From assembly GCA_001899285.1 (NCBI GenBank), contig MKWA01000022.1, positions 62,001 to 126,000 of the forward strand: 64,000 nt of DNA. Reading direction: 5' to 3'. Numbering within the stretch: position 1 is the stretch's first letter; the number at the start of each line of letters is the position of its first letter. The notes under the pieces are model-generated. The model saw only the letters and a list, made by a program, of their open reading frames with translations, had not been told where the DNA came from and ran no database searches. This stretch comes from Rhizobiales bacterium 64-17. GTDB taxonomy: Bacteria > Pseudomonadota > Alphaproteobacteria > Rhizobiales > Xanthobacteraceae. The translations under genes were made by a program, and so were the position numbers. Positions 1 to 64,000 of this stretch are shown here, in pieces.

Positions 1-1
1 C

Positions 2-706
2 GACGTGACCCTGTCGGTGGCCGAGGGCGAGTTTGTCTCGATCCTCGGCCCGTCCGGCTGCGGCAAGTCGACCCTGCTCTATATCGTCGGCGGCTTCGTC
101 GAACCGACGGCCGGCCGCGTGCTGGTAAAGGACGTGCCGGTGCGCGGGCCGGGGCCGGACCGTGGACCGGTGTTCCAGGAATTCGCGTTGTTTCCATGGA
201 AGACCGTGCTCGGCAATGTGATGTACGGCTTGCAGCAGGGCGGCGTGCCGCGCGCCGAGGCGCTGGCGCGCTCGCGCGAATTGCTGACCATGGTGCGGTT
301 GTCGGCCTACGAGAATTTCTATCCCAAGGAATTGTCCGGCGGCATGAAGCAGCGCGTCGCCATCGCGCGCACGCTCGCCTATCGCCCGAACATTCTGCTG
401 ATGGATGAACCGTTTGGCGCGCTTGACGCGCATACCCGCACCGGCCTGCAGAACGATCTGCTGCACATCTGGGACAAGGACCGCAAGACGGTGCTGTTCG
501 TCACTCACAGCGTCGAAGAGGCGGTGTTTCTCTCCGACCGCGTGGTGATGATGTCCAGCGCGCCGGGGCGCATCAAACAGATCTTCGACATCGACCTGCC
601 GCGGCCGCGCTCGCGTGCCGAACTGCTGCTCGACCGGCGGTTCCAGGATTACGTGGTCGAGATCGAGAAAATGTTTGACGATACCGCGCAGCAGGCGCCG
701 GCATGA
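2..706 (+). CDS. ABC transporter ATP-binding protein, nitrate/sulfonate/taurine type (5' partial)
   Basis: This is the ATPase of an importer that energises uptake of a small anion or organic compound at the inner membrane. The gene is cut by the window edge: the frame is open from base 2, and the GTG at 5 lies inside a normal beta strand, so it is unlikely to be the real start. Visible motifs are Walker A GPSGCGKST, the signature LSGGMKQRVAIART, Walker B ILLMDEP followed by FGALD, and the switch His in VTHSVEEA. This combination is typical of the SsuB/TauB/NrtD group. The stop overlaps the next start (ATGA at 703-706), so the gene is translationally linked to two permeases. The binding protein is probably upstream of the window. 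Substrate is unknown. Confidence 0.9.
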   Translation, partial: DVTLSVAEGEFVSILGPSGCGKSTLLYIVGGFVEPTAGRVLVKDVPVRGPGPDRGPVFQEFALFPWKTVLGNVMYGLQQGGVPRAEALARSRELLTMVRLSAYENFYPKELSGGMKQRVAIARTLAYRPNILLMDEPFGALDAHTRTGLQNDLLHIWDKDRKTVLFVTHSVEEAVFLSDRVVMMSSAPGRIKQIFDIDLPRPRSRAELLLDRRFQDYVVEIEKMFDDTAQQAPA

Positions 707-1485
707 CACGGCTGACGTCGATCCCCGGTCTGCCGCCGTTGCTCGCTTGTCTCGGCATATTGGTGGTGTGGGAATTGCTGGCGCGCTGGTATGGGCTCAA
801 CGGCCTGCCGCCGGCGTCGCAGGCGCTGCCGCAGATCCCGCACATTCTCTCGGACAAGGAATCGCTGATCGACATGGGCGAATCGCTGCGCCGCATGGCG
901 ATCGGTTACGGGCTCGCCCTGCTGATCGCGGTGCCGATCGGATTGTGGATGGGCCGCAGCCGATATGCGGCGGCGTTCTTCAATCCGCTGATGATGGTGA
1001 TCTATCCGGTGCCGAAGGCGGCGCTGATGCCGATCATCATGCTGTGGCTCGGCGTCGGCGATGCGTCGAAGACGCTGGTCATCTTCCTCGGCGTCACGCT
1101 GCCGCTGATCTATCATTCCTATCAGGGCAGCCGCGCGGTCGAGGAAAAGCTCCTCTGGTCCGCATCCGCCATGGGGCTTGGCGGCTTTGCGCGGCTGTGG
1201 CGCGTCGTGCTACCGGCGGCGCTGCCGGAAATCCTCGTCGGCTGCAAGACCGGGCTGGTGCTCGCCTTGATCACGATGGTGACGAGCGAGATGATCGCGC
1301 GGCAGGCCGGCATCGGCAATATCGTGTTCGTGTCGCTCGATCTCGGCGCCTACGACACCGTCTACGCGATGATCGTCATCATCGGCATGCTCGGCATCCT
1401 GTTCGATGTCGGCTTCGAGGTGCTGCGGCGCCGTCTGGTCGGCTGGGCGGATTCACCTCACACCATCATGGTGGGCAGCGCATGA
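703..1485 (+). CDS. ABC transporter permease, SsuC/TauC family
   Basis: A 260-residue inner-membrane permease with about six hydrophobic segments. The cytoplasmic EAA-type coupling loop is visible around EEKLLWSASAMGLGG followed by VVLPAALPEIL, which is the binding-protein-dependent transport (BPD_transp_1) signature. It starts with an ATG that overlaps the stop of the ATPase gene and ends in an ATGA overlap with a second permease, so all three are one operon. A pair of non-identical permeases suggests a heterodimeric channel, less common for this family than a homodimer. The substrate cannot be read from sequence. Confidence 0.88.
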   Translation: MTRLTSIPGLPPLLACLGILVVWELLARWYGLNGLPPASQALPQIPHILSDKESLIDMGESLRRMAIGYGLALLIAVPIGLWMGRSRYAAAFFNPLMMVIYPVPKAALMPIIMLWLGVGDASKTLVIFLGVTLPLIYHSYQGSRAVEEKLLWSASAMGLGGFARLWRVVLPAALPEILVGCKTGLVLALITMVTSEMIARQAGIGNIVFVSLDLGAYDTVYAMIVIIGMLGILFDVGFEVLRRRLVGWADSPHTIMVGSA

Positions 1486-2252
1486 ATGCCGTGCGGCAAT
1501 GGTCGGAGCGGCTGATCGGCGCGGTGCCGATCATCGGCCTGCTCGCTTTGTGGCAGGCGATCGCCATGTCCGGGCTCGCGCCGCCGGCGCTGCTGCCGAC
1601 GCCGGGTGTGGTGTTCGCGCGCTTCTTCCAGCAGCTCGGCTCGCCGGCGTTTCTCGATCATGCGGCGGTGACGCTCTACCGGCTGTTTGCCGGCTTCATG
1701 ATCGCGGTGGTGATGGGCGTCACGCTTGGCATCGCCGCGGTCGGCAGCCGGGCGTTCGCCGCGATTGTGACGCCGGTGGTGCGGGTACTGGCGCCGGTGC
1801 CGAAGATCGCGCTCTATCCGGCACTGACTCTGACGCTTGGCTATGACGATGCCTCGAAGATCGCGCTGGTGATCGCCGACGCCATGTTCCCGATCCTGCT
1901 CGCCACCTATCAGGGCGCGAGCGCCGTCGAGCCGAAGCTGGCCTGGTCGGCGCGCGCGGCAGGCGTGTCGCCGGTACGCACGCTGTTCACCGTGGTGCTG
2001 CCGGCGGCGATGCCGTCGGTGCTCACCGGCGCGCGCATCGGCCTGATCATCTCCTGCATCGTCGTCTTTTTGGCTGAGATGATCACCTCGACCGACGGGC
2101 TCGGCCACCTGCTGATGCGTGCCGCGCGCAACTTCCAGACGGTCGATATGTTCGTGCCGCTGATCGCGATCTCGATGCTCGGGCTGATGCTCAACGCGCT
2201 GTTCAATCTGGTACGCCGCCGCCTGCTGCGCGGCTTCCCGGAAGAGAAATAG
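1482..2252 (+). CDS. ABC transporter permease, SsuC/TauC family (second subunit)
   Basis: A 256-residue permease homologous to the preceding one, beginning at the ATG that overlaps its stop codon. The EAA loop reads EPKLAWSARAAGVS followed by VVLPAAMPSVLTG. Several hydrophobic helices precede and follow it. I chose the ATG at 1482 rather than any longer open frame because the longer frame reads antisense-like, Arg-rich sequence through the upstream permease gene. It is the last gene of the rightward transporter operon and runs tail-to-tail into a dehydrogenase gene on the other strand, with only two bases between them. Confidence 0.88.
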   Translation: MNAVRQWSERLIGAVPIIGLLALWQAIAMSGLAPPALLPTPGVVFARFFQQLGSPAFLDHAAVTLYRLFAGFMIAVVMGVTLGIAAVGSRAFAAIVTPVVRVLAPVPKIALYPALTLTLGYDDASKIALVIADAMFPILLATYQGASAVEPKLAWSARAAGVSPVRTLFTVVLPAAMPSVLTGARIGLIISCIVVFLAEMITSTDGLGHLLMRAARNFQTVDMFVPLIAISMLGLMLNALFNLVRRRLLRGFPEEK

Positions 2253-2254
2253 CG

Positions 2255-3244
2255 TCAGTCGTTCAGCACCGGTGGACGCACCAGCTTCAGCTGGTCGAGC
2301 ATGGCGATGAAGGCGCCCAGCCGCTCGCGGCGATAGCTGTCAAGGTCAAGGTTCTCGTAATTGAGGAAACCTTGCCCGGTGCGCAATCCGATGCGGCCCT
2401 CGCTCATATTGCGCTCGATGATCTCCGGCGCGGCGTAGCGGTCGCTGTCCAGTGCCTTGGACAGATAGCGGCTCGCATAGAAGAGAATGTCGCCGCCGCC
2501 CCAGTCGATGAATTCGAGCAGGCCGAGCACGGCGAAACGGAAACCAAATCCGTATTTAATCGCCTTGTCGAGGTCTTCGGCGCTGGCGACGCCTTCCTCG
2601 ACCATACGGGCGGCTTCGTTCATCGCCAGTGCCTGGATACGCGGGACAATGTAGCCCGGCCGCGCGGCGCAGACGACCGGCACCTTGCCGACGGATTCCA
2701 GAAGCTGCTTGAGCCGCTCGGTGACGGCCGGATCGGTGCGCTTGCCGGGCGAGAGTTCGACCAGCGGCACCAGATAAGCGGGATTGAGCCAGTGCGCGTT
2801 GAGGAAGCGCTCCGGCCGGTCGACGGAATCCGAGAGATCGTCGACGAGAATGGTGGAGGTAGTCGAGGCGATGATGGCATCCGGCGCCGTCATCGCGCTG
2901 GCGCTGGCAAACGCCTCGCGCTTCATCGCCACCACTTCCGGGATGCCCTCGAACACGACTGTCGCGCGCCCCAGTGCATGCGCGGCGTCGTCGTGACCGA
3001 TCACCGAAATGCGCTGCGCGATGGTCGCGACATCCTGCTCGTGGAACATGCCGAGCTGCGCCAGCATACGCAGCGTCTCCGTGACCTCGCGCATCACATC
3101 GGCGCGAAGCGTCTCCAGTCCAGCGGCATCGCGCGGCTTGAAGTCGATGACATCGACAGCGTGCCCGACATAGGCGAACACCACGGCAATGCCGCGGCCC
3201 ATGCGGCCCGCGCCGAGGCAGGCGATACGCTCGCGCGTCGTCAT
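2255..3244 (-). CDS. 3-hydroxyacyl-CoA dehydrogenase family protein
   Basis: A 329-residue NAD-dependent dehydrogenase that would oxidise a 3-hydroxyacyl-CoA (or a short hydroxyacid such as carnitine, in some relatives) to the 3-keto compound. The N-terminal Rossmann motif is GAGRMGRG near residue 11, and the family's catalytic His-x-x-Asn-Pro is present as HWLNP. The C-terminal helical 3HCDH domain follows (the GFGFRFAVLGLLEF region). I chose the ATG at 3244 because it sits directly before the Rossmann strand; a start 20 codons upstream would add an unconserved Cys/Arg stretch overlapping the neighbour. It is the last gene of the leftward operon with the opine dehydrogenase, CoA ligase and liv-type transporter, which suggests beta-oxidation of an imported acid. 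Confidence 0.85.
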   Translation of the reverse strand: MTTRERIACLGAGRMGRGIAVVFAYVGHAVDVIDFKPRDAAGLETLRADVMREVTETLRMLAQLGMFHEQDVATIAQRISVIGHDDAAHALGRATVVFEGIPEVVAMKREAFASASAMTAPDAIIASTTSTILVDDLSDSVDRPERFLNAHWLNPAYLVPLVELSPGKRTDPAVTERLKQLLESVGKVPVVCAARPGYIVPRIQALAMNEAARMVEEGVASAEDLDKAIKYGFGFRFAVLGLLEFIDWGGGDILFYASRYLSKALDSDRYAAPEIIERNMSEGRIGLRTGQGFLNYENLDLDSYRRERLGAFIAMLDQLKLVRPPVLND

Positions 3245-3257
3245 TGGAAGCCCGCGC

Positions 3258-4352
3258 TCATTGGAAACCATCGTGCAGCAGCGTCTGCAGGCCGGCGCGG
3301 TCAAGGTGACCGAAGCCGAGTTTCGTCAGCGTGCGGCCGGTGTGCATGAAATCCTCGCCGCAGACCGCGCCGCCGATCGAGGCGAAGGCACGCGCCAGCG
3401 GCACCGGCACCTTGGCCAGATCGGCGACGGAAATCAGGAACGACAGGCCGATACGCGTATCCTCGCGCATGTATCGATGCTCGGTGAGAACGATGTGCTC
3501 GCGCCAGTCGCCGGAGTCGGTGAGCCGGTCATGCGAGCCGCGGCCGTACATCCATTCGTCGCCTTCCTTGGCATAGTGATCGGCGAGGGGAAAATGCGGC
3601 GCACCGTAACCAAGTTCGCTGCGCACGGCGATGCGTTCGGCATCGAGCGCGCTGGTGACGCGGCGGATCGCCGGCTGCGTGCCTTCCTTGTGAATGTCCC
3701 AGCGGTCGAAATGTTCGAGCGGTCCGGCATTCATGGTGATCAGCGGCGGATGGATGATCGGTCCCGCATTCATCAGCGCACCGGACAGCGCGTCGCCGCA
3801 ATCCTCGATCACGTTCGGGAACACGGCGGAGATCACCGACAGCGCGTGCGCCTTGCGCACCAGCGGAAAGACGCCGGTCGGCAGCCGCTTGGCGCGCACG
3901 GTGATCGCCACCTCGAACGGTCCGTGCTTGCGGGTGAGCCACGGCAGCGTGCCGGTCTCCGCGAACGAGGCTTGCGCGCGATTGCCGGCGTCCCATGCCG
4001 CCTTGGCGAAGATCATCGCGCCGAACGTGCCGGGCGGCAGATACACTACCTGACCGTCGCGCAGATGCGGTGCGAGCAGTTTGGCGATGTCGGCCTGCGC
4101 CGTCGCCGGCGCGGGGCAAAGGATCAGCTCCGCGTCCTTCACCGCGGCCGCGATGTCGTTGGTGATGTCGGCAATCTTGATATCGCGCTTGCCGTTGAAA
4201 TCCTTGACGGTGATGGTGTTGCCGTTGGCGCGATGCTGCGCAACCGCGTCACGGTCGCGCCGCCATAGCCATGTCTCATGCCCGGCTGCCGCCATGTCGG
4301 CCGCCGCCGCGAACGAGCCGTTCCCGCCGCCCAGGACTGCAATGCGCATCAT
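3258..4352 (-). CDS. NAD/NADP octopine/nopaline (opine) dehydrogenase family protein
   Basis: A 364-residue protein with an N-terminal dinucleotide fold (LGGGNGSFAAAADMAAAG) and a C-terminal all-helical domain of the opine dehydrogenase family, which contains LSGALMNAGPIIHPP and a conserved His followed by a DRLTDSG-like stretch. Family members reductively join an amino acid to a 2-oxoacid or run the reverse oxidation. Bacterial members of unknown role are often found beside amino-acid ABC transporters, as here. A GAGGA ribosome-binding site precedes two adjacent ATG codons at 4352 and 4349; spacing slightly favours the second. The gene lies 12 bases downstream of the CoA ligase and 13 upstream of the hydroxyacyl-CoA dehydrogenase. 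The real substrate is unknown. Confidence 0.8.
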   Translation of the reverse strand: MMRIAVLGGGNGSFAAAADMAAAGHETWLWRRDRDAVAQHRANGNTITVKDFNGKRDIKIADITNDIAAAVKDAELILCPAPATAQADIAKLLAPHLRDGQVVYLPPGTFGAMIFAKAAWDAGNRAQASFAETGTLPWLTRKHGPFEVAITVRAKRLPTGVFPLVRKAHALSVISAVFPNVIEDCGDALSGALMNAGPIIHPPLITMNAGPLEHFDRWDIHKEGTQPAIRRVTSALDAERIAVRSELGYGAPHFPLADHYAKEGDEWMYGRGSHDRLTDSGDWREHIVLTEHRYMREDTRIGLSFLISVADLAKVPVPLARAFASIGGAVCGEDFMHTGRTLTKLGFGHLDRAGLQTLLHDGFQ

Positions 4353-4364
4353 CGATCCTCGTTC

Positions 4365-5978
4365 TTATCGCTTGCTGCGCGACACCGGGCCGCGATCGAA
4401 CGTCGTTGTGGTGACGCCGCGCTCGCGCAGCTTGAATTTCTGCACCTTGCCGTTCTCGGTCGCCGGCAGAACTGTCATGAATTCCAGATAGCGGGGGACC
4501 GCGAAATAGGCGAGGCGCGGTTCGCAATAGGCGATCAATTCCGCCGGCGCCAGCGACGTACCGTCGCGCAGGATCACCGCCGCCATCACCTCGTCCTCGG
4601 CAAGCTCGGAGCGCACCGGGAACACGGCGGCATTGGCGACCGCTGGATGACTGAGCAGCACCTGCTCGACTTCGTAGGATGAGATGTTCTCGCCGCGCCG
4701 GCGGATCGCGTCCTTGACGCGATCGACGAAGCGGAAATAGCCGTCCGGCTGCCGGATGACGCGATCGCCGGTATGAAACCAGAGATTGCGCCACGCTTCC
4801 ACGGTCTTGTCATCGGCGCCGAAATAGCCGGTGGCGAAGGCGAACGGATCGTCGGCACGGACGACCAGTTCGCCGGCGATGCCATCCGGCACCGGATTGT
4901 CCTGATCGTCGACCACGCGCGCATCGAAGCCGTCGAATGCCGGACCCATGCAGCCGGGCTGCTGATGGTCGATCGGCGCGCCGATGGCGAAATTGGTCTC
5001 GGTGGAGGCCCAGCCTTCCAGCAAGCGGATACCGGTGCGCGCGGTGAAATCGCCGTGGAAGCGCGCCGGCACGCCTGGCGCGAGCGCGACGCGCGTGCGG
5101 TGGTTGCGCTCGGCCGCATCGGGCGTGCGCGACAGCAGGATCGGGACCATGGCGCCGAGCAGGAACGTCACGGTTGCGTTCGAGCGCGTCAGCGCGTCGA
5201 AGAATCCGGATGCGGAGAAGCGCGTCTCGTAGTGGACATGGCCGCCGATCAGCAGCGCTTGATAAAAAGTGTTGAGCGCATTGGTGTGAAACAGCGGCAA
5301 AGTGGTCGAGAGCACGTCGCCCTCGCGCAATTCCAGCAGCGAGGCGGTATTGACGCCCCACCAGAAATATTGCCCGTGCGGGCAGCACACGCCTTTCGAC
5401 AGGCCGGTGGTTCCGGAGGTGTACAGGATCAATGCCATATCGCCGGGCCGCACGGGGGCCGGCGGGAGCGGCGCGGCATCGCGCGGCATCGGCGCGATGG
5501 TCGCGGGCAGCGCGATCGACGCGGATGCGCCGATGGTCCAGATCGTGTCAAGGGCGAGGGTCGCCGGGTCGAGCAGCGCGAGATTGTCGGCGAAGCTGGT
5601 TTCGAGCACGAGCAGGCGTGCGCCGCTGTTCGACAGCATGTGCTGAAGCTGCGGCCCGCGCGAGGCAGTGTTGAGCGGCACCAGCACTGCGCCGAGCCAG
5701 GCGCAGCCGAGCAACAGCTCGATGAATTCGATCCGGTTCGAGCAGATGATGGCGACGCGGTTGCCGGCGCGTACGCCTGCCGCATGCAAGGCACCGGCAC
5801 AGCGGGCCGCGGCAGCGCAGGCGGCATCATAAGTGAGGGTAGTGTCCCCGAACGTAACCAGCGGCGCGCCGCCGTTCTTGCCAGCCTGACGCTGCAGCAT
5901 CGCCGTCAGCGTGCGTTCCTCCGGCGAGAAGGCGCCGATCCAGTGTCGTCGTAACGTGGACGCGCCGGTCTGCTTCAT
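4365..5978 (-). CDS. AMP-forming acyl-CoA synthetase (CaiC/long-chain-fatty-acid ligase type)
   Basis: A 537-residue adenylate-forming ligase that would make an acyl-CoA from a free acid, ATP and CoA. The P-loop-like AMP motif is [13 protein letters not shown], the A5 motif is [12 protein letters not shown], and the hinge/A8 region reads [10 protein letters not shown] then [19 protein letters not shown]. The C-terminal catalytic Lys (A10) is likely in [12 protein letters not shown]. Its start ATG overlaps the stop of the LivF gene (5975-5978), so ligase and transporter are co-translated and the ligase probably activates the imported substrate. It resembles crotonobetaine/carnitine-CoA ligases in layout, but specificity cannot be assigned. 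A second ligase of the same superfamily sits in the divergent operon at 14121. Confidence 0.88.
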
Positions 5979-6697
5979 TCCACTTTGCCGCCGAGATAGC
6001 TGGCGATGACCTTCGGATCATGGATCAGACCGGAGGCCGGCCCGCTGTGGACGATGCTGCCGGTCTCCAGCACATAGCCGTAGTCGGCGGTTTCCAGCGC
6101 GGCGCGGGCGTTCTGTTCGACCAGCAGGATCGACACGCCGAGTTCGCGCAGGCTCATGACGATCCGGAAAATCTCGCGCACGATCAGCGGCGCGAGGCCG
6201 AGGCTCGGTTCGTCGAGCAGCAGCAGGCGCGGCTTCGCCATCAGCGCACGGCCGAGCGCCAGCATCTGCCGCTCGCCGCCGGAGAGCGTGCCGGCGAGCT
6301 GCGTGCGCCGCTCCGCGAGCCGCGGGAAGCGGGCATAGACCTGGTCGAGTTCGGCGTCGAGCGATTTACGGTTGGTCCAGTGGGTATAGGCGCCGAGGAT
6401 CAGATTGTCGGCGACCGTCATCTCCGTGAACAGTTCGCGGCTTTCCGGCACCAGGCAGATGCCGCGGCGGACACGCTCCTCGGTGCCGAAGCGGCGCATG
6501 TCGGCGCCGTCATAGCGCACCGTGCCGGTGGAGGGCAGAAGGCCCATGATGGCCGCGAGCATCGTCGTCTTGCCGGCGCCGTTCGGGCCGATCACGGTGA
6601 CGATCTGCCCGGTCTGCATCTCCAGCGAGACACCGCTGACGGCCTCGACCTTGCCGTAAGCGACGTGCAGATCCTCGACGGCGAGAAGCGTGCTCAT
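5975..6697 (-). CDS. livF: Branched-chain amino acid-type ABC transporter ATPase (LivF)
   Basis: A 240-residue ATPase of the high-affinity branched-chain amino acid/aromatic acid importer class. Walker A is GPNGAGKTT, the signature is [15 protein letters not shown] and Walker B is [11 protein letters not shown]. The [10 protein letters not shown] wording is typical for LivF rather than LivG. It overlaps the fused LivM-LivG gene upstream by four bases (6694-6697) and the CoA ligase downstream by four. In Hyphomicrobiales such systems often carry aromatic acids or amides rather than leucine, so the gene symbol indicates family only. Confidence 0.88.
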
Positions 6698-8463
6698 GCA
6701 ACGCCTCCGAGATAGGCTTCCTGCACGCGCGCGTCGGCACGGATGAGGGCTGGCTCGCCCTCGGCGAGTTTGGCGCCGAAATCGACGACGACGATGCGGT
6801 CGACCAGGTTCATGACGAATTCCATGTCGTGCTCGACCAGCACGATGGTCATGCCCTCGGCGCGCAAGCCGCGCAGCAGGTCGGACAGGGTCTGCTTCTC
6901 GAGACGGCGCAGGCCGGCGGCCGGCTCGTCGAGGATCATCAACGTCGGATCGGCGGCGAGCGCCCGTGCGACCTCGAGCAGACGTTGTTGGCCGAGTGCG
7001 AGATTGCCGGCGAGATCACCATATTTCCCGCCGAGACCGACGCGCTGCAACTGCCGCAATGCCTCATGGCGCGCCGAGGCTTCTTCCTTGCGGTCGAGCC
7101 GCAACGCGCCGGTGAGGAATCCGGCGCCGGTGCGCGGATAGAGGCCGAGCATCACGTTGTCGATGCAGGTCATGTTGGGGCGCAGCTTCACATGCTGGAA
7201 GGTGCGCGCCATGCCGGCGGCGGCGATGCGCCGCGACGGCAGCGTGGTGATGTCGGTCCCCTGAAAGCGGATGGTGCCGCTGTTTGGTTTCAGTACGCCG
7301 GTGATCAGGTTGAGCAGCGTGCTCTTGCCGGCGCCGTTCGGACCGATCAGGCCGAGCACCTCGCCGGATCGCACCTCGAAGCTGACGTCGTTGACGGCAA
7401 TGAGCGCGCCGAACCGCTTCACCGCATTCCGCACGCTCAGGACGGGGTTTTGTGCCGCCGTCTGCTGATGCGCGCGCGGCGGTAGCGCCGGCGCATCGAC
7501 CACCGGTCGGGGCTTCGGTCGCGGCAGCAGGCGCTTGATCATCAGCACGACGCCGCCGCGCGCTTTTTGCAGCAACACGATGAACAGCACGCCGAACACG
7601 ACCACTTCGAGCTGCGCGCTGTAGCGGGTGAAGGCCGGCAGCACGTCCTGCAGGATGTTCTTGATCAGCGTGACGATGGCCGAGCCGATCACTGCGCCGA
7701 CGATCTGCCCGGCGCCGCCGACCAGCGCCATCAGCAGAAGTTCGATGCCGGCGCGCACGTCGAACGGGGCGGGGCCAACGTAACGTTGCACATGCGCGTA
7801 GAGCCAGCCCGACAGGCCGGCGAGCACGCCGCCGAGCACGAACACGGCAAGCCGCATCCGGAACGCATTGATCGCCAGACTCTCGACCAGCGCGGTTCCG
7901 CCGCGCAGCGCGCGAATGGCGCGGCCCTGTCGCGAGTCGAGCAGGTTGTGACAGAGCAGCATCGCCAGGCCGAGGACGATCCAGCAGAAGTAATAGGCAG
8001 CCGTGGTGCCCTCGAACGATAGCTGGCCGATACGGATCGCAGGAATGCCCGACAGGCCGCTATAGCGGCCGAGCATGTCGAGATTGCCGAACAGGAAGAA
8101 GATCGCGATGCCCCAGGCGATGGTGCTCAATGGCAGGAAATGACCGCTCAATCGCAGCGTCGCGGCGCCGAGCACGGTGGCGACGATCGCGGTCATGGCG
8201 AGCGACAGGATGAGGCCGATCCACGGCGAGCCGCCCTGTGTCGCGGTGTACCAGGCGGTCGCGTAGGCACCGATGCCGACGAAGGCGGCCTGTCCGAACG
8301 ATGTGAGCCCGCCGACGCCGGTGAGCAACACGAGGCCGAGCGTCGCCATGGCGTAGATGGCGATGTAGTTCAGCAGGGTGATGGTGAAGCTGCCGAACAG
8401 GAACGGCGCCGCCGCCAGAAAGGCGATTGCGAGAGCGAAAAGGAGGCGCGTGATCGCGGGCAT
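6694..8463 (-). CDS. Fused ABC permease-ATPase (LivM-LivG)
   Basis: A 589-residue protein joining two transporter parts. Residues about 1-310 are a multi-helix LivM-type permease (for example [20 protein letters not shown], the conserved GxxSxGQAAF loop). Residues about 345-589 are a LivG ATPase with Walker [12 protein letters not shown], signature [15 protein letters not shown] and Walker [12 protein letters not shown]. The linker around residues 310-345 is basic and Pro-rich. LivM-LivG fusions occur in several alphaproteobacterial clusters. One chain supplies one permease and one nucleotide-binding domain, and pairs with LivH and LivF. Start and stop overlap both neighbours by four or one bases, so the operon is tightly coupled. 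Confidence 0.88.
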
Positions 8464-9530
8464 CAGGCTTGCCCCTCGCTCTCGTCTTCCTCGATCTCTT
8501 CCTCGACGCCGGTGTGCGAGGTGAAGGACTGCCAGACCAGGATCGGGATCAGTGACGAGAAGACGATCACTTCCTTGAGCGCGCTATCCCAGAACGAGGC
8601 GAAGCTCTCGAAGATGCCGACCAGGATGGCGCCGACTGCGGTCGCCGGATAGCTGACGAGGCCGCCGATGATGGCGCCGACAAAAGCCTTCAGGCCGATC
8701 AGAAAGCCGGAGTCGTAGTAAAGCGTGGCGATCGGCCCGATCAGGATGCCGGAAATGGCGGCGAGCAGCGACGCGATCAGGAACGCCGTGGCGCCTGTGG
8801 TCGAGGGCAAGATGCCGACCAGCCGCGCGCCGACGCGGTTCACCGCTGTGGCCCGCAGCGCCTTGCCGATCAGCGTGCGCTCGAACACGAGATAGAGCAG
8901 GAAGCTGAACAGCGCCGACGACACAACGATCAGGATGCTCTGGCCGGAAATGGTCAGCGCGCCAAGATCGAAGAAGGCGCGGGTCATCGGCTCGGTGCGG
9001 AAGCCTTCCGGACCGAAATACAGGAGCGCAAGCCCCGACATCGCAAAGTGTACGGCCACCGCGACAATCAGCAGTACCAGCACCGACGCATCGGCGAGGG
9101 GCCGGAATGCGATACGATAGAGCAGCGGCGAGATCGGCAGCACCACCGCGACGGTGAGCAGCGTGGCAAGCCACATCGGCAGCGCGTGCATCGACGCAAA
9201 ATACACCACGGCCGCCGGCAGGATCGGCAGCACGGCGTAGAACAGCAGCGCGCGCGGAATGCGGTGTGCGTCGCCCTGCCGGGCGAGGCTCACGACTTCC
9301 ATCACGGTGGCGATCGCGGCCAGTGTCAGCACCAGCCAGACGGTGCCGGGCATCTGTCCGAGCTGCAGCGCCGCGAGCGTCAGCGCCGCATAGCCGACCA
9401 CGTCGCCGAACGGCACGAAGATGACGCGGGTGACGAGGAAGATCAGCACGATCCCCAGCGCGACCAGCACATAGATCGCACCGGTGGAGATGCCGTCCTG
9501 CACCAGCAGCAGGGCGATCTCCCACGTCAT
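8463..9530 (-). CDS. livH: Branched-chain amino acid-type ABC transporter permease (LivH)
   Basis: A 355-residue inner-membrane permease. The N-terminus GISTGAIYVLVALGIVLIF matches LivH, and the LivH-type loop FVGAIIGGLVSYPATAVGAILVG is near the C-terminus. It is some 50 residues longer than classic LivH because of an extra hydrophobic segment around residues 60-120 and an acidic tail rich in Glu. It starts at an ATG at 9530, about 115 bases downstream of the binding-protein stop, with a GC-rich hairpin in the gap (9554-9577) that could lower expression of the membrane genes relative to the binding protein. Confidence 0.85.
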   Translation of the reverse strand: MTWEIALLLVQDGISTGAIYVLVALGIVLIFLVTRVIFVPFGDVVGYAALTLAALQLGQMPGTVWLVLTLAAIATVMEVVSLARQGDAHRIPRALLFYAVLPILPAAVVYFASMHALPMWLATLLTVAVVLPISPLLYRIAFRPLADASVLVLLIVAVAVHFAMSGLALLYFGPEGFRTEPMTRAFFDLGALTISGQSILIVVSSALFSFLLYLVFERTLIGKALRATAVNRVGARLVGILPSTTGATAFLIASLLAAISGILIGPIATLYYDSGFLIGLKAFVGAIIGGLVSYPATAVGAILVGIFESFASFWDSALKEVIVFSSLIPILVWQSFTSHTGVEEEIEEDESEGQA

Positions 9531-9553
9531 GCGATGCGGGCCGCCGTCACGGA

Positions 9554-9577
9554 GCCGCGCGCTGTTTCACGCGCGGC
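9554..9577 (-). terminator. GC-rich hairpin between binding-protein and LivH genes
   Basis: An eight-base-pair perfect stem (GCCGCGCG / CGCGCGGC) with an eight-base loop lies between the substrate-binding protein stop and the LivH start. No U-run follows on the minus strand, so it is more likely an mRNA-stabilising or attenuating stem than a full terminator. Such stems downstream of binding-protein genes are a usual way to make the soluble protein in excess. Confidence 0.4.
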
Positions 9578-9645
9578 CTGATGGTGGAGTTGAAGCAAAG
9601 ACATCGTCGTCTCCGCGGCTGCCTGGGTTCGAGCCGAACCGCGGA

Positions 9646-10794
9646 TTACTTCAACAGCTTCCACTTCCCGTCCTGCAACTGGACGAGCACACGCGCGCGC
9701 TCATCGACGCCGAACGGGCTGCCGGGCTTGAAGTTGTAGACGCCGTGGGTGCCGACCACTTCCTTGGTCGCCAGCATGGCGTCGCGGAAGGCTTCGCGGA
9801 ACTGCGGTGTGCCCGGCTGCGCCTTCTGCAGCGCACGCTTGGCCGCGTCAGCGAATACCAGCCAGGCGTCGAACGAATAGGCCGAGAAGGCGTCGCCGGT
9901 GGGCGCGTTATTGACCTTCTGATAGACGTCGCGGAATGCCAGCGAAATCTTCTTGGTCGGGTTGCTGTCGGGCAACTGCTCGGCGACGATCACTGGGCCG
10001 GTCGGCGCGATCACACCGTTGACCGCCTTGCCACCGACGCGGACGAAGTCCGGATTGATCAGCGCGTGGGTGCCGTAGAGGCCGCCCTTGAAGCCGCGCT
10101 CGGCTAGCGCGAGATAGGGCAGCGCGCCTGGCGTGCCCGAACCGCCGGTGATGACGGCATCCGGGCGCGCGGCGATGATCTTCAGGGTTTGCCCCGTGAC
10201 GGAGGTATCGGCGCGCGCATAGCGCTCGTTGGTGACGACCTCGATGTTCTTGCTTGGCGCGTTCTGCGTCAGCGCGCTGTAGACCAGATCGCCCCAGGAA
10301 TCGCTGAAGCCGATATAGGCGGCGCGCTTCACCTTGTCCTGTGCCATGCGCTCGACCACGGCGGCGACCATCAGCGGCGGCGGCTGCGGAATGGAGATCA
10401 GCCACTGGCCGTTCGGGCTCTGTGGCTGGGTGGCAGGGGTGAGCGAGATGATCGGGGTCTTGGTTTCGGCGGCGACCACGGCCATGGCGATGGTGCCGGG
10501 CACCCCGGACGTGCCCATCAGCACGTCGACTTTTTCTTCTTCCACCAGCTTGCGCGCGTTGCGGGTCGCTGCGGACGGATCGGAGGCGTCGTCGAGCCGG
10601 ATCAGCTTGACCTTCACGTCGCCGATCTTGCTGGCATAGGCTTCGCCGGCGAGAATTCCTTTTTCGTACGGGATGCCGATCGAGGCGCCCGGCCCGCTGA
10701 GGGAGGTGACAAAACCGACGGTGATATCCGCGGCGGAGACGGCCGTGACCGACACGAGCACGGACGCGGCGGCGACGCACAGACGCGACAACAT
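9646..10794 (-). CDS. ABC transporter substrate-binding protein (Leu/Ile/Val-binding, Peripla_BP_6 family)
   Basis: A 382-residue periplasmic binding protein for the liv-type importer. The N-terminus is a clear Sec signal (MLSRLCVAAASVLVSVTAVS, cleavage after ...SA before ADITVG). The mature part begins with the family start VGFVTSLSGPGASIGIPYEKG, and LMGTSGVPGTIA and the later YDAWL-like region follow the type I periplasmic fold. The ATG at 10794 is preceded by a good GGGAGG ribosome-binding site; a start 36 codons upstream would spoil the signal peptide. It is the first gene of the leftward operon. Ligand is unknown; aromatic acids or auxin-like compounds would fit the divergent dioxygenase operon. 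Confidence 0.9.
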   Translation of the reverse strand: MLSRLCVAAASVLVSVTAVSAADITVGFVTSLSGPGASIGIPYEKGILAGEAYASKIGDVKVKLIRLDDASDPSAATRNARKLVEEEKVDVLMGTSGVPGTIAMAVVAAETKTPIISLTPATQPQSPNGQWLISIPQPPPLMVAAVVERMAQDKVKRAAYIGFSDSWGDLVYSALTQNAPSKNIEVVTNERYARADTSVTGQTLKIIAARPDAVITGGSGTPGALPYLALAERGFKGGLYGTHALINPDFVRVGGKAVNGVIAPTGPVIVAEQLPDSNPTKKISLAFRDVYQKVNNAPTGDAFSAYSFDAWLVFADAAKRALQKAQPGTPQFREAFRDAMLATKEVVGTHGVYNFKPGSPFGVDERARVLVQLQDGKWKLLK

Positions 10795-10837
10795 GATTGA
10801 TCCTCCCAAACTGAGCCTCTGGACGAGCCCAGCAATT

Positions 10838-10871
10838 ACTTTAACTTTAAAACTTCTGTCGGGGCTGGCAA
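10838..10871 (-). promoter_or_regulatory. Candidate sigma-70-type promoter for the binding-protein operon
   Basis: Read on the minus strand, TTGCCA (10871-10866) is followed after 16 bases by TAAAGT (10849-10844), and a second TAAAGT follows immediately (10843-10838). It lies about 45-75 bases before the binding-protein ATG. The match to the housekeeping consensus is fair and the AT-rich block stands out from the surrounding GC-rich DNA. This is a visual match only. Confidence 0.35.
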
Positions 10872-11293
10872 GCGCCTTTGCAATTCGGCTCTTGAGGGTC
10901 ATCCAGCATCAGAAGATGCGCCGCACAGGTCCGCGCGGAAGGCGATATCGATTGCGAGACTTGCAGGATTTGTTGCGTGACCAGCACGATCGATCGCCAC
11001 GGAATTGTGACGGATATCGTCGTGCCTCGTATCGTTGCGACGCGTGACGCGCAACACGTCATCACGACAGCGCGTGACAAATAACGATGTGCCCGAGGTA
11101 AAATACGGCCGTGTCGCGACAACCCGCCCACCGGCCGGGCAATGGAATATCTCCGGTCACTGCGCGGGATAAGCCGCGCGGGGCGCAAGGCGGTCGCGAT
11201 GCCCGATCTCTCCGGTGGCGGAATACCGTGTTGCCATTCCCGGCGCCGCGCCGTCAGATCGTCGCCGGTGTGCGCCGGCATTGCGCCGGCCAA

Positions 11294-11311
11294 TATTTTA
11301 TATTTAAAATA
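11294..11311. promoter_or_regulatory. AT-rich inverted repeat abutting the dioxygenase reductase start
   Basis: The sequence TATTTTA-TATT-TAAAATA is a perfect seven-base inverted repeat with a four-base spacer, ending five bases before the ATG at 11317. In this GC-rich genome an 18-base block made only of A and T is striking. It could be an operator for a MarR/TetR-like repressor, or contain the minus-10 element of a leaderless transcript, since no ribosome-binding site is visible between it and the ATG. Confidence 0.45.
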
Positions 11312-11316
11312 ATCCG

Positions 11317-12291
11317 ATGCCGCAGGATGGTCGTCTCGAACTGGTCGTTACGGATGTGGAAAGCGTCACCCCGCTGATCCGCGCCATTCGGCTGGCGCGA
11401 CCGCACCAGGAGCCCTTGCCGTCCTGGGAACCGGGGGCGCATCTCAAGGTGCGCATCGGCGGCAATGATGAACGCTCCTATTCGCTGATCAATGCGTCTA
11501 CCGATCCCGCGGCTTGCACCCACCCGAAATCCTATCGGCTCGGCATCCGGCTCGAAACACCGAGCCAGGGCGGCTCAGTCTACATGCACGCCTTGAAATC
11601 CGGTGACACCGTGTCGGTGACGCCGCCGAGCAACAATTTCCCGCTCGAGCCGACCGGCAAGCCGGTGGTGCTGGTGGCCGGCGGCATCGGCGTCACGCCG
11701 ATCGTGTCGATGGCGGCGGCGCTGCAGGCGGCGGGTCATCCTTACCGGTTCTATTACGCCGGCCGTGCCCGCGACCAACTGGCATTCCTGCCGGAGATCG
11801 AGGCGCTGACCGGCGGCCATCTCACCGTACACACCGACGACACCGCGCGGGGTTTCTTCGATCTCGCCGGGCTGATGGGGTCGCTCGCTGGCGACGAGCC
11901 GCTGTATTGCTGCGGGCCGCTGCCGATGATCGAAGCGGCGATCGCCACGGCGAAGACGCTCGGCTGGGCGCCGGGCCGGCTGCATTTCGAGATTTTCACC
12001 GCCGCGGCGCCGCAAGCGGGCGATCAGGCGTTCGAGGTGGTGCTCAACAGCACCGGTGAAAGCTTCATCGTGCCTCCGGGAAAGTCCGTACTCGACGTGT
12101 TGATCGAGGCGGGCAAGGATCCGCTTTATGATTGCAAGCGCGGCGATTGCGGGATCTGCCAGGTCGGCGTGATCGAGGGAACGCCCGACCACCGCGATTT
12201 CATTCTGTCCGACAGCGAGAAGGCGTCGGGCAAGCTGATGCAGATTTGCGTGTCGCGCGCCAAGACGCCGCGTCTGGTGCTGGATTTGTAA
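11317..12291 (+). CDS. Oxygenase reductase with FMN/FAD, NAD and C-terminal 2Fe-2S ferredoxin domains
   Basis: A 324-residue electron-transfer protein that would pass electrons from NAD(P)H to the adjacent Rieske oxygenase. The flavin motif is RSYSL (residues 53-57), the nucleotide-binding motif is GGIGVTP (122-128), and the plant-type 2Fe-2S cluster is C-terminal with C273, C278, C281 and C311. This is the phthalate-dioxygenase-reductase/vanillate-demethylase layout (class IA). The ATG at 11317 is the first start that gives the family's N-terminus, but no Shine-Dalgarno is visible, so leaderless translation is possible. Partners that follow are the oxygenase alpha and beta subunits. Confidence 0.9.
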   Translation: MPQDGRLELVVTDVESVTPLIRAIRLARPHQEPLPSWEPGAHLKVRIGGNDERSYSLINASTDPAACTHPKSYRLGIRLETPSQGGSVYMHALKSGDTVSVTPPSNNFPLEPTGKPVVLVAGGIGVTPIVSMAAALQAAGHPYRFYYAGRARDQLAFLPEIEALTGGHLTVHTDDTARGFFDLAGLMGSLAGDEPLYCCGPLPMIEAAIATAKTLGWAPGRLHFEIFTAAAPQAGDQAFEVVLNSTGESFIVPPGKSVLDVLIEAGKDPLYDCKRGDCGICQVGVIEGTPDHRDFILSDSEKASGKLMQICVSRAKTPRLVLDL

Positions 12292-12308
12292 GACGACAGG
12301 AGGCAGCG

Positions 12309-13622
12309 ATGGACCGTTATCGTGGCAATGCGGACGCCGTCAAAGGGCTTATCCGCGACACCGAGGTGCATCGCGACGTCTATATCGACGACGAGGTGTT
12401 TCAACTCGAGATGGAGCACCTGTTCGCCAACACCTGGGTTTATGTTGGACATGACAGTCAGGTGGCCAATCCGGGCGATTATTTCGGCACCACCATCGGT
12501 GCGCAGCCGGTGCTGATGGTGCGTCACACCGACAAGACGGTGAAAGTTCTCTACAACCGCTGCCCGCACAAGGGTACGCGCATCACTACCGAGGCCTGCG
12601 GAAATACAGGCAAGTTCTTCCGCTGCCCGTATCACGCCTGGAGTTTCCGCACCGACGGCTCGCTGCTCGCGATCCCGCTGAAGAAGGGTTACGAGAACAC
12701 CGGCTTCGAAGGCAGCCATGCTGCCAAGGGCATGACGCCGGTGAAGCATGTGCACAATTACCGCGGCTTTGTGTTCGCCAAGCTGAACGACGGCGGACCC
12801 GGCTTCGAGGAGTTCTTCGGCGACAGCCTGTCGAGCTTTGACAACATGGTCGATCGCTCGCCGGTCGGCAAACTCGAAGTCGCCGGCGGCGTGCTGCGCT
12901 ACATGCACAACTGCAACTGGAAGATGCTGGTCGAGAACCAGACCGACACCTGCCACCCGATGGTGGCGCATGAATCATCGGCAGGAACCGCGATCAGCGT
13001 GTTCGACAAACAGCCGCCCGGCACCAAGAAGCCGATGGCGGTGGAGATCTATGCGCCGTTCATGGCGCCGTACGAGTTCTTCGAGAACATGGGCATCCGC
13101 GTCTGGCCGAACGGCCACGGCCATACCGGCGTGCATCACTCGATCCACTCCGACTATTCCGCCATTCCCGGCTATTTCGAGAAAATGGTCGCGGCCTATG
13201 GCGAGGAGCGCGCCAAGGCGATCCTCGGGGAGAATCGTCACAACACGGTCTATTTCCCCAATCTGATGATCAAGGGTCCGATCCAGCTCATCCGTCTGTT
13301 CAAGCCGATTGCCGCCAACAAGACGCTGGTGGAATCCTGGACGTTCCGGCTGGTGGATGCGCCCGACATGCTCTTGGAGCGCACCTTGATGTACAACCGG
13401 CTGATCAATGCGCCGACCTCGGTGGTCGGCCATGACGATCTCGAAATGTACGAGCGCGCACAGGAAGGGCTGCACGTCGACGCCAATCAATGGGTCAACG
13501 TGCAGCGGCTCTACGATGTGGCCGAGCCGCCGGACGCGACCGCGGAAACCAACGGCACGACGGAATGGCAGATGCGCAATCAGTTCCGGGCCTGGTCGAA
13601 ATTCATGACCCTGTCGATGTGA
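12309..13622 (+). CDS. Rieske ring-hydroxylating dioxygenase, alpha subunit
   Basis: A 437-residue catalytic subunit. The Rieske 2Fe-2S ligands are C85-P-H87 and C106-P-Y-H109. The mononuclear iron site is visible as D213-T-C-H216-P-M-V-A-H221, with the remaining carboxylate expected further on. It would dihydroxylate, or mono-oxygenate and decarboxylate, an aromatic or indolic acid in the cytoplasm. The ATG at 12309 follows a strong AGGAGG site; a longer open frame overlapping the reductase gene is not supported. Sequence style is of the benzoate/anthranilate/salicylate oxygenase group. Together with the beta subunit, CoA ligase and isatin-hydrolase-like gene it may act on indole-3-acetate, as in known auxin-degrading Rieske systems; this last point is inference. 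Confidence 0.92.
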   Translation: MDRYRGNADAVKGLIRDTEVHRDVYIDDEVFQLEMEHLFANTWVYVGHDSQVANPGDYFGTTIGAQPVLMVRHTDKTVKVLYNRCPHKGTRITTEACGNTGKFFRCPYHAWSFRTDGSLLAIPLKKGYENTGFEGSHAAKGMTPVKHVHNYRGFVFAKLNDGGPGFEEFFGDSLSSFDNMVDRSPVGKLEVAGGVLRYMHNCNWKMLVENQTDTCHPMVAHESSAGTAISVFDKQPPGTKKPMAVEIYAPFMAPYEFFENMGIRVWPNGHGHTGVHHSIHSDYSAIPGYFEKMVAAYGEERAKAILGENRHNTVYFPNLMIKGPIQLIRLFKPIAANKTLVESWTFRLVDAPDMLLERTLMYNRLINAPTSVVGHDDLEMYERAQEGLHVDANQWVNVQRLYDVAEPPDATAETNGTTEWQMRNQFRAWSKFMTLSM

Positions 13623-13632
13623 GGATGCGGCC

Positions 13633-14115
13633 GTGACAACGCCCAGCGACCAGCAATTGATCGAGTTCGTCCAGCGTGAGGCGCGGCTGATTGATCAGCA
13701 CCGGTTCGAGGAGTGGCTCGAACTGTTCACCGATGATGGCATGTACTGGATGCCGCTCGAATGGGGGCAGACCGACCCGAAGCTGACGACTTCGCTGATG
13801 TACGAGGACAAGCTGCTGCTGACGATCCGGGTCGAGCGGCTGAAGGGCAATCGCACCTTCTCGCAGAAGCCGAAAAGCCGCTGTCACCATCTGCTGCAGA
13901 CGTCGCAGATTGACCGGCGCGACGAGGCCAACAACGAATACGTCACCTGGACACCGATGCATTATGTCGAGACGCGGTTCGACGAGCAGCAGCTCTATGC
14001 CGCGTGGGTGACGCATACGCTGACGGTGAAAGACGGTGCGCTGCGCATCAAGCTCAAGCGCGTCGATCTGGTGAACTGCGACGCCGCATTCGGCAATATC
14101 CAGCTCTTCATGTGA
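13633..14115 (+). CDS. Ring-hydroxylating dioxygenase, beta subunit
   Basis: A 160-residue small subunit of the SnoaL-like fold that builds the alpha3beta3 oxygenase. The N-terminus reads DQQLIEFVQREARLIDQHRF and the hallmark WMPL sequence is at YWMPLEWGQ. It starts with GTG at 13633, 10 bases after the alpha-subunit stop, and ends just before the CoA ligase. It has no catalytic role in the known family; it shapes the hexamer. Confidence 0.9.
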   Translation: MTTPSDQQLIEFVQREARLIDQHRFEEWLELFTDDGMYWMPLEWGQTDPKLTTSLMYEDKLLLTIRVERLKGNRTFSQKPKSRCHHLLQTSQIDRRDEANNEYVTWTPMHYVETRFDEQQLYAAWVTHTLTVKDGALRIKLKRVDLVNCDAAFGNIQLFM

Positions 14116-14120
14116 TCGGC

Positions 14121-15764
14121 ATGCAGCTTCCGGCCGATAGCCCGCAGAGCGTCTACGATCTGTTCAGCCGGCAGGCGGCGCGGGTGCCACAGCGCGCGTT
14201 CCTGTGCGTGCTGCCGGAGACGGCGCTGGCTTACGGGATCGCGGCCTGCGAAGTGACTTATGGCGAGGCGTACGCTACCGTCGAGCGGTTGCGCGCTGCC
14301 TATGCCGCAGCGGGCTATCGCGCCGGGCAGCGCGTGGCGATGCTCTTGGAAAACCGGCCAGCCTACTTCCTGCACTGGTTCGCGCTCAACGCCCTCGGCG
14401 TGTCGGTGGTGCCGCTCAATCCGGATATGCGCGCGGCCGAACTGGAATATGTGCTCGGCCATTCGGATGCCGTCGGCGTCGTGGCGATTCCTGCGCGGCA
14501 TGCCGGTTTGCGCGCGGCGGCACAGGCAATCGGTCGCGCGATCCCGGTGTTCGGTCCCGACGACGCGCCTCAGCCGCCATTTGCGGGTGAGGTGAGCGCG
14601 CCGGACGCGGGCCGCGATACCGAATGTGCGTTGCTCTACACCTCTGGCACCACCGGCAAGCCGAAAGGCTGCGTGCTGCCGAACGAATATTTCCTCTATG
14701 CCGGTCACTGGTACGTGACGGCCGGCGGGCTGATCGCGTTTCGTGACGACGGCGAGCGGATGCTCACCCCGCTGCCGGTGTTCCACATGAACGCCATGGC
14801 CTATTCGGCGATGGCGATGCTCGCGGTCGGCGGCTGCCTGATCCCGCTCGACCGCTTCCATCCGAAGACCTGGTGGCAAAGCGTGCGCGCCAGCCGCGCC
14901 AGCATCGTCCATTATCTCGGTGTGATGCCGCCGATGCTGATGGGCGCGCCGGAGAGCAAGGAAGATCGTTCGCACCATGTGCGGTTCGGTTTCGGCGCGG
15001 GCGTCGACCGGGCGCTGCATGCGCCATTCGAGGCCCGCTTTGGTTTTCCGCTGATCGAGGCGTGGGCGATGACCGAAACCGGCGCCGGCGCGGTGGTGGT
15101 CGCGGCGCGCGAGCCGCGCCATGTGGGCACGAGCTGTTTCGGTCGGCCGGGCCCCGAACTCGAAACCCGCATCGTCGATGAAGCGGACGCCGACGTGTCG
15201 CAGGGCGAACCGGGCGAACTGCTGGTGCGCCACGCGGGCGACGCGGCGCGCTACGGCTTCTTCCGTCGCTATCTGAAAGACCCGGATGCCACCGCGCAGG
15301 CGTGGGCGGGCGGCTGGTTCCACACCGGCGACGTGGTGCGGCAGGACGCGGACGGCGCGATGCACTTCGTGGATCGCCGCAAGAATGTGATCCGCCGCTC
15401 CGGCGAGAACATCTCCGCCGTCGAGGTGGAGAGCGTGCTGATGCAGCATCCGGCGGTGCGGCAGGTGGCCGTAGCACCGGTGGCCGATCCTGTGCGCGGC
15501 GATGAGGTGTTCGCCTGCATCGTCACCCATCAGCCGGCGGCGGACCGTGCGGCGCGCGAACGGGTGGCGGGGGAGATCGTCGCCTGGTGTCTGACGCGGC
15601 TCGCTTATTACAAGGCGCCGGGCTATGTCGGTTTTGTGCCGGAGATCGCTTTGACCTCGACCCAGAAGATCCAGCGCGGCAATTTGAAGGACATGGTTGC
15701 CGGCCTTGTCGGCGGTGACGCCTGCGTCGATACGCGCGCGCTGAAACGGCGGACCGCAGCATGA
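14121..15764 (+). CDS. AMP-forming acyl-CoA synthetase in dioxygenase operon
   Basis: A 547-residue adenylate-forming ligase. Motifs are [38 protein letters not shown] and RRKNVIRRSGENISAVEVE; the C-terminal Lys is probably in STQKIQRGNLKD. I start it at the ATG at 14121; a GTG at 14112 overlapping the beta-subunit stop would add only three residues. Its place directly after the oxygenase and before the thiolase-like gene implies that the oxygenated product becomes a CoA thioester before carbon-carbon cleavage. Its stop overlaps the next start (15761-15764). Specificity is unknown. Confidence 0.88.
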   Translation: MQLPADSPQSVYDLFSRQAARVPQRAFLCVLPETALAYGIAACEVTYGEAYATVERLRAAYAAAGYRAGQRVAMLLENRPAYFLHWFALNALGVSVVPLNPDMRAAELEYVLGHSDAVGVVAIPARHAGLRAAAQAIGRAIPVFGPDDAPQPPFAGEVSAPDAGRDTECALLYTSGTTGKPKGCVLPNEYFLYAGHWYVTAGGLIAFRDDGERMLTPLPVFHMNAMAYSAMAMLAVGGCLIPLDRFHPKTWWQSVRASRASIVHYLGVMPPMLMGAPESKEDRSHHVRFGFGAGVDRALHAPFEARFGFPLIEAWAMTETGAGAVVVAAREPRHVGTSCFGRPGPELETRIVDEADADVSQGEPGELLVRHAGDAARYGFFRRYLKDPDATAQAWAGGWFHTGDVVRQDADGAMHFVDRRKNVIRRSGENISAVEVESVLMQHPAVRQVAVAPVADPVRGDEVFACIVTHQPAADRAARERVAGEIVAWCLTRLAYYKAPGYVGFVPEIALTSTQKIQRGNLKDMVAGLVGGDACVDTRALKRRTAA

Positions 15765-16930
15765 CGCATCGCCGTGCCGCCTACGACAACATCGTCATCT
15801 GCGCGCCGGTGACGATCCCCTATCGTCGCTATTCCACGCACAGCGCGCATTGGTGGCTCGGCCGGTCACTGCACGAGCTGACCCGCGCCGCCGGCATCAC
15901 GCCGAAGGATATCGATGGTCTCACGGTGTCGAGCTTCACCGTCGGCCCTGACACGGCGATCGGTCTGACCCAGCATTTCGGCCTGTCGCCGCGCTGGCTC
16001 GATCACATTCCGTTCGGCGGCGCGAGCGGCGTCGTGGCGCTGCGCCGTGCCGCGCGCGCGGTGCAGGCGGGGGACGCCGACATCGTCGCCTGTATCTCCG
16101 GCGACACCAATCACGTCGACTCGTTCCGTAAGACGCTGTCGACCTTTTCGCGGTTCGCCCAGGACGCCGTCTATCCCTACGGTTCCGGCGGTGCCAACTC
16201 TTCGTTCGCGCTTATTACCAAGCACTACATGAATCTCTACGGCGCGAAGCGTGAGGATTTCGGCAAACTGTGTATCGCGCAACGCGACAACGCGCTGTCA
16301 ATCCCGTTCGCGATGATGAAGAAGAAACTGACGCTCGACGAATATATGTCGGCGCGGCCGATCGCTGATCCGGTGCATCTGTTCGATTGCGTCATGCCCT
16401 GTGCCGGCGCGGAAGCCGTACTGGTCTGCCGCGAGGACACCGCGAAATCGCTCGGTCTTCCCATGGTGCGCATGCTCGCCACCATCGAGCGGCACAATGC
16501 GTTCGGCGGCGATGTGATCCAGCATCGTGGTGGCTGGGAGGTGGACATCGGCGAGCTTTGGGCCATGGCCGGCATGAGGCCCTCCGATGTGAGCTTGGTG
16601 GAAACCTATGACGACTATCCGGTGATCGTCATGATGCAGTTCGAAGATCTCGGCTTCTGCAAGAAGGGCGAGGGGCCGGATTTCGTGCGCGGCCATACCT
16701 TCACCAATGACGGCACGTTCCCGCACAACACGTCGGGCGGTCAATTATCGACCGGGCAGGCGGGCGCGGCCGGAGGCTTTCTCGGCCTGACCGACGCGGT
16801 GCGGCAGCTCACCGATAGGCCGATCGGTACGGCAGTGGCGGATGCGCAGAGCGCTGTCATCTCCGGCTTCGGCATGATCAACTACGATCGCGGCCTGTCG
16901 TCGGCGGCCGCTGTGTTGGCGAGGGTCTGA
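15761..16930 (+). CDS. Thiolase-fold protein (SCP2-thiolase/Ltp2-like) without thiolase catalytic residues
   Basis: A 389-residue member of the nonspecific lipid-transfer/thiolase family. In true thiolases the nucleophile sits in a C-A-S-G-like motif; here residues 86-90 read GGASG, so Cys is replaced by Gly. The usual GHP motif is GQA (in STGQAGAAGG), and the C-terminal Cys region reads NYDRG. Loss of Cys and His with gained Tyr fits the aldolases Ltp2 and relatives, which pair with a DUF35 protein and split a beta-hydroxyacyl-CoA by retro-aldol reaction. The next gene encodes a DUF35 protein and overlaps by one base, which supports such a complex. A BbsB-type benzoylsuccinyl-CoA thiolase is an alternative. 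Confidence 0.85.
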   Translation: MTHRRAAYDNIVICAPVTIPYRRYSTHSAHWWLGRSLHELTRAAGITPKDIDGLTVSSFTVGPDTAIGLTQHFGLSPRWLDHIPFGGASGVVALRRAARAVQAGDADIVACISGDTNHVDSFRKTLSTFSRFAQDAVYPYGSGGANSSFALITKHYMNLYGAKREDFGKLCIAQRDNALSIPFAMMKKKLTLDEYMSARPIADPVHLFDCVMPCAGAEAVLVCREDTAKSLGLPMVRMLATIERHNAFGGDVIQHRGGWEVDIGELWAMAGMRPSDVSLVETYDDYPVIVMMQFEDLGFCKKGEGPDFVRGHTFTNDGTFPHNTSGGQLSTGQAGAAGGFLGLTDAVRQLTDRPIGTAVADAQSAVISGFGMINYDRGLSSAAAVLARV

Positions 16931-18171
16931 TGACGACGCCGCTCACGCGCCCGAAACGCAAGAACCCGCTCAAGCGCACGCGCCTGCCGCTCAACCCGCA
17001 GGGCGTGCGCAGCCGCACCGCGCATGGCCTCACGGCGGCGGCGGCGGAAGGCCGCTTCGCGCTTCAGGTGTGCGAGGACTGCAAGACGGTGATCTATCCG
17101 CCGCGGGACTGCTGCCCGAATTGCCTGTCCGCGCGGCTGCCGTTCCGTGACGTGCCGCGCGGCGGCATGCTGGTGGCGGAAACGACCGTGCGTACGTCGA
17201 CCGATCCCTATTTCCGCGAGCGCACGCCGTGGCGCGTCGGCAGCGTCAAGCTCGACGCCGGGCCTGTGATCGTCGCGCATCTGCACGGCGACACCGTGGA
17301 AGGCGCGCGCGTGCGGCTCGAATTCAAGCTCGACAAGAGCGGCGCGGCGGTGGCGCTCGCTCTGCCGGAACAGGATACGCCCCATATGGCTGACGACCCC
17401 CATCTGCGCGAGATGACCTGCGATCCGAAATTCCGCCGCGTGCTGATCACCGATGGTCGTACCGAGGTGGGGCAGGCGATGGCCAAGGCGTTCTCCGACG
17501 CCGGCGCGAACATTGTGTTCGTCGGCATCGCCGACCAGTGGAAGCCGTTTCCGGGGATGGACAAGCTGCGGCAGATCGAGCGCGTCGAGATCGTGCCGCT
17601 CGACGTCACCGACACCGAATCCGTCACCGAGCAGGCGGAGCAGAACGGGTCGCGTATCGACATCATCGTCAACACGGCGGAGCATGTGCGTGCCGGCGGC
17701 ATCGTCGATCGCCATGGTCTCACTGTCGCGCGCGAGGAGATCGACGTACGCTATCTCGGCCTGATGCGGCTCGCGCAGGCATTCGGTCCGGTGATGCGCT
17801 TCCGCGGCGCCGACGGCGTCAATTCGGCGGCGGCATTCGTCAATCTGTTATCGGTGCACGCACTGATGAACTGGCCGACCTACGGCGCCTATTCGGCGGC
17901 CGAGGCGGCGTGCCTGTCAGCGGCGCAATGCATGCGGGCCGAACTGCGGCCGGGCGGCGTCAAGGTGCTCAACGTGTTCTTCGGCCCGCTGGAGACCGAA
18001 TGGTTCCAGACCGTGCCGCCGCCGAAGGTGACGCCGGCGGCTTTGGCGAAGGCGGTGGTGCGCGGCTTGCAGCAGGGCATCGAGGATGTGTTCGTCGGCG
18101 ATATCGCCGAAGACATCCGCGCGCGGCTTGCGGTCAATCCGAAAGCGCTCGAACGCGAAATGGCAGGTTAG
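16930..18171 (+). CDS. DUF35 zinc-ribbon/OB-fold protein fused to a degenerate short-chain dehydrogenase
   Basis: A 413-residue two-domain protein. Residues about 40-150 are a DUF35 module: a rubredoxin-like zinc ribbon with C48, C51, C62 and C65 (an extra C61), then an OB-fold. Residues about 168-413 have the short-chain dehydrogenase fold, but the catalytic features are broken. The nucleotide motif reads TDGRTEVG (174-181) instead of TGxxxGxG, and the Ser-Tyr-Lys set is S308, Y321 and Glu at 325 where Lys is required. The SDR half is therefore probably a scaffold. DUF35 proteins are obligate partners of thiolase-fold enzymes, which matches the upstream gene. In anaerobic toluene degradation separate BbsA (DUF35) and inactive BbsC (SDR) are known; a fusion of the two ideas is unusual. 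Confidence 0.85.
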   Translation: MTTPLTRPKRKNPLKRTRLPLNPQGVRSRTAHGLTAAAAEGRFALQVCEDCKTVIYPPRDCCPNCLSARLPFRDVPRGGMLVAETTVRTSTDPYFRERTPWRVGSVKLDAGPVIVAHLHGDTVEGARVRLEFKLDKSGAAVALALPEQDTPHMADDPHLREMTCDPKFRRVLITDGRTEVGQAMAKAFSDAGANIVFVGIADQWKPFPGMDKLRQIERVEIVPLDVTDTESVTEQAEQNGSRIDIIVNTAEHVRAGGIVDRHGLTVAREEIDVRYLGLMRLAQAFGPVMRFRGADGVNSAAAFVNLLSVHALMNWPTYGAYSAAEAACLSAAQCMRAELRPGGVKVLNVFFGPLETEWFQTVPPPKVTPAALAKAVVRGLQQGIEDVFVGDIAEDIRARLAVNPKALEREMAG

Positions 18172-18179
18172 GAGAAATT

Positions 18180-18962
18180 ATGCCGACCGATGTGCTTGCC
18201 TTCGCCCGCGATATCGCCGCCGGCGCCGTGCGCGTGATCGATCTCACGCAGACGCTGTCGCAGGACTTTCCGATCATCACGTTGCCGCCGGAGCTTGGTC
18301 AGTGTGCGCCGTTCCGCATCGAGGAAGTGTCGCGCTACGACGAGCGCGGCCCGGCCTGGTACTGGAATAACATCTCGCTCGGTGAGCACACCGGAACGCA
18401 TTTCGATGCGCCGATCCACTGGATTTCCGGCAAGGATCTGCCGAACAACGCGGTCGACACCATCGATGTGCGCAAGTTCATTGCGCCTGCGGTGGTGATC
18501 GATTGCTCGAAAGAATGCGCCGCCGACCCGGACTTCGCGCTGACGATTCCGTTCGTTGAAGCGTGGGAGGCAAAGCACGGCAAGATCCCGCCGGGCCATT
18601 GGGTGCTGCTGCGCACTGACTGGTCGAAGCAGAGCTTCACCGACTACGCTAATCTGCGCGATGACGGCGCGCATACACCCGGCCCGGAGCCGAAAGTGGT
18701 CAAGTGGTTCGTCGAGGAGCGCGACGTGCATGGCTTCGGCACCGAGACGATCGGCACCGACTTCGGGCAGGGGCATCATTTCAATCCGCCGTTCCCGGCG
18801 CATTTCTACATGCACGGCAAGGGCCGGTTTGGCCTGCAATGCCTGACCAATCTCGATCTGCTGCCGCCGAAAGGCGCAGTGATCGTCGCCGCGCCCTTAA
18901 AGATCAAGCAGGGCTCGGGTAGCCCGCTGCGGGTGCTCGCTTTGGTGTCGGGGGAGAAATGA
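18180..18962 (+). CDS. Cyclase-family metal hydrolase, isatin hydrolase-like
   Basis: A 260-residue hydrolase of the cyclase/kynurenine-formamidase family (PF04199). The metal motif HxGTHxDAPxH is complete as H70, H74, D76 and H80. The following stretch, with IAPAVVIDCSKE and ADPDF, then PPGHWVLLRTDW, reads much like bacterial isatin hydrolase as I remember it, an Mn-dependent enzyme that opens isatin to isatinate. An AGGAG site precedes the ATG. It overlaps the SDR gene downstream (ATGA at 18959-18962). If the assignment is right, the operon makes isatin or a related cyclic amide. A formamidase or lactone hydrolase role is the main alternative. Confidence 0.8.
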   Translation: MPTDVLAFARDIAAGAVRVIDLTQTLSQDFPIITLPPELGQCAPFRIEEVSRYDERGPAWYWNNISLGEHTGTHFDAPIHWISGKDLPNNAVDTIDVRKFIAPAVVIDCSKECAADPDFALTIPFVEAWEAKHGKIPPGHWVLLRTDWSKQSFTDYANLRDDGAHTPGPEPKVVKWFVEERDVHGFGTETIGTDFGQGHHFNPPFPAHFYMHGKGRFGLQCLTNLDLLPPKGAVIVAAPLKIKQGSGSPLRVLALVSGEK

Positions 18963-19687
18963 CCCAGCCTGTCGCGATCGTCACCGGCGGCTCGACCGGT
19001 ATCGGCGCGGAACTGTGCCGGCAGATGCTGGAGCGCGGCTACGAGGTGATCTCGCTGGCGCGGCGCAAGCCGCCGATCAGCGACGCGCACCTGCATGCGA
19101 TGGAAGTCGATCTGTTCGACAATGCCGCGACTGAGCAGGCGGCGCGCGAGGTCGCGACGCAGCGTCAGGTGACGCATTTCATCCATAACGCCGGGCTGAT
19201 CCGCCCGGCTTTACTACCCGACGTGACGCAGGATGATCTCGCGGCGGTGACGCAACTGCATCTCGGCGCGGCGCTGACCATCATGCAGGCGGTGCTGCCG
19301 GGCATGCGACAGCAACATTTCGGCCGCGTCGTGCTGCTGTCGTCGCGCGGTGCGCTTGGCCTTCAGACTCGCTCGGTCTATTCCGCGACCAAGGCAGGCA
19401 TGATCGGCATGGCGCGCACCTGGGCGCTGGAAACGGCGGCCGACGGCATCACCGTCAACGTGGTGGCGCCGGGACCGATCGCCGACACCGAGATGTTCCG
19501 CAGCGTCATTCCGGCGGAGAGCGAGCGCGAGAAGGCGCTGGCGGCGCAGATCCCGGTGAAGCGGCTTGGCCGCAGCGACGATGTCGCGCGCGCGGTGCTG
19601 TTCTTTTGCGATGCGGAGAACGGCTTCGTCACCGGGCAGACGCTCTATGTATGCGGCGGCGCCAGCGTCGGCACGCTGACGATTTAG
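18959..19687 (+). CDS. Short-chain dehydrogenase/reductase (catalytically intact)
   Basis: A 242-residue NAD(P)-dependent SDR. The cofactor motif is TGGSTGIG (residues 9-16), NAG is at 77-79, and the catalytic set S128, Y141, K145 is complete. It is the last gene of the dioxygenase operon and overlaps the hydrolase gene by four bases. It may oxidise a hydroxylated intermediate (for example dioxindole to isatin), or be the active partner of the degenerate SDR domain encoded at 16930-18171, as BbsD is for BbsC. Its stop overlaps the convergent folD stop. Confidence 0.88.
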   Translation: MTQPVAIVTGGSTGIGAELCRQMLERGYEVISLARRKPPISDAHLHAMEVDLFDNAATEQAAREVATQRQVTHFIHNAGLIRPALLPDVTQDDLAAVTQLHLGAALTIMQAVLPGMRQQHFGRVVLLSSRGALGLQTRSVYSATKAGMIGMARTWALETAADGITVNVVAPGPIADTEMFRSVIPAESEREKALAAQIPVKRLGRSDDVARAVLFFCDAENGFVTGQTLYVCGGASVGTLTI

Positions 19688-20550
19688 TGCTTCGGCGCAA
19701 TTCCCGCCGCGCGCTCCGCTGATGCCACAGTGTTGGCGAGCAGCATGGTCACCGTCATCGGCCCGACGCCGCCCGGCACCGGCGTGATATAGGACACTTT
19801 CGGCAGCAAGCCCTCAAAGTCAGCGTCGCCGACGAGTTTGCCGTTCGGCAGGCGGTTGATGCCGACATCGATCACCACCGCGCCGGTCTTCACCATCTGC
19901 GGCAGGATCAGGTTCGGGTGGCCAGCGGCGACCACCAGAATGTCGGCGAGGATGGTGAACTGTGCGAGGTCGCGCGTCTTGGCATGGCAGATACAAACGG
20001 TGGCGTCGCGCTGCATCAGCATCAGCGCCATCGGTTTGCCGACGATGTTGCTGGCACCGACCACGACGACGTTCTTGCCCTCGATCTCGATGCCTTCATG
20101 TTCCAGCAGCTTGACGACGCCATAAGGCGTGCACGGCGGAAACACGGTGTCGCCGACGACGAGGCCGCCGACGTTATAGAGGTGGAAGCCGTCGACATCC
20201 TTGTCGGCGGAAATGGTCTGCAACACCTCGGAGATGGAAAACTGCGGCGGTAGCGGCAGTTGCACCAGGATGCCGTGGGTGTCGGCACGGGCGTTGAGTT
20301 CGGCAATCAGGTCGAGCACCTGCTGCGGCGAGGCGTCGGCCGGAAAATCGTAGCGGAACGACTGGATGCCGACCTCCGCGCAAGCACGAATCTTGTTGCG
20401 CACATAGACGGCGGACGCCGGATTGGCGCCGACCATGATGACGGCGAGGCCGGGCGTCACGCCACGCTGTTTCAGGACGTCCACACGTTGCCTGATCTCT
20501 GTCCGCATCGCGGCAGAAACGGCAACACCATTGATGATTTTGGCGGTCAT
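19684..20550 (-). CDS. folD: Bifunctional methylenetetrahydrofolate dehydrogenase/cyclohydrolase FolD
   Basis: A 288-residue housekeeping enzyme interconverting 5,10-methylene-THF, 5,10-methenyl-THF and 10-formyl-THF with NADP. The conserved Y-x3-K is in YVRNKIRACAE, the family stretch ILVQLPLP and the Asp in DKDVDGFH are present, and PCTPYGV, VVVGASNIVGKP and PVPGGVGPMT are classic FolD signatures. I chose the ATG at 20550 (MTAKIING); seven more residues upstream are possible but not conserved. The gene converges on the SDR gene with a four-base overlap of the ends. It supplies C1 units for purines and methionine. Confidence 0.95.
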   Translation of the reverse strand: MTAKIINGVAVSAAMRTEIRQRVDVLKQRGVTPGLAVIMVGANPASAVYVRNKIRACAEVGIQSFRYDFPADASPQQVLDLIAELNARADTHGILVQLPLPPQFSISEVLQTISADKDVDGFHLYNVGGLVVGDTVFPPCTPYGVVKLLEHEGIEIEGKNVVVVGASNIVGKPMALMLMQRDATVCICHAKTRDLAQFTILADILVVAAGHPNLILPQMVKTGAVVIDVGINRLPNGKLVGDADFEGLLPKVSYITPVPGGVGPMTVTMLLANTVASAERAAGIAPKH

Positions 20551-20657
20551 TGGCTTGGTCGGGTGCCGCAACTTGGCGTTGCGACAGGGTCAGGCGAAAG
20601 AAGGTGCGGTCTCTTACACCCGCGTCGGCGTGTGGGGAACCCCCGACGAAGGGTCAC

Positions 20658-21806
20658 CTAATCCGGTGCGAATTCCTTGCGCAGCCTGCCCGTATGTTCG
20701 CCCAAGGCCGGCACGGGTCCGAAGGTGGGCGGCGTGTGGTCGATCAGTGCGCCCGGCGCCAGATAGCGCACCGGGCCGGTGGGCGTGTCGACCTCGACAT
20801 AGCGGTTCTGCGGGTGCTTCACCACGTCATCCATGGTGCTGACGCGGCCATAGGCGATACGCGCCTGCTCCAGCCGCTGCACCACGGTCTCGCGCGGCTG
20901 CGCGCCGAATGCGGCGAGGATGATCGCATCGAGGGCGGCGCGGTTGGCGACACGCAACGAATTGTTGGTGAAGCGCGGATCGGTGGCGACGCCGGCATCG
21001 CCCAAACCGTCGGCGCACAGCGCGGCCCATTCGCGCTCGTTCTGGATCGAGATCAGCACCGCCTTGCCATCGCCGCAAGCATAGGCGCCGTAGGGCGCGA
21101 TGGTCGGGTGGTTGAGGCCGGCGCGGGCCGGCACCTTGCCGCCGTAAGCGAATTGCAGATACGGCACGTTCATCCAGTCGGCCAGCGCATGATAGAGCGA
21201 TACGGCGATGTGGCGGCCGACGCCGCTCTGCTGCCGCGCATAGAGCGCCTGCAGCACCGCCTGCAGCGCGGTCATGCCGGCGGCGATGTCGCACACCGAG
21301 ACGCCGACGCGCGCCGAGCCGTGCTCGTTGCCTGTGATCGAGGAGAGGCCGCTCTCCGCCTGCACCAGCAGATCGTAGGCTTTCAATTCGCGGAACGGCC
21401 CTTCGTCGCCGTAGCCGGAGATCGAGCAGGTGATGAGGCGGGGATATTTCTTGCGCAGGTCATCGGCGCCGAAGCCGAGCCGCTCGACCGCGCCCGGCGC
21501 GAGATTCTGGATGAACACGTCGGCCTTGGCGACCATGGCCGCGAGCACCGCGACGTCGTCCGGCTTTTTCAGATCGAGGCAGACGGACTCTTTGCCACGA
21601 TTGAGCCAGACGAAATACGCGCTCTCGCCGTGGACCAGGGTATCGTAGCCACGGGCGAAGTCGCCTTCCGGACGCTCCACCTTGATGACGCGCGCGCCGG
21701 CATCCGCCAGGCGGCCGGAGAGATAAGGGGCCGCGACCGCCTGTTCGATCGAAACAACGAGGATGCCGTCGAGATCGCGTTGCATGCCGGGATGAGGGTT
21801 CACCAT
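20658..21806 (-). CDS. CaiB/BaiF family III CoA-transferase
   Basis: A 382-residue enzyme that moves CoA between carboxylic acids through an Asp-bound intermediate. The N-terminal motif GARVIKVERPEGDFAR and LNRGKESVCLDLKKP are typical, and the catalytic Asp is in AYDLLVQAESGL. Starts at 21806 (MVNPHPG) or at 21785 (MQRDLDG) are both possible. It stands alone between folD and infA, separated from both by 60-110 bases. A second family III transferase lies at 24068. The substrates cannot be assigned. Confidence 0.88.
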   Translation of the reverse strand: MVNPHPGMQRDLDGILVVSIEQAVAAPYLSGRLADAGARVIKVERPEGDFARGYDTLVHGESAYFVWLNRGKESVCLDLKKPDDVAVLAAMVAKADVFIQNLAPGAVERLGFGADDLRKKYPRLITCSISGYGDEGPFRELKAYDLLVQAESGLSSITGNEHGSARVGVSVCDIAAGMTALQAVLQALYARQQSGVGRHIAVSLYHALADWMNVPYLQFAYGGKVPARAGLNHPTIAPYGAYACGDGKAVLISIQNEREWAALCADGLGDAGVATDPRFTNNSLRVANRAALDAIILAAFGAQPRETVVQRLEQARIAYGRVSTMDDVVKHPQNRYVEVDTPTGPVRYLAPGALIDHTPPTFGPVPALGEHTGRLRKEFAPD

Positions 21807-21869
21807 CGTCTCCGGCGCGTGATCGCGGCGGAGTCTTTTTCGTTCAACGGGGTTGTGCGTGACTGCCGC

Positions 21870-22154
21870 TTAACGGCGGCTGCCGCCGCGGAAGTTCGGC
21901 TTGCGCTGGGCGCCGCCGGCCGGCGGCGGTGCATCACCCTTGTGACGGAAGCTGATGCGACCGCGCCCGAGATCGTAGGGCGACATCTCGACGATCACGC
22001 GATCGCCGACGCCGGTGCGGATGCGGAATTTGCGCATCTTGCCGGCGGTGTAGGCGAGCACGTTGTGCTGATTATCGAGCAGCACGCGGAAGTTTCCGTC
22101 CGGAAGCACTTCCGTCACCGTGCCGTCGAATTCGAGCATTTCTTCCTTGGCCAT
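21870..22154 (-). CDS. infA: Translation initiation factor IF-1
   Basis: A 94-residue S1/OB-fold protein: [20 protein letters not shown], then [20 protein letters not shown] and [18 protein letters not shown] are the IF-1 signatures. Classic IF-1 is about 72 residues; here a C-terminal tail of roughly 20 residues rich in Gly, Pro and Arg (APPPAGG...RR) is added. Some alphaproteobacteria carry such a longer IF-1, sometimes as a second copy. It lies 22 bases downstream of a DEAD-box helicase gene on the same strand, so the two are probably co-transcribed, possibly in a cold-stress unit. Confidence 0.93.
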
Positions 22155-22176
22155 CAGTCCTGTCTCCCCGTTTTAT

Positions 22177-23688
22177 TCACCGCGGCCCGCGGCGGTCGGC
22201 TGCATTCTGCCGGTCAGGCTTGCGCTGGAGGAATTTGATTCCCCCGATCTCGCCGGCCTGCGACGTCTGCTGCCGCTTTGGTTGCTGTTGAGCGTGATTG
22301 ATCGGCTGTGTCGGCGCAAGCGGGCGTGATTGCGGGCGGCCCTGGGGCCGTTGTCCGGCTTCCAGCGACACCGGCTGAGTCTGGTTGCCTTGCTGGTGCG
22401 CCGGCTTGTCACGATGCGGCTTGCCGCCGCCGTGGTTCGGCTTTCCATGCGCCGGCTTGCCGTGCTGCTGCGGCCGTCCGCCACGCTGGCTGCGACCAGG
22501 CTGATGGCGCTGGTTCTGCTGTGCCGGACGCGCGCCTGGCTGCGCCGGACGCTGGCCCGTGCGCCGGTCGGTTGAGGGGATCGACATGCGGATCAGCTTC
22601 TCGATGTCGCGGAGATAGGCCATCTCCTCGTGATCGACGAACGAGATCGCGACGCCTTCGGCGCCGGCGCGCGCGGTGCGGCCGATGCGGTGGACGTAGC
22701 TCTCCGGCACGTTCGGGAGATCGTAGTTGATGACGTGGCTGACGCCATCGACGTCGATGCCGCGTGCGGCGATGTCGGTCGCCACCAGGGTGCGGCAGCG
22801 GCCGTCGCGGAACGCGGTGAGCGCGCGCTCACGCTGGTTCTGTGACTTGTTGCCGTGGATCGCTTCCGAATAGATGCCCGCCTTCTCGAGATTGCGGACG
22901 ACCTTGTCGGCGCCATGTTTGGTGCGGGTGAACACCAGCACGCGGTCGATGGCGTCGCCTTCGGCCTTGATCGTGTCATTGAGCAGCGACTGCTTCGCGG
23001 CCTTGTCTGTGAGAATGACACGCTGCGCCACGCGCTCGGCGGTGGTCGATTGCGGCGCGACCGACACGCGGGCCGGATCGCGCAGCATGTCCTTGGCGAG
23101 TTCGGCGATCGCCTGCGGCATCGTCGCCGAGAAGAACAAGGTCTGCCGTTCTTTCGGCAGCATCTTCACGACTTTGCGGATGTCATGGATGAAGCCCATG
23201 TCGAGCATGCGGTCGGCTTCGTCCAGCACCAGCACCTCGACCTTGTCGAGCGAGACGGCGCGCATATTGACGAGGTCGAGCAGGCGGCCCGGCGTCGCCA
23301 CCAGCACTTCGACACCGTGGTTGAGCGCACGCACCTGGCGGTTGATCGGCACGCCGCCGATGGCGACGGCGACCGCGAGGCGCAGGTTACGGCCGTAAGC
23401 CTTGAAGCTGTCGCCGATCTGGATCGACAGTTCGCGCGTCGGCGAGAGCACCAGCACGCGGCAGGTCTTGCGCTCGGGACGGTAACGGGTTGCTTCGATG
23501 TGATGCAGGATCGGCAGCGCGAAGGCGGCGGTCTTGCCGGTGCCCGTCTGGGCGATGCCGATGACATCGCGCCGGCTCATGGCGAGCGGGATGGTCTGGG
23601 ACTGGATCGGCGTGGGGGTCGTGTAGTTTTCCTGCGCGAGGGCGGTCAGGATCGGCTCTGCGAGGCCGAATTCGTGAAAAGACGTCAA
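22177..23688 (-). CDS. DEAD-box RNA helicase, RhlE-like
   Basis: A roughly 503-residue ATP-dependent RNA helicase. Motifs in order are the Q-motif PTPIQSQTIP, I AQTGTGKT, Ia PTREL, GG, TPGRLLD, II DEAD, III SAT, DIAARGIDV and VI HRIGRTAR. The core ends near residue 365, followed by a long low-complexity tail rich in Gln, Arg, Pro, His and Gly, which probably binds RNA. The conserved N-terminus TSFHEFGLAEPI implies a TTG start at 23688 with an AGAGAA-like site; an ATG nine codons upstream (23715) is possible but lacks a ribosome site. It probably remodels ribosomal or messenger RNA and is followed by infA. Confidence 0.9.
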   Translation of the reverse strand: MTSFHEFGLAEPILTALAQENYTTPTPIQSQTIPLAMSRRDVIGIAQTGTGKTAAFALPILHHIEATRYRPERKTCRVLVLSPTRELSIQIGDSFKAYGRNLRLAVAVAIGGVPINRQVRALNHGVEVLVATPGRLLDLVNMRAVSLDKVEVLVLDEADRMLDMGFIHDIRKVVKMLPKERQTLFFSATMPQAIAELAKDMLRDPARVSVAPQSTTAERVAQRVILTDKAAKQSLLNDTIKAEGDAIDRVLVFTRTKHGADKVVRNLEKAGIYSEAIHGNKSQNQRERALTAFRDGRCRTLVATDIAARGIDVDGVSHVINYDLPNVPESYVHRIGRTARAGAEGVAISFVDHEEMAYLRDIEKLIRMSIPSTDRRTGQRPAQPGARPAQQNQRHQPGRSQRGGRPQQHGKPAHGKPNHGGGKPHRDKPAHQQGNQTQPVSLEAGQRPQGRPQSRPLAPTQPINHAQQQPKRQQTSQAGEIGGIKFLQRKPDRQNAADRRGPR

Positions 23689-24067
23689 ACGTTCTCTTTC
23701 TATGCAACGACGCATCCGTTCGCGAAACTGCGACGGAGGGGCCGCGGGGTTTAAGACATCCCCGCGTGGCCTGGGCTGTCGGCTATTCGAGATGGAGGGA
23801 TGGGCGGGGCGAAAACCGTCAGGGTTTCGTGCACGCGGCCCGCAAGATCCGATGACCGGATCATCATCCGCGCCGCTGATATGGCAGGGAAGCCGTATTT
23901 TTGCAAGCTGCGACCGGCTGGGCGAGCCGAAAAAGTGGCGGAACACCCTGACATAATGAATGAAATCCGGCCAGACCTGCATTCCGCCCGGTAGACAAGA
24001 GGGGGGCGGATACGGGAAGGTTTGCCGGTCCCACCCGCCTTTGCCTCCCGCGATGCCGAGAGATTCG
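23689..24067. promoter_or_regulatory. Divergent intergenic region, helicase and CoA-transferase
   Basis: About 380 bases separate the start of the helicase gene from the start of the CoA-transferase gene on the other strand. Both 5' regions must lie here. I see no clear promoter boxes, no long inverted repeat and no convincing small gene; in-frame extensions of either neighbour through this stretch are Arg/Pro-rich and not conserved-looking. A long leader for the helicase mRNA, common in cold-shock helicases, is possible but not demonstrated. Confidence 0.5.
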
Positions 24068-25255
24068 ATGGCTGTTCCTTCTTCTGCCCTGTCCCGCTTC
24101 ACGGTCCTCGACCTCACCCGCGTCCGATCCGGCCCGACGGCGGTGCGGCAGCTCGCCGACTGGGGCGCGCGGGTCATCAAGATCGAGACGCCGGCGCATC
24201 TCGCCGAGGGCGAGGGCATGGGCGGCCCGCGCGAGAATTCGGACTTCCAGAACCTCCAACGCAACAAGCGCGGCATCGCCCTCGACCTGAAGTCGCCGCA
24301 AGGCATCGCCGCATTCCGCCGGCTGGTGGCCAAAGCCGACGTGGTGGTCGAGAACTTCCGGCCGGACGTGAAGACTCGGCTCGGCATCGACTACGAGTCG
24401 TTGAAGTGCCTCAACAAGGGCATCGTGCTGGCGAGCATTTCCGGCTTCGGTCAGGACGGGCCCTATGCCAAGCGGCCGGGCTTCGACCAGATCGCGCAAG
24501 GCATGGGCGGGCTGATGTCGATCACCGGCGCGCCGGGGCAGGGGCCGATGCGCGTCGGTATTCCGATCGCCGATCTCACGGCGGGTTTGTTCTGCGCGCT
24601 CGGCATCCTTACCGCGCTGCTCGAGCGCGACCAGTCCGGCGAAGGTCAATGGGTGACGACCTCACTGTTGCAAGCGCAGATTTTCATGCTCGACTTTCAG
24701 GCAGCGCGCTATCTTACCGAGGGCGAGGTGCCGCAGCAGGCGGGCAATAACCATCCGACCTCGATCCCGACAGGTGTGTTCCGCACGAAGGATGGTCACA
24801 TCAACATCGCCGCGACCGGCCAGGCGATCTGGGAGCGGCTGTGCCGCGCGGTCGAGCATCCGGAATGGATCGAGGTGCCGGCTTACAAGACCGGCAAGCT
24901 GCGCTCGGACAACCGCGACGCGCTCAATGCCGCGATTGAAGCGGTAACCGCGACGCGCACCAGCGCCGAATGGGTCGATGCGTTCAACATCGCCGGCGTG
25001 CCATGCGGGCCGATCTATGCGGTCGATCAGATGTTCGCCGATCCGCAGGTCAAGCACCTCGACGTGGTCGCGCCCGCGCACCGCAAGGATGGTAGCCCGC
25101 TCGGCCTCCTGGCGCAGCCGTTCCATCTGTCGCGCACCGACAGCGCGGTGGCGCTGCGGCCGCCGGAGTTGGGTGAGCATACCGACGAGGTTCTCAAGGA
25201 GTTTGGCTTCAGCGCCGACGAGATCAAGGCGCTGCATGACGCCAAGGCGGTTTGA
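24068..25255 (+). CDS. CaiB/BaiF family III CoA-transferase
   Basis: A 395-residue family III CoA-transferase. Signature parts are TVLDLTRVRSGPTAVRQLADWGARVIKIE, RNKRGIALDLKSPQG, and the catalytic Asp in RPGFDQIAQGMGGLMSITG. I chose the ATG at 24068 (MAVPSSAL), preceded by GAGAGA; an ATG at 24053 would add five residues. The next gene, an enoyl-CoA hydratase, follows after 85 bases on the same strand, so both may act in one acyl-CoA pathway. Relatives include succinyl-CoA:mesaconate, formyl-CoA:oxalate and benzylsuccinate CoA-transferases; the true pair of acids is unknown. Confidence 0.88.
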   Translation: MAVPSSALSRFTVLDLTRVRSGPTAVRQLADWGARVIKIETPAHLAEGEGMGGPRENSDFQNLQRNKRGIALDLKSPQGIAAFRRLVAKADVVVENFRPDVKTRLGIDYESLKCLNKGIVLASISGFGQDGPYAKRPGFDQIAQGMGGLMSITGAPGQGPMRVGIPIADLTAGLFCALGILTALLERDQSGEGQWVTTSLLQAQIFMLDFQAARYLTEGEVPQQAGNNHPTSIPTGVFRTKDGHINIAATGQAIWERLCRAVEHPEWIEVPAYKTGKLRSDNRDALNAAIEAVTATRTSAEWVDAFNIAGVPCGPIYAVDQMFADPQVKHLDVVAPAHRKDGSPLGLLAQPFHLSRTDSAVALRPPELGEHTDEVLKEFGFSADEIKALHDAKAV

Positions 25256-25340
25256 TTTTTTTGTCGGGACCGGGACATCAGGCATTCAAGCTTGTCTTCG
25301 ACGGGCGATGCCCGGCCACGACGTGGAAAGGACGGAGCGA

Positions 25341-26129
25341 ATGACCACCGACAAGATGCTGTCGCGCAAAGAAGGCAAGATCGGCTATCTCACCTTCAAC
25401 AATCCGGAACGGCTCAACGCCGTGTCGCTGGATATGTGGGAAGCGGCGTCGAGCTATCTCGAGGATTTCAAGAACGACAAGAACATCCGCGTGGTGGTCG
25501 TGACCGGCGCCGGCGGCAAAGCGTTCGTGTCCGGCGCCGACATCTCCAAGTTCGAGAAGGAGCGCTCCTCGCAGGAAGGCATCGACCGCTACAACGCCGC
25601 GGTCGATCATGCCAATCATGCGTTCTACAGCTTCCCGAAGCCGACCATCGCGATGATCCGCGGCTATTGTATCGGTGGCGGCGTCGGCCTCGCCTTGTGC
25701 TGCGATATGCGCATCTGCACTGAGGGCTCGAAATTCGGCGTGCCGGCGGCGAAGCTTGGCCTCGGCTATCGCTATGACGGGTTGAAGAAGCTGGTTGATC
25801 TGGTCGGGCCGTCTTTCGCCAAGGAAATTTTCTACACCGCACGGCAGTTCACCGCCGCGGAGGCGCAGATGATGGGACTGGTCAATCGCGTCTTGCCGGA
25901 TGGCGAGCTGGAATCCTATGTGCAGAACTATGCCGAGACGATCGCGGGCAATGCGCCGCTGACCGTCGATTCCGTCAAGTTCATTGTCGAGCAGGCGCTC
26001 ACCGACGAGAGCAAGCGCGACCTCAAGACCTGTGAGGACATGGTGCAAGCCTGCTTCGCCAGCAAGGATTACACTGAGGGTCGCCGCGCCTTCATGGAGA
26101 AGCGCAAACCGGTGTTCACCGGTTCCTGA
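25341..26129 (+). CDS. Enoyl-CoA hydratase/isomerase (crotonase) family protein
   Basis: A 262-residue crotonase-fold protein. The oxyanion-hole regions are KAFVSGADISKF and GYCIGGGVGLALCCDMRI. Where classical hydratases have a catalytic Glu in a PEI/G motif, this protein reads FGVPAAKLGLGYRYDG, so the first acidic residue appears to be missing. The enzyme may therefore catalyse another crotonase reaction (isomerisation, C-C cleavage or hydrolysis) rather than plain hydration. It starts at the ATG at 25341 with GGACGGAG upstream. Neighbours are a CoA-transferase before and an aldehyde dehydrogenase after, on the same strand. Confidence 0.85.
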   Translation: MTTDKMLSRKEGKIGYLTFNNPERLNAVSLDMWEAASSYLEDFKNDKNIRVVVVTGAGGKAFVSGADISKFEKERSSQEGIDRYNAAVDHANHAFYSFPKPTIAMIRGYCIGGGVGLALCCDMRICTEGSKFGVPAAKLGLGYRYDGLKKLVDLVGPSFAKEIFYTARQFTAAEAQMMGLVNRVLPDGELESYVQNYAETIAGNAPLTVDSVKFIVEQALTDESKRDLKTCEDMVQACFASKDYTEGRRAFMEKRKPVFTGS

Positions 26130-26222
26130 CCGGCAGGTCTGCGGGTGCGATTGGCGGCACGCGGACCGGAGTGCTAAAGCGTCCGTTGCCGGACGCATGA
26201 ATACCGTAGTGAGGACAATCCC

Positions 26223-27650
26223 ATGTACACCCAGCTTGCTCTCTATATCGATGGTCAGTGGCTCGATGGCACCGGCCGCCAGAGTGAAGATGTCCTCAAT
26301 CCGGCGACCGGCAAGTCGCTCGGTCCGCTACCGCACGCGACCAAGGCCGATCTCGACCGAGCGCTCGATGCGGCCAACAAGGGTCTCGCCGTCTGGCGCA
26401 ACACCTCAGCCTATGACCGCTCCAAGGTGATGCGCAAGGCCGCCGATCTGGTGCGCGAGCGCTACGATCACATCGCCAAGGTGATGACGCAGGAGCAGGG
26501 CAAGCCTTATCCGGAATCGCGCGCCGAGGTGATCGGCACCGCCGAGATCATCGAGTGGTTCGCGGAAGAAGGCCGTCGCGCTTACGGCCGCATCGTGCCG
26601 GGCCGGCAGAAGGGCGTGCGTCAGCTCGTCATGCAGGAGCCGGTCGGCGTCGTCGCCGCATTCACGCCGTGGAATTTCCCGACGCTGACGCCGGTGCGCA
26701 AGATCGCCGCCTCGCTCGCGGCCGGTTGCTCCATCGTCCTGAAGGCGGCGGAGGAAACCCCCGGCGCCTGCGTTGAACTGGTGAAGTGTTTTGCCGATGC
26801 CGGCCTGCCGGCGGGCGTGATCAATCTGGTGTTCGGCCGCCCAGCCGACGTGTCGGAGCATCTGCTGGCGTCGCCGGACGTGAAGAAGATTTCGTTCACC
26901 GGCTCGGTGCCGGTCGGCAAGCATCTCGCCGCGCTCGCGGCCAAGACCATGAAGCGCACCACCATGGAGCTTGGCGGTCATTCGCCGGTGGTGGTGTTCA
27001 GCGATACCGATCCGGAGAAGGTGGCGGACACCATCGCCGCGTTCAAATATCGCAACGCCGGTCAGGTCTGCATCTCGCCCACGCGCTTCTATGTGCAGGA
27101 GCCGGTCTACAACAAGTTCCTCGCGCGCTTCACCGAATATGCCAAGGGCATCAAGCTCGGCGATGGACTGGAGCGCGGCGTCACCATGGGACCGCTGGCC
27201 AATCCGCGCCGGCTCGACGCCATGGAAGCGATCGTGCAGGACAGCGAGAAACGCGGCGGCAAGATCGTTACCGGCGGCAAGCGGCATGGCAATCAGGGCT
27301 ACTTCTTCGAGCCCACGGTGATCACTGATCTGCCGGACGACGCGAAGCTGATGACCGAGGAGCCGTTCGGCCCGGTCGCGCCGATTGTCGCCTTCAAGAG
27401 CTTCGACGAGGTCGTCGCGCGTGCCAATTCGCTGCCGTTCGGTCTTGCTTCCTATGCCTTCACCAATTCGGCGAGCAACGCCGCCGCGATCGGCGAGGCG
27501 CTGCAATCCGGCATGGTCGGCGTCAACAGCGTCGCGATCTCGACGCCGGAAACGCCGTTCGGCGGCATCAAGGAAAGCGGATACGGCCAGGAAGGCGGCA
27601 TCGAAGGTCTTGAAGCCTATACGAACCGCAAGTTCATCTCGCAGGGCTGA
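26223..27650 (+). CDS. NAD(P)-dependent aldehyde dehydrogenase, succinate-semialdehyde dehydrogenase type
   Basis: A 475-residue aldehyde dehydrogenase. Motifs are the Asn-containing FTPWNFPTL, the cofactor GSVPVGKHLA, the general base in MELGGHSPVVVF and the nucleophile in NAGQVCISPTR. EEPFGPVAPI and the C-terminal GIKESGYGQEGG are also standard. It resembles GabD-type succinate-semialdehyde dehydrogenases and alpha-ketoglutarate-semialdehyde dehydrogenases. It might also serve the box pathway, whose aldehyde dehydrogenase (BoxD) is not seen in this window, but it lies 8 kb away and looks like the GabD group. A strong bidirectional terminator follows. Confidence 0.9.
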   Translation: MYTQLALYIDGQWLDGTGRQSEDVLNPATGKSLGPLPHATKADLDRALDAANKGLAVWRNTSAYDRSKVMRKAADLVRERYDHIAKVMTQEQGKPYPESRAEVIGTAEIIEWFAEEGRRAYGRIVPGRQKGVRQLVMQEPVGVVAAFTPWNFPTLTPVRKIAASLAAGCSIVLKAAEETPGACVELVKCFADAGLPAGVINLVFGRPADVSEHLLASPDVKKISFTGSVPVGKHLAALAAKTMKRTTMELGGHSPVVVFSDTDPEKVADTIAAFKYRNAGQVCISPTRFYVQEPVYNKFLARFTEYAKGIKLGDGLERGVTMGPLANPRRLDAMEAIVQDSEKRGGKIVTGGKRHGNQGYFFEPTVITDLPDDAKLMTEEPFGPVAPIVAFKSFDEVVARANSLPFGLASYAFTNSASNAAAIGEALQSGMVGVNSVAISTPETPFGGIKESGYGQEGGIEGLEAYTNRKFISQG

Positions 27651-27671
27651 GGCGCGTCAGGCTCTGATTGT

Positions 27672-27700
27672 AAAACGGCCGGGCAGAGCCCGGCCGTTTT
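27672..27700. terminator. Bidirectional Rho-independent terminator
   Basis: A perfect 13-base-pair stem (AAAACGGCCGGGC / GCCCGGCCGTTTT) with a three-base AGA loop sits between the aldehyde dehydrogenase stop and the converging molybdenum enzyme stop. The arms bring their own A and T runs, so it can terminate transcription from both sides. A near-identical core GGCCGGGC/GCCCGGCC is used again at 39033-39059. Confidence 0.85.
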
Positions 27701-27721
27701 CGTTGAAACCGTTCCCGTTGC

Positions 27722-30058
27722 CTACTTCGCCGTCGCAGCGAGGCCCTTCTGACACGCGGCCCAGACCTTCGCCGGCGTTGCCGGCATGTCGAGATGATTG
27801 GCCGCGCCGTTCGGCACCGCATCGGCGATGGCATTCATCACCGCCGCGATCGAGCCGGTGGTGCCGGCTTCGCCGACGCCTTTCACGCCCAGCGGATTGG
27901 TGGTGGCGGGCACCGACACCATGTCGTCGCGAATCTCGCGCGGCATGTTGTGGGCGCGCGGCATGGCGTAATCCATGAACGAGCCGGCGACGAGCTGACC
28001 GCCGTTCGCGTCATAGACGGCATTTTCCAGGAACGCCTGACCGAGCCCCTGCGCCAGCGCGCCGACCACCTGACCATCGACGACGGTGTGGTCGAGCACA
28101 TTGCCGCAATCGTCGACGGCGGTGTAACGCTCGACGGTGACGTTGCCGGTGTCGGGATCGATTTCGATTTCGGCGATATGACAACCGTTCGGGAATGTTT
28201 GGGGTGTCTGCGTCTCGCCGCGGGTGTCGAGTGTGTCGCCGGTCGAGCGCGCATGTGCCGCCACCTCGAACAGACCGATGCGCCGGTCGGTGCCAATCAC
28301 CTCGAAAAAGCCGTTGCGGTAAGTGAGATCGGATTCGGCAGCTTCGAGCATGATGGCAGCGAATTTCTTGCCCTTGGTCAGCATCGCCTCGATGGTTCGC
28401 AACAGCGTGTGGCTCACCACCATGCCGCTGCGTGAGCCGACCGAGGCGAAACCGGAGACGCCGAGATTGGTGTCGCCGTGGCGATGCTCGATCTGCTCGG
28501 GCTTGATGCCGAGCCGCTCGGCGGCCAGGCGCGAGAAGACGGTGGCGTGGCTCTGGCCGGTGCTCTGCACGTTGAGTCCCATCACCATGCGTTCGCCGGT
28601 CGGGAACAACAGAGCCGCTTGTTCGTTCGGCGCCGAGCCGGCGTGTTCGAGAAAGCAGGAGATGCCGATGCCGCGCAGCCTGCCGCGCCGGGCCGCTTCG
28701 CGCCGGCGCTTCGGAAAGCCTGCATAATCGGATAGCTCGATGGCGCGGTCGAACACCGTCCTGAAGTCGCCGCTGTCGTAGGTGTTTCCGACCGCGGTCT
28801 TGTACGGCATCTTTGCTTTGGCGATGAAGTTCTTCTTGCGCAGTTTGACCGCGTCGATGCCCGTGACGCGCGCGGCTTCCTCGATCAGGCGCTCCATCAC
28901 ATAGTTCGCTTCCGGACGCCCGGCGCCGCGATAGGGGCCAGTGGGTAGCGTATTGGTGACGACGCAGGTGGCGCCGACATCGATCTTGGCGATGTCGTAA
29001 ACCGAGGGCAGGCAGCGCGCGAAATTATTGGTGTTCATGTGCGCGCCGACCTGAGTGAGATAGGCGCCCTGATTGGCGAGATGGCGCACGCGCAAGGCAA
29101 GAAATTTTCCGTCGTCGTCGAGCGCAAGTTCCGCGTCGCTATAGGCGTCGCGACCCTGATGATCGGTGACGAAGGCTTCCGAGCGGGTCGACATCCAGTG
29201 CACCGGGCGGCCCACTTTGCGGCTCGCCACTAGCAGCGCGAAATATTCCGGGTAAGAGCCGGTCTTCATGCCGAACGCGCCGCCGACATCCTCGGTGATG
29301 ACGCGCATCCGTGTCTTGTCGATGCCCATGATTCCGGTCATCTGGTTACGCACGGCATCCGCGCTCTGCGAACAGACACGCAACGTGTAGGAATCTGTCT
29401 TCGCATCGTAGATGCCAGTGCCGCCGCGCGGCTCCATCGAGACGATGACGAGCCGCTGATTGACGACGGAAATTCGCGCGACGTGTTTCGCGCTCTTGAT
29501 GATGCGATCGACCTCCGCCTCCATCTCAGGCGACGGCACCGGTCCCGGCCAATCGATCAGGATGTTGTTGGCGGCCTGCGGGTAGAGCTGCGGCGCGCCG
29601 GGTTTGATCGCCTCGCGCGCATCGACGACAGCGGGCAATTCCTCGTAGTCGACCGCCACCAGTTCGGCCGCGTCCTGCGCGGCGCGCGCCGTTTCGGCGA
29701 TGACGGCGGCAACCGCATCGCCGACGTGCTTAACCTCGGACTTCGCCAGCGGTTGGCGCGGCGTCAGGATCAGCTTGGCGCCGTTGCGGCCGGCGAGCGG
29801 CGGATGCCGTGTCATGTCCGCGATGCCGGCCGCCTCGATGTCGGCGGCGGTAATCACGGCCAGCACGCCGGGCGCCGCGAGCGCCTCGGCGGTAGCTATC
29901 GACGCGATCCGCGCATGCGCGTGCGGCGAGCGAACGAAGCAGGCGTAGGTCTGCTTCGGCTGTACCACGTCGTCAGAATATCGGCCGGCGCCGCGCAGCA
30001 GTGCGTCGTCCTCGACCCGGTTGAGTGGCTTGCGGGAATGATCGGTGGTCGCGTCCAT
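27722..30058 (-). CDS. Molybdenum hydroxylase large subunit (xanthine dehydrogenase/CO dehydrogenase CoxL family)
   Basis: A 778-residue molybdopterin-binding subunit. The N-terminal a/b hammerhead domain is seen in DDALLRGAGRYSDDV and YACFVRSPHAHARI, and MoCo-binding stretches in VGGAFGMKTG and TGPYRGAGRPEA. The catalytic Glu is expected in GVKGVGEAGTTGS near the C-terminus. The classical CoxL AYxCSFR loop is not seen, so it is not a CO dehydrogenase. Such enzymes hydroxylate N-heterocycles, aldehydes or CoA-bound aromatics, and normally need a 2Fe-2S and an FAD subunit; neither is encoded next to it. I chose the ATG at 30058; further upstream codons are not conserved-looking. A CoA-transferase pair lies upstream on the same strand. 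Confidence 0.88.
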   Translation of the reverse strand: MDATTDHSRKPLNRVEDDALLRGAGRYSDDVVQPKQTYACFVRSPHAHARIASIATAEALAAPGVLAVITAADIEAAGIADMTRHPPLAGRNGAKLILTPRQPLAKSEVKHVGDAVAAVIAETARAAQDAAELVAVDYEELPAVVDAREAIKPGAPQLYPQAANNILIDWPGPVPSPEMEAEVDRIIKSAKHVARISVVNQRLVIVSMEPRGGTGIYDAKTDSYTLRVCSQSADAVRNQMTGIMGIDKTRMRVITEDVGGAFGMKTGSYPEYFALLVASRKVGRPVHWMSTRSEAFVTDHQGRDAYSDAELALDDDGKFLALRVRHLANQGAYLTQVGAHMNTNNFARCLPSVYDIAKIDVGATCVVTNTLPTGPYRGAGRPEANYVMERLIEEAARVTGIDAVKLRKKNFIAKAKMPYKTAVGNTYDSGDFRTVFDRAIELSDYAGFPKRRREAARRGRLRGIGISCFLEHAGSAPNEQAALLFPTGERMVMGLNVQSTGQSHATVFSRLAAERLGIKPEQIEHRHGDTNLGVSGFASVGSRSGMVVSHTLLRTIEAMLTKGKKFAAIMLEAAESDLTYRNGFFEVIGTDRRIGLFEVAAHARSTGDTLDTRGETQTPQTFPNGCHIAEIEIDPDTGNVTVERYTAVDDCGNVLDHTVVDGQVVGALAQGLGQAFLENAVYDANGGQLVAGSFMDYAMPRAHNMPREIRDDMVSVPATTNPLGVKGVGEAGTTGSIAAVMNAIADAVPNGAANHLDMPATPAKVWAACQKGLAATAK

Positions 30059-30189
30059 AGTCCGTCCGTACACAGATGATCGTTCGTTATAGCGTATTGG
30101 TCGGGTCAGCATAGCGCCCGCCGCGAAAGGACACCATGCGATGCGCAGAGGCGCCGCGAAGCCTCTTGACGAGGCGATTCGCAGTGCCG

Positions 30190-30954
30190 TTAAGCGGGAT
30201 GTGCGGTGATGTTGAAGATCTCCGCCGCGAATTGCGGATAGACCTCGGCGACCTGCGGGGCGACCGTGTTGCGCATCAGCGCCAATGTCTCGGGAGATGG
30301 TGGTGTCGTAACCGCCACGGTGTCGGGTTGATCGAAGTCGAAACCGGTGTGCTCTCGGACTTCTTCGACCGTGTGTCCGGGATGGACGCTCTCGAGCCGG
30401 AATCGTTTGCGCGCCGGATCAAAGCGGAAGAAGCAACGGTTGGTGATCAGCGCGATCGGCCCGCCGGTGCGATGCACGCCGTCCGCACTCACGCCGGGTG
30501 CACTGATGAAATCGACCTTCTCGACCAGCGTGCGCCGTGAGTGCTCGGTACGAAACAGAATCATCTTCGGCACGACGTAATAGAGATGCGCCGAGCCGTA
30601 GGAGCCGGGAAAGCGGACCTTGGGCGCATCATAGTCGCCGATGGCGACGAGATTGATGTTGCCTTGCCCATCGATCTGTCCGCCTGACAGAAAGAATACG
30701 TCGATGCGTCCCTGGCCGGCGCAGTCGAACAGCTCCCGGCCGCCGTCGGTGAAGAAGTTGTGCTTGCGGCTTTGCAGCAGCGACACATAGGGTCGAGCGA
30801 CGCCGCGCTGGCGTCCGCGCTCGCGTGCCAGCAGCGCGGCCGTTGCCGGAATCGGTGAGGCATTGCCGACGGCGACGTGGCGCACGTCCCCGATCAGGTC
30901 GGCGATGGTCGATGCCAACAGTTCCTCGTCGCGGATCATGTTGGGTGCGGTCAT
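30190..30954 (-). CDS. Family I CoA-transferase, beta subunit (glutaconate CoA-transferase/IpdB-like)
   Basis: A 254-residue small subunit of a two-component CoA-transferase or CoA-dependent hydrolase. The N-terminus contains DVRHVAVGNASPIPATAALLA, then ELFDCAGQGRIDVFFLSGGQIDGQGNINLVAIGDY, the family core. The usual S-E-N-G motif of succinyl-CoA transferases is not visible; SGGQID takes that place, as in IpdB-like ring-opening enzymes of steroid degradation. It overlaps the alpha subunit stop by four bases (30951-30954). About 130 bases downstream is the molybdenum hydroxylase. Substrate is unknown. Confidence 0.82.
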   Translation of the reverse strand: MTAPNMIRDEELLASTIADLIGDVRHVAVGNASPIPATAALLARERGRQRGVARPYVSLLQSRKHNFFTDGGRELFDCAGQGRIDVFFLSGGQIDGQGNINLVAIGDYDAPKVRFPGSYGSAHLYYVVPKMILFRTEHSRRTLVEKVDFISAPGVSADGVHRTGGPIALITNRCFFRFDPARKRFRLESVHPGHTVEEVREHTGFDFDQPDTVAVTTPPSPETLALMRNTVAPQVAEVYPQFAAEIFNITAHPA

Positions 30955-31778
30955 GATGCTTTCGCGCGCGGGGTGAGCACGTATCGTGCCAGATAAGCCT
31001 CGAAACCGTCGTGGCTGGCGGCGAGCCGCGCGTACTCCTTCATATGCGCGGCATCGGTGTCGTAGTGATCCGGCAGGCCGAGCGGCCAGCAACCGTTTTC
31101 CGCGACGGCGATGCTATCGACATAGAATCCGGGCAGCACGCCGGGCGCGCGCAGCGGGTCGGCGAGCAGGTTATCGTCGACGACACGCTCGACCGTGACA
31201 ATGGTGCTGCGCGCGGCATGCGACAGCGTGATGAGATCGCGCTGCCGGCCGATCCAGACGTTGCCATCGCGGTCGGCAAGCGGTGCGTGTAGCAGCGCGA
31301 CGTCGGGTACGATCGCCGGCAGCAGCACGATCGGGTCATGATTGTCGGCATAGGGATTGGCGATCACCTGCCATTCCGGGCGGGTTGCGAGAATGTCGGA
31401 GCCGATCAGTCCCCGCATCGGCATGAACGGCACGCCCTTCTCGGCCGCCTGTAGCGCGGCGTGGATCGCCGGACAGGTCGCGTCCTTCATCACGATGCTG
31501 CGGTTCAGCACCGCCTGCGTGAACCGCGGTGCCGCGCCGAATTCGCCGAGGCTGACGGCGGAGGTTTCGAGGGTGCCCACGCCGCCCGCGCCGATCAGCA
31601 GATCAGCCTGCAAACTGGACGTGGGCAGCGCGACGAGATGCAGACGCCTCACGCCGCGTCGGATCAGAGCGCGTGTGGCCTCCATCGGCACGCCGGAGAC
31701 CTCGCGTGGCACGGCGAGCAGCATCCCGTCGGCGATGTCGGCAACGGCATCATCGACCGAAGCGGCGAATTGCGTCAT
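30951..31778 (-). CDS. Family I CoA-transferase, alpha subunit (glutaconate CoA-transferase/IpdA-like)
   Basis: A 275-residue partner of the beta subunit. Core stretches are DGMLLAVPREVSGVPMEATRALIRRGVRRL, LIGAGGVGTLETSAVSLGEFG and LLHAPLADRDGNVWIG. I chose the ATG at 31778, which has GGGAAGG upstream; an ATG four codons earlier is possible. The pair resembles IpdAB, where the complex opens a ring or cleaves a diketone CoA ester rather than transferring CoA, and also GctAB; sequence alone does not decide. A perfect 10-base palindrome of the LacI-operator style lies 18 bases before the start. Confidence 0.82.
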   Translation of the reverse strand: MTQFAASVDDAVADIADGMLLAVPREVSGVPMEATRALIRRGVRRLHLVALPTSSLQADLLIGAGGVGTLETSAVSLGEFGAAPRFTQAVLNRSIVMKDATCPAIHAALQAAEKGVPFMPMRGLIGSDILATRPEWQVIANPYADNHDPIVLLPAIVPDVALLHAPLADRDGNVWIGRQRDLITLSHAARSTIVTVERVVDDNLLADPLRAPGVLPGFYVDSIAVAENGCWPLGLPDHYDTDAAHMKEYARLAASHDGFEAYLARYVLTPRAKAS

Positions 31779-31795
31779 GGGCCTTCCCATACATG

Positions 31796-31805
31796 GAAAC
31801 GTTTC
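31796..31805. promoter_or_regulatory. Candidate LacI-type operator
   Basis: GAAACGTTTC is a perfect palindrome with the central CG step and flanking T/G that LacI-family repressors favour. It lies between the start of the CoA-transferase operon (31778, minus strand) and the MetF-like gene (31927, plus strand), so one bound protein could affect either. No LacI-family gene is present in the window. It is a short match and may be chance. Confidence 0.3.
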
Positions 31806-31926
31806 GGGCTGTCGTGTTGTCCCATTGTTGCCCATAGGCGTCCAGTCGCGTGTCTTCCCGTCTTCGCATGGTCTGGCCTGCCGTGAACCTCTTGCGCTGT
31901 CGGCAGCTTTCTGGTCAGGAGGGCGC

Positions 31927-32835
31927 ATGACACTGAGAGAAAAGCTCGAAGCCGGTCGGTTCGTGATGACCGCGGAGGTGACACCGCCGGTCTCGATGGC
32001 GCGCAGCGATCTGGTCGATCGCGCCATGCCGCTCAAGGGCCTGGCCGATGCGGTGAACGTCACCGACGGCGCCGGTGCGCGCCCGCATCTCGGCGCATTG
32101 ACTGCGGCGGCGATGCTGCTGGCGGAAGGGATCGAACCGATCCTGCAACTCACCTGCCGCGACCGCAACCGCATCGCGCTGCAAAGCGATCTGATGAGCG
32201 CGGCGGCACTCGGCATCGACAATCTGCTGATGCTGCGCGGCGACAATCCGGACGCAGGCGACCAGCCTGAAGCCAAAGGCGTGTTCGATATCGACACGCG
32301 TACGCTGATGACCACCGCGCGCGAGTTGCGCGACAAGGGCGTGCTGCCACCATCACGGACCGTCGCGGGGCACGCGAATTTCTTCATCGGTGGTGCCGAC
32401 AATCCGATTGATCCGCCGCCCGGCTGGCAGCCGGACGGCTTGCGCGCGAAACTGGCGAGTGGCGCGCAATTCGTGCAGACGCAATTCTGCATGGATGCCG
32501 GCGTTGTCGCGCGCTATTGCGCCCGGCTCGCCGAAGCCGGCGTCGCCAGGCAAGTACACTTGCTGATCGGCGTCGCGCCGTTGAAATCAGCGAAGTCGGC
32601 GCGCTGGATGCGCGACAAGTTGTTCGGGTCGATCATCCCTGACGATATCGTCGCGCGCATGGAACAGGCATCCGATCCCGCCGCTGAAGGCGAGGCGATC
32701 TGCGTCGCGCTGATCGAGCAACTGGCGCGTACGCCCGGCGTATCGGGCGTGCATGTGATGGCGCCGAATAATGTCGGGGCGCTGCCGCGGGTGCTGCGAG
32801 CAGCGCGCGAGCGGGTGGCGAAGATTCGCGGCTGA
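31927..32835 (+). CDS. Methylenetetrahydrofolate reductase family protein (MetF-like)
   Basis: A 302-residue TIM-barrel flavoprotein of the MTHFR family, which reduces 5,10-methylene-THF to 5-methyl-THF. The N-terminal catalytic Glu is in MTAEVTPP, and the folate/flavin motifs NVTDGAGARPHLG, ILQLTCRDRNRIALQSDL and NLLMLRGDNPDAG are well kept. An AGGAGG ribosome site precedes the ATG. Length matches bacterial MetF. It is not next to metE or metH; a short MetE-like gene is 11 kb away at 43591. It may serve C1 metabolism in demethylation rather than the main methionine route; this is inference. Confidence 0.85.
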   Translation: MTLREKLEAGRFVMTAEVTPPVSMARSDLVDRAMPLKGLADAVNVTDGAGARPHLGALTAAAMLLAEGIEPILQLTCRDRNRIALQSDLMSAAALGIDNLLMLRGDNPDAGDQPEAKGVFDIDTRTLMTTARELRDKGVLPPSRTVAGHANFFIGGADNPIDPPPGWQPDGLRAKLASGAQFVQTQFCMDAGVVARYCARLAEAGVARQVHLLIGVAPLKSAKSARWMRDKLFGSIIPDDIVARMEQASDPAAEGEAICVALIEQLARTPGVSGVHVMAPNNVGALPRVLRAARERVAKIRG

Positions 32836-32866
32836 CAACTATCGCCAGACGTTATGATCGATAAAA

Positions 32867-32890
32867 AAAGGGCCGCCGAAGCGGCCCTTT
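32867..32890. terminator. Rho-independent terminator
   Basis: A ten-base-pair stem (AAAGGGCCGC / GCGGCCCTTT) with a CGAA tetraloop lies between the MetF-like gene and a leftward lipoprotein gene. On the minus strand it ends in a run of seven T (the A run at 32863-32869), so it is best for the lipoprotein transcript, but it would also halt the rightward gene. Confidence 0.75.
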
Positions 32891-33063
32891 GTGCATAGGT
32901 GGAGGATTCACGTCACTGCTTCTCATCGCAGGGAAAAGCAGCAACTGCGCACGTCTTCAGTCAAATCCCTGCTCGCGCGCAAACCAAGTAAATTGCCCGT
33001 AAATTCATCGGATCATGCATTTGCGCATATCCGATAGACCAAAGTCGCGGTGTTCAGCCGATG

Positions 33064-33537
33064 TCAGCGCGACGGACAGACCACTTGCCTGCACATTCGC
33101 GTCAGTTCCGGCCATGGCTCATAAGCGACGCCACGGCAGATTTCTCGGGATGCGTCCTTGTCCACAATCTGGGTCACTTCGCCGGCATAGAAATAGGCAG
33201 CGCGTTCGGTCGGCGGCGCGTATTGGCCGGTCTCGTCCTTCGCCGTATAGCGCATGCACGAGATATAGCGCTCGACGCCGCCGCTTTGCCGCAGCGCCGG
33301 CGCGGACACGAATGCGTCGCGCACACCGACCGGATCGACCAGACGGCGGTGCATCTCGGTGAGCAGCTGCGATTTGTAATTCGCCGGCGCGATGTTCGGT
33401 TCGATCGGCTTCGGCGCTTCGCGCAGACCGGAGCATGCAGCCAGCATGCCGCCGATCAGCAGCAACGTCGCCAACGGTGTGGCGTGGCGGTAAAATGAAA
33501 TCGAATGGCTGCGGTCAGCCCGGCGGTCGGCCGTCAT
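33064..33537 (-). CDS. Hypothetical lipoprotein
   Basis: A 157-residue protein that I do not recognise. A basic N-terminus and a hydrophobic stretch (PLATLLLIGGML) end in a lipobox LAAC, so it is probably exported and lipidated at Cys 35. The rest is soluble with four further Cys (ISCMRY, EICRG, RMCRQVVC), which could form disulphides in the periplasm. It is followed by a terminator at 32867-32890 and lies 85 bases from the DUF983 gene on the same strand. No function can be assigned. Confidence 0.65.
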   Translation of the reverse strand: MTADRRADRSHSISFYRHATPLATLLLIGGMLAACSGLREAPKPIEPNIAPANYKSQLLTEMHRRLVDPVGVRDAFVSAPALRQSGGVERYISCMRYTAKDETGQYAPPTERAAYFYAGEVTQIVDKDASREICRGVAYEPWPELTRMCRQVVCPSR

Positions 33538-33622
33538 CGTATGCGATCACTCTGTGCGCGTTGTCCCCGCCGTGCATCCTAATCATGAGCGGTGGAGGTG
33601 CAACCCGCGGCGGCGGTCGGCT

Positions 33623-34057
33623 TCAACGGGCCGGAAGTTGGGCGGCCGCCAGTTCGCGCAGGCGTCTGGCTTCCTCGAAGCCGTGCATGCCGCCATACCA
33701 CTGGCCAGCGACGATGGCGCCCTTCACCGGCTGCAGCAGACCGAGCGTCATGATCAGCACGGCCGGCAGCCAGAGCGCCAGATGCACCCAGTAGGACGGC
33801 GCGAATTCGGTTTCGACCGCGAGTACAATCGGGATCAGGACGTGACCGACAATCACGATCACCAGATAGGCCGGGAAGTCGTCGGCACGATGGTGATGCA
33901 ATTCCTCGCCGCAGGCGGGGCATTCGTCCGCGACCTTCAAAAAGGCGCGAAACATCCGGCCTTCACCGCAGTTCGGGCAGCGGCCGCGAAAGCCCCGCAG
34001 CATGGCCTGGAAGGCGGTGGCGGGTTTCGCAGGGGCGGTGTCGGTCGCAGTCGTCAT
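33623..34057 (-). CDS. DUF983 zinc-ribbon membrane protein
   Basis: A 144-residue protein of the DUF983 family. A zinc ribbon is formed by CPNCGEGRMF and CPACGEEL, followed by HHHRADDFPAYLVIVIVGH and two membrane helices (about residues 65-87 and 95-117). DUF983 is widespread in alphaproteobacteria and often near cytochrome oxidase or cell-envelope genes; its role is not settled. The ATG at 34057 has GGGAG upstream; a longer reading would add 46 unconserved residues. Confidence 0.8.
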   Translation of the reverse strand: MTTATDTAPAKPATAFQAMLRGFRGRCPNCGEGRMFRAFLKVADECPACGEELHHHRADDFPAYLVIVIVGHVLIPIVLAVETEFAPSYWVHLALWLPAVLIMTLGLLQPVKGAIVAGQWYGGMHGFEEARRLRELAAAQLPAR

Positions 34058-34392
34058 CGGGGTCTCCCTTTCGCAACGCAACATAATAGCGATCAGGAGG
34101 TGGAGATAGACCGGCAGAGAATGGCTGGCCATCGGTCGGTGCGGCATAGCGTCCGGCGGTGGGCCGTGAACCCGGTCGCCGCTGGCAGCGACCAAAAGCC
34201 ATGCATCCCGACGCGGATGTGGACTTCACGCCTCGTCACCGCAAAAACCGCGAGTTACGTTATGGCCAGCCTGTCGCCGCCCCGTTTCTTCTTCGTCATC
34301 GCGCTCGGGTTTGCTCTGAGCCTCACCCTGGTCCTGGTTCTGGCCATCGCGGCCATCAACGCGCAATCGGGGCTGCCGCTGTAGAGCGTGCT
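34058..34392. other. Intergenic stretch with a possible very small membrane protein
   Basis: Roughly 335 bases separate the starts and ends of the neighbouring leftward genes. The only coding-like feature is the small rightward frame at 34262-34384, listed separately. The rest shows no repeat or RNA gene that I recognise; the promoter of the DUF983 gene should lie near 34060-34130. Confidence 0.4.
34262..34384 (+). CDS. Possible 40-residue single-pass membrane protein
   Basis: A small frame beginning MASLSPPRFFFVIALGFALS continues as one long hydrophobic helix with only small and aliphatic residues and ends in SGLPL. The clean transmembrane composition is unlike the Arg-rich shadow frames nearby, which is why I list it. 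There is no good ribosome-binding site before the ATG, and it is the only rightward gene between leftward ones, so confidence is low. Confidence 0.35.
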   Translation: MASLSPPRFFFVIALGFALSLTLVLVLAIAAINAQSGLPL

Positions 34393-34788
34393 TTAGCCGC
34401 CCGGCGCGGCCTGGCCCCAGCGGAAGCCGTTGCGGGCGCCGTTGCGCGGTGTGTTACCGGCGGGCATCGGTGCCGTCACAAGCTCGGGTTCGTCGCTCAC
34501 CTCCGGCAACCAGCAAGCGCGGGTGCGGCTTTCGATGATTTCGCTGGTGACACGGTCGAACGTCAGTTCGCGGCAGGTGCGTCCGTCCGATGTTGGCAGG
34601 AACGAGCGCCCCGTCGTTTCCGGCGCACGGGCTTGTTTGGTGACGACCGGCACAGACACCGCGACGCGATGCTGGGTCAGCAGCGCCGTGCCCATTAACG
34701 CGAGAAAGGCGAGACCAATGATCAGCGTGCCGGGCCAGGAGGCGCGGTAGGTCTGCGGGTGGCGGGGCAGATGGCCGGGCATGGACAT
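34393..34788 (-). CDS. Hypothetical membrane-anchored protein
   Basis: A 131-residue protein that I do not recognise. It has one N-terminal membrane helix (TLIIGLAFLALMGTALL, about residues 21-37) and a soluble part with two Cys (GRTCREL and TRACWLPE). Composition is normal and the frame is well kept, so a real gene is likely. It ends nine bases from the small rightward frame at 34384. Function unknown; small anchored proteins of this sort are common in the group. Confidence 0.55.
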   Translation of the reverse strand: MSMPGHLPRHPQTYRASWPGTLIIGLAFLALMGTALLTQHRVAVSVPVVTKQARAPETTGRSFLPTSDGRTCRELTFDRVTSEIIESRTRACWLPEVSDEPELVTAPMPAGNTPRNGARNGFRWGQAAPGG

Positions 34789-34875
34789 ATTCAGGGCACC
34801 GGCCGGTTCAGGGCGGCTTAATTCGATCCTTCAAATGCCGGTCAATTGTCGCGGAAGCAGGCTTGACCAGTGATA

Positions 34876-34889
34876 TGAATTATAGTTCA
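34876..34889. promoter_or_regulatory. Inverted repeat upstream of the box operon, site 1
   Basis: TGAATTATAGTTCA is an inverted repeat with arms TGAA/TTCA. Read in the same sense its core GAATTATAGTTC matches the reverse complement of the second site (GAATTATATTTC) in 11 of 12 bases. It lies about 90 bases before the hydrolase start and 8 bases after a TTGACC that could be a minus-35 box (34863-34868). It is a likely operator for the regulator of the benzoyl-CoA genes. Confidence 0.5.
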
Positions 34890-34905
34890 ATGATCCACAT
34901 CAAAC

Positions 34906-34921
34906 TAGAAATATAATTCTA
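34906..34921. promoter_or_regulatory. Inverted repeat upstream of the box operon, site 2
   Basis: TAGAA-ATATAA-TTCTA is a five-base inverted repeat with a six-base centre. Its centre lies 31 bases from that of site 1, close to three helical turns, so proteins on both sites would face the same side. The AT-rich region also offers minus-10-like sequence (TATAAT at 34912-34917). It ends about 58 bases before the ATG of the hydrolase gene. Confidence 0.5.
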
Positions 34922-34979
34922 ATTGCATCGGAGGCCTCCTGCGGCGCCCGATGCGGGAAACCCAGGGCAGCGGACCGAT

Positions 34980-35825
34980 ATGGCGTCTCACGGTCAGGGA
35001 CAGATCGCCGATCAGGGCTTTCTCGAGGTTGCCGGCCAGCGGCTCGAATATCGCATGGTCGGGCCGCGCCCGTCCGAGGCGCCGACTCTCGTTCTATTAC
35101 ATGAGGGTCTCGGCTGTGCTGCCCTGTGGGGCGACTTCCCGGAGAGGCTGTCGGCGGCGACCGGCGCCGGCGTATTCGTCTATTCGCGTGCGGGTTATGG
35201 CCAGTCATCGCCGGTCAGCCTGCCGCGCCCGATGAGCTACATGCACGACGAGGCGCGTGTGGCGCTGCCGGCCGTGCTCGATGCGATCGGCTGGCAGCAC
35301 GGCCTGCTGATCGGCCACAGCGATGGCGCATCGATCGCCGCGATTTATGCCGGCACGCATCAGGATCATCAGCTCGACGGCATCGTGCTGATCGCGCCGC
35401 ATTTCATCGTCGAGGATGTCAGTATCGCCTCGATCCGCGAGGCGAAGACGGCCTACGAAACGACCGATTTGAAAGCCAAGCTCGGACGCTGGCATCGCGA
35501 TCCCGACAATGCGTTCCGCGGCTGGAATGACGCCTGGCTCGATCCGGCGTTCCGCCAGTGGGACATCAGCGAGCAGCTCGCGTTCATCCGCGTACCGATG
35601 CTGATCGTGCAGGGTGCCAACGATCAGTACGGCACCGTCAAGCAGATCGAGGTGGCGAAGGACGAGTGCTACTGCCCGGTCGAGGCGGCGTTGATCGATG
35701 CCAAACATACGCCGCAGCGCGAAGCGCCGGACGAAACGCTGCGGGTGATTGCCGATTTCAGCACGCGATTGTTGCGCGGCGACCGGACGCCGATCGCGAC
35801 CAAACAAAAGCCGGAGAGAGTGTGA
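34980..35825 (+). CDS. Alpha/beta hydrolase in box operon
   Basis: A 281-residue alpha/beta hydrolase. The nucleophile elbow is GHSDGAS, the acid Asp is probably in GANDQYG and the catalytic His in DAKHTPQRE, so the triad is complete. It may hydrolyse a lactone, an enol ester or a stalled CoA thioester made in the benzoyl-CoA epoxide pathway; hydrolases of this kind are often seen beside box genes, with unproven roles. I chose the ATG at 34980 (MASHGQG) over a TTG at 34923, because the extra residues are Arg/Pro-rich. Its TGA overlaps the boxC ATG by one base. Confidence 0.82.
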   Translation: MASHGQGQIADQGFLEVAGQRLEYRMVGPRPSEAPTLVLLHEGLGCAALWGDFPERLSAATGAGVFVYSRAGYGQSSPVSLPRPMSYMHDEARVALPAVLDAIGWQHGLLIGHSDGASIAAIYAGTHQDHQLDGIVLIAPHFIVEDVSIASIREAKTAYETTDLKAKLGRWHRDPDNAFRGWNDAWLDPAFRQWDISEQLAFIRVPMLIVQGANDQYGTVKQIEVAKDECYCPVEAALIDAKHTPQREAPDETLRVIADFSTRLLRGDRTPIATKQKPERV

Positions 35826-37513
35826 TGGCGGATACCGACCGAAAGTTGGCCCACGGCAAGACACGCATCGATTTCCAGACCGATCCGTCGCAGTATCGTC
35901 ACTGGAAGCTCGCTGTCGATGGCGACGTTGCGACGCTGACCATGGACGTCGACGAGAAAGGCGGCCTGTTCGAAGGCTACGACCTCAAGCTGAACTCTTA
36001 TGACCTCGGCGTCGATATCGAGCTGGCGGATGCGTTGCAGCGGCTGCGGTTCGAGCAGCCGTCGGTGAAGGTCGTGCTGATGCGTTCCGGCAAGCCCAAG
36101 GTGTTCTGCGCCGGCGCCAATATCCGCATGCTGGCCGGCGCGACCCACGCGCACAAGGTCAACTTCTGCAAGTTCACCAACGAGACGCGCAACGGCATCG
36201 AGGATTCAAGTGAATACTCCAGCCAGAAGACCATCTGCGTCGTGACCGGCTCCTGCGCCGGCGGCGGTTACGAACTCGCACTTGCCGCAGATCACATCAT
36301 CCTCACCGACGACGGTTCCTCGACCGTATCGCTGCCGGAACTGCCGCTGCTGGCAGTGCTGCCGGGCACCGGCGGTCTCACGCGCGTCACCGACAAGCGC
36401 AAGGTGCGTCGCGACCATGCGGATGTGTTCTGCACCACCGAGGAAGGTTTGAAGGGCAAGCGCGCCGTCGATTGGCGGCTGGTCGATGAAGTCGCGCCGA
36501 ACAGCAAGCTGGAAGAGATTGTCGCGCAGCGTGCCAAGGAGTTCGCCGCGAAGTCCGATCGTCCAAAAGATGCCAAGGGCGTGGCGCTGACGCCGCTGTC
36601 GCGCAAGCGCAACGGTGACAACATCGAATATCCGTTCGTGTCCGTCGCGGTCGATCGCGCGGCGCGGCTTGCCACCATCACCGTGCGCGGGCCGCAGGCG
36701 CCGCCGCCGGCCGATGCGGCGGCGATGGCGCAGCAGGGCGTGTCATTCTGGCCGTTGCAGCTTGCGCGCGAGCTTGACGACGCGATCCTCGACATCCGCC
36801 TGAACGAGCTCGACCTTGCGGCGATCGTGTTCAAGTCGGAAGGCGACGGCGAGCAGGTCGCCGCTTATGACGCCTTCCTCAAGGCCAATGCCAAGCACTG
36901 GCTGGCGCGCGAGATCACGCTGTACTGGAAGCGCGTGCTCAAGCGGATCGATCTCACCTCGCGAAGCCTCGTCGCGGTGATCGAGCCCGGCTCCTGCTTT
37001 ACCGGCACGCTGGCGGAAATCGTGTTCGCTTGCGACCGCTCCTACATGCTGATCGGCCAGCTCAACGGCGGCAACCGTCCGCCGGCGACGATGACACTGA
37101 CCGATATGAATTTTGGTCCCTATCCGATGAGCAACGGCTTGACGCGGTTGCAGACGCGTTTCCTCGACGACGACAAGGCGCTCGCGCAGGCGAAGTCGCT
37201 GACCGGCGAGCCGCTCGATGCTGAGGCGGCGGAAGAGGCGGGACTGATCACCTTCGCGTTCGACGATATCGATTGGGACGACGAGATCCGTATCTTCCTT
37301 GAGGAGCGCGCCAGCTTCTCGCCGGACGGTCTCACCGGGCTCGAGGCCAATCTGCGCTTTGGTGGTCCGGAGACGATGGAAACGAAAATCTTTGCGCGGC
37401 TGACGGCGTGGCAGAACTGGATCTTCCAGCGGCCCAACGCGGTTGGCGAGGACGGCGCGTTGCGCCGTTACGGCACCGGCCAGAAGGCCGTGTTCGACAC
37501 CAAGCGGGTTTGA
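35825..37513 (+). CDS. boxC: Benzoyl-CoA-dihydrodiol lyase BoxC
   Basis: A 562-residue crotonase-superfamily lyase that opens and hydrolyses the ring of 2,3-epoxybenzoyl-CoA, giving 3,4-dehydroadipyl-CoA semialdehyde and formate. BoxC is about twice the size of a normal crotonase. The first half shows KVFCAGANIRMLAGATHAHKV and CAGGGYELALAADHIIL with LPELPLLAVLPGTGGLTRV; the second half repeats a crotonase-like fold from about residue 270 (VSVAVDRAARLATITVRGP). The start is the ATG at 35825 with GGAGAGAG upstream. It lies between the hydrolase and boxB genes in one operon. Known box clusters commonly have boxA and boxB first; boxA is not in this window. Confidence 0.93.
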   Translation: MADTDRKLAHGKTRIDFQTDPSQYRHWKLAVDGDVATLTMDVDEKGGLFEGYDLKLNSYDLGVDIELADALQRLRFEQPSVKVVLMRSGKPKVFCAGANIRMLAGATHAHKVNFCKFTNETRNGIEDSSEYSSQKTICVVTGSCAGGGYELALAADHIILTDDGSSTVSLPELPLLAVLPGTGGLTRVTDKRKVRRDHADVFCTTEEGLKGKRAVDWRLVDEVAPNSKLEEIVAQRAKEFAAKSDRPKDAKGVALTPLSRKRNGDNIEYPFVSVAVDRAARLATITVRGPQAPPPADAAAMAQQGVSFWPLQLARELDDAILDIRLNELDLAAIVFKSEGDGEQVAAYDAFLKANAKHWLAREITLYWKRVLKRIDLTSRSLVAVIEPGSCFTGTLAEIVFACDRSYMLIGQLNGGNRPPATMTLTDMNFGPYPMSNGLTRLQTRFLDDDKALAQAKSLTGEPLDAEAAEEAGLITFAFDDIDWDDEIRIFLEERASFSPDGLTGLEANLRFGGPETMETKIFARLTAWQNWIFQRPNAVGEDGALRRYGTGQKAVFDTKRV

Positions 37514-37525
37514 GAGGAGCGAGCC

Positions 37526-38977
<1,452 letters not shown>

Positions 38978-38990
38978 TCTTTCTTATCTT

Positions 38991-39006
38991 TCCCCGCAGG
39001 CGGGGA
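38991..39006. repeat. Short palindromic element TCCCCGC-AG-GCGGGGA
   Basis: A seven-base perfect inverted repeat with a two-base centre follows boxB by about 14 bases and is trailed by GAGAGG. Palindromes of this form are frequent in intergenic DNA of Hyphomicrobiales as I recall, and may stabilise the 3' end of the boxB mRNA. It precedes the terminator at 39033-39059. Confidence 0.45.
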
Positions 39007-39032
39007 GAGGGAGCAGCAGGCAACACCAAACA

Positions 39033-39059
39033 AAAAGGCCGGGCATTGCCCGGCCTTTT
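39033..39059. terminator. Bidirectional Rho-independent terminator
   Basis: A perfect 12-base-pair stem (AAAAGGCCGGGC / GCCCGGCCTTTT) with an ATT loop lies between boxB and the convergent aminotransferase gene. A and T tracts on the two sides make it effective for both transcripts. Its core is the same as in the terminator at 27672-27700. Confidence 0.85.
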
Positions 39060-39097
39060 CGTCATCTGCGTGTTGGATGCCGTTCGCCCGGCAATCC

Positions 39098-40306
39098 TTA
39101 TTCGGCCGCCTTGCGGGCGCCACTGCTCATGTCGGAGAGCAGATAGTCCATTCCTGCCTGTGCGCCGCCCTTCTTGATCGGCACGCCGGCCATCTGCAAC
39201 GCGAGTTCGGTCGCGCCGAGCGCGCCGATCATCGACGTTTCGTTGACGTCGCCCAGATGACCGATGCGGAACATCTTGCCGGCGAAGCGGCCGAAGCTCG
39301 CGCCATAGGAGATATTGAAGTTCTCCAAAGCGAGCGCGCGGAACGCATCGGCGTCGTGACCGTCCGGCAGCAGCACCGCGGTGAGCGTCGGCGAATAGCA
39401 CTTCGGATCCTGACAGATGATGTCGAGACCCCAGTGCTTGACCGCGCGGCGAGTGGCTTCCGCCAGCCGGTTGTGACGCGCGAACACGTTGTCGAGACCT
39501 TCCTCGTGCAGCATCGCGATGCCTTCGTTGAGACCGAACAGCATCAGCGTTCCCGGCGTGTAGGGGAAATAGCCGGACTTGTTCATGTTCAGCATGTCGT
39601 CCCACGAGAAGAACGACTTCGGCAGCTTCGAGGTCTTGCTGGCGTCCAGCGCCTTCGGGCTGAGCGCGTTGAACGACATGCCGGGCGGCAGCATCAGACC
39701 CTTCTGCGCGCCACCGACGGCAACGTCCACGCCCCATTCATCATGGCGATAGTCGGCCGAGGCGAGCGAGGAAATGGTATCGACCAGCAGCAGCGCCGGA
39801 TGACCGGCTGCGTCGATCGCCTTGCGCACGCCGGCGATGTCGGAGAGCGCGCCGGTCGAGGTTTCGTTGTGCAGCACGCAGACGGCCTTGATCTCTTTGT
39901 TCTTGTCGGCGCGCAGGCGCTTCTCGACTTCGTTCGGATCGACGCCATGCCGCCAGTCGGTCTCGACGACCTCCGGCTTGAGACCGAGCTTCTCCGCCAT
40001 CTTCTTCCACAAGAGGCCGAACTGTCCGGTCTCGACCGTCAGCACTTTGTCGCCAGGCGACAGCGTGTTGGTCAGCGCGGCTTCCCACGCACCGGTGCCG
40101 GTCGCGGTGAAGATGATTACCGGATGGTTGGTCTTGAAGATGGTCTTGATGCCTTCGAGCGCCTTCTTCGTCACCTTGGCGAATTCGGGACCGCGATGGT
40201 CGATCATCGGCTGGTCGATCGCGCGCAGGACGCGATCCGGCACCGGCGTCGGGCCGGGAATATGCAGCGCATGGCGCCCAACGGCGCGCGACGAGTTTTT
40301 CACCAT
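39098..40306 (-). CDS. Alanine/serine-glyoxylate aminotransferase family protein
   Basis: A 402-residue PLP-dependent class V aminotransferase. The N-terminus HIPGPTPVPDRVLRAIDQPM, the DHRGPEF stretch and FTATGTGAWEAAL are typical for serine-glyoxylate aminotransferase, and the PLP Lys is in GGAQKGLMLPPG. It would make glycine from glyoxylate with serine as donor, or hydroxypyruvate in a serine cycle. An AGGAG site precedes the ATG. It is divergent from the large FAD/Fe-S dehydrogenase gene, which might also handle hydroxyacids such as glycolate. A purine-pathway ureidoglycine role is less likely. Confidence 0.88.
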   Translation of the reverse strand: MVKNSSRAVGRHALHIPGPTPVPDRVLRAIDQPMIDHRGPEFAKVTKKALEGIKTIFKTNHPVIIFTATGTGAWEAALTNTLSPGDKVLTVETGQFGLLWKKMAEKLGLKPEVVETDWRHGVDPNEVEKRLRADKNKEIKAVCVLHNETSTGALSDIAGVRKAIDAAGHPALLLVDTISSLASADYRHDEWGVDVAVGGAQKGLMLPPGMSFNALSPKALDASKTSKLPKSFFSWDDMLNMNKSGYFPYTPGTLMLFGLNEGIAMLHEEGLDNVFARHNRLAEATRRAVKHWGLDIICQDPKCYSPTLTAVLLPDGHDADAFRALALENFNISYGASFGRFAGKMFRIGHLGDVNETSMIGALGATELALQMAGVPIKKGGAQAGMDYLLSDMSSGARKAAE

Positions 40307-40526
40307 GGAATTCCGCTCCTGAAACGCAGATGTGTCGAGGCACCGTGAGGGCGATTAACCCGTGGCGATTTTCGGCCGGCCGCGCCGACAGCGCGCGGAC
40401 CCGGTGCTTGGTGGCGATCAACTATGAATGGTACATTGCGGTCAAGCGATTTCCGGCGGATTTCGTCTTTGGGAGCAGACCGTTGCGGCCCGCGCCTATG
40501 CAGTCGATGTCATAAGAGGGCGGCAG
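40307..40526. promoter_or_regulatory. Divergent intergenic region
   Basis: About 220 bases lie between the aminotransferase start and the most likely start of the FAD/Fe-S protein. The region around 40415-40460 is less GC-rich and should contain the promoters. No inverted repeat of note is seen. An ATG at 40428 would extend the rightward gene through half of it. Confidence 0.4.
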
Positions 40527-43487
40527 GTGCCAGTGGTCCGACCAGTTTTTGAACGGCAGCTCAATGCGGCGCTGGCGGATGGCGCGGCATTCGACGATTT
40601 CACGCGCGGCCGTTACGCCACGGACGCATCCCATTATCAGATCATGCCGATCGGTGTGATCACACCGCGGTCGATTGAGGAAGCCAACCGAGCGATTGAT
40701 CTCGCCGCTGAAAACGGCGTGAGCGTCACCGCGCGCGGCGGTGGCACCTCGCAATGCGGGCAGACCATCAACGAGACATTGATCGTCGATTGCTCGCGCC
40801 ATCTGAACAAGCTGATCGATCTCGATGTCGCCGGGCGACGTTGCAGCGTCGAGCCGGGTATGGTGCTCGACGAATTGAACCGCCAGCTCAAGCCGCACGG
40901 GTTGTGGTTCCCGGTCGATATTTCCACCGCCTCGCGTGCCACCATCGGCGGCATGTCGGCCAACAATTCCTGCGGCGCGCGCTCGCTGCGGTTTGGCACC
41001 ATGCGCGACAACGTGCTCGGCATCGAGGCACGGTTGGCGGACGGAACGCATGCGCGGTTTGGCCGGATCGATGCCGATCTGTCGCAACTCGCGGACACGC
41101 CAAAAGCGCAGGCGCTGGCGCGCGATCTTCTGGCGATCGGTGCGCGCGAGGCGGACGAGATTGCCGCGCGCTTTCCCAAGGTGCAACGCCGCGTTGGCGG
41201 CTACAATCTCGACGCGCTGGTGCCCGGCAATAACGACGCCAATCTCGCGCATGTGCTCACCGGCAGCGAAGGCACGCTCGCCTTCTTCAATCGGATCGAT
41301 TTGAAGCTGTCGCCGGTGCTTGGTCGACGTGCGGTCGGCGCCTGCCATTTCGGTTCGTTCTATGCGGCGATGGATTCCGCGCAGCATCTGGTGCGGTTGC
41401 AGCCGATCGGCGTCGAGCTGATCGATCGCACCATGATCGAGCTGGCCTGGGAGATTCCGCTGTTTCGGCCGACGCTGGAACAGTTCGTGCGGCGTAATGG
41501 CGGCGACGCCCCGGAAGCCATTTTGCTGGTGGAATTCGGCGAGGCGGATCAGGAGGAGAATGTCCGCCGGCTCGCGCAACTGCACGAGATGATGGGCGAT
41601 CTCGGCTTCGGCTGGGACAGGAGCGGCCAGCATTGGGGTGGTGTTGTCGATGTGCTCGACACCACCTTGCAGGCGGCGATCACCGAGGTACGCACTTCCG
41701 GCCTCAACATCATGATGTCGATGAAGGATGAAGGGAAACCCGTATCGTTCGTCGAGGACTGCGCGGTGCCGCTCGATCACCTTGCGGACTACACGGCACG
41801 TCTGACGCGGATTTTCGAGAAGCACGGCACGCGCGGCACCTGGTACGCGCATGCCGGCTCCGGCTGCCTGCATGTGCGGCCGGTGCTCAATCTGCGGCAG
41901 GAGAAGGACGTCAAGGCCATGCGCGCCATCGCCGAGGAGGCGTTCGCCATGGTCAGGGACTACAAGGGCTCGCATTCCGGCGAGCACGGCGACGGGATCG
42001 TCCGTTCCGAATTCCACGAATTCATGTTCGGCAAGGAACTGGTGCATGCGTTCGAGGAGGTGAAGGACCGCTTCGATCCGAACGATCTGTTCAATCCGGG
42101 CAAGGTGGTGCGTGCGCCGAAGTTCGACGACCGCACCCTGCTGCGCTATCCACCCGGCTATCACGGCGAGCCGATGACGACTGCGCTCGACTGGTCCGCC
42201 TATCCCGGCGCGGGTGGCGGTTTCCAGGGCGCCGTCGAGATGTGCAACAACAATGGCACCTGCCGCAAATTGCAGGGCGGGGCCATGTGTCCGAGCTATC
42301 GCGTCACGCGCGAGGAAAAGGACGTGACGCGCGGCCGGGCCAACACCTTGCGGCTGGCCGTCACCGGTCAGCTCGGTCCTGACGCCTTCACCTCCGACGA
42401 CATGGCCGAGACGCTGAAACTGTGCGTCTCGTGCAAGTCCTGCCGCCGTGAATGCCCGACCGGCGTTGACATGGCGCGGATGAAGATTGAGGTGCTGGCC
42501 GCGCGCGCCGCGAAATATGGTCTGACGCTGCATCAGCGGCTGGTCGGTTATCTGCCGCGCTATGCGCCGTATGCGGCGAAACTGCCATGGCTGTTCAATC
42601 TGCGCGACGCGATCCCCGGTCTGGCGACGCTGTCGCAGGCACTGGCCGGGTTCTCCGCGCGGCGGTCGCTGCCGAAATGGCGCGCCGATGTGTTCGCCGA
42701 TGCGCCGTCCTCCGCCATCGGCGCTGACGGCAAGGACGTGGTGCTGTTCGCCGACACGTTCAATCGTTATTTCGAGCGCGAGAATCTCGACGCGGCGCTC
42801 ACCGTGCTCGCCGCCGCCGGCTATCGCGTGCATCTGGCGACGCCGCCGGCGCGCGAGACGCGGCCCTTGTGCTGCGGCCGCACGTTCCTATCGGTCGGGC
42901 GTGTCGATGAAGCGCGCCGCGAAGCCGAGCGCACGCTGGCGGCGCTGGCGCCGTTCATCGAACGCGGTGTGCCGGTGGTCGGGCTCGAGCCGAGCTGCCT
43001 GCTCACCTTCCGTGACGAATGGCCGGTGCTGCTGAAATCCGACGCGGCGCGCCAACTCGCGGACCTCGCTTTGCTGTTTGAGGAATTTCTCGCGCGGGAG
43101 CACAAGGCGGGCAGGCTTGCGCTGCCGCTCGGCAAGGTGGCCGGCCACGCCCTGCTGCACGGTCATTGCCATCAGAAGGCTTTCGCCGCCATGGGCGCGG
43201 TCGAGAGCGTGCTGCGCCTTGTTCCCGATCTCAAGGTCGAGACGGTGGATTCGAGCTGTTGCGGCATGGCCGGGTCGTTCGGCTACCACGCCGAGACCAT
43301 CGACGTGTCGCTGGCGATGGGCGAACTGTCGCTCTTGCCGGCGGTGCGCAAGGCGGACGCGGATACGCTGGTGGTGGCAGACGGCACATCCTGCCGCCAT
43401 CAAATCCATGACGGCACGCAGCGCGATGCGCTGCATGTGGCGCGGGTGCTAGCGATGAGCCTCGCCGCAGCACCGTCACCGCCCTGA
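40527..43487 (+). CDS. FAD-linked oxidase/4Fe-4S fusion dehydrogenase (GlcD-GlpC type, D-2-hydroxyacid dehydrogenase)
   Basis: A roughly 986-residue fusion. The first half is a FAD-binding type 4 domain (VSVTARGGGTSQCGQT, IGGMSANNSCGARSLRFG) with a FAD-oxidase C-terminal domain and the conserved HSGEHGDGIVRSEF. The second half has Cys clusters CNNNGTC and CVSCKSCRRECPTG for 4Fe-4S centres, then two CCG domains (CCGRTFLS and DSSCCGMAGSFG). Such proteins, as YdiJ, oxidise D-lactate or D-2-hydroxyglutarate and feed the quinone pool. I prefer the GTG at 40527 because MPVV...FERQL is the family's usual N-terminus; an ATG at 40428 would add 33 residues. It is divergent from the glyoxylate aminotransferase. 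Confidence 0.88.
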   Translation: MPVVRPVFERQLNAALADGAAFDDFTRGRYATDASHYQIMPIGVITPRSIEEANRAIDLAAENGVSVTARGGGTSQCGQTINETLIVDCSRHLNKLIDLDVAGRRCSVEPGMVLDELNRQLKPHGLWFPVDISTASRATIGGMSANNSCGARSLRFGTMRDNVLGIEARLADGTHARFGRIDADLSQLADTPKAQALARDLLAIGAREADEIAARFPKVQRRVGGYNLDALVPGNNDANLAHVLTGSEGTLAFFNRIDLKLSPVLGRRAVGACHFGSFYAAMDSAQHLVRLQPIGVELIDRTMIELAWEIPLFRPTLEQFVRRNGGDAPEAILLVEFGEADQEENVRRLAQLHEMMGDLGFGWDRSGQHWGGVVDVLDTTLQAAITEVRTSGLNIMMSMKDEGKPVSFVEDCAVPLDHLADYTARLTRIFEKHGTRGTWYAHAGSGCLHVRPVLNLRQEKDVKAMRAIAEEAFAMVRDYKGSHSGEHGDGIVRSEFHEFMFGKELVHAFEEVKDRFDPNDLFNPGKVVRAPKFDDRTLLRYPPGYHGEPMTTALDWSAYPGAGGGFQGAVEMCNNNGTCRKLQGGAMCPSYRVTREEKDVTRGRANTLRLAVTGQLGPDAFTSDDMAETLKLCVSCKSCRRECPTGVDMARMKIEVLAARAAKYGLTLHQRLVGYLPRYAPYAAKLPWLFNLRDAIPGLATLSQALAGFSARRSLPKWRADVFADAPSSAIGADGKDVVLFADTFNRYFERENLDAALTVLAAAGYRVHLATPPARETRPLCCGRTFLSVGRVDEARREAERTLAALAPFIERGVPVVGLEPSCLLTFRDEWPVLLKSDAARQLADLALLFEEFLAREHKAGRLALPLGKVAGHALLHGHCHQKAFAAMGAVESVLRLVPDLKVETVDSSCCGMAGSFGYHAETIDVSLAMGELSLLPAVRKADADTLVVADGTSCRHQIHDGTQRDALHVARVLAMSLAAAPSPP

Positions 43488-43590
43488 CTTTGCCCGCCGA
43501 TGGATGGCGGGCTTGTCCCGCCCGCGCATCGCTTTATATGTGGCAATCTTTCACGAAGCCCGATTCCGGGCGCGCATGACAGGATCATCC

Positions 43591-44625
43591 ATGGCGACGC
43601 CAACGCTCCTCCCCACCACGCTTGTCGGCTCCTATCCGCAGCCGGATTGGCTGATCGACCGCGCCAAACTGTCGAAGCAGGTGCCGCGCGTGCGCATGGC
43701 CGATCTCTGGCTGGTGCCGGCAGCAGACCTTGAAGCGAAGCAGGACGAGGCGACCTTGCTCGCGATCGGCGAGCAGGAGCGCGCTGGGCTCGACATCATC
43801 AGCGACGGCGAGCAGCGCCGCGAAAGCTATTCCAACCGCTTCGCCACCGCGCTTGAGGGCGTCGATACGGTGAACCACGGCACGACCATCAACCGCAGTG
43901 GCAAGCCGATCCCGGTGCCGCGCATCACCGCCAAGGTGCGCCGCGCGCACCCGGTGGAGTTGCACGACATCCAGTTCCTGCGTGCCAACACCAAGAAGCC
44001 GGTGAAGATGACCGTACCCGGTCCCTTCACCATGACCATGCAGGCGCAGAACGAGTTCTATCCGTCGCAGGAAGCCCTCGCGATGGACTTCGCCGCCGCG
44101 GTGAACGCCGAGATCAAGGACCTGTTCGCCGCCGGCGCCGACGTGATCCAGATCGACGAGCCGTGGATGCAACAGCACCCGGACAAGGCGCGCGCCTTCG
44201 GCGTCAAGGCGCTGAACGCGGCGCTCGAGGGCGTCACCGGCACGGTCGCGGTGCATCTGTGCTTCGGCTATGCCGCCGTGGTGCATGAAAAGCCGGAGGG
44301 CTATTCGTTCCTCGCCGAACTGGAGAACAGCAAGGCGCAGCAGGTCTCGATCGAGGCAGCGCAGCCGGACCTCGACCTGCGCGTGCTGGAGAAGCTGCCG
44401 TCGAAGACCATCATCCTCGGCGTGATCGATCTCTCCGACAAATCCGTCGAGACGCCGGACGTGGTGGCGGCGCGCATCCGCAAGGCGCTGCCGCATGTGG
44501 CGGCTGAGCGGCTGGTGATCGCGCCCGACTGCGGCATGAAATATCTGCCGCGCGATGTGGCCTACGGCAAGATGCAGGCAATGGTTGCGGGTACGCAGAT
44601 CGTGCGCCGCGAATTGCAAGGCTGA
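43591..44625 (+). CDS. Cobalamin-independent methionine synthase family protein (MetE C-terminal domain type)
   Basis: A 344-residue UROD/MetE-like barrel. It starts TTLVGSYPQPDWLIDRAKL, has the IDEPWMQQHPD stretch and the zinc-ligand regions VHLCFGY and APDCGMKYLPR. It equals the catalytic C-terminal half of MetE (about 750 residues) without the N-terminal domain. Short members such as this can move methyl groups from donors other than polyglutamyl-folate, and are common in soil bacteria; the methyl donor is unknown. The ATG at 43591 has AGGA eight bases upstream; a start five codons earlier is possible. A strong hairpin follows the gene. Confidence 0.85.
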   Translation: MATPTLLPTTLVGSYPQPDWLIDRAKLSKQVPRVRMADLWLVPAADLEAKQDEATLLAIGEQERAGLDIISDGEQRRESYSNRFATALEGVDTVNHGTTINRSGKPIPVPRITAKVRRAHPVELHDIQFLRANTKKPVKMTVPGPFTMTMQAQNEFYPSQEALAMDFAAAVNAEIKDLFAAGADVIQIDEPWMQQHPDKARAFGVKALNAALEGVTGTVAVHLCFGYAAVVHEKPEGYSFLAELENSKAQQVSIEAAQPDLDLRVLEKLPSKTIILGVIDLSDKSVETPDVVAARIRKALPHVAAERLVIAPDCGMKYLPRDVAYGKMQAMVAGTQIVRRELQG

Positions 44626-44663
44626 CGCGCCTTAAGGCCGATATCCGCTTTCTGTCGGGAAAA

Positions 44664-44693
44664 CCCGTCCGGTGCTTGGATGCACCGGACGGG
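44664..44693. terminator. Hairpin downstream of MetE-like gene
   Basis: A perfect 12-base-pair stem (CCCGTCCGGTGC / GCACCGGACGGG) with a TTGGAT loop. There is no T run after it, but the position 38 bases past the stop and the stem strength suggest a terminator between two convergent genes. Confidence 0.65.
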
Positions 44694-44751
44694 CTCTGTT
44701 GGGTCGGCTCGGGAGGGGACCGGGGGAAAGGCCGACCCAATCCGTTGCGCG

Positions 44752-45024
44752 TCAGTAGACGTCGCAAACCCGCACGCGGTGCCAGTAGCCCCAGGCATCC
44801 ATGCGCTTGACGATGCGGCACTCGCGATAGGCCGGGCCGGACACATAAGCTGGTCCGGCATAGGCGTTCGAGGCGGCGGCCGCGCCGATCAGCGCGCCGG
44901 CGGCAAGGCCGACACCGAGGCCGACGCCCCAGCGATGGCCGGCCTGCGCCTGGCTGGTGGCGGCTGTCATTGCGCCGGTCAGGGTGACGATCGAAAGGGC
45001 AATGGCGGCGATCTTGGTGTTCAT
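44752..45024 (-). CDS. Hypothetical secreted glycine-rich protein
   Basis: A 90-residue protein with a signal peptide (MNTKIAAIALSIVTLTGAMT, cleavage likely after AQA) followed by a Gly/Ala-rich helix (GVGLGVGLAAGALIGAAAA) of the glycine-zipper type and a Cys-containing tail (ECRIVKRMDAWGYWHRVRVC). Two Cys could form a disulphide. Similar small proteins of unknown role are common in Bradyrhizobium relatives. The ATG at 45024 fits the signal peptide better than the one four codons upstream. Confidence 0.7.
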   Translation of the reverse strand: MNTKIAAIALSIVTLTGAMTAATSQAQAGHRWGVGLGVGLAAGALIGAAAASNAYAGPAYVSGPAYRECRIVKRMDAWGYWHRVRVCDVY

Positions 45025-45197
45025 GGTGGTCTCCATCCGGTTGTGGGGGCGTTCGATTTGTCACGCCGCCGCATACGATTTGGTCGCCATGTCGGGAAAA
45101 AGGTTCAAAGCCGCCCTGACTTGGTTGTGTTCTTTTTGCCGCCGGGCCGGGTCCCGCCCTTGCCTCGGCACGCGGGGGCGTCTTTAAGTGCGCGCCG

Positions 45198-45671
45198 ATG
45201 GTGAGTACCGGGTCGAAAAAACTGCGTATCAGGCCGGCACGTGAGCAGGATCTTCCTGATCTGCTGAGTCTGGAGATACGGGCGTTCGGGGACGGCGCGT
45301 TGTCGCGCCGGAGCTTCCGCCGCTTCCTCACGGGGACAGGCGCTGTGCTGCTAGTGGCGACGCAGGAGCGGATGTTCGCCGGCTATGCGCTGGTGCTGTT
45401 TCGCCCGCGCAGCCCGATTGCACGGCTCTATTCGCTGGCGGTGACCGATCCGGCCGCGCGCCGTGGCGTCGGCGTTGGACTGATCAGCGCGGTCGAGGGG
45501 ATCGCGCGGCGTCGCCGCTGCAAGGTGTTGCGGATCGACATTCCGCAGAAGCATGCGGCCGGCGCGGCGTGCTGCCGCAAGGCTGGATTCCAGGAATTGG
45601 ACGATGCGGCGCGGCGCAAGAAGGGTATGATCCAGCTCGAAAAGCCGCTCTACAAGATCGTCCGGAGCTAA
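45198..45671 (+). CDS. GNAT family N-acetyltransferase
   Basis: A 157-residue acetyltransferase. The N-terminus RIRPAREQDLPDLLSLE and the acetyl-CoA loop region LYSLAVTDPAARRGVGVGLISAVEG (motif A, R-x-x-G-x-G/A) are clear, and GAACCRKAGFQELD matches motif B. Substrate is unknown; RimI-like protein or small-molecule acetylation are options. It is three bases upstream of the NMT1-type binding-protein gene and probably co-transcribed. Confidence 0.8.
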   Translation: MVSTGSKKLRIRPAREQDLPDLLSLEIRAFGDGALSRRSFRRFLTGTGAVLLVATQERMFAGYALVLFRPRSPIARLYSLAVTDPAARRGVGVGLISAVEGIARRRRCKVLRIDIPQKHAAGAACCRKAGFQELDDAARRKKGMIQLEKPLYKIVRS

Positions 45672-45674
45672 CGC

Positions 45675-46679
45675 ATGATATCGGCGCTGCGTTGTGGCGC
45701 GCTTGCCGTCCTTGCCGCCCTGTTCGCCGCCGGTCCCGCCCAGGCGCTCGATCCGGTGCGGTTCGGCACCAACTGGGTCGCCGAGGCCGAGCACGGTGGA
45801 TTCTATCAGGCGCTCGCCGACGGCACGTATCGAAAATACGGGCTCGATGTGACGATCGTGCCGGGCGGGCCGAACGTCAACAATCGTCTCCTGCTGCTGG
45901 CCGGGCGCATCGAGTTCTACATGAGCGCCAATACGCTGCAGTCGTTCGACGCGGTAGCGAACAACGTGCCGACGGTGGCGGTGGCGGCGAGCTTCCAGAA
46001 GGATCCGCAGGTGTTCATCGCCCATCCGGGGCAGGGCATCGAGACCTTCGAGGATTTGAAGAAGCTGACGCTATTCGTCTCCAAGGAAGGGATGCCGACC
46101 TATTTCCAGTGGCTGAAGGCACGTTACGGCTTCGACGAATTGAAGGTGAAACCCTACACCTTCAATGCGCAGCCGTTTCTGGTCGACAAGCGTAGCGCCA
46201 TGCAGGGCTATGTGACGGCCGAGCCTTACGCGATCGAGAAGCAGACCGGCATCAAGCCGAAAGTGTTTCTGCTCGCCGATCACGGCTTCGACGCCTATTC
46301 GACCCTGATCGAGACGCGCCGTGAGCTGATCGAAAAAAATCCCGATCTGGTGCAGCGGTTCGTCGACGCCTCGATGATCGGCTGGGCCAACTATCTCTAT
46401 GGCGACAGCACGCTGGCCAATACGCTGATCAAGAAGATGAACCCGGACATGACCGACGACGTGCTGGCCTATTCGATCGCCAGGATGCGCGACTACGGCA
46501 TTGTCGATTCCGGCGATACGAAGACGCTTGGCATCGGCGCCATGACCGATGCGCGAATGGAGGCGTTCTTCCGCGAGATGGTGAAGGCCGGTGTGGCCAA
46601 GGACGGGCTCGATTACCGCAAGGGTTACACGCTGCGGTTTGTCAACAAGGGCATCGGCAACGACCTGCGGCCGAAATAG
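45675..46679 (+). CDS. ABC transporter substrate-binding protein, NMT1/THI5 (SsuA/ThiY) type
   Basis: A 334-residue periplasmic protein with an N-terminal signal (ALAVLAALFAAGPAQA) and the NMT1/THI5 start VRFGTNWVAEAEHGGFYQALADG, which is used for nitrate, sulfonate, taurine, thiamine-precursor and aromatic-acid ligands. Its IEFYMSANTLQSFD and AEPYAIEKQTG regions are typical. No permease or ATPase gene is adjacent. It follows the acetyltransferase by three bases. The ATPase/permease set at 2-2252 is of the matching class but 43 kb away, and I cannot say whether they work together. Confidence 0.85.
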   Translation: MISALRCGALAVLAALFAAGPAQALDPVRFGTNWVAEAEHGGFYQALADGTYRKYGLDVTIVPGGPNVNNRLLLLAGRIEFYMSANTLQSFDAVANNVPTVAVAASFQKDPQVFIAHPGQGIETFEDLKKLTLFVSKEGMPTYFQWLKARYGFDELKVKPYTFNAQPFLVDKRSAMQGYVTAEPYAIEKQTGIKPKVFLLADHGFDAYSTLIETRRELIEKNPDLVQRFVDASMIGWANYLYGDSTLANTLIKKMNPDMTDDVLAYSIARMRDYGIVDSGDTKTLGIGAMTDARMEAFFREMVKAGVAKDGLDYRKGYTLRFVNKGIGNDLRPK

Positions 46680-47414
46680 TTACAGCAACTGTCCGCCGAG
46701 CAGCACAAGGCCCGATGCGAGCAGCAGCACCAGAACGACGCGGCGGAAGCCGGCGTCGTCGAGCTTGCCGTAGAGAAGCAAGCCTACCCACGCGCCGAAA
46801 ATCAGCACCGGCAGGCCCATGGCGTAATAGGTCGCCACGGTGAGCGTGATCTCGCCGGCCATCGCCAGCGAAGCGGCAGTGAGTAGGTAGGCGGCGATGA
46901 TCACCGGATGGAACACGGCGCGCTGCTCGTCCTTGCTCCAGCCGCGCATCGAGCACCACATGGTGATCACCGGGCCGACCAGCCCGGTCATGCCGCCGAC
47001 CAGCCCATTGAGGAAACCGATCAGCGTATCGATGGCGAAGTTGCTGTGTACCGGTTTGAGGTTCGGCCGCGCCAGGCCGTAAGTGCTGTAGAGCACCAGC
47101 AGGGTGCCGACGCCGACGCGTACCTGGCCCGGCGTCAGGTTCGACAACAGCATCACACTGAGCGGCACGCCGAATAGGCCGCCAAGCATGAACGGCATCA
47201 CCCGGCGCCAGACCAGCGCATGACGCAGCCGCCACAGCCAGTAGCTTTGCATCGGCAGGCCGTAGAACACGATCAGCGCCGCGACCTGCGCCGGGGTCAG
47301 GATGTGCAGCCACACGCCGGCGGCGACGAGGCCGAGCGCAAAGCCGGATAGTCCGGTCGCCACCGCACCGGCAAAGGTCGCCAACAGGAACAGGCCGACG
47401 GTGGTGATATCCAT
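46680..47414 (-). CDS. TauE/SafE family membrane transporter
   Basis: A 244-residue protein of the sulfite exporter TauE/SafE family with about seven to eight hydrophobic helices. The duplicated family motif is visible as TFAGAVATGLSGFALGL and LIGFLNGLVGGMTGLVGPV. It may export sulfite, sulfoacetate or other organic anions. The ATG at 47414 gives the normal short N-terminus. It begins directly after the binding-protein stop on the opposite strand (no gap between the two gene ends). Confidence 0.82.
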   Translation of the reverse strand: MDITTVGLFLLATFAGAVATGLSGFALGLVAAGVWLHILTPAQVAALIVFYGLPMQSYWLWRLRHALVWRRVMPFMLGGLFGVPLSVMLLSNLTPGQVRVGVGTLLVLYSTYGLARPNLKPVHSNFAIDTLIGFLNGLVGGMTGLVGPVITMWCSMRGWSKDEQRAVFHPVIIAAYLLTAASLAMAGEITLTVATYYAMGLPVLIFGAWVGLLLYGKLDDAGFRRVVLVLLLASGLVLLGGQLL

Positions 47415-47579
47415 GGATCGTCTGTCGTTACCGCAGCCGGTTGCAGCCTGCAATCTGCACAGCGCATGGGCGCAATCTCCTGCTGTGTCTCGTCACCGGC
47501 CGCGGGGTTGGATAGTCTCCCGGGCAATGGCGACATTCTTCTGTATTTTTGATGGCGCGGCCGGCGTGCGGGCTGGCGC

Positions 47580-48488
47580 GTGAGCGATCCGGCCTCCTTA
47601 CGCGGCAGCCGGCTCAAGGGAATCGCGCTGATCTGCGTGACCTTCCTGATGTTCGGCTGTCTCGATTCGACCGCCAAATATCTCAATCAGTTCATGGACC
47701 CGCTGCAGACGATCTGGGCGCGCTACGTGTCCGGCTTCCTGCTTGCTTTCATTCTGTCCAATCCGTTCGCGCGCCCTGGCCTTTTACGCACGCGGCGACC
47801 GGGTTTGCAGATCGTGCGGTCGATGCTGATGCTCGGCTCGACCGGATTCAATTTCTACGCGGTCAAATATCTGCAGCTCGACCAGACCACGTCGATCGGC
47901 TTCGCCACGCCGTTCCTGGTGGCGGTGCTGTCGGGTCCGATGCTGGGCGAGTGGGTCGGCTGGCGGCGTTGGGTCGCCATCAGCGTCGGTTTTTGCGGCG
48001 TGCTGCTGGTGGCGCGGCCGGGCTTTGGCGGCATCCATCCGGCGGCGCTGTTATCGGTGGCGGCCGTGTTGTGCTACGGCTTCTATTTCATCACCACGCG
48101 GATCGTCTCACGTTTCGATTCCAGCGAGACGACGCTGTTCTATTCCAACGTCGTCGGCGTGGTAGCGATGAGCTGTCTTGCGCCGTTCGTCTGGACCATG
48201 CCGCAGAGCTGGCATCTGTTCGCGCTGATGATCGCGATCGGCGCGTTCGGCACCGTCGGCCATTATCTCCTGATCATCGCCCACCGGATGGCGCCGCCGT
48301 CAGTACTGGCGCCGTTCATGTATTCGCAGCTCATCTGGGTGATCGCCATCGGCTACATGGTGTTCGACGACATCCCGTCAGGCTGGACGCTGGCCGGCGC
48401 GGCGGTGGTGATCGCCTCGGGGCTTTACCTGCTGCATCGCGAGCGGGTGCGCGGCAAGCCGGTTCCCTCGGCGCCCGGCCCGGAATAG
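47580..48488 (+). CDS. DMT family (EamA) transporter
   Basis: A 302-residue membrane protein with about ten helices in two EamA repeats (repeat one around CLDSTAKYLNQFMDPLQTIWARY, repeat two after LLSVAAVLCYGFYFITTRI). Members export amino acids, purines or metabolites. The start is a GTG at 47580 following a GC-rich stretch; no strong ribosome site is visible. Substrate is unknown. It is followed by a secreted inhibitor-like gene. Confidence 0.82.
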   Translation: MSDPASLRGSRLKGIALICVTFLMFGCLDSTAKYLNQFMDPLQTIWARYVSGFLLAFILSNPFARPGLLRTRRPGLQIVRSMLMLGSTGFNFYAVKYLQLDQTTSIGFATPFLVAVLSGPMLGEWVGWRRWVAISVGFCGVLLVARPGFGGIHPAALLSVAAVLCYGFYFITTRIVSRFDSSETTLFYSNVVGVVAMSCLAPFVWTMPQSWHLFALMIAIGAFGTVGHYLLIIAHRMAPPSVLAPFMYSQLIWVIAIGYMVFDDIPSGWTLAGAAVVIASGLYLLHRERVRGKPVPSAPGPE

Positions 48489-48556
48489 CGGGGCGTGAGT
48501 TGCCGCATCTCGCGCGGCGGCGTTATGGTTGCCGGAGAGAACACAGGACTCGCTCG

Positions 48557-49033
48557 ATGATCCGCGCTCGTTCGGCTTCCCCTGTCGCAGGACACATTGC
48601 CGTGTGGGCGAGTGCATGCGCGATGCTGCTGGTCGTCGCCACGCCGGCCGCGTCCTATGAGTTCGGGCCGGCCAAGCCGCTGAATCTCTCCGAGGTCGAT
48701 CCCGCGATGCTGACCGATCTCTACGGCGCATGGGAAATCCGTGATGCGGCGGGTAAGCGGCGCTGCCGCGTGACGCTGCTGAAAGAGACGGGAATCGGCG
48801 GGTTTCAGATCGATATCGGGCCGGATTGCGCCAAGGCGTTTCCGGTGATGGGCGACATCGCCGCGTGGCGCGTCAACGAAGGCTGGTCGATCGATCTGGT
48901 CGACCCGCTGCGTAAGGTGAAAGTGCGCTTCGAGACGCCGGACGAGCGCTATGTCGCGTTCGGCGAGGCGCGCGATATCGCCGGCATGGATCGTTTCCTG
49001 AAATTGCCGGACCGGCCGAAAAAGGGGCGCTGA
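48557..49033 (+). CDS. AprI/Inh-type metalloprotease inhibitor domain protein, single domain
   Basis: A 158-residue exported protein. After a signal peptide (VWASACAMLLVVATPAASY) it holds one beta-barrel domain with GAWEIRDAAGKRRCRVTLLK, GFQIDIGPDCAKAFP and AWRVNEGWSIDLVDP. The paired Cys and the C-x-V-x-L pattern are those of the AprI/Inh family, which blocks serralysin-type metalloproteases in the periplasm. In alphaproteobacteria such domains are frequent without a known target protease. It is one base upstream of a gene with two more domains of the same kind. Confidence 0.75.
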   Translation: MIRARSASPVAGHIAVWASACAMLLVVATPAASYEFGPAKPLNLSEVDPAMLTDLYGAWEIRDAAGKRRCRVTLLKETGIGGFQIDIGPDCAKAFPVMGDIAAWRVNEGWSIDLVDPLRKVKVRFETPDERYVAFGEARDIAGMDRFLKLPDRPKKGR

Positions 49034-49034
49034 C

Positions 49035-49733
49035 ATGCTGTGTCGTGTCGTCAATCTTGTCGTGTTGACGGGAATCGCGATGCTGTCGCTCGCCGGGATT
49101 GTCTTCGCGCAGGCTGCGCCGCCCGACAGCGATGCCGCGCGTCTCGTCGGCGCGCCATGGGAAATGGCCAATGCCGATCGCGACAAAGTTTGCGACGTCA
49201 CGTTCAAGACCGACCGCGCACCGCAAGGCTTCAAGGTCGAGTTTGATCCCAATTGCGGCAATCTGTTTCCGCTGGTGAAGGATATCGTCGGCTGGAAGTT
49301 CGCGGAGAACGATTTGCTGCGCCTGGTCGATGCCGGCGGCAAGACGCTGATCGAATTCGGCGAAGTGGAAACCGGCGTGTTCGAGGCGCCGACGCCGGGC
49401 GTCGGCCTGCTGTTCCTGCAGGCGCCGGGCGGTGCGGTGACGGCCTCGCGTCCCGCCGACGACATGTTCGGCGAATGGGTGTTCACCCGTGCCGGCAAGC
49501 CGATCTGCAACATCACGCTCGATAGCAACGCCACCAACGGGCAGTATCCGGTGAAGCTGCGGCCGAACTGCGATCCGGCGATCGCGCAGCAAGGCTTCAC
49601 CACCTGGGCAATGGATCAGGGTGAATTGCTGCTGACGCCGTCGCGCGGTGCGCCATGGCGGTTCGAGGAAGTGGACGCGGCGAACTTCCGCCGCATCCCC
49701 GCCGGCAACGAGATCATGCTGTCGCGGCCGTAG
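49035..49733 (+). CDS. Tandem AprI/Inh-type inhibitor domain protein
   Basis: A 232-residue exported protein with a signal peptide (LVVLTGIAMLSLAGIVFAQA) and two AprI/Inh-like domains. Domain one includes GAPWEMANADRDKVCDVTFK and FDPNCGNLFP; domain two includes FGEWVFTRAGKPICNITLD and LRPNCDPAIA. The two domains have the same Cys pair and are similar to each other and to the single domain of the upstream gene, so the locus has three copies. The start codon at 49035 is separated from the previous stop by one base. A target protease cannot be named. Confidence 0.75.
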   Translation: MLCRVVNLVVLTGIAMLSLAGIVFAQAAPPDSDAARLVGAPWEMANADRDKVCDVTFKTDRAPQGFKVEFDPNCGNLFPLVKDIVGWKFAENDLLRLVDAGGKTLIEFGEVETGVFEAPTPGVGLLFLQAPGGAVTASRPADDMFGEWVFTRAGKPICNITLDSNATNGQYPVKLRPNCDPAIAQQGFTTWAMDQGELLLTPSRGAPWRFEEVDAANFRRIPAGNEIMLSRP

Positions 49734-49736
49734 CGA

Positions 49737-50381
49737 TCAGCTCTTGTTGCGTTTCGGCCGGCGCACGGCGCGCACCTTGCCGCTCGGCCCGCCACCGCAG
49801 AAGAAACGGTTGCCGCCGTCCGATTCCAGTCCGGAGACGAAAGTGTCCGGTGGCATGTCGAGACTGTCGAGCACCGCCCCGGTCTGCGGATCGATGCGCC
49901 GCAGCTCGCTTTGGTCGTCTTCCCAGGTCGCATGCCACAACTCGTTGTCGACCCAGGTAACGCCGGTCACGAAGCGGTTGGAGTCGATGGTGCACAGCAC
50001 CTTACCGGTTTCAGGATAGATCTGACGGATTTTTCGCTCGCGGTATTGCGCGACCCACAACGCGCCTTCCGCCCAGGCGAGGCCGGAATCGCCGCCGTTG
50101 CCCGGCGCGGGAATGGTGGAGAGCACACGGCCGCTATCGGGGTCGATCTTCTGAATCTTGTCCTCGGCGATCTGGAATAGATGTCGCCCGTCGAAGGCCG
50201 TTCCCGCATGCGCGGGAACGTCGATGGCGCGCCCGACTGTTCCGGTGTCGGGATCGAGCGCGTTGAGTTTGTCGCCGGTGGCGAACCAGACATGCCGGCC
50301 GTCGTAGGTCAGGCCGTGCACTTTTTCGAGACCGGGAAAGGGGCCGTATTCGCGGATGATCTGTGCGGAAGATTTTGTCAT
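49737..50381 (-). CDS. Beta-propeller protein, glutamine cyclotransferase/Vgb-like
   Basis: A 214-residue repeat protein. Blades repeat patterns such as GLTYDGRHVWFATGDKLNALDPDTG, FDGRHLFQIAEDKIQKIDPDSG, AWAEGALWVAQYRERKIRQIYPETG and WVDNELWHATW, that is, W-x-A/D and I-x-x-I-D-P-x-T-G at about 45-residue spacing. There is no signal peptide. Catalytic residues of glutaminyl cyclase or virginiamycin B lyase cannot be identified with certainty, so the call is structural. The upstream HTH gene is 9 bases away and probably co-transcribed. Confidence 0.7.
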   Translation of the reverse strand: MTKSSAQIIREYGPFPGLEKVHGLTYDGRHVWFATGDKLNALDPDTGTVGRAIDVPAHAGTAFDGRHLFQIAEDKIQKIDPDSGRVLSTIPAPGNGGDSGLAWAEGALWVAQYRERKIRQIYPETGKVLCTIDSNRFVTGVTWVDNELWHATWEDDQSELRRIDPQTGAVLDSLDMPPDTFVSGLESDGGNRFFCGGGPSGKVRAVRRPKRNKS

Positions 50382-50390
50382 GGCGTCATC

Positions 50391-51623
50391 CTAGCCATCC
50401 GGGAGCGGTGCGGGGAGTAACAACGTCGTCGTGAATCCGGAGACCGGCGGCATGGTCCAGCGCTGCGCCCGTCCACGGCCATGGAAGTGCACTCTGCCGG
50501 CTTCGGCCAGCGTGTCGAGCGCGCGCTGCACGGTGCGTTGGCTGGCGTCGAGCGCGATCGCCAGCGCCGAGCTCGACCAGGCTTCGCCATCGGCAAGCAG
50601 CGCCAGCACTTTATCGTCGGCCTGGGCCTCGGCGTCATCGATCGGCGGCGTTAAAACTGCCACCTTGCGATTCCGGTGTGGCGTCAGGGCGAAGCCGTCC
50701 GGCGTCGCGATGATGTCGGCCAAAGTGCGTAGCGCCGCGCGTAACCGTCCGATCTCGACGCGTAAGCGCGCGCGATGGGATTCATCGGCTTCTTTGCCGC
50801 GGAAGGCGCGGGCGATCAGCGTCTGCCGCGATACGGCGCCGGGCCACGCTTCGGCGAGTGCTTTCGCCAGCGCGAACAGCACTGGCCGCCGCGCCAGCGG
50901 GACGACGGCTTGTCCGCTGCGGATCGTGCGCCGGCACGCATCGACGATCAGCATGCTGGATGCGAGTGTCGCTTCCACCTCCGCGAGCCGGATCGGTTTC
51001 GTCTCGCCGCCGGTGGTCAGGCGTGCTGCCGGTTCGGTTAGCGCACGGCGTGCCGTTTCGACTTCAGCGATCAGCTCCGCAATGCCGGTGTGGCGCGCCG
51101 CACGGTCGGCGCGGGCGAGCGCATCGTGCGCGGCTTTGCCATGAATGCGCCGGATTGCAAGTCCCGCGACCACCAGTTCGTAGGCAGCACGTGCCGCCGG
51201 CGGAAACGGCGAGGGATCGAGCGCGGTGAGCGCGCGCTCCGCATCGTCGAGGCGACCGATCAGGATGAGACGACGTGCCTGGAGGTGCCGCGCATGCGCG
51301 GCATTGAGCCAGTCGCCGCGCTGCTCCAGCGTCATGCGTGCGGCTTCGAGCGACTTCGTCGGCCAGGCGAGATCGCGCGACACCAGCGCGATCTCCGCTT
51401 CCGCGACGATGCAGCGGGCGCGCGCGACGGCTTCCTTGGTGCCGAATCCGCGTGCGGCGCGCTTCAATAGAGTCGTTGCGCGCGCGAACTCGCCGAGACG
51501 TGCCATGGCGATGCCGCGCAACGCCAACGCTGCCGGATCGTCGCGCAAGGCGACGCGGTTCAGCGCGCCGAGCGGATCGCCCGCCGCCAGCGCCAGCGCC
51601 GCCGCGGTGATCAGTGAATCCAT
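50391..51623 (-). CDS. Regulator with TPR-like N-terminus and C-terminal helix-turn-helix
   Basis: A 410-residue putative transcription regulator. The first half is helical and Ala-rich with TPR-like repeats (LGEFARATTLLKRAARGFG, RLDDAERALTAL). The middle carries a winged-helix-like region (FALAKALAEAWPGAVSRQTLIARAFRG...RLRVEIGRLRAAL, like OmpR-type DNA-binding), and the C-terminus has a second HTH (SSSALAIALDASQRTVQRALDTLAEAGRVHFHG). It lies divergent to the small membrane gene and the DUF899 gene, and a 24-base repeat in that region may be its target. The N-terminal part may sense a ligand. Confidence 0.7.
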   Translation of the reverse strand: MDSLITAAALALAAGDPLGALNRVALRDDPAALALRGIAMARLGEFARATTLLKRAARGFGTKEAVARARCIVAEAEIALVSRDLAWPTKSLEAARMTLEQRGDWLNAAHARHLQARRLILIGRLDDAERALTALDPSPFPPAARAAYELVVAGLAIRRIHGKAAHDALARADRAARHTGIAELIAEVETARRALTEPAARLTTGGETKPIRLAEVEATLASSMLIVDACRRTIRSGQAVVPLARRPVLFALAKALAEAWPGAVSRQTLIARAFRGKEADESHRARLRVEIGRLRAALRTLADIIATPDGFALTPHRNRKVAVLTPPIDDAEAQADDKVLALLADGEAWSSSALAIALDASQRTVQRALDTLAEAGRVHFHGRGRAQRWTMPPVSGFTTTLLLPAPLPDG

Positions 51624-51660
51624 GCCTGCTCCGACACCAAGCGAAATCCCATCCCGCGAA

Positions 51661-51684
51661 ATCCCGACAAATTTGTCACTCTCG
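51661..51684. promoter_or_regulatory. 24-base repeat copy 1 with GACAAATTTGTC palindrome
   Basis: ATCCCGACAAATTTGTCACT and the next four bases recur with three mismatches at 51973-51996. The centre GACAAATTTGTC (51666-51677) is a perfect 12-base palindrome. The site is in the gap between the divergent HTH gene and the small membrane protein gene, about 60-80 bases from the latter's start. It could be an operator of the HTH protein. The TGTCAC part also resembles the minus-35 of some ECF sigma promoters. Confidence 0.5.
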
Positions 51685-51742
51685 ATCAGCGATTTCCGAC
51701 GTTACTTGAAAGCGCAATCGATGTCGTATCGGGAGCCGCACC

Positions 51743-52018
51743 ATGATGACACAGCGGAACGAAACATTCTCGCACCTGACGTGTGGACTGAGCCTCGCGG
51801 CCGCACCGGCCTTCGCGGCGATGGCGGTGCTGTCGGCGCTGCCGGGCGAAGGGCCGCTGCTCTGTGTGTCCCAGTTCGGACCCATGAGCGGCATGACGAT
51901 GATGTATGCGTTGATGAGCGTGTTTCATCTTGCGCCGTGGCTGACGTGGATTGCCACGCATGTGTCGTCCGAATCCCGACAGACTTGTCACTCCCGCGCA
52001 TCGGTCGCGCGAGAGTAG
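51743..52018 (+). CDS. Hypothetical small membrane protein
   Basis: A 91-residue protein with two hydrophobic helices (CGLSLAAAPAFAAMAVLSAL and MTMMYALMSVFHLAPWLTW) that I do not recognise. A GGGAG ribosome site precedes two adjacent ATG codons (51743, 51746). It sits between a regulator and the DUF899 gene, 30 bases before the latter, so it is probably in that operon. The second repeat copy overlaps its 3' end. Confidence 0.6.
   Translation: MMTQRNETFSHLTCGLSLAAAPAFAAMAVLSALPGEGPLLCVSQFGPMSGMTMMYALMSVFHLAPWLTWIATHVSSESRQTCHSRASVARE
51973..51996. promoter_or_regulatory. 24-base repeat copy 2 before DUF899 gene
   Basis: ATCCCGACAGACTTGTCACT followed by CCCG matches copy 1 at 21 of 24 positions. 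The palindrome is reduced to GACA-GACT-TGTC. The site lies in the 3' end of the small membrane gene, about 55 bases before the DUF899 start, a position where an extra promoter or operator for that gene would be expected. Confidence 0.45.
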
Positions 52019-52048
52019 TTTCGGATCATTGAAAAGGGAGCAAGCATC

Positions 52049-52834
52049 ATGACCACACACGCAACCGGAACCCGAGCCGACTGGCTCAAAGCCCGCATCG
52101 ATCTGCTGGCGGCGGAAAAGGAGCTGACCCGGCAGGGCGATGCGCTGGCGGAGCGGCGGCAGGCGCTGCCGTGGGTCCGGATCGACAAGTCCTATACCTT
52201 CGACACCGACAAGGGGTCGAAGTCGCTGGCCGACCTGTTCAACGGCCGTTCGCAACTGCTCGTCTATCACTTCATGTTCGGCCCGGATTACAAGGCGGGA
52301 TGCCCGTCCTGCTCGTCGATCGCCGATGGGTTCAACGGCGTCACCGTCCATCTGGAAAATCATGACGTGATGCTGTGGGCGGTGTCGCGTGCGCCGCTCG
52401 TGCGGCTGCAAGCCTACAAGCAGCGGCTCGGCTGGACCTTTCCGTGGGCGTCATCGGGCGGCAGCGATTTCAATGCCGACTTCAACGTCTGGTTCTCGGA
52501 GGATCAGCAGCGCCACGGCGATGTCGATTACAATTATCGCCGCGAACAAGCCTTTCAGTGGCGTCCGGGCGCGGAGGGCGGCGGCGCGGCGGCGGAGAAT
52601 CACATGGCTGCGACCTGCGGCGTCGATACGCCGACCTATCATCGCGATCGGCCGGGCCTGAGCGCCTTCGTGCTGGAGGACGGCGTCGTCTATCACACCT
52701 ATTCCGCCTATGCGCGCGGTCTCGATGCGGTGTGGGGGGTCTATCCGTGGCTCGATCGCGCGCCGAAGGGCCGCAATGAGGGTGGCATCTGGTGGCGCCG
52801 CAACGACGAATACGGGGCGCGCGCCCTCAAATGA
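52049..52834 (+). CDS. DUF899 family thioredoxin-like protein
   Basis: A 261-residue protein of the DUF899 family. The thioredoxin-like fold has [22 protein letters not shown], with C-P-S-C at the place of the thioredoxin CxxC, and the family ending [19 protein letters not shown] and WWRRNDEY. The biochemical role is not established; a redox or peroxide-related function is suggested by the fold. A GGGAGC site is before the ATG. Its end overlaps the convergent radC end by eight bases. Confidence 0.85.
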
Positions 52835-53615
52835 GTCGCAACCCTTTCAGGCTCGCATGACCGTCCTTGCCGACGATGATGTGATCGTGAACGGAAATGC
52901 CGAGCGGCTTGGCGATCTCGACGATGTTCTGCGTCATCACGATATCGGCGCGGGATGGCGTCGGATCGCCGGAGGGGTGGTTGTGCACGAGGATGATGGC
53001 GGTGGCCGAGAGTTCGAGCGCGCGCTTCACCACCTCGCGTGGATAGACCGGCGTATGATCCACTGTTCCGGTCTGTTGCACCTCGTCGGCGATCAGATGG
53101 TTGCGCTTGTCGAGGAACAGCACGCGAAACTGTTCCTTTTCGGCGAACGCCTGCGCGGTGCGCACATAATCGAGCACGCTCGACCATGACGACAGCGCGG
53201 TGCGCTTCTTCACCTCGCCGCGCGCGATCCGGCCGGCGGCGGCTTGCACGATCTTGAATTCGGTAATGGCGGCCTCGCCGAGCCCGCGCATCTCGCGCAG
53301 CCGCTGCGCCGGTGCGGCGATCACCTCGGCGAACGATCCGAAGCGCGCGATCAATTCCTTGGCGAGCGGCTTGACGTCCCGCTGCGGGATCGCGCGGAAC
53401 AATACCAGCTCCAGCAGCTCGTAATCGCTGATGGCGTCGGCGCCGGCATCGCGAAAGCGTCCGCGCAGGCGTTCGCGGTGGCCGTGATAATGCGGCGGCG
53501 CTTCCGCGAGACCGGATTGGCTCAGATCGGTTGGGCCTTCGTCGTCGGCCGTGAATTTGTCGCCGTCGGGCATGACCTCGGCTACGGGCGCATCATGACT
53601 GATGACGGCCAGCAT
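52827..53615 (-). CDS. radC: RadC family JAB-domain protein
   Basis: A 262-residue RadC protein with a helix-hairpin-helix region ([20 protein letters not shown]) and a C-terminal JAB/MPN domain whose metal motif [14 protein letters not shown] is complete. The older DNA-repair assignment of RadC is disputed; a nuclease or deubiquitinase-like peptidase role has been suggested for the fold. An acidic stretch of about 40 residues extends the N-terminus. It is at the end of a leftward run of housekeeping genes that includes map and sfsA. Confidence 0.9.
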
Positions 53616-53672
53616 GGCGGAAATTCACTGCCATTGGCAATGCGCAAATGGCCGAAGCACGAAACCGCGATA

Positions 53673-54497
53673 TTAAATCGCGTAGGGCGGCTTGTCGTAG
53701 CCCTTGGGCGAGAGGGTGAATATCTCGACGCCAGTCTCGGTCACCGCGACGGTGTGCTCGAACTGTGCCGACAGCGAGCGGTCGCGCGTTACCGCGGTCC
53801 AGCCGTCGGACAAGACCTTCACATGTGGGCGGCCGAGATTGATCATCGGCTCGACCGTGAAGAACATGCCGGGCTTGAGCGTCACGCCTTCGCCGGGGCG
53901 ACCGACATGGACGATGTTCGGCTCGTCATGGAAAAGCTGACCGAGGCCGTGACCGCAGAAGTCGCGGACCACGCTCATCTGCTGCGCCTCGACGAAGGTC
54001 TGGATCGCATGGCCGATGTCGCCGGTGGTGGCGCCGGGCTTGATCGCGGCGATGCCGAGCATCATCGACTCGTAGGTGATATCGATCAGCCGCTCGGCGC
54101 GGCGCGGAATGTCGCCGACCGCATACATGCGGCTGGAATCGCCATGCCAGCCGTCAACGATCAGCGTCACGTCGATGTTGACGATGTCGCCTTCCTTCAT
54201 CGGCTTATCGTTGGGGATGCCGTGGCAAACGACGTGATTGAGCGAGGTGCAGGTCGATTTGCGGTAGCCGCGATAGTTCAACGTTGCCGGCAGCGCGCCA
54301 TGGTCCATGGCGAACTCATGGACAAGCTGGTCAATCCGCTCGGTCGGCACGCCGGGTTTCACCTCGGGCACCAGCATGTCGAGACATTGCGCGGTTAATT
54401 GCCCGGCCACGCGCATTCCCGCGAATGCGTCGGGTCCGTGCAGTTTGATCTGGCCGGTTTTTCGGAGGGGGGCGACAGCCGCATCGACATAATTCAT
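53673..54497 (-). CDS. map: Methionine aminopeptidase, type I
   Basis: A 274-residue enzyme that removes the N-terminal Met from new proteins. Metal ligands are in VNIDVTLIVDGWHGDSS (two Asp), CGHGLGQLFHDEP (His), FFTVEPM (Glu) and SAQFEHTVAV (Glu), and the substrate His is in LNHVVCHGIPN. The ATG at 54497 gives the usual N-terminus; more upstream codons are not conserved. GGGG upstream may be part of its ribosome site. It follows sfsA on the same strand by about 80 bases. Confidence 0.95.
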   Translation of the reverse strand: MNYVDAAVAPLRKTGQIKLHGPDAFAGMRVAGQLTAQCLDMLVPEVKPGVPTERIDQLVHEFAMDHGALPATLNYRGYRKSTCTSLNHVVCHGIPNDKPMKEGDIVNIDVTLIVDGWHGDSSRMYAVGDIPRRAERLIDITYESMMLGIAAIKPGATTGDIGHAIQTFVEAQQMSVVRDFCGHGLGQLFHDEPNIVHVGRPGEGVTLKPGMFFTVEPMINLGRPHVKVLSDGWTAVTRDRSLSAQFEHTVAVTETGVEIFTLSPKGYDKPPYAI

Positions 54498-54576
54498 TGG
54501 CCCCAATTTAAGGATATGCGGCGCAAGCGCAAGTTTCGGCCGATATTTCGCTAAAATGACCCGGAATCGGGCCGTT

Positions 54577-55290
54577 TCAGCCGACAATCGGCACGCTTTG
54601 TCCCATGACGATGCCCTCACGGGTCAGGACGCACGTCACCGCCAGCGCCTCGACGCCTCGGCTTCGCGCCCGGTCGAAGGCCGCGCCATAGGTGGGGTCG
54701 ATGTCGCGGGCGAGTGCGAAGCGCTGTGCCGAGCTGATCTGGATCACATAGAGCATCATGGCGCGGGCGCCGGCTTCGGCCATGTCGCCCAGTTCGGCGA
54801 GATGGCGCGCGCCGCGCGCGGTGACGCTGTCGGGAAATTCCGCGAGGCCCGGTGCGCGCATCAGATGCACGTTCTTGATCTCCAGGTAGCAGGGCGGCAG
54901 GCTGTCGCCCTCCAGCAGGAAATCGACGCGCGACGCCTTGCCGTATTTCACCTCGCGGCGGACCGACGAATAGGCGGCAAGCTCCGGGAGCGCGCGGGCG
55001 GCGAGCACCTCGCCGATCAGCGGATTGGGATGGCCGGTGTTGACGCCGACGAGTTCAAGGCCGGAACCGAAATCGGCCTCCACCAGCTCCCACGAATACG
55101 GAAGCTTGCGGGTCTTGCTCGCCGACTTCGACAGCCAGACCCGTGCGCCCGGCGTGGCGAGGCCGGTCATTGCGCCAGGATTGGCGACGTGTGCGGTGAT
55201 CTCGTTGCCGTCCGGCAGTTGCACGTCGGCAAGGAAGCGCTTGTAGCGGCGGATCAGCGTCGCGGGAACGAGAGGTGAGGCAAAGCGCAC
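54577..55290 (-). CDS. sfsA: DNA/RNA nuclease SfsA family (sugar fermentation stimulation protein)
   Basis: A 237-residue SfsA protein. The N-terminus [22 protein letters not shown] and [21 protein letters not shown], then [10 protein letters not shown] and [16 protein letters not shown], are family signatures; the E-x-K and D-x-V-x-x-R parts match nuclease-like active sites. The start is a GTG at 55290, six bases after the MFS gene stop, so the two are coupled. SfsA and map adjacency is common in alphaproteobacteria. Confidence 0.93.
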
Positions 55291-55296
55291 GCGCGG

Positions 55297-56526
55297 TCAG
55301 TCCTTCGGGATTTCAAAGCGGTCGACCTTGCGCAAAGCGGGGAACAGCCCCATCCACGTCAGCGCGATGACGATCGAGCCGATGCCGCCGATCAGCACCG
55401 ACGGCACCGCGCCGAGCCAGGCGGCGACCGCGCCGGACTCGAATTCGCCGAGCGTGTTCGACGTGCCGGTGAACAGCGAATTGATGGCGCTGACGCGGCC
55501 GCGCATCGCGTCCGGCGTCTCGATCTGTACCAGTGTGAAGCGCAGTACCACGCTGATGGCATCCGCCGCGCCGAGGACGGCCAGTGCGCCGAGCGACAAC
55601 ACGAACGAGGTCGACAGCGCAAAAACCACAGTGGCGAGGCCGAACACACTGACCACCGCGAACAGGATCGGTCCGATCCGCCGCTCGATCGGATGTCGCG
55701 TCAGCCACGCCATCGTCAGCAGCGCGCCGACGGCGGGCGCGGAGCGCAGCAGCCCGAGGCCGAGCGGACCGGTGGCGAGGATGTCGCGGGCGAACACCGG
55801 CAGCAGCGCTGTCGCGCCGCCGAGCAGAACGACGAACAGATCAAGGCTGATGACACCCAGGAGTCGGGGCCGCGTGTAGATGTAATGCAGCCCGGCGAAG
55901 ATCGAGGCGAGGGTCGGCGGCTCGCGGGCGATGACCGGCCGCTGCGTTCGGAACAGGAACGTCAGCGTGCAGGATGCAGCAAACAGCAGGACGCAGATCG
56001 CACAGGCGGCGAGGGGGCTGATGCCGTAGATGAACCCGCCCAGCGCCGGGCCGGTGATGGTGGCGACCTGATTCGAGGCTGCCCAGGCGGCGGTGGCACG
56101 CGGCAGCACGTCCATCGGCACCAGCGCCGGGACGAAGGCGTGACCGGTCGGGATTTCAAAGGCGCGAGCGCAGCCGATGATGAAGACAATCACCAGCAAC
56201 AACTCGCGCGACAGCATCTGCTGCCAGAAGGCGAGCAGCAGCACCACGGCGGAGAGTGCGTAACCGCCCTGGGTCAGCCGCAGGATGATGCGCTTGTCGT
56301 AGCGGTCGGCCAGATGGCCGATCAGCAAGGTCAGCACCACGGTCGGTACGAACTGGACGAGGCCGACGAGGCCAAGATCGAGCGGGTCGCCCGTCAGCGC
56401 GTAGATGGTCCAGCCGATCGCCACCACCATCATGTGATAGGCGACGGTCGAGGACAATCGCATGAACCACAGCATCACGAAGGCGCGGTACTGGAGCAGC
56501 GACGGCGATAGAACGGTTTCGCTCAA
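55297..56526 (-). CDS. MFS transporter, EntS/enterobactin-exporter-like
   Basis: A 409-residue transporter with twelve predicted helices. The first cytoplasmic loop has GHLADRYDKRIILRLTQGG, the family's G-x-L-A-D-R motif, and the ALVPMDVLPRATAAWAASNQVA stretch is typical of the EntS/MFS_3 group, which exports siderophores or drugs. A TTG start at 56526 overlaps the stop of the acetyltransferase gene (TTGA); the resulting MSETVLSPSLLQYRAF is the normal N-terminus of this family. A longer frame would read through the neighbour's 3' end. Substrate unknown. Confidence 0.82.
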   Translation of the reverse strand: MSETVLSPSLLQYRAFVMLWFMRLSSTVAYHMMVVAIGWTIYALTGDPLDLGLVGLVQFVPTVVLTLLIGHLADRYDKRIILRLTQGGYALSAVVLLLAFWQQMLSRELLLVIVFIIGCARAFEIPTGHAFVPALVPMDVLPRATAAWAASNQVATITGPALGGFIYGISPLAACAICVLLFAASCTLTFLFRTQRPVIAREPPTLASIFAGLHYIYTRPRLLGVISLDLFVVLLGGATALLPVFARDILATGPLGLGLLRSAPAVGALLTMAWLTRHPIERRIGPILFAVVSVFGLATVVFALSTSFVLSLGALAVLGAADAISVVLRFTLVQIETPDAMRGRVSAINSLFTGTSNTLGEFESGAVAAWLGAVPSVLIGGIGSIVIALTWMGLFPALRKVDRFEIPKD

Positions 56527-57245
56527 AGCGGCAGCTCGCTGAGACGGGTTTTCTGCCGGCCGCTCGCATCGAAATTGTCCGGCGCAAGCCATCGCTCAAA
56601 GCGCGCCTTGCGCGCCGGCCAGTCGCTGTCGAGCATCGAGAACCAGGCAGTGTCGCGATTGCGCCCTTTGGCGATGACGTGCTGCCGCATCACGAATTCA
56701 TGACCAAAGCCGAGCCGCAGCGCTGCGCGTTTGGACGCGGCGTTGTTGTTGTCGCATTTCCATTCGTAGCGGCGATAGCGCAGCGTCTCGAAAGCATACT
56801 GGGCGATGAGATATTGGGCTTCGGTCGCCAGCGGACTGTGTTGCAGCGCCGGCGCATAGAGCACGTGACCGATCTCGCAGACCCGTGAGGCGGGCCGGAT
56901 TTCCATCAGCGTGCAAATGCCGAGTGCGTGGCCATCGGTGCCGACGATGGCATAGGAATAGGGATCGGACAGCGTGGTCCGGCGCTCGACCCAGGCGATA
57001 AAGTCCGCCGCATCGGTGAACGGCCCATAGCCCGGCATATAGGTCCAGATCGCGTCGTGGCCTTTGACGGCGTCCCACAATGCCGGCGCGTGGTGCGCCG
57101 TGAGCTTTTCGAGGCGCCCGAAGCGGCCGGTCAGCGTCACTGGACCGGGGCGATCCGCCGGAGTGGTATCCACGGGAAGACCGACGGGTTGCCCGGTGCG
57201 CGGGTGGGGTTCCGTCGGTCCGGTGAATTCGCGCCGTTCGGTCAC
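56523..57245 (-). CDS. GNAT family acetyltransferase, RimJ/RimL type
   Basis: A 240-residue acetyltransferase of the ribosomal-protein-serine acetyltransferase group. Motifs are WVERRTTLSDPYSYAIVGTDG, the acyl-CoA stretch EIGHVLYAPALQHSPLATEAQYLIAQ and YEWKCDNNNAASKRAALRLGF. A non-catalytic N-terminal stretch of about 35 residues includes Pro-rich PVGLPVDTTPADRPGP. The start is GTG at 57245 in a GTGA overlap with the upstream lyase gene. It likely acetylates a small molecule or a protein N-terminus. Confidence 0.85.
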   Translation of the reverse strand: MTERREFTGPTEPHPRTGQPVGLPVDTTPADRPGPVTLTGRFGRLEKLTAHHAPALWDAVKGHDAIWTYMPGYGPFTDAADFIAWVERRTTLSDPYSYAIVGTDGHALGICTLMEIRPASRVCEIGHVLYAPALQHSPLATEAQYLIAQYAFETLRYRRYEWKCDNNNAASKRAALRLGFGHEFVMRQHVIAKGRNRDTAWFSMLDSDWPARKARFERWLAPDNFDASGRQKTRLSELPL

Positions 57246-58087
57246 AGGGTCCGGTTCTTTCGGTCAGCCGAAAAGAACGCGTTGAAATCGGAATTGGGCA
57301 TGTTGCCGTCGAATTTGGTGAAGCGGCCTTCGGTGGCGATTTCGCGCGCCGCGTGGACAAACGCGGTCCAGGCGACGCGCGCCAAGGTGCCGCCGACGCT
57401 GATACGCCGTACGCCCATGGCGGCGAGATCATCGACGCTGAAACCGAAATTGGCGCTATTGAGGAAATTGAACGGCTTCGGCGCCACCGCCTTCACAACG
57501 GCTTCGATCTGCTCTCGCGTTTTGATCAGTGGCGCATAGAGGATGTCGGCGCCGGCGGCTGAATAGGCTTTCAGCCGGCCGATCACATCGTCGAGGTCGG
57601 GACGGCCGACGAGAAATCCCTCGGCGCGGCCGACCAGCATCACATCCTGCTTGCTGTCGTCGATCGCCTTGCGCGCGGCGGCGATCCGCGCCACCGCCTC
57701 GTCGAGCGGGAACAGTGGATCGTCCTTGTTGCCGGTCGCATCCTCGATCGACACGCCGGCGACGCCGGTGTCGATGCAGCGCCGCACATTGCGGATCACG
57801 CCCGCTGCGTCGTCGGCATAACCGCTTTCGAAGTCGGCATTGATCGGCAGGTCGCTCGCGTCGGTGAGTTCCTGGAAATGCGCGAGCACGCGGTCGAGCG
57901 GCACGCCGCCGTCGGGATAGGCTTGCGAGAAGGCGAAGCCCGAACTGGTAGTGGCCAGCGCCTTGAAGCCGAGGCCCTGCAGATAGCGGGCCGAACCCGC
58001 GTCCCAGGGATTGGGAATGACGAAACAGCCGCGCTCATGCAGCGCCCGGAAGGTTTTGCGTTTGTCGGCGAGGCTGGGCTTTGTCAT
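57242..58087 (-). CDS. Isocitrate lyase/phosphoenolpyruvate mutase family protein
   Basis: A 281-residue TIM-barrel lyase. The metal/substrate motif INADFESGY, GVSIEDATG and MLVGRAEGFLVG are typical, and TTSSGFAFSQAYPDG is near the active site. The K-K-C-G-H motif of true isocitrate lyase is absent, so it is a member of the wider family (2-methylisocitrate lyase, oxaloacetate decarboxylase, PEP mutase or carboxyphosphonate types). It is the first gene of the leftward run with the acetyltransferase and MFS genes. Substrate unknown. Confidence 0.85.
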   Translation of the reverse strand: MTKPSLADKRKTFRALHERGCFVIPNPWDAGSARYLQGLGFKALATTSSGFAFSQAYPDGGVPLDRVLAHFQELTDASDLPINADFESGYADDAAGVIRNVRRCIDTGVAGVSIEDATGNKDDPLFPLDEAVARIAAARKAIDDSKQDVMLVGRAEGFLVGRPDLDDVIGRLKAYSAAGADILYAPLIKTREQIEAVVKAVAPKPFNFLNSANFGFSVDDLAAMGVRRISVGGTLARVAWTAFVHAAREIATEGRFTKFDGNMPNSDFNAFFSADRKNRTL

Positions 58088-58261
58088 GGCAGATTCCTGA
58101 TGATGCTCAGCACGCTAGACGGTTCTCCCCGCCGGTTCCACCGGTCGGTTTCGCGTGGGCGGCATGCGGCCGGTGCGGTGCGGGATATAAAATTTACGAA
58201 AACCGGGATGGATGGCGGGTCGGCGGTTGTTGGTGGTCATGCAAGCGATATGGAGGCTTCC

Positions 58262-58549
58262 ATGGCGACAACGATGTTCCGGCTTCTGCCGCTCTTCGCG
58301 GCGTTGACCCTGATCCCGACGCTGACCTTCATCTCTTCCCCGACGGATGCCGCCGCGCGGCGCAAGGCGCATCGCGGCCTGCACCAGCACGCTGTGGTGC
58401 CGCAAACCCCCGCGCGCTATCGCGACGACCGGCTGTTCATGCGTGGTCCGATCGCGTTCGGTGGCAAATATCTCGGGGACGATCCCGATCCGTTCATCCG
58501 GCAGATGCTGTTGCGCGATCCTGGCGCGGTGTTCGGCGGCGAGAACTGA
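58262..58549 (+). CDS. Hypothetical secreted protein
   Basis: A 95-residue protein with a signal-like N-terminus (MFRLLPLFAALTLIPTLTFI) and a basic, His-rich mature part (KAHRGLHQHAVV) that ends in DPDPFIRQMLLRDPGAVFGG. I do not recognise a family. The ATG at 58262 has GGAGG just upstream. It is divergent from the lyase gene with 174 bases between. Confidence 0.6.
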   Translation: MATTMFRLLPLFAALTLIPTLTFISSPTDAAARRKAHRGLHQHAVVPQTPARYRDDRLFMRGPIAFGGKYLGDDPDPFIRQMLLRDPGAVFGGEN

Positions 58550-58614
58550 TGGCGATTGCTTTCGGTGGTCGACCGGCGGTATAGCGCCGTGAACCATCCA
58601 GGTAACGCATCGGC

Positions 58615-59076
58615 ATGTTGGGACAGCTCGCTTTATCCGCCTGCGTCAGCCTGCTGACTTTCACTCTGCACGCGGGGATGACCGCGGCTATTGTGGTCAT
58701 TACCAACAGGATCGCTCACCGCACCGGCCACCTGCATGTGGTTGCTCGGCTCATTCCGCTGCTGACCGTGACCATGGTCGCGCTGATGATCGCCCATGTG
58801 CTGGAGATTGCGCTGTGGGCCGCGTTCTATGATTTTGCTGGGATCGTCGCGCCGAACGTCAATTCGTTCGAGTTCGCGTTCGAGAACTACACCGCGCTTG
58901 GTTATGGCGACGCCGTGCCGGGGACCGGTCAGCGGTTGATCGGTCCGGTCACATCCCTGAACGGTCTCCTGTTGATCGGCTGGTCGGTGGCGATCATCTT
59001 CGAGGTGATGCGCATGGCCGAGGTCCAGTTCGAGAAGCGTCCCCGCCTCGGTGGCCGCCGCAAACGCCGGCGTTGA
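58615..59076 (+). CDS. Small two-to-three-helix ion channel (potassium channel-like)
   Basis: A 153-residue membrane protein with a KcsA-like arrangement: helices around ACVSLLTFTLHAGMTAAIVVI, LIPLLTVTMVALMIAHVLEIALW, then a pore helix with the selectivity filter NYTALGYGD followed by AVPGTG and the last helix LNGLLLIGWSVAIIFEV. TALGYGD is close to the TVGYGD K+ filter. It has no cytoplasmic regulatory domain and ends in a basic RRKRRR tail. It is 54 bases before the aminotransferase gene. It is predicted to conduct K+. Confidence 0.8.
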   Translation: MLGQLALSACVSLLTFTLHAGMTAAIVVITNRIAHRTGHLHVVARLIPLLTVTMVALMIAHVLEIALWAAFYDFAGIVAPNVNSFEFAFENYTALGYGDAVPGTGQRLIGPVTSLNGLLLIGWSVAIIFEVMRMAEVQFEKRPRLGGRRKRRR

Positions 59077-59129
59077 CGTCATCCTGTCTAGTGCGGCTAA
59101 TCTCGGTCGTCTCGCCGCCGGAGCCTATC

Positions 59130-60308
59130 ATGCTGAAAACCATTGCTGCCTTCGATCGCATCGGAGAAGAGAACGCCTTTGCCGTGCTGGCGCGCGCCAA
59201 TGCGCTGGCGGCGCAAGGCCGCGACATCATCAATCTCGGTATTGGGCAGCCTGATTTCCGGACCCCGGATTTTATCGTCGAGGCGGCGATCAAGGCGCTG
59301 CGTGATGGGCATCATGGCTATACGCCTGCGACCGGCATTCCGCCGTTACGCGAGGCGGTGGCGGCCGATCTCCACAAGCGCTACGCGGTCGAGGTGTCGC
59401 CGGATAGCGTGATGATCATGCCCGGCGGCAAGCCGACCATGTTCATGGCAATCCTAATGTTCGGCGAGCCGGGCGCGGAAATTCTCTATCCCGACCCCGG
59501 GTTCCCGATCTATCGCTCGATGATCGAGTTCACCGGCGCGACGCCGGTACCGGTGCCGATCCGCGAGGAGAACGGCTTTGCGTTCTCGGCCGAGGAAACG
59601 CTTTCGCTGATCACGCCGAAGACGCGGCTGCTCATCCTCAACTCGCCGGCCAATCCGACGGGCGGCGTCACGCCGAAGGCGGAGATCGACAAGCTCGTGG
59701 CCGGTCTCGAACGATGGCCCGACGTGTGCGTGATGTCGGACGAGATCTACGACCACATGACCTATGACGGTGAGCGCCACGTCACGCTTTTGTCCTATCC
59801 GTCGATCCGCGATCGGCTGATCCTGCTCAACGGTTGGTCGAAGACCTATGCCATGACCGGCTGGCGGCTCGGCTATGCGGTGTTTCCGGGCAAGCTTTAC
59901 GATTATGCACGCAAGCTCTCGGTCAATCTGCACTCCTGCGTCAATGCCTCGGCGCAATATGCCGGCCTCGCCGCGCTGCAAGGGCCGCAGGATGCGGTTG
60001 CGCGCATGATCGCGGAGTTCGATACGCGGCGGAAACTGGTGGTCGAGGGCCTCAACACGCTGCCGGGCGTGTCGTGCATCACGCCGAAAGGCGCGTTCTA
60101 TGCATTCCCGAATATCGGCCGCACCGGCTGGAAGGCAAAGGCGCTCGCCTCCGCGCTGCTCGATGAGACCGGAGTCGCGGTGATCGGCGGCCCGGATTTC
60201 GGTATTCTCGGGGAAGGCTATCTGCGGCTGTCCTACGCCAACTCCGCCGACAATATCCGCAAGGCGCTGCAGCGCATGCGCGACTTCCTGTCGGGCCGAA
60301 AACTCTAG
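59130..60308 (+). CDS. Class I/II pyridoxal-phosphate aminotransferase
   Basis: A 392-residue fold-type I aminotransferase, near aspartate/alanine/aromatic transaminases. The N-terminal INLGIGQPDFRTPDF, NSPANPTGGV, SDEIYDHMTYDG, and the PLP Lys in NGWSKTYAMTGWRLGY are classic. A GGAG site is seven bases before the ATG. The C-terminal end of the gene overlaps the mscS stop by four bases on the other strand. Substrate specificity is not clear. Confidence 0.88.
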   Translation: MLKTIAAFDRIGEENAFAVLARANALAAQGRDIINLGIGQPDFRTPDFIVEAAIKALRDGHHGYTPATGIPPLREAVAADLHKRYAVEVSPDSVMIMPGGKPTMFMAILMFGEPGAEILYPDPGFPIYRSMIEFTGATPVPVPIREENGFAFSAEETLSLITPKTRLLILNSPANPTGGVTPKAEIDKLVAGLERWPDVCVMSDEIYDHMTYDGERHVTLLSYPSIRDRLILLNGWSKTYAMTGWRLGYAVFPGKLYDYARKLSVNLHSCVNASAQYAGLAALQGPQDAVARMIAEFDTRRKLVVEGLNTLPGVSCITPKGAFYAFPNIGRTGWKAKALASALLDETGVAVIGGPDFGILGEGYLRLSYANSADNIRKALQRMRDFLSGRKL

Positions 60309-61726
60309 CGAGGCGGGAAGCGCGGCCCGTCTTTCGGCGCGAGCTTGTCTTCCGATTTCCCCGCCTCGGCTTCATCCGATGGCGGGCCGGGCTCGTCCTC
60401 GCGCACGGGTGAAGGCGGCGTTGGCGGCGTGTTCGGCGCCATTTCGTAGATCACCCGCGACGGGCCTGGTTTCGGGATTTTCACGCCCTTGCCGGCGAGC
60501 TGGTCCCACAGAGCAAGCAGCACGTCGCTCTTCACATTGGTGATGCCGGCAGCCGGGTCGCGAATCCAGAACCACAATTCGTATTCGATCGCGGTCGAGC
60601 CGAATGCGGTGAGCATGCAGACCGGGGACGGCTTGGCGATGACGCGCTCGATACTCAACGCCGCCTCGACCGCGGCGTTCTGCGCTTCATGCGGATCGCT
60701 GTCGTAAGTCGAGTTGAAGGTCACCGACAGACGTACGAGATCGCTGGAATAAGTCCAGTTGGCGACGCGCTGGGTGATGAAGTCCTCGTTCGGGATCAGA
60801 TATTCGCGGCCGTCGCGGGTATCGACCGAGGTATAGCGCGCGCCCATATTGCTGACGCGACCGAAATGATCTCCAACCGAGATGATATCGCCCGGCTTCA
60901 CCGATTTGTCGGCGAGCAGAATGATGCCGCTGACCAGATTCGACACGATCTTCTGCAAGCCGAAGCCGAGACCGACACCGACCGCGCCGGAGAACAGCGC
61001 CAGCACCGAGAGGTCGATGCCCATCGAGCTCAGGACGATGATGACCGTCAGCGTCATCAGCGAAATGCGGATCAGCTTGCCGATCAGCACCTGAATCGAG
61101 GGCGTCAGGTCGGAGAAATGCTGCAGCCTCCGGTCAAGGAAATTGCTGACAGCATTGCTCGCCCACAGCGCCACCGCCAGCAGTGCCGTGGTCTTCACCA
61201 CCAGTAGCGGCGTGATGCGCAGTCCCCCGACCACGATCGCCATCGAATCAAGGCTGTTGGTCACCGGCTCGAGCAGTTGCAGGATGCTCAACGCTGCAAT
61301 CGTCCATGCCGACACGGCGACGACGCGGTTGACAAACTGGTTGTGAATGACGCTGGCGAGGATGTTGATCATCACCCATGCCGTGGTCAGGCCGATGCCG
61401 ACCCGCAGCAGATAGGTTCTGGCCTCGAACACGTCGGTGCGCAGCGCCGCCCGCATTGCCACCAGCACGATGATGAAGGCGATGACGGCGAGATGATTGA
61501 CGATCGCGCGGATGATCAGGCGCAAGAACGGCGGCCACTTCGCAGTCAGTATCATAAGGTCGGCGTGCTTGTGCAGCGTCGCGGCGATCGCCAGCGCAAT
61601 GACCACCGCAAGGCCGATCAGCCCGAGCTGGATCGGCAGCCATATCGAGGTCAGCTCGGTACGGAGCGTCATCTGGGCCGCGTGGACCAGCGATGACAAG
61701 GTTTCGTTGAGGTCGGAAAAATCCAT
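60305..61726 (-). CDS. MscS family mechanosensitive channel
   Basis: A 473-residue protein with an N-terminal membrane region of about six hydrophobic segments and a C-terminal MscS core. The pore helix is GAVGVGLGFGLQKIVSNLVSG and the beta domain has DIISVGDHFGRVSNMGARYTSVDTRDGREYLIPNEDF. Longer than E. coli MscS (286), it belongs to the larger MscS-like class with extra transmembrane helices. The tail of about 40 residues is Pro/Glu/Asp-rich. It should open on membrane stretch during osmotic downshock. Confidence 0.9.
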   Translation of the reverse strand: MDFSDLNETLSSLVHAAQMTLRTELTSIWLPIQLGLIGLAVVIALAIAATLHKHADLMILTAKWPPFLRLIIRAIVNHLAVIAFIIVLVAMRAALRTDVFEARTYLLRVGIGLTTAWVMINILASVIHNQFVNRVVAVSAWTIAALSILQLLEPVTNSLDSMAIVVGGLRITPLLVVKTTALLAVALWASNAVSNFLDRRLQHFSDLTPSIQVLIGKLIRISLMTLTVIIVLSSMGIDLSVLALFSGAVGVGLGFGLQKIVSNLVSGIILLADKSVKPGDIISVGDHFGRVSNMGARYTSVDTRDGREYLIPNEDFITQRVANWTYSSDLVRLSVTFNSTYDSDPHEAQNAAVEAALSIERVIAKPSPVCMLTAFGSTAIEYELWFWIRDPAAGITNVKSDVLLALWDQLAGKGVKIPKPGPSRVIYEMAPNTPPTPPSPVREDEPGPPSDEAEAGKSEDKLAPKDGPRFPPR

Positions 61727-61858
61727 CGTGCGGCCCTGTGGCGCGGATCAGACAATGATTGATTCGGCCTGTCGATGCACGGCCGGGCGAGCAATGAGGA
61801 CCGTTCTTGTCGGTCAATGCGGCAGCGACATGGCGCTGCCGGAATGGCGGGCCGGTGG

Positions 61859-62827
61859 CTAACGCCTGACCACGAACTGGAAACCGATCATGACGATGAT
61901 GAGGCCGGTCACCTGCGCCATGCTGGGGACGATCCCGAGTGCCAGATAGCCGATCAGCAGCGAGAAGCCGGGGACCAGCGCTGTGAACGTCCCCGCGCGT
62001 CCGGCCCCGAGCAGCACCACGGCGCGGCCGAACAGATAGATCGGTGGCACGCCCGCGCAGAGCCCCTGGATCACTGCCTGGGTCAGGTTCTCCTGCCAGC
62101 CGAGCGCGATCAGATGCTGATATCCCGCGATCAGCAGATAAGCCGGCACGAACAGCAGTACCGACAACGAGCCGACCACCAGTGCGCCCTGCATGCCCGG
62201 CACACGCCAGTGCCGCAGCAGCGTGCCGAAGATCGCCCACGACAGGCCAGCGCTGACGAACAGCAGGTCGCCGCCGATGCCGTGCGGACCAATGGTGGTG
62301 ATCGCTTCGATGCCGAACACGACCAGTCCGGCGACGATGATGAGCGCGCCGGCAATCCGCCATGGTGACAGCCGCTCGCCGAGAAACAGGCTCGCCAGCA
62401 ACAGGCCGCTCAATGTCGCGCAGGCCGGCTGGATCACCGTGCCGTGGCCGAGCGGCACCAGGATGAAGCCGCTATAAGCCAGCAGTGACTGAGGCGGTCC
62501 GGCGAACACCGTCAACGTCAGGCCGCGCAGCCAGCCGATGCCGGCGAGATCGCGCAGGCCCGCCCGCATTACGAACGGTAGCATCGCCAACCCGCTCCAG
62601 GCGAAGCGGTGGACGATCAGGTCTGCCGGATGAAATCCGATCTCGATGCCGTGCTTGGCCCAGACGAAGCCGACCGCCCAGCCGAGCGCCGCCAGCCCGC
62701 CATACAGCAGGCCGAGCAGCAGATCGGAACGCGATGGCGTGGGCGCGAGTGACAAGCCGGACCGCAATATGGGTTGAGCGGGGTGACGACCTGTCGGCTG
62801 ATACTCTAGGATCGCCGCCTGGTCCAA
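61859..62827 (-). CDS. DMT family (EamA) transporter
   Basis: A roughly 322-residue ten-helix exporter with two EamA repeats (LLYGGLAALGWAVGFVWAKHGIEIG and DLLFVSAGLSWAIFGTLLRH). The likely start is a TTG at 62827, but the first 30 residues are not typical, so the real start may be further in, near 62740. It is divergent from the BKACE gene, whose product may be linked to the same metabolite. Substrate is unknown. Confidence 0.8.
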   Translation of the reverse strand: MDQAAILEYQPTGRHPAQPILRSGLSLAPTPSRSDLLLGLLYGGLAALGWAVGFVWAKHGIEIGFHPADLIVHRFAWSGLAMLPFVMRAGLRDLAGIGWLRGLTLTVFAGPPQSLLAYSGFILVPLGHGTVIQPACATLSGLLLASLFLGERLSPWRIAGALIIVAGLVVFGIEAITTIGPHGIGGDLLFVSAGLSWAIFGTLLRHWRVPGMQGALVVGSLSVLLFVPAYLLIAGYQHLIALGWQENLTQAVIQGLCAGVPPIYLFGRAVVLLGAGRAGTFTALVPGFSLLIGYLALGIVPSMAQVTGLIIVMIGFQFVVRR

Positions 62828-62877
62828 TCCGCAGAGGCGAAGGCTGCCTCGCTGAAACGCATATCGGAATTTTGGTC

Positions 62878-63813
62878 ATGGCAAGTTCCCGTAAGGTCAT
62901 CATCACCTGCGCCGTTACCGGTGCGATTCACACGCCGACCATGTCGCCCTATCTGCCGGTGACGCCGGACGAGATCGCCGACGCGGCGATCGGCGCCGCG
63001 GAGGCCGGTGCGGCCATCGTCCATCTCCACGCGCGCGATCCTAAAACAGGGCGGCCGGACCAGACGCCGGAAGCCTTCGCCCGCTTCCTGCCGCGCATCA
63101 AGCAGCAGTCGAATGTGGTGATCAATCTCACCTCCGGCGGTTCGCCGACCATGACGGTGGACGAGCGAGTGCGTCCGGCGGCCACGTTCAAGCCGGAGGT
63201 GGCGAGCCTCAACATGGGCTCGATCAATTTCGCGCTGTTCCCGATGCTTAACCGCTACAAGGAGTTCAAATACGACTGGGAGCAGCCATATCTGGAAGGC
63301 ACCAAGGATCTGATCTTCCGCAACACCTTCAAGGATATCGAGTTCGTGCTGCGCACTTGCATGGACAACGAGACGCGCTTCGAGTTCGAGTGCTACGACA
63401 TCGGCCATCTCTACAATCTCGCGCATTTCCTGGAACGCGGTCTGGTCAAGCCGCCGCTGTTCGTGCAGTCGGTGTTCGGCATTCTCGGCGGCATCGGCAC
63501 GCATCCGGAAGACGTGATGATGATGAAGCGCACGGCCGACCGGTTGCTCGGCCCGGAGAACTATCGCTGGTCGGTGCTGGGTGCCGGCCGCGCGCAGATG
63601 CCGATCGCGGCGCAAGCCGCGGCGATGGGCGGCAATGTCCGCGTCGGGCTGGAGGACTCGCTGTGGATCGGCCCTGGCAGGCTCGCCGAGTCGAACGCGC
63701 AGCAGGTCACCAATGTGCGCAAGATCATCGAGGGCCTCGGCCTCGATGTGGCGACGCCCGATGAGGCGCGCGACATCCTCAAGCTCAAAGGCGGCGACAA
63801 GGTCAATTTCTAG
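62878..63813 (+). CDS. BKACE family protein (3-keto-5-aminohexanoate cleavage enzyme, DUF849)
   Basis: A 311-residue TIM-barrel zinc enzyme. The metal motif H-x-H is in IVHLHARDPKTGRPDQTP, and the family signatures NLTSGGSPTMTVDER, LNMGSINF, FECYDIGHLYNLAHF, VFGILGGIG and VRVGLEDSL are present. BKACE enzymes condense a beta-keto acid with acetyl-CoA and release acetoacetate or a new acyl-CoA. About 14 beta-keto acid classes have been reported for the family, so the substrate is open. The N-terminus MASSRKVIITCAVTGAIHTP is normal for the family and fixes the ATG at 62878. Confidence 0.88.
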   Translation: MASSRKVIITCAVTGAIHTPTMSPYLPVTPDEIADAAIGAAEAGAAIVHLHARDPKTGRPDQTPEAFARFLPRIKQQSNVVINLTSGGSPTMTVDERVRPAATFKPEVASLNMGSINFALFPMLNRYKEFKYDWEQPYLEGTKDLIFRNTFKDIEFVLRTCMDNETRFEFECYDIGHLYNLAHFLERGLVKPPLFVQSVFGILGGIGTHPEDVMMMKRTADRLLGPENYRWSVLGAGRAQMPIAAQAAAMGGNVRVGLEDSLWIGPGRLAESNAQQVTNVRKIIEGLGLDVATPDEARDILKLKGGDKVNF

Positions 63814-63850
63814 CGATTGGCTTCTGCGGCCTGTCCGGCCGGCGGATCAG

Positions 63851-63876
63851 CATGGCAGCCGCTTTCGGCTGCCATG
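63851..63876. terminator. Hairpin after BKACE gene
   Basis: An 11-base-pair perfect stem (CATGGCAGCCG / CGGCTGCCATG) with a CTTT loop lies 38 bases after the BKACE stop. It has no T run and may be a processing or weak termination site. The remaining bases to the end of the window show no gene. Confidence 0.55.
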
Positions 63877-64000
63877 TCGCATCGCGTATGCGCGACATCG
63901 CCACGCTGTCACGCGGCACGGATACCGTTACAGTGCGACGATTGGCCCGATTGAAAGCGTTGCGGTTGCGCACGCAGGAAACATGACTGGATGCCGCATC

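Follow-up and report, generated by a model that had tools for sequence, protein, structure and literature searches.

An iad-type auxin-degradation operon in a Rhizobiales bacterium with a candidate retro-aldol step for side-chain removal

Organization of the locus

The window analyzed here is a 64,000-nucleotide stretch of contig MKWA01000022.1 from Rhizobiales bacterium 64-17. Judged from its sequence, the region 11317–19687 is a tight auxin-degradation operon of the kind published from Variovorax and Bradyrhizobium, and it matches Variovorax iadC-D-E-F-G-H-I-J gene by gene. The operon and the genes to its left are as follows.

4365–5978, minus strand: second acyl-CoA ligase, PRK06155 family (NF004808, 810.6 bits against a cut-off of 722; synteny)
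5975–9530, minus strand: liv-type ABC transporter, comprising ATPase, fused permease-ATPase and permease (open reading frames; conserved beside iad genes)
9646–10902, minus strand: IadK2-like periplasmic binding protein (SBP; 530 bits to PDB 7ylt)
11317–12291, plus strand: IadC-like reductase (315 bits to 7ylr; 180 to phthalate dioxygenase reductase 2pia)
12309–13622, plus strand: IadD, Rieske oxygenase alpha subunit (636 bits to 9o71)
13633–14115, plus strand: IadE, oxygenase beta subunit (Ring_hydroxyl_B; 53% to Variovorax sp. EL159)
14112–15764, plus strand: IadF, acyl-CoA ligase, proposed dioxindole-3-acetate:CoA ligase (AMP-binding; 60% to Variovorax sp. EL159)
15761–16930, plus strand: IadG, thiolase-fold protein, proposed dioxindole-3-acetyl-CoA aldolase (Y283-D-D-Y; G87; Q333)
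16930–18171, plus strand: IadH, DUF35 fused to a degenerate SDR domain (domain profiles; TDGRTEVG, NTAE, YSAAE)
18180–18962, plus strand: IadI, isatin hydrolase by homology (cyclase/isatin-hydrolase fold; HTGTHFDAPIH, D194, H208, GLQC)
18959–19687, plus strand: IadJ, canonical SDR dehydrogenase (intact TGGSTGIG and YSATK; 66% to Variovorax sp. EL159)

We take 7ylt to be IadK2 and 7ylr to be IadC. The genes named in the first-pass annotation were all confirmed as open reading frames at their positions, and their domains by profile search; the liv genes and the second ligase lie to the left of the interval 9646–19687. The fused permease-ATPase (6694–8463) carries BPD_transp_2 and ABC_tran. With the starts used, the gene pairs E/F, F/G and I/J each share 4 bases and G/H share 1; for IadF the start is a GTG at 14112, with an in-frame ATG at 14121 as a possible alternative.

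The iad locus of Variovorax paradoxus (iadC-K2) has these eight catabolic genes in identical order and an IadK2-like binding protein, and the proteins of Variovorax sp. EL159 are 47–67% identical to those of the window. The window differs in the divergent orientation of its binding protein and transporter genes and in a Gln at position 211 of IadD; beyond the transporter it also carries the gene of the second CoA ligase, together with genes for an octopine-dehydrogenase-like protein and a hydroxyacyl-CoA dehydrogenase. Moreover, the iadA/iadB (ior-type) markers are absent from the window: elsewhere in this genome, contig C8 carries an iadA homologue (70%) with an adjacent iorB-like gene, and contig C5 a second homologue (55%). 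No MarR regulator of the iad type was found within the window either, and the best MarR match in the genome is 31% identical to the single query used, as compared with 36–41% for the MarRs at other iad loci, so that a diverged MarR may lie outside the window.

The oxygenase and uptake proteins

Among solved structures, the Rieske alpha subunit is closest to the IAA oxygenase IadD of V. paradoxus CL014; beyond two iad-like entries, the next matches are phenylpropionate dioxygenase (163 bits) and biphenyl dioxygenases (at most 148). The first-pass annotation had tentatively placed this subunit with the Rieske enzymes of IAA oxidation, and the alignment it called for agrees, the nearest solved relative being IadD and not a phthalate, cumate or steroid enzyme. 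Of 14 Variovorax IadD residues that bind the cofactors or line the IAA pocket, 13 are kept, comprising 8/9 in the pocket and 5/5 of the cofactor-only ligands checked. The exception is L211, replaced by Gln, which occupies this position in 14/17 homologues.

The alignment of the binding protein with IadK2, read by eye with an offset of 27, has the five main IAA-contact positions kept, W172 also kept, and two substitutions, S104 to Val and N126 to Pro. Val also stands at position 104 of IadK3, a protein that does not bind IAA, and this counts against reading the window protein as an IAA uptake protein.

These substitutions in the oxygenase pocket and the binding protein, together with the low identity (31% at best) to the single iad-linked MarR query, could mean that the substrate is not IAA but a related acid of the indole or oxindole type, such as oxindole-3-acetate, chloro-IAA or indole-3-propionate. 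We consider this unlikely, as most of the IadD pocket and all five main IadK2 contacts are kept, and as Gln211 is also found in IadD of two other genomes, G122 and G105 (loci L041 and L052), whose G-H-I blocks (L040 and L051) group with those of named Bradyrhizobium (L060 and L061). An iad locus and IAA degradation are both on record for B. japonicum USDA110 (PMC9613470).

The predicted isatin hydrolase

The gene at 18180 had been suggested to encode an isatin hydrolase, and by homology this is largely right: the closest relative of its product is isatin hydrolase A, at 389 bits. Kynurenine formamidase was rejected as a candidate, since these enzymes reach at most 27 bits and the residue at the deciding position is Gln, not Glu. 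PMC6117287 assigns roles in LaIHA to the Mn ligands His69, His73 and Asp75, to His79, His207 and Asp193 as catalytic residues, and to Gln219-Cys220. All the Mn-ligand and catalytic residues, and the Gln-Cys of GLQC, are kept in the window protein, which shows no catalytic-residue difference from isatin hydrolase A of Labrenzia aggregata and Ralstonia solanacearum. Six metal and catalytic residues are present in 38/38 IadI homologues, and the Gln of GLQC is absent in four of the 38. With IadD as the nearest relative of the Rieske alpha subunit and isatin hydrolase A as that of the 18180 product, the case for assigning the operon to auxin is strong.

IadG resembles an aldolase more than a thiolase

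In all 39 IadG homologues the thiolase Cys and His are missing, with Gly (G87) and Gln (Q333) in their places, and all 39 carry a YDDY motif, where Sal has YDCY and Ltp2 has YDHF. Of four paralogues from its own genome that were compared with IadG, three carry NAC[AS][ST]G and GHP, as against GGASG and GQA in IadG; relative to these three thiolase-like proteins, all three SCP2-type ketothiolase residues (the Cys, the His of GHP, and HDC/HDx) are replaced. The best fold match of the predicted IadG model is the Sal-DUF35 aldolase 9myr (E 7.9e-30, TM 0.82), with Ltp2 (6ok1) at rank 5; the pLDDT of the model is below 50 at residues 327–334, part of the proposed site. The residue pattern and the model indicate that IadG splits the side chain by aldolase-type cleavage, not thiolysis, and support the retro-aldol split that the first-pass annotation had put forward.

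Like the Sal-Shy(DUF35) and Ltp2-ChsH2(DUF35) pairs, IadG combines a thiolase fold, the Tyr of a YD.. motif and a putative DUF35 partner. It had been called Ltp2-like; more precisely, IadG is nearer to Sal than to Ltp2, with Gly for the catalytic Cys, both of Sal's Gln residues kept and no second Tyr. Because the known second catalytic residue (the Cys of YDC in Sal, the second Tyr in Ltp2) is replaced by Asp285 and Gln333 in 39/39 homologues, IadG may be said to work like Sal or Ltp2, not to be either. The Sal variants C304A, C304S and C304H have no detectable activity, and our literature search found no tested aldolase with Asp at the position of Cys304. The proposed oxindole substrate is a further difference. 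YDDY was rejected as an iad-specific motif: it is not diagnostic, because a paralogue in the same genome, outside the iad operon and about 40% identical, also carries it.

IadH joins DUF35 to a degenerate SDR domain

The partner of IadG had been described as a DUF35 protein. This description needs one correction, as the protein is a DUF35-SDR fusion: residues 36–133 make up zf-ChsH2 and an OB fold (OB_ChsH2_C), and an SDR-like domain spans approximately 169–412. As in Shy, DUF35 is N-terminal and a second domain C-terminal; unlike in the partners of Sal and Ltp2, this second domain is a degenerate SDR and not a MaoC hydratase. The four Cys zinc ligands (Cys4, as in TcChsH2; Cys3His1 in CtShy) are present in 40/40 homologues. 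For Ltp2, the DUF35 domain has been said to be irrelevant for activity.

The SDR fold itself is well preserved, all 50 matches listed being SDRs, the first of them 5u4s with NADP. In the window protein TDGRTEVG stands for TGxxxGxG and YSAAE for YxxxK, which sets it apart from catalytic SDRs; the corresponding motifs of IadH from Variovorax sp. EL159 (L064) are TDGKTETG and FSASK. The nucleotide-binding motif [TS]GxxxGxG is broken in 39 of the 40 homologues and intact in one, and both Tyr and Lys are kept in four. That all IadH SDR halves are dead was rejected as a generalization, since one outlier (L143), on a contig without isatin hydrolase, has both motifs intact, the only one to do so. IadJ keeps [TS]GxxxGxG in 19/19 homologues. 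We know of no enzyme assay of IadG or IadH.

Proposed pathway

We infer, with a probability of about 0.8, that this is an iad-type IAA locus in which dioxindole-3-acetyl-CoA is cleaved by IadG, together with IadH, in a retro-aldol reaction, and the isatin released is hydrolyzed by IadI. IAA would enter via the IadK2-like binding protein and the liv transporter. IadCDE would then oxygenate the indole C2-C3 bond, and dioxindole-3-acetate (DOAA) would arise when IadJ oxidizes the hydrated product, two steps that follow published Variovorax work; the legend of S10 in PMC10374108 names oxIAA as the IadCDE product, at odds with the epoxide proposed in PMC12633357. DOAA-CoA, a tertiary beta-hydroxyacyl-CoA, could be formed by IadF or by the second ligase, a homologue of which is the only such ligase around G-H-I, in the stretch examined, in several relatives (L042, L043, L044, L136 and L138). 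Bound to the DUF35 domain of IadH, IadG would convert DOAA-CoA to isatin and acetyl-CoA, with Tyr283 as the base on the C3 hydroxyl and Asp285, at the position of the Sal acid Cys304, presumably as the acid. Catalysis has probably been lost from the SDR half of IadH, which may serve a structural or scaffold role. IadI would open isatin to isatinate, which leads on to anthranilate. The chemistry supports a retro-aldol step, since a tertiary beta-hydroxyacyl-CoA cannot be oxidized to a thiolase substrate and its retro-aldol cleavage yields isatin directly.

For the same pathway, annotation led the authors of a 2025 preprint to assign a ketothiolase role to IadG and an alcohol dehydrogenase role to IadH (PMC12633357). 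A true ketothiolase and an active dehydrogenase would release dioxindole reductively, and IadI would hydrolyze it. Besides the annotations of both genes and the preserved SDR fold of IadH, this reading draws on the C8H7NO2, with 2 H more than isatin, that accumulates in a Variovorax iadI deletion and for which the authors propose reductive removal (PMC12633357); under the retro-aldol reading, a different enzyme would have to reduce isatin in the absence of IadI. We nevertheless regard the ketothiolase and dehydrogenase roles as improbable, given the Gly and Gln of every IadG, the nucleotide motif broken in nearly all IadH, that of Variovorax sp. EL159 included, and intact in IadJ, and the match of IadI to isatin hydrolase. 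The published formulae C8H7NO3 and C7H7NO (PMC12633357) also correspond to isatin plus H2O and to the same minus CO2, whereas hydrolysis of dioxindole predicts C8H9NO3.

A steroid, phthalate or cumate side-chain pathway, which the bile acid aldolase as closest fold of IadG and the distant relationship of the reductase to phthalate dioxygenase reductase might suggest, was rejected on the solved relatives and is extremely improbable, as the oxygenase, reductase, binding protein and hydrolase are far closer to iad and isatin enzymes.

Distribution of the gene set

Among 149 same-family genomes, the window's own included, homologues of both IadD and IadH were called in 13, IadD only in 1, IadH only in 7 and neither in 128 (Fisher p = 6e-13; calls at E <= 1e-100 for IadD and E <= 1e-40 for IadH, a 39% identical Rieske protein of G052 not being counted as IadD, and two 149-genome draws being taken as identical since their handles agree). 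The gene order of the operon was also seen elsewhere, in loci from other genomes that include a named Variovorax. Together, recurrent order and co-occurrence argue that the grouping of these genes is not due to chance.

Some genomes have G-H-I but lack iadD, and in several of these a luciferase-family flavin monooxygenase resembling RutA/SfnG lies nearby; its physical linkage to G-H-I was seen in 6/37 loci. The argument for an association rests on this linkage because co-occurrence is weak, IadH being present in 4/8 genomes with the monooxygenase and 16/141 without it (p = 0.012); G004, with the monooxygenase and no IadH called, has IadD instead. Tentatively, and at somewhat less than even odds, G-H-I may be a self-contained, transferable module for removal of the acetyl group from oxindoles, made up of a third-class (YDDY) DUF35 aldolase, a pseudo-dehydrogenase scaffold and an isatin hydrolase, and joined to different oxygenases, with the flavin monooxygenase as an undescribed entry to the breakdown of auxin (or of oxindole-acetate).

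Significance

The iad pathway and the isatin route are already published (PMC9613470 and PMC12633357), and in the literature found the steps from DOAA to isatinate are assigned from annotation. The newer part is the assignment of the side-chain aldolase: the first-pass annotation had thought the use of an Ltp2-like aldolase on auxin new, and our literature search turned up no precedent. Bacteria that degrade auxin influence how roots grow, and work to move iad genes into plant-growth strains is under way (PMC12633357). If correct, retro-aldol cleavage would make the side-chain step redox-neutral, give a reason for the pairing of IadG with DUF35 and name residues that can be tested. It would also bring a plant hormone within the range of an enzyme class known from steroids.

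Layout and conservation of the locus

The first-pass annotation described a divergent set of transport and catabolic genes, all of which were found where it placed them and with the folds it gave. The rightward genes, each supported by an open frame and a fold, are named here after the Variovorax iad locus for indole-3-acetate (IAA) degradation. The two leftmost genes, past the ligase, are additions to the earlier list.

Genes of the locus (window positions)
2255-3304, leftward, hydroxyacyl-CoA dehydrogenase
3258-4352, leftward, octopine-dehydrogenase-like protein
4365-5978, leftward, ligase
5975-9530, leftward, liv-type transporter
9646-10902, leftward, binding protein
11317-12291, +, reductase (IadC)
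12309-13622, +, Rieske alpha (IadD)
13633-14115, +, Rieske beta (IadE)
14112-15764, +, acyl-CoA ligase (IadF)
15761-16930, +, thiolase-fold protein (IadG)
16930-18171, +, DUF35 protein (IadH)
18180-18962, +, cyclase-fold hydrolase (IadI)
18959-19687, +, SDR (IadJ)

At the chosen starts, E/F, F/G and I/J overlap by 4 bases and G/H by 1 base. The minus-strand gene to the right reads as a putative folD, followed by a CoA-transferase-like gene (a match under family cut-offs); we take both to lie outside the operon. The octopine/nopaline-dehydrogenase-like and hydroxyacyl-CoA dehydrogenase pair (2255-4352, minus strand) recurs near iad-type genes in five loci (L041, L051, L060, L061, L140), two of them from named Bradyrhizobium.

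The order C-D-E-(F)-G-H-I-J is also found in other genomes, including Variovorax sp. EL159 (locus L064), to which the eight window proteins are 47-67% identical. Among 149 genomes of the window's taxonomic family, its own included, searched with both proteins as queries (IadD called at E <= 1e-100, IadH at E <= 1e-40), 13 have IadD and IadH, 1 IadD only, 7 IadH only and 128 neither (p = 6e-13); a 39%-identical Rieske protein of genome G052 was left out of the IadD count, and the sole IadD-only genome is a fragmented assembly. In 37 H-bearing loci, collected by D or H searches and thus non-independent, some being near-identical, by-eye counts place G directly upstream of H in 35 (exceptions L141 and L070, the latter cut by the contig end). 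In 35, I follows H on the same strand at a distance of no more than 1 kb (exceptions L142 and L143), with J between the two in L063. An Asp/Glu/hydantoin-racemase family gene occurs in 19 of the 37 by eye (for example L059:8467-9261, +; L042:11220-12002, -), and is absent from the window and from Variovorax L064. Farther downstream, loci of the Variovorax type contain another Rieske alpha/beta pair (L064:17766-19552, +; L056:4200-5977, -), 52% identical to the window IadD.

Substrate of the oxygenase and binding protein

The gene at 12309, suggested earlier to encode an IAA-degradation Rieske subunit, bears this out: its nearest relative is 9o71 (636 bits), IadDE of V. paradoxus CL014 (PMC12633357). 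Beyond this entry and 7yls, scores fall to 163 bits for a phenylpropionate dioxygenase and to <=148 bits for biphenyl dioxygenases. Against 7ylr, 7yls and 7ylt, which we take to be structures of Variovorax IadC, IadD and IadK2, the reductase, Rieske alpha and binding protein score 315, 622 and 530 bits respectively. Residue numbering is consistent with these being the proteins of PMC10374108, where the IadD residues that bind the cluster and the iron are set out along with nine that line the IAA pocket. Of 14 residues checked, 13 are unchanged in the window protein, as are eight of the nine in the pocket, the exception being Leu211, replaced by Gln; Gln stands here in 14 of 17 homologues and Leu in three (L056, L063 and the Variovorax locus L064).

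In the binding protein, F168, W172, R199, F308 and Y311, whose changes were most harmful to IAA binding (PMC10374108), are all kept when read by eye at an inferred offset of 27. However, S104 is Val, as in IadK3, a non-binder of IAA (PMC10374108), N126 is Pro, and Thr125, also a listed residue, is out of register at this offset. IAA is therefore a likely but not a certain ligand, as judged from these residues.

The window differs from the Variovorax locus in lacking iadAB, described as exclusive iad markers (PMC9613470); iadA homologues lie elsewhere in the genome, at 70% identity on contig C8, followed by an iorB-like gene, and at 55% on C5. No MarR regulator was found in the window, and the genome's closest match to the single query used has 31% identity. 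As the iad-linked MarRs of other loci are 36-41% identical to that query, a diverged MarR may exist elsewhere in the genome.

Proposed side-chain cleavage and isatin hydrolysis

When dioxindole-3-acetate is linked to CoA, the product is a tertiary beta-hydroxyacyl-CoA, which cannot be oxidized to a ketoacyl-CoA for thiolysis. We propose that IadG and IadH would split dioxindole-3-acetyl-CoA by retro-aldol cleavage into isatin and acetyl-CoA. Deletions and LC-MS indicate that IadCDE and IadJ yield dioxindole-3-acetate and that losing F, G, H or I lowers anthranilate, with annotation-based roles of ketothiolase for G, alcohol dehydrogenase for H and broad amidase for I (PMC12633357). In the open literature searched, subscription papers being outside its scope, we recognized no aldolase reading of this step.

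The suggestion that the 18180 product is an isatin hydrolase agrees with its alignment to isatin hydrolase A (LaIHA; 389 bits). The LaIHA residues with assigned roles, namely three metal ligands, two catalytic His, an Asp and GLQC (PMC6117287), are all kept; across 38 homologues the first six are invariant, and 34 have the GLQC Gln and 34 the GLQC Cys. Isatin plus H2O has the formula C8H7NO3, and loss of CO2 from it gives C7H7NO; these two formulae have been placed between the IadI step and anthranilate (PMC12633357). Dioxindole plus H2O would be C8H9NO3. Dioxindole, isatin and isatinic acid were all detected in Variovorax cultures (PMC9613470). One observation runs contrary to the proposed route: loss of IadI causes build-up of C8H7NO2, the formula of dioxindole, and not of isatin (PMC12633357). 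This might arise if another enzyme reduced isatin when IadI is missing.

G-H-I without iadD

Four genomes (G765, G878, G429, G335) have G-H-I and no IadD found above 40% identity (E <= 1e-60). A luciferase-family flavin monooxygenase lies within ~8 kb of the G-H-I genes in 6 of the 37 H-bearing loci (L054, 3468-4559, -; L139, 14071-15255, +; L062, L137, L141, L142), and is divergent in L139 (adjoining F), L141 (adjoining G) and L142 (1.5 kb off G). Among solved structures RutA is its closest relative, and the top NCBIfam model, SfnG, scores under cut-off. All six loci lack iadD, and the five genomes searched (G765, G035, G068, G071, G081; the hosts of every locus but L062) gave no IadD match at the thresholds used. 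These loci occupy at least three places in the G+H tree, where local support is high and deep nodes are weak. Co-occurrence of the monooxygenase with IadH is weak across the 149 genomes (p = 0.012), and G004 has it together with IadD and no IadH. The RutA/SfnG-like enzyme, close to G-H-I where iadD is missing, might serve as another oxygenase acting on auxin or oxindole-acetate.

IadG and IadH as a proposed aldolase pair

Judged by its residues, IadG is no thiolase. In an alignment of four own-genome paralogues with five IadG rows, three of the paralogues carry the thiolase NAC[AS][ST]G Cys, GHP His and HD motif, and IadG has GGASG, GQA and YDDY at the same sites. Gly87, Y283-D284-D285-Y286, Gln333 and Cys210 are invariant in 39 distinct homologues. 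Among DUF35-partnered steroid aldolases, the bile-acid aldolase Sal has catalytic Tyr302 and Cys304 in a YDCY motif and Gly at the thiolase Cys site, with Gln347 and Gln352 perhaps assisting, while Ltp2 relies on YDHF together with another Tyr (PMC12329534). In our reading of the alignment, the Tyr and both Gln of Sal are retained in IadG, with Asp standing where Sal has Cys304. A fold search with the AlphaFold model of IadG (from a 16-row alignment; mean pLDDT 78, <50 at 327-334 and other loops) places Sal first (E 7.9e-30, TM 0.82) and Ltp2 fifth, after three chains of one Pyrococcus thiolase.

The fourth paralogue (L147, ~40% identical to IadG; contig C1 of the same genome, L155:9558-11011, -) also has GGASG and YDDY, and its neighbour is a separate short DUF35-like (zf-ChsH2) protein; the YDDY motif thus marks a wider group than IadG, and L147 may be an aldolase for some other substrate.

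The DUF35 assignment of IadH held, while its fusion to an SDR-like domain had been missed. The four zinc Cys are invariant (40/40). In the SDR half, the nucleotide motif reads TDGRTEVG in the window protein and departs from [TS]GxxxGxG in 39 of 40, and four copies (L063, L138, L143, L144) carry the Tyr as well as the Lys of YxxxK; IadJ, an SDR that serves as internal control, has both motifs intact in 19 of 19. The IadH model (mean pLDDT 81.5) matches SDRs in all 50 listed fold matches, headed by 5u4s, solved with NADP. These residues identify IadH as a probable DUF35 partner with a degenerate dehydrogenase; since the SDR fold itself is preserved in the model, loss of cofactor binding is inferred from residues. 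Shy, the partner of Sal, likewise has DUF35 first, binding the aldolase, and an enzyme domain second, and ChsH2, the partner of Ltp2, has a fused MaoC domain without catalytic residues (PMC11321319); IadH shares this design with a different fold in the second domain. The only copy with both SDR motifs intact, L143 (2654-3868, -), is an outlier at 37-39% identity whose neighbours include an IadG-like gene and a CoA-transferase, with no isatin hydrolase among them. This DUF35-SDR fusion may reveal the former role of the SDR half.
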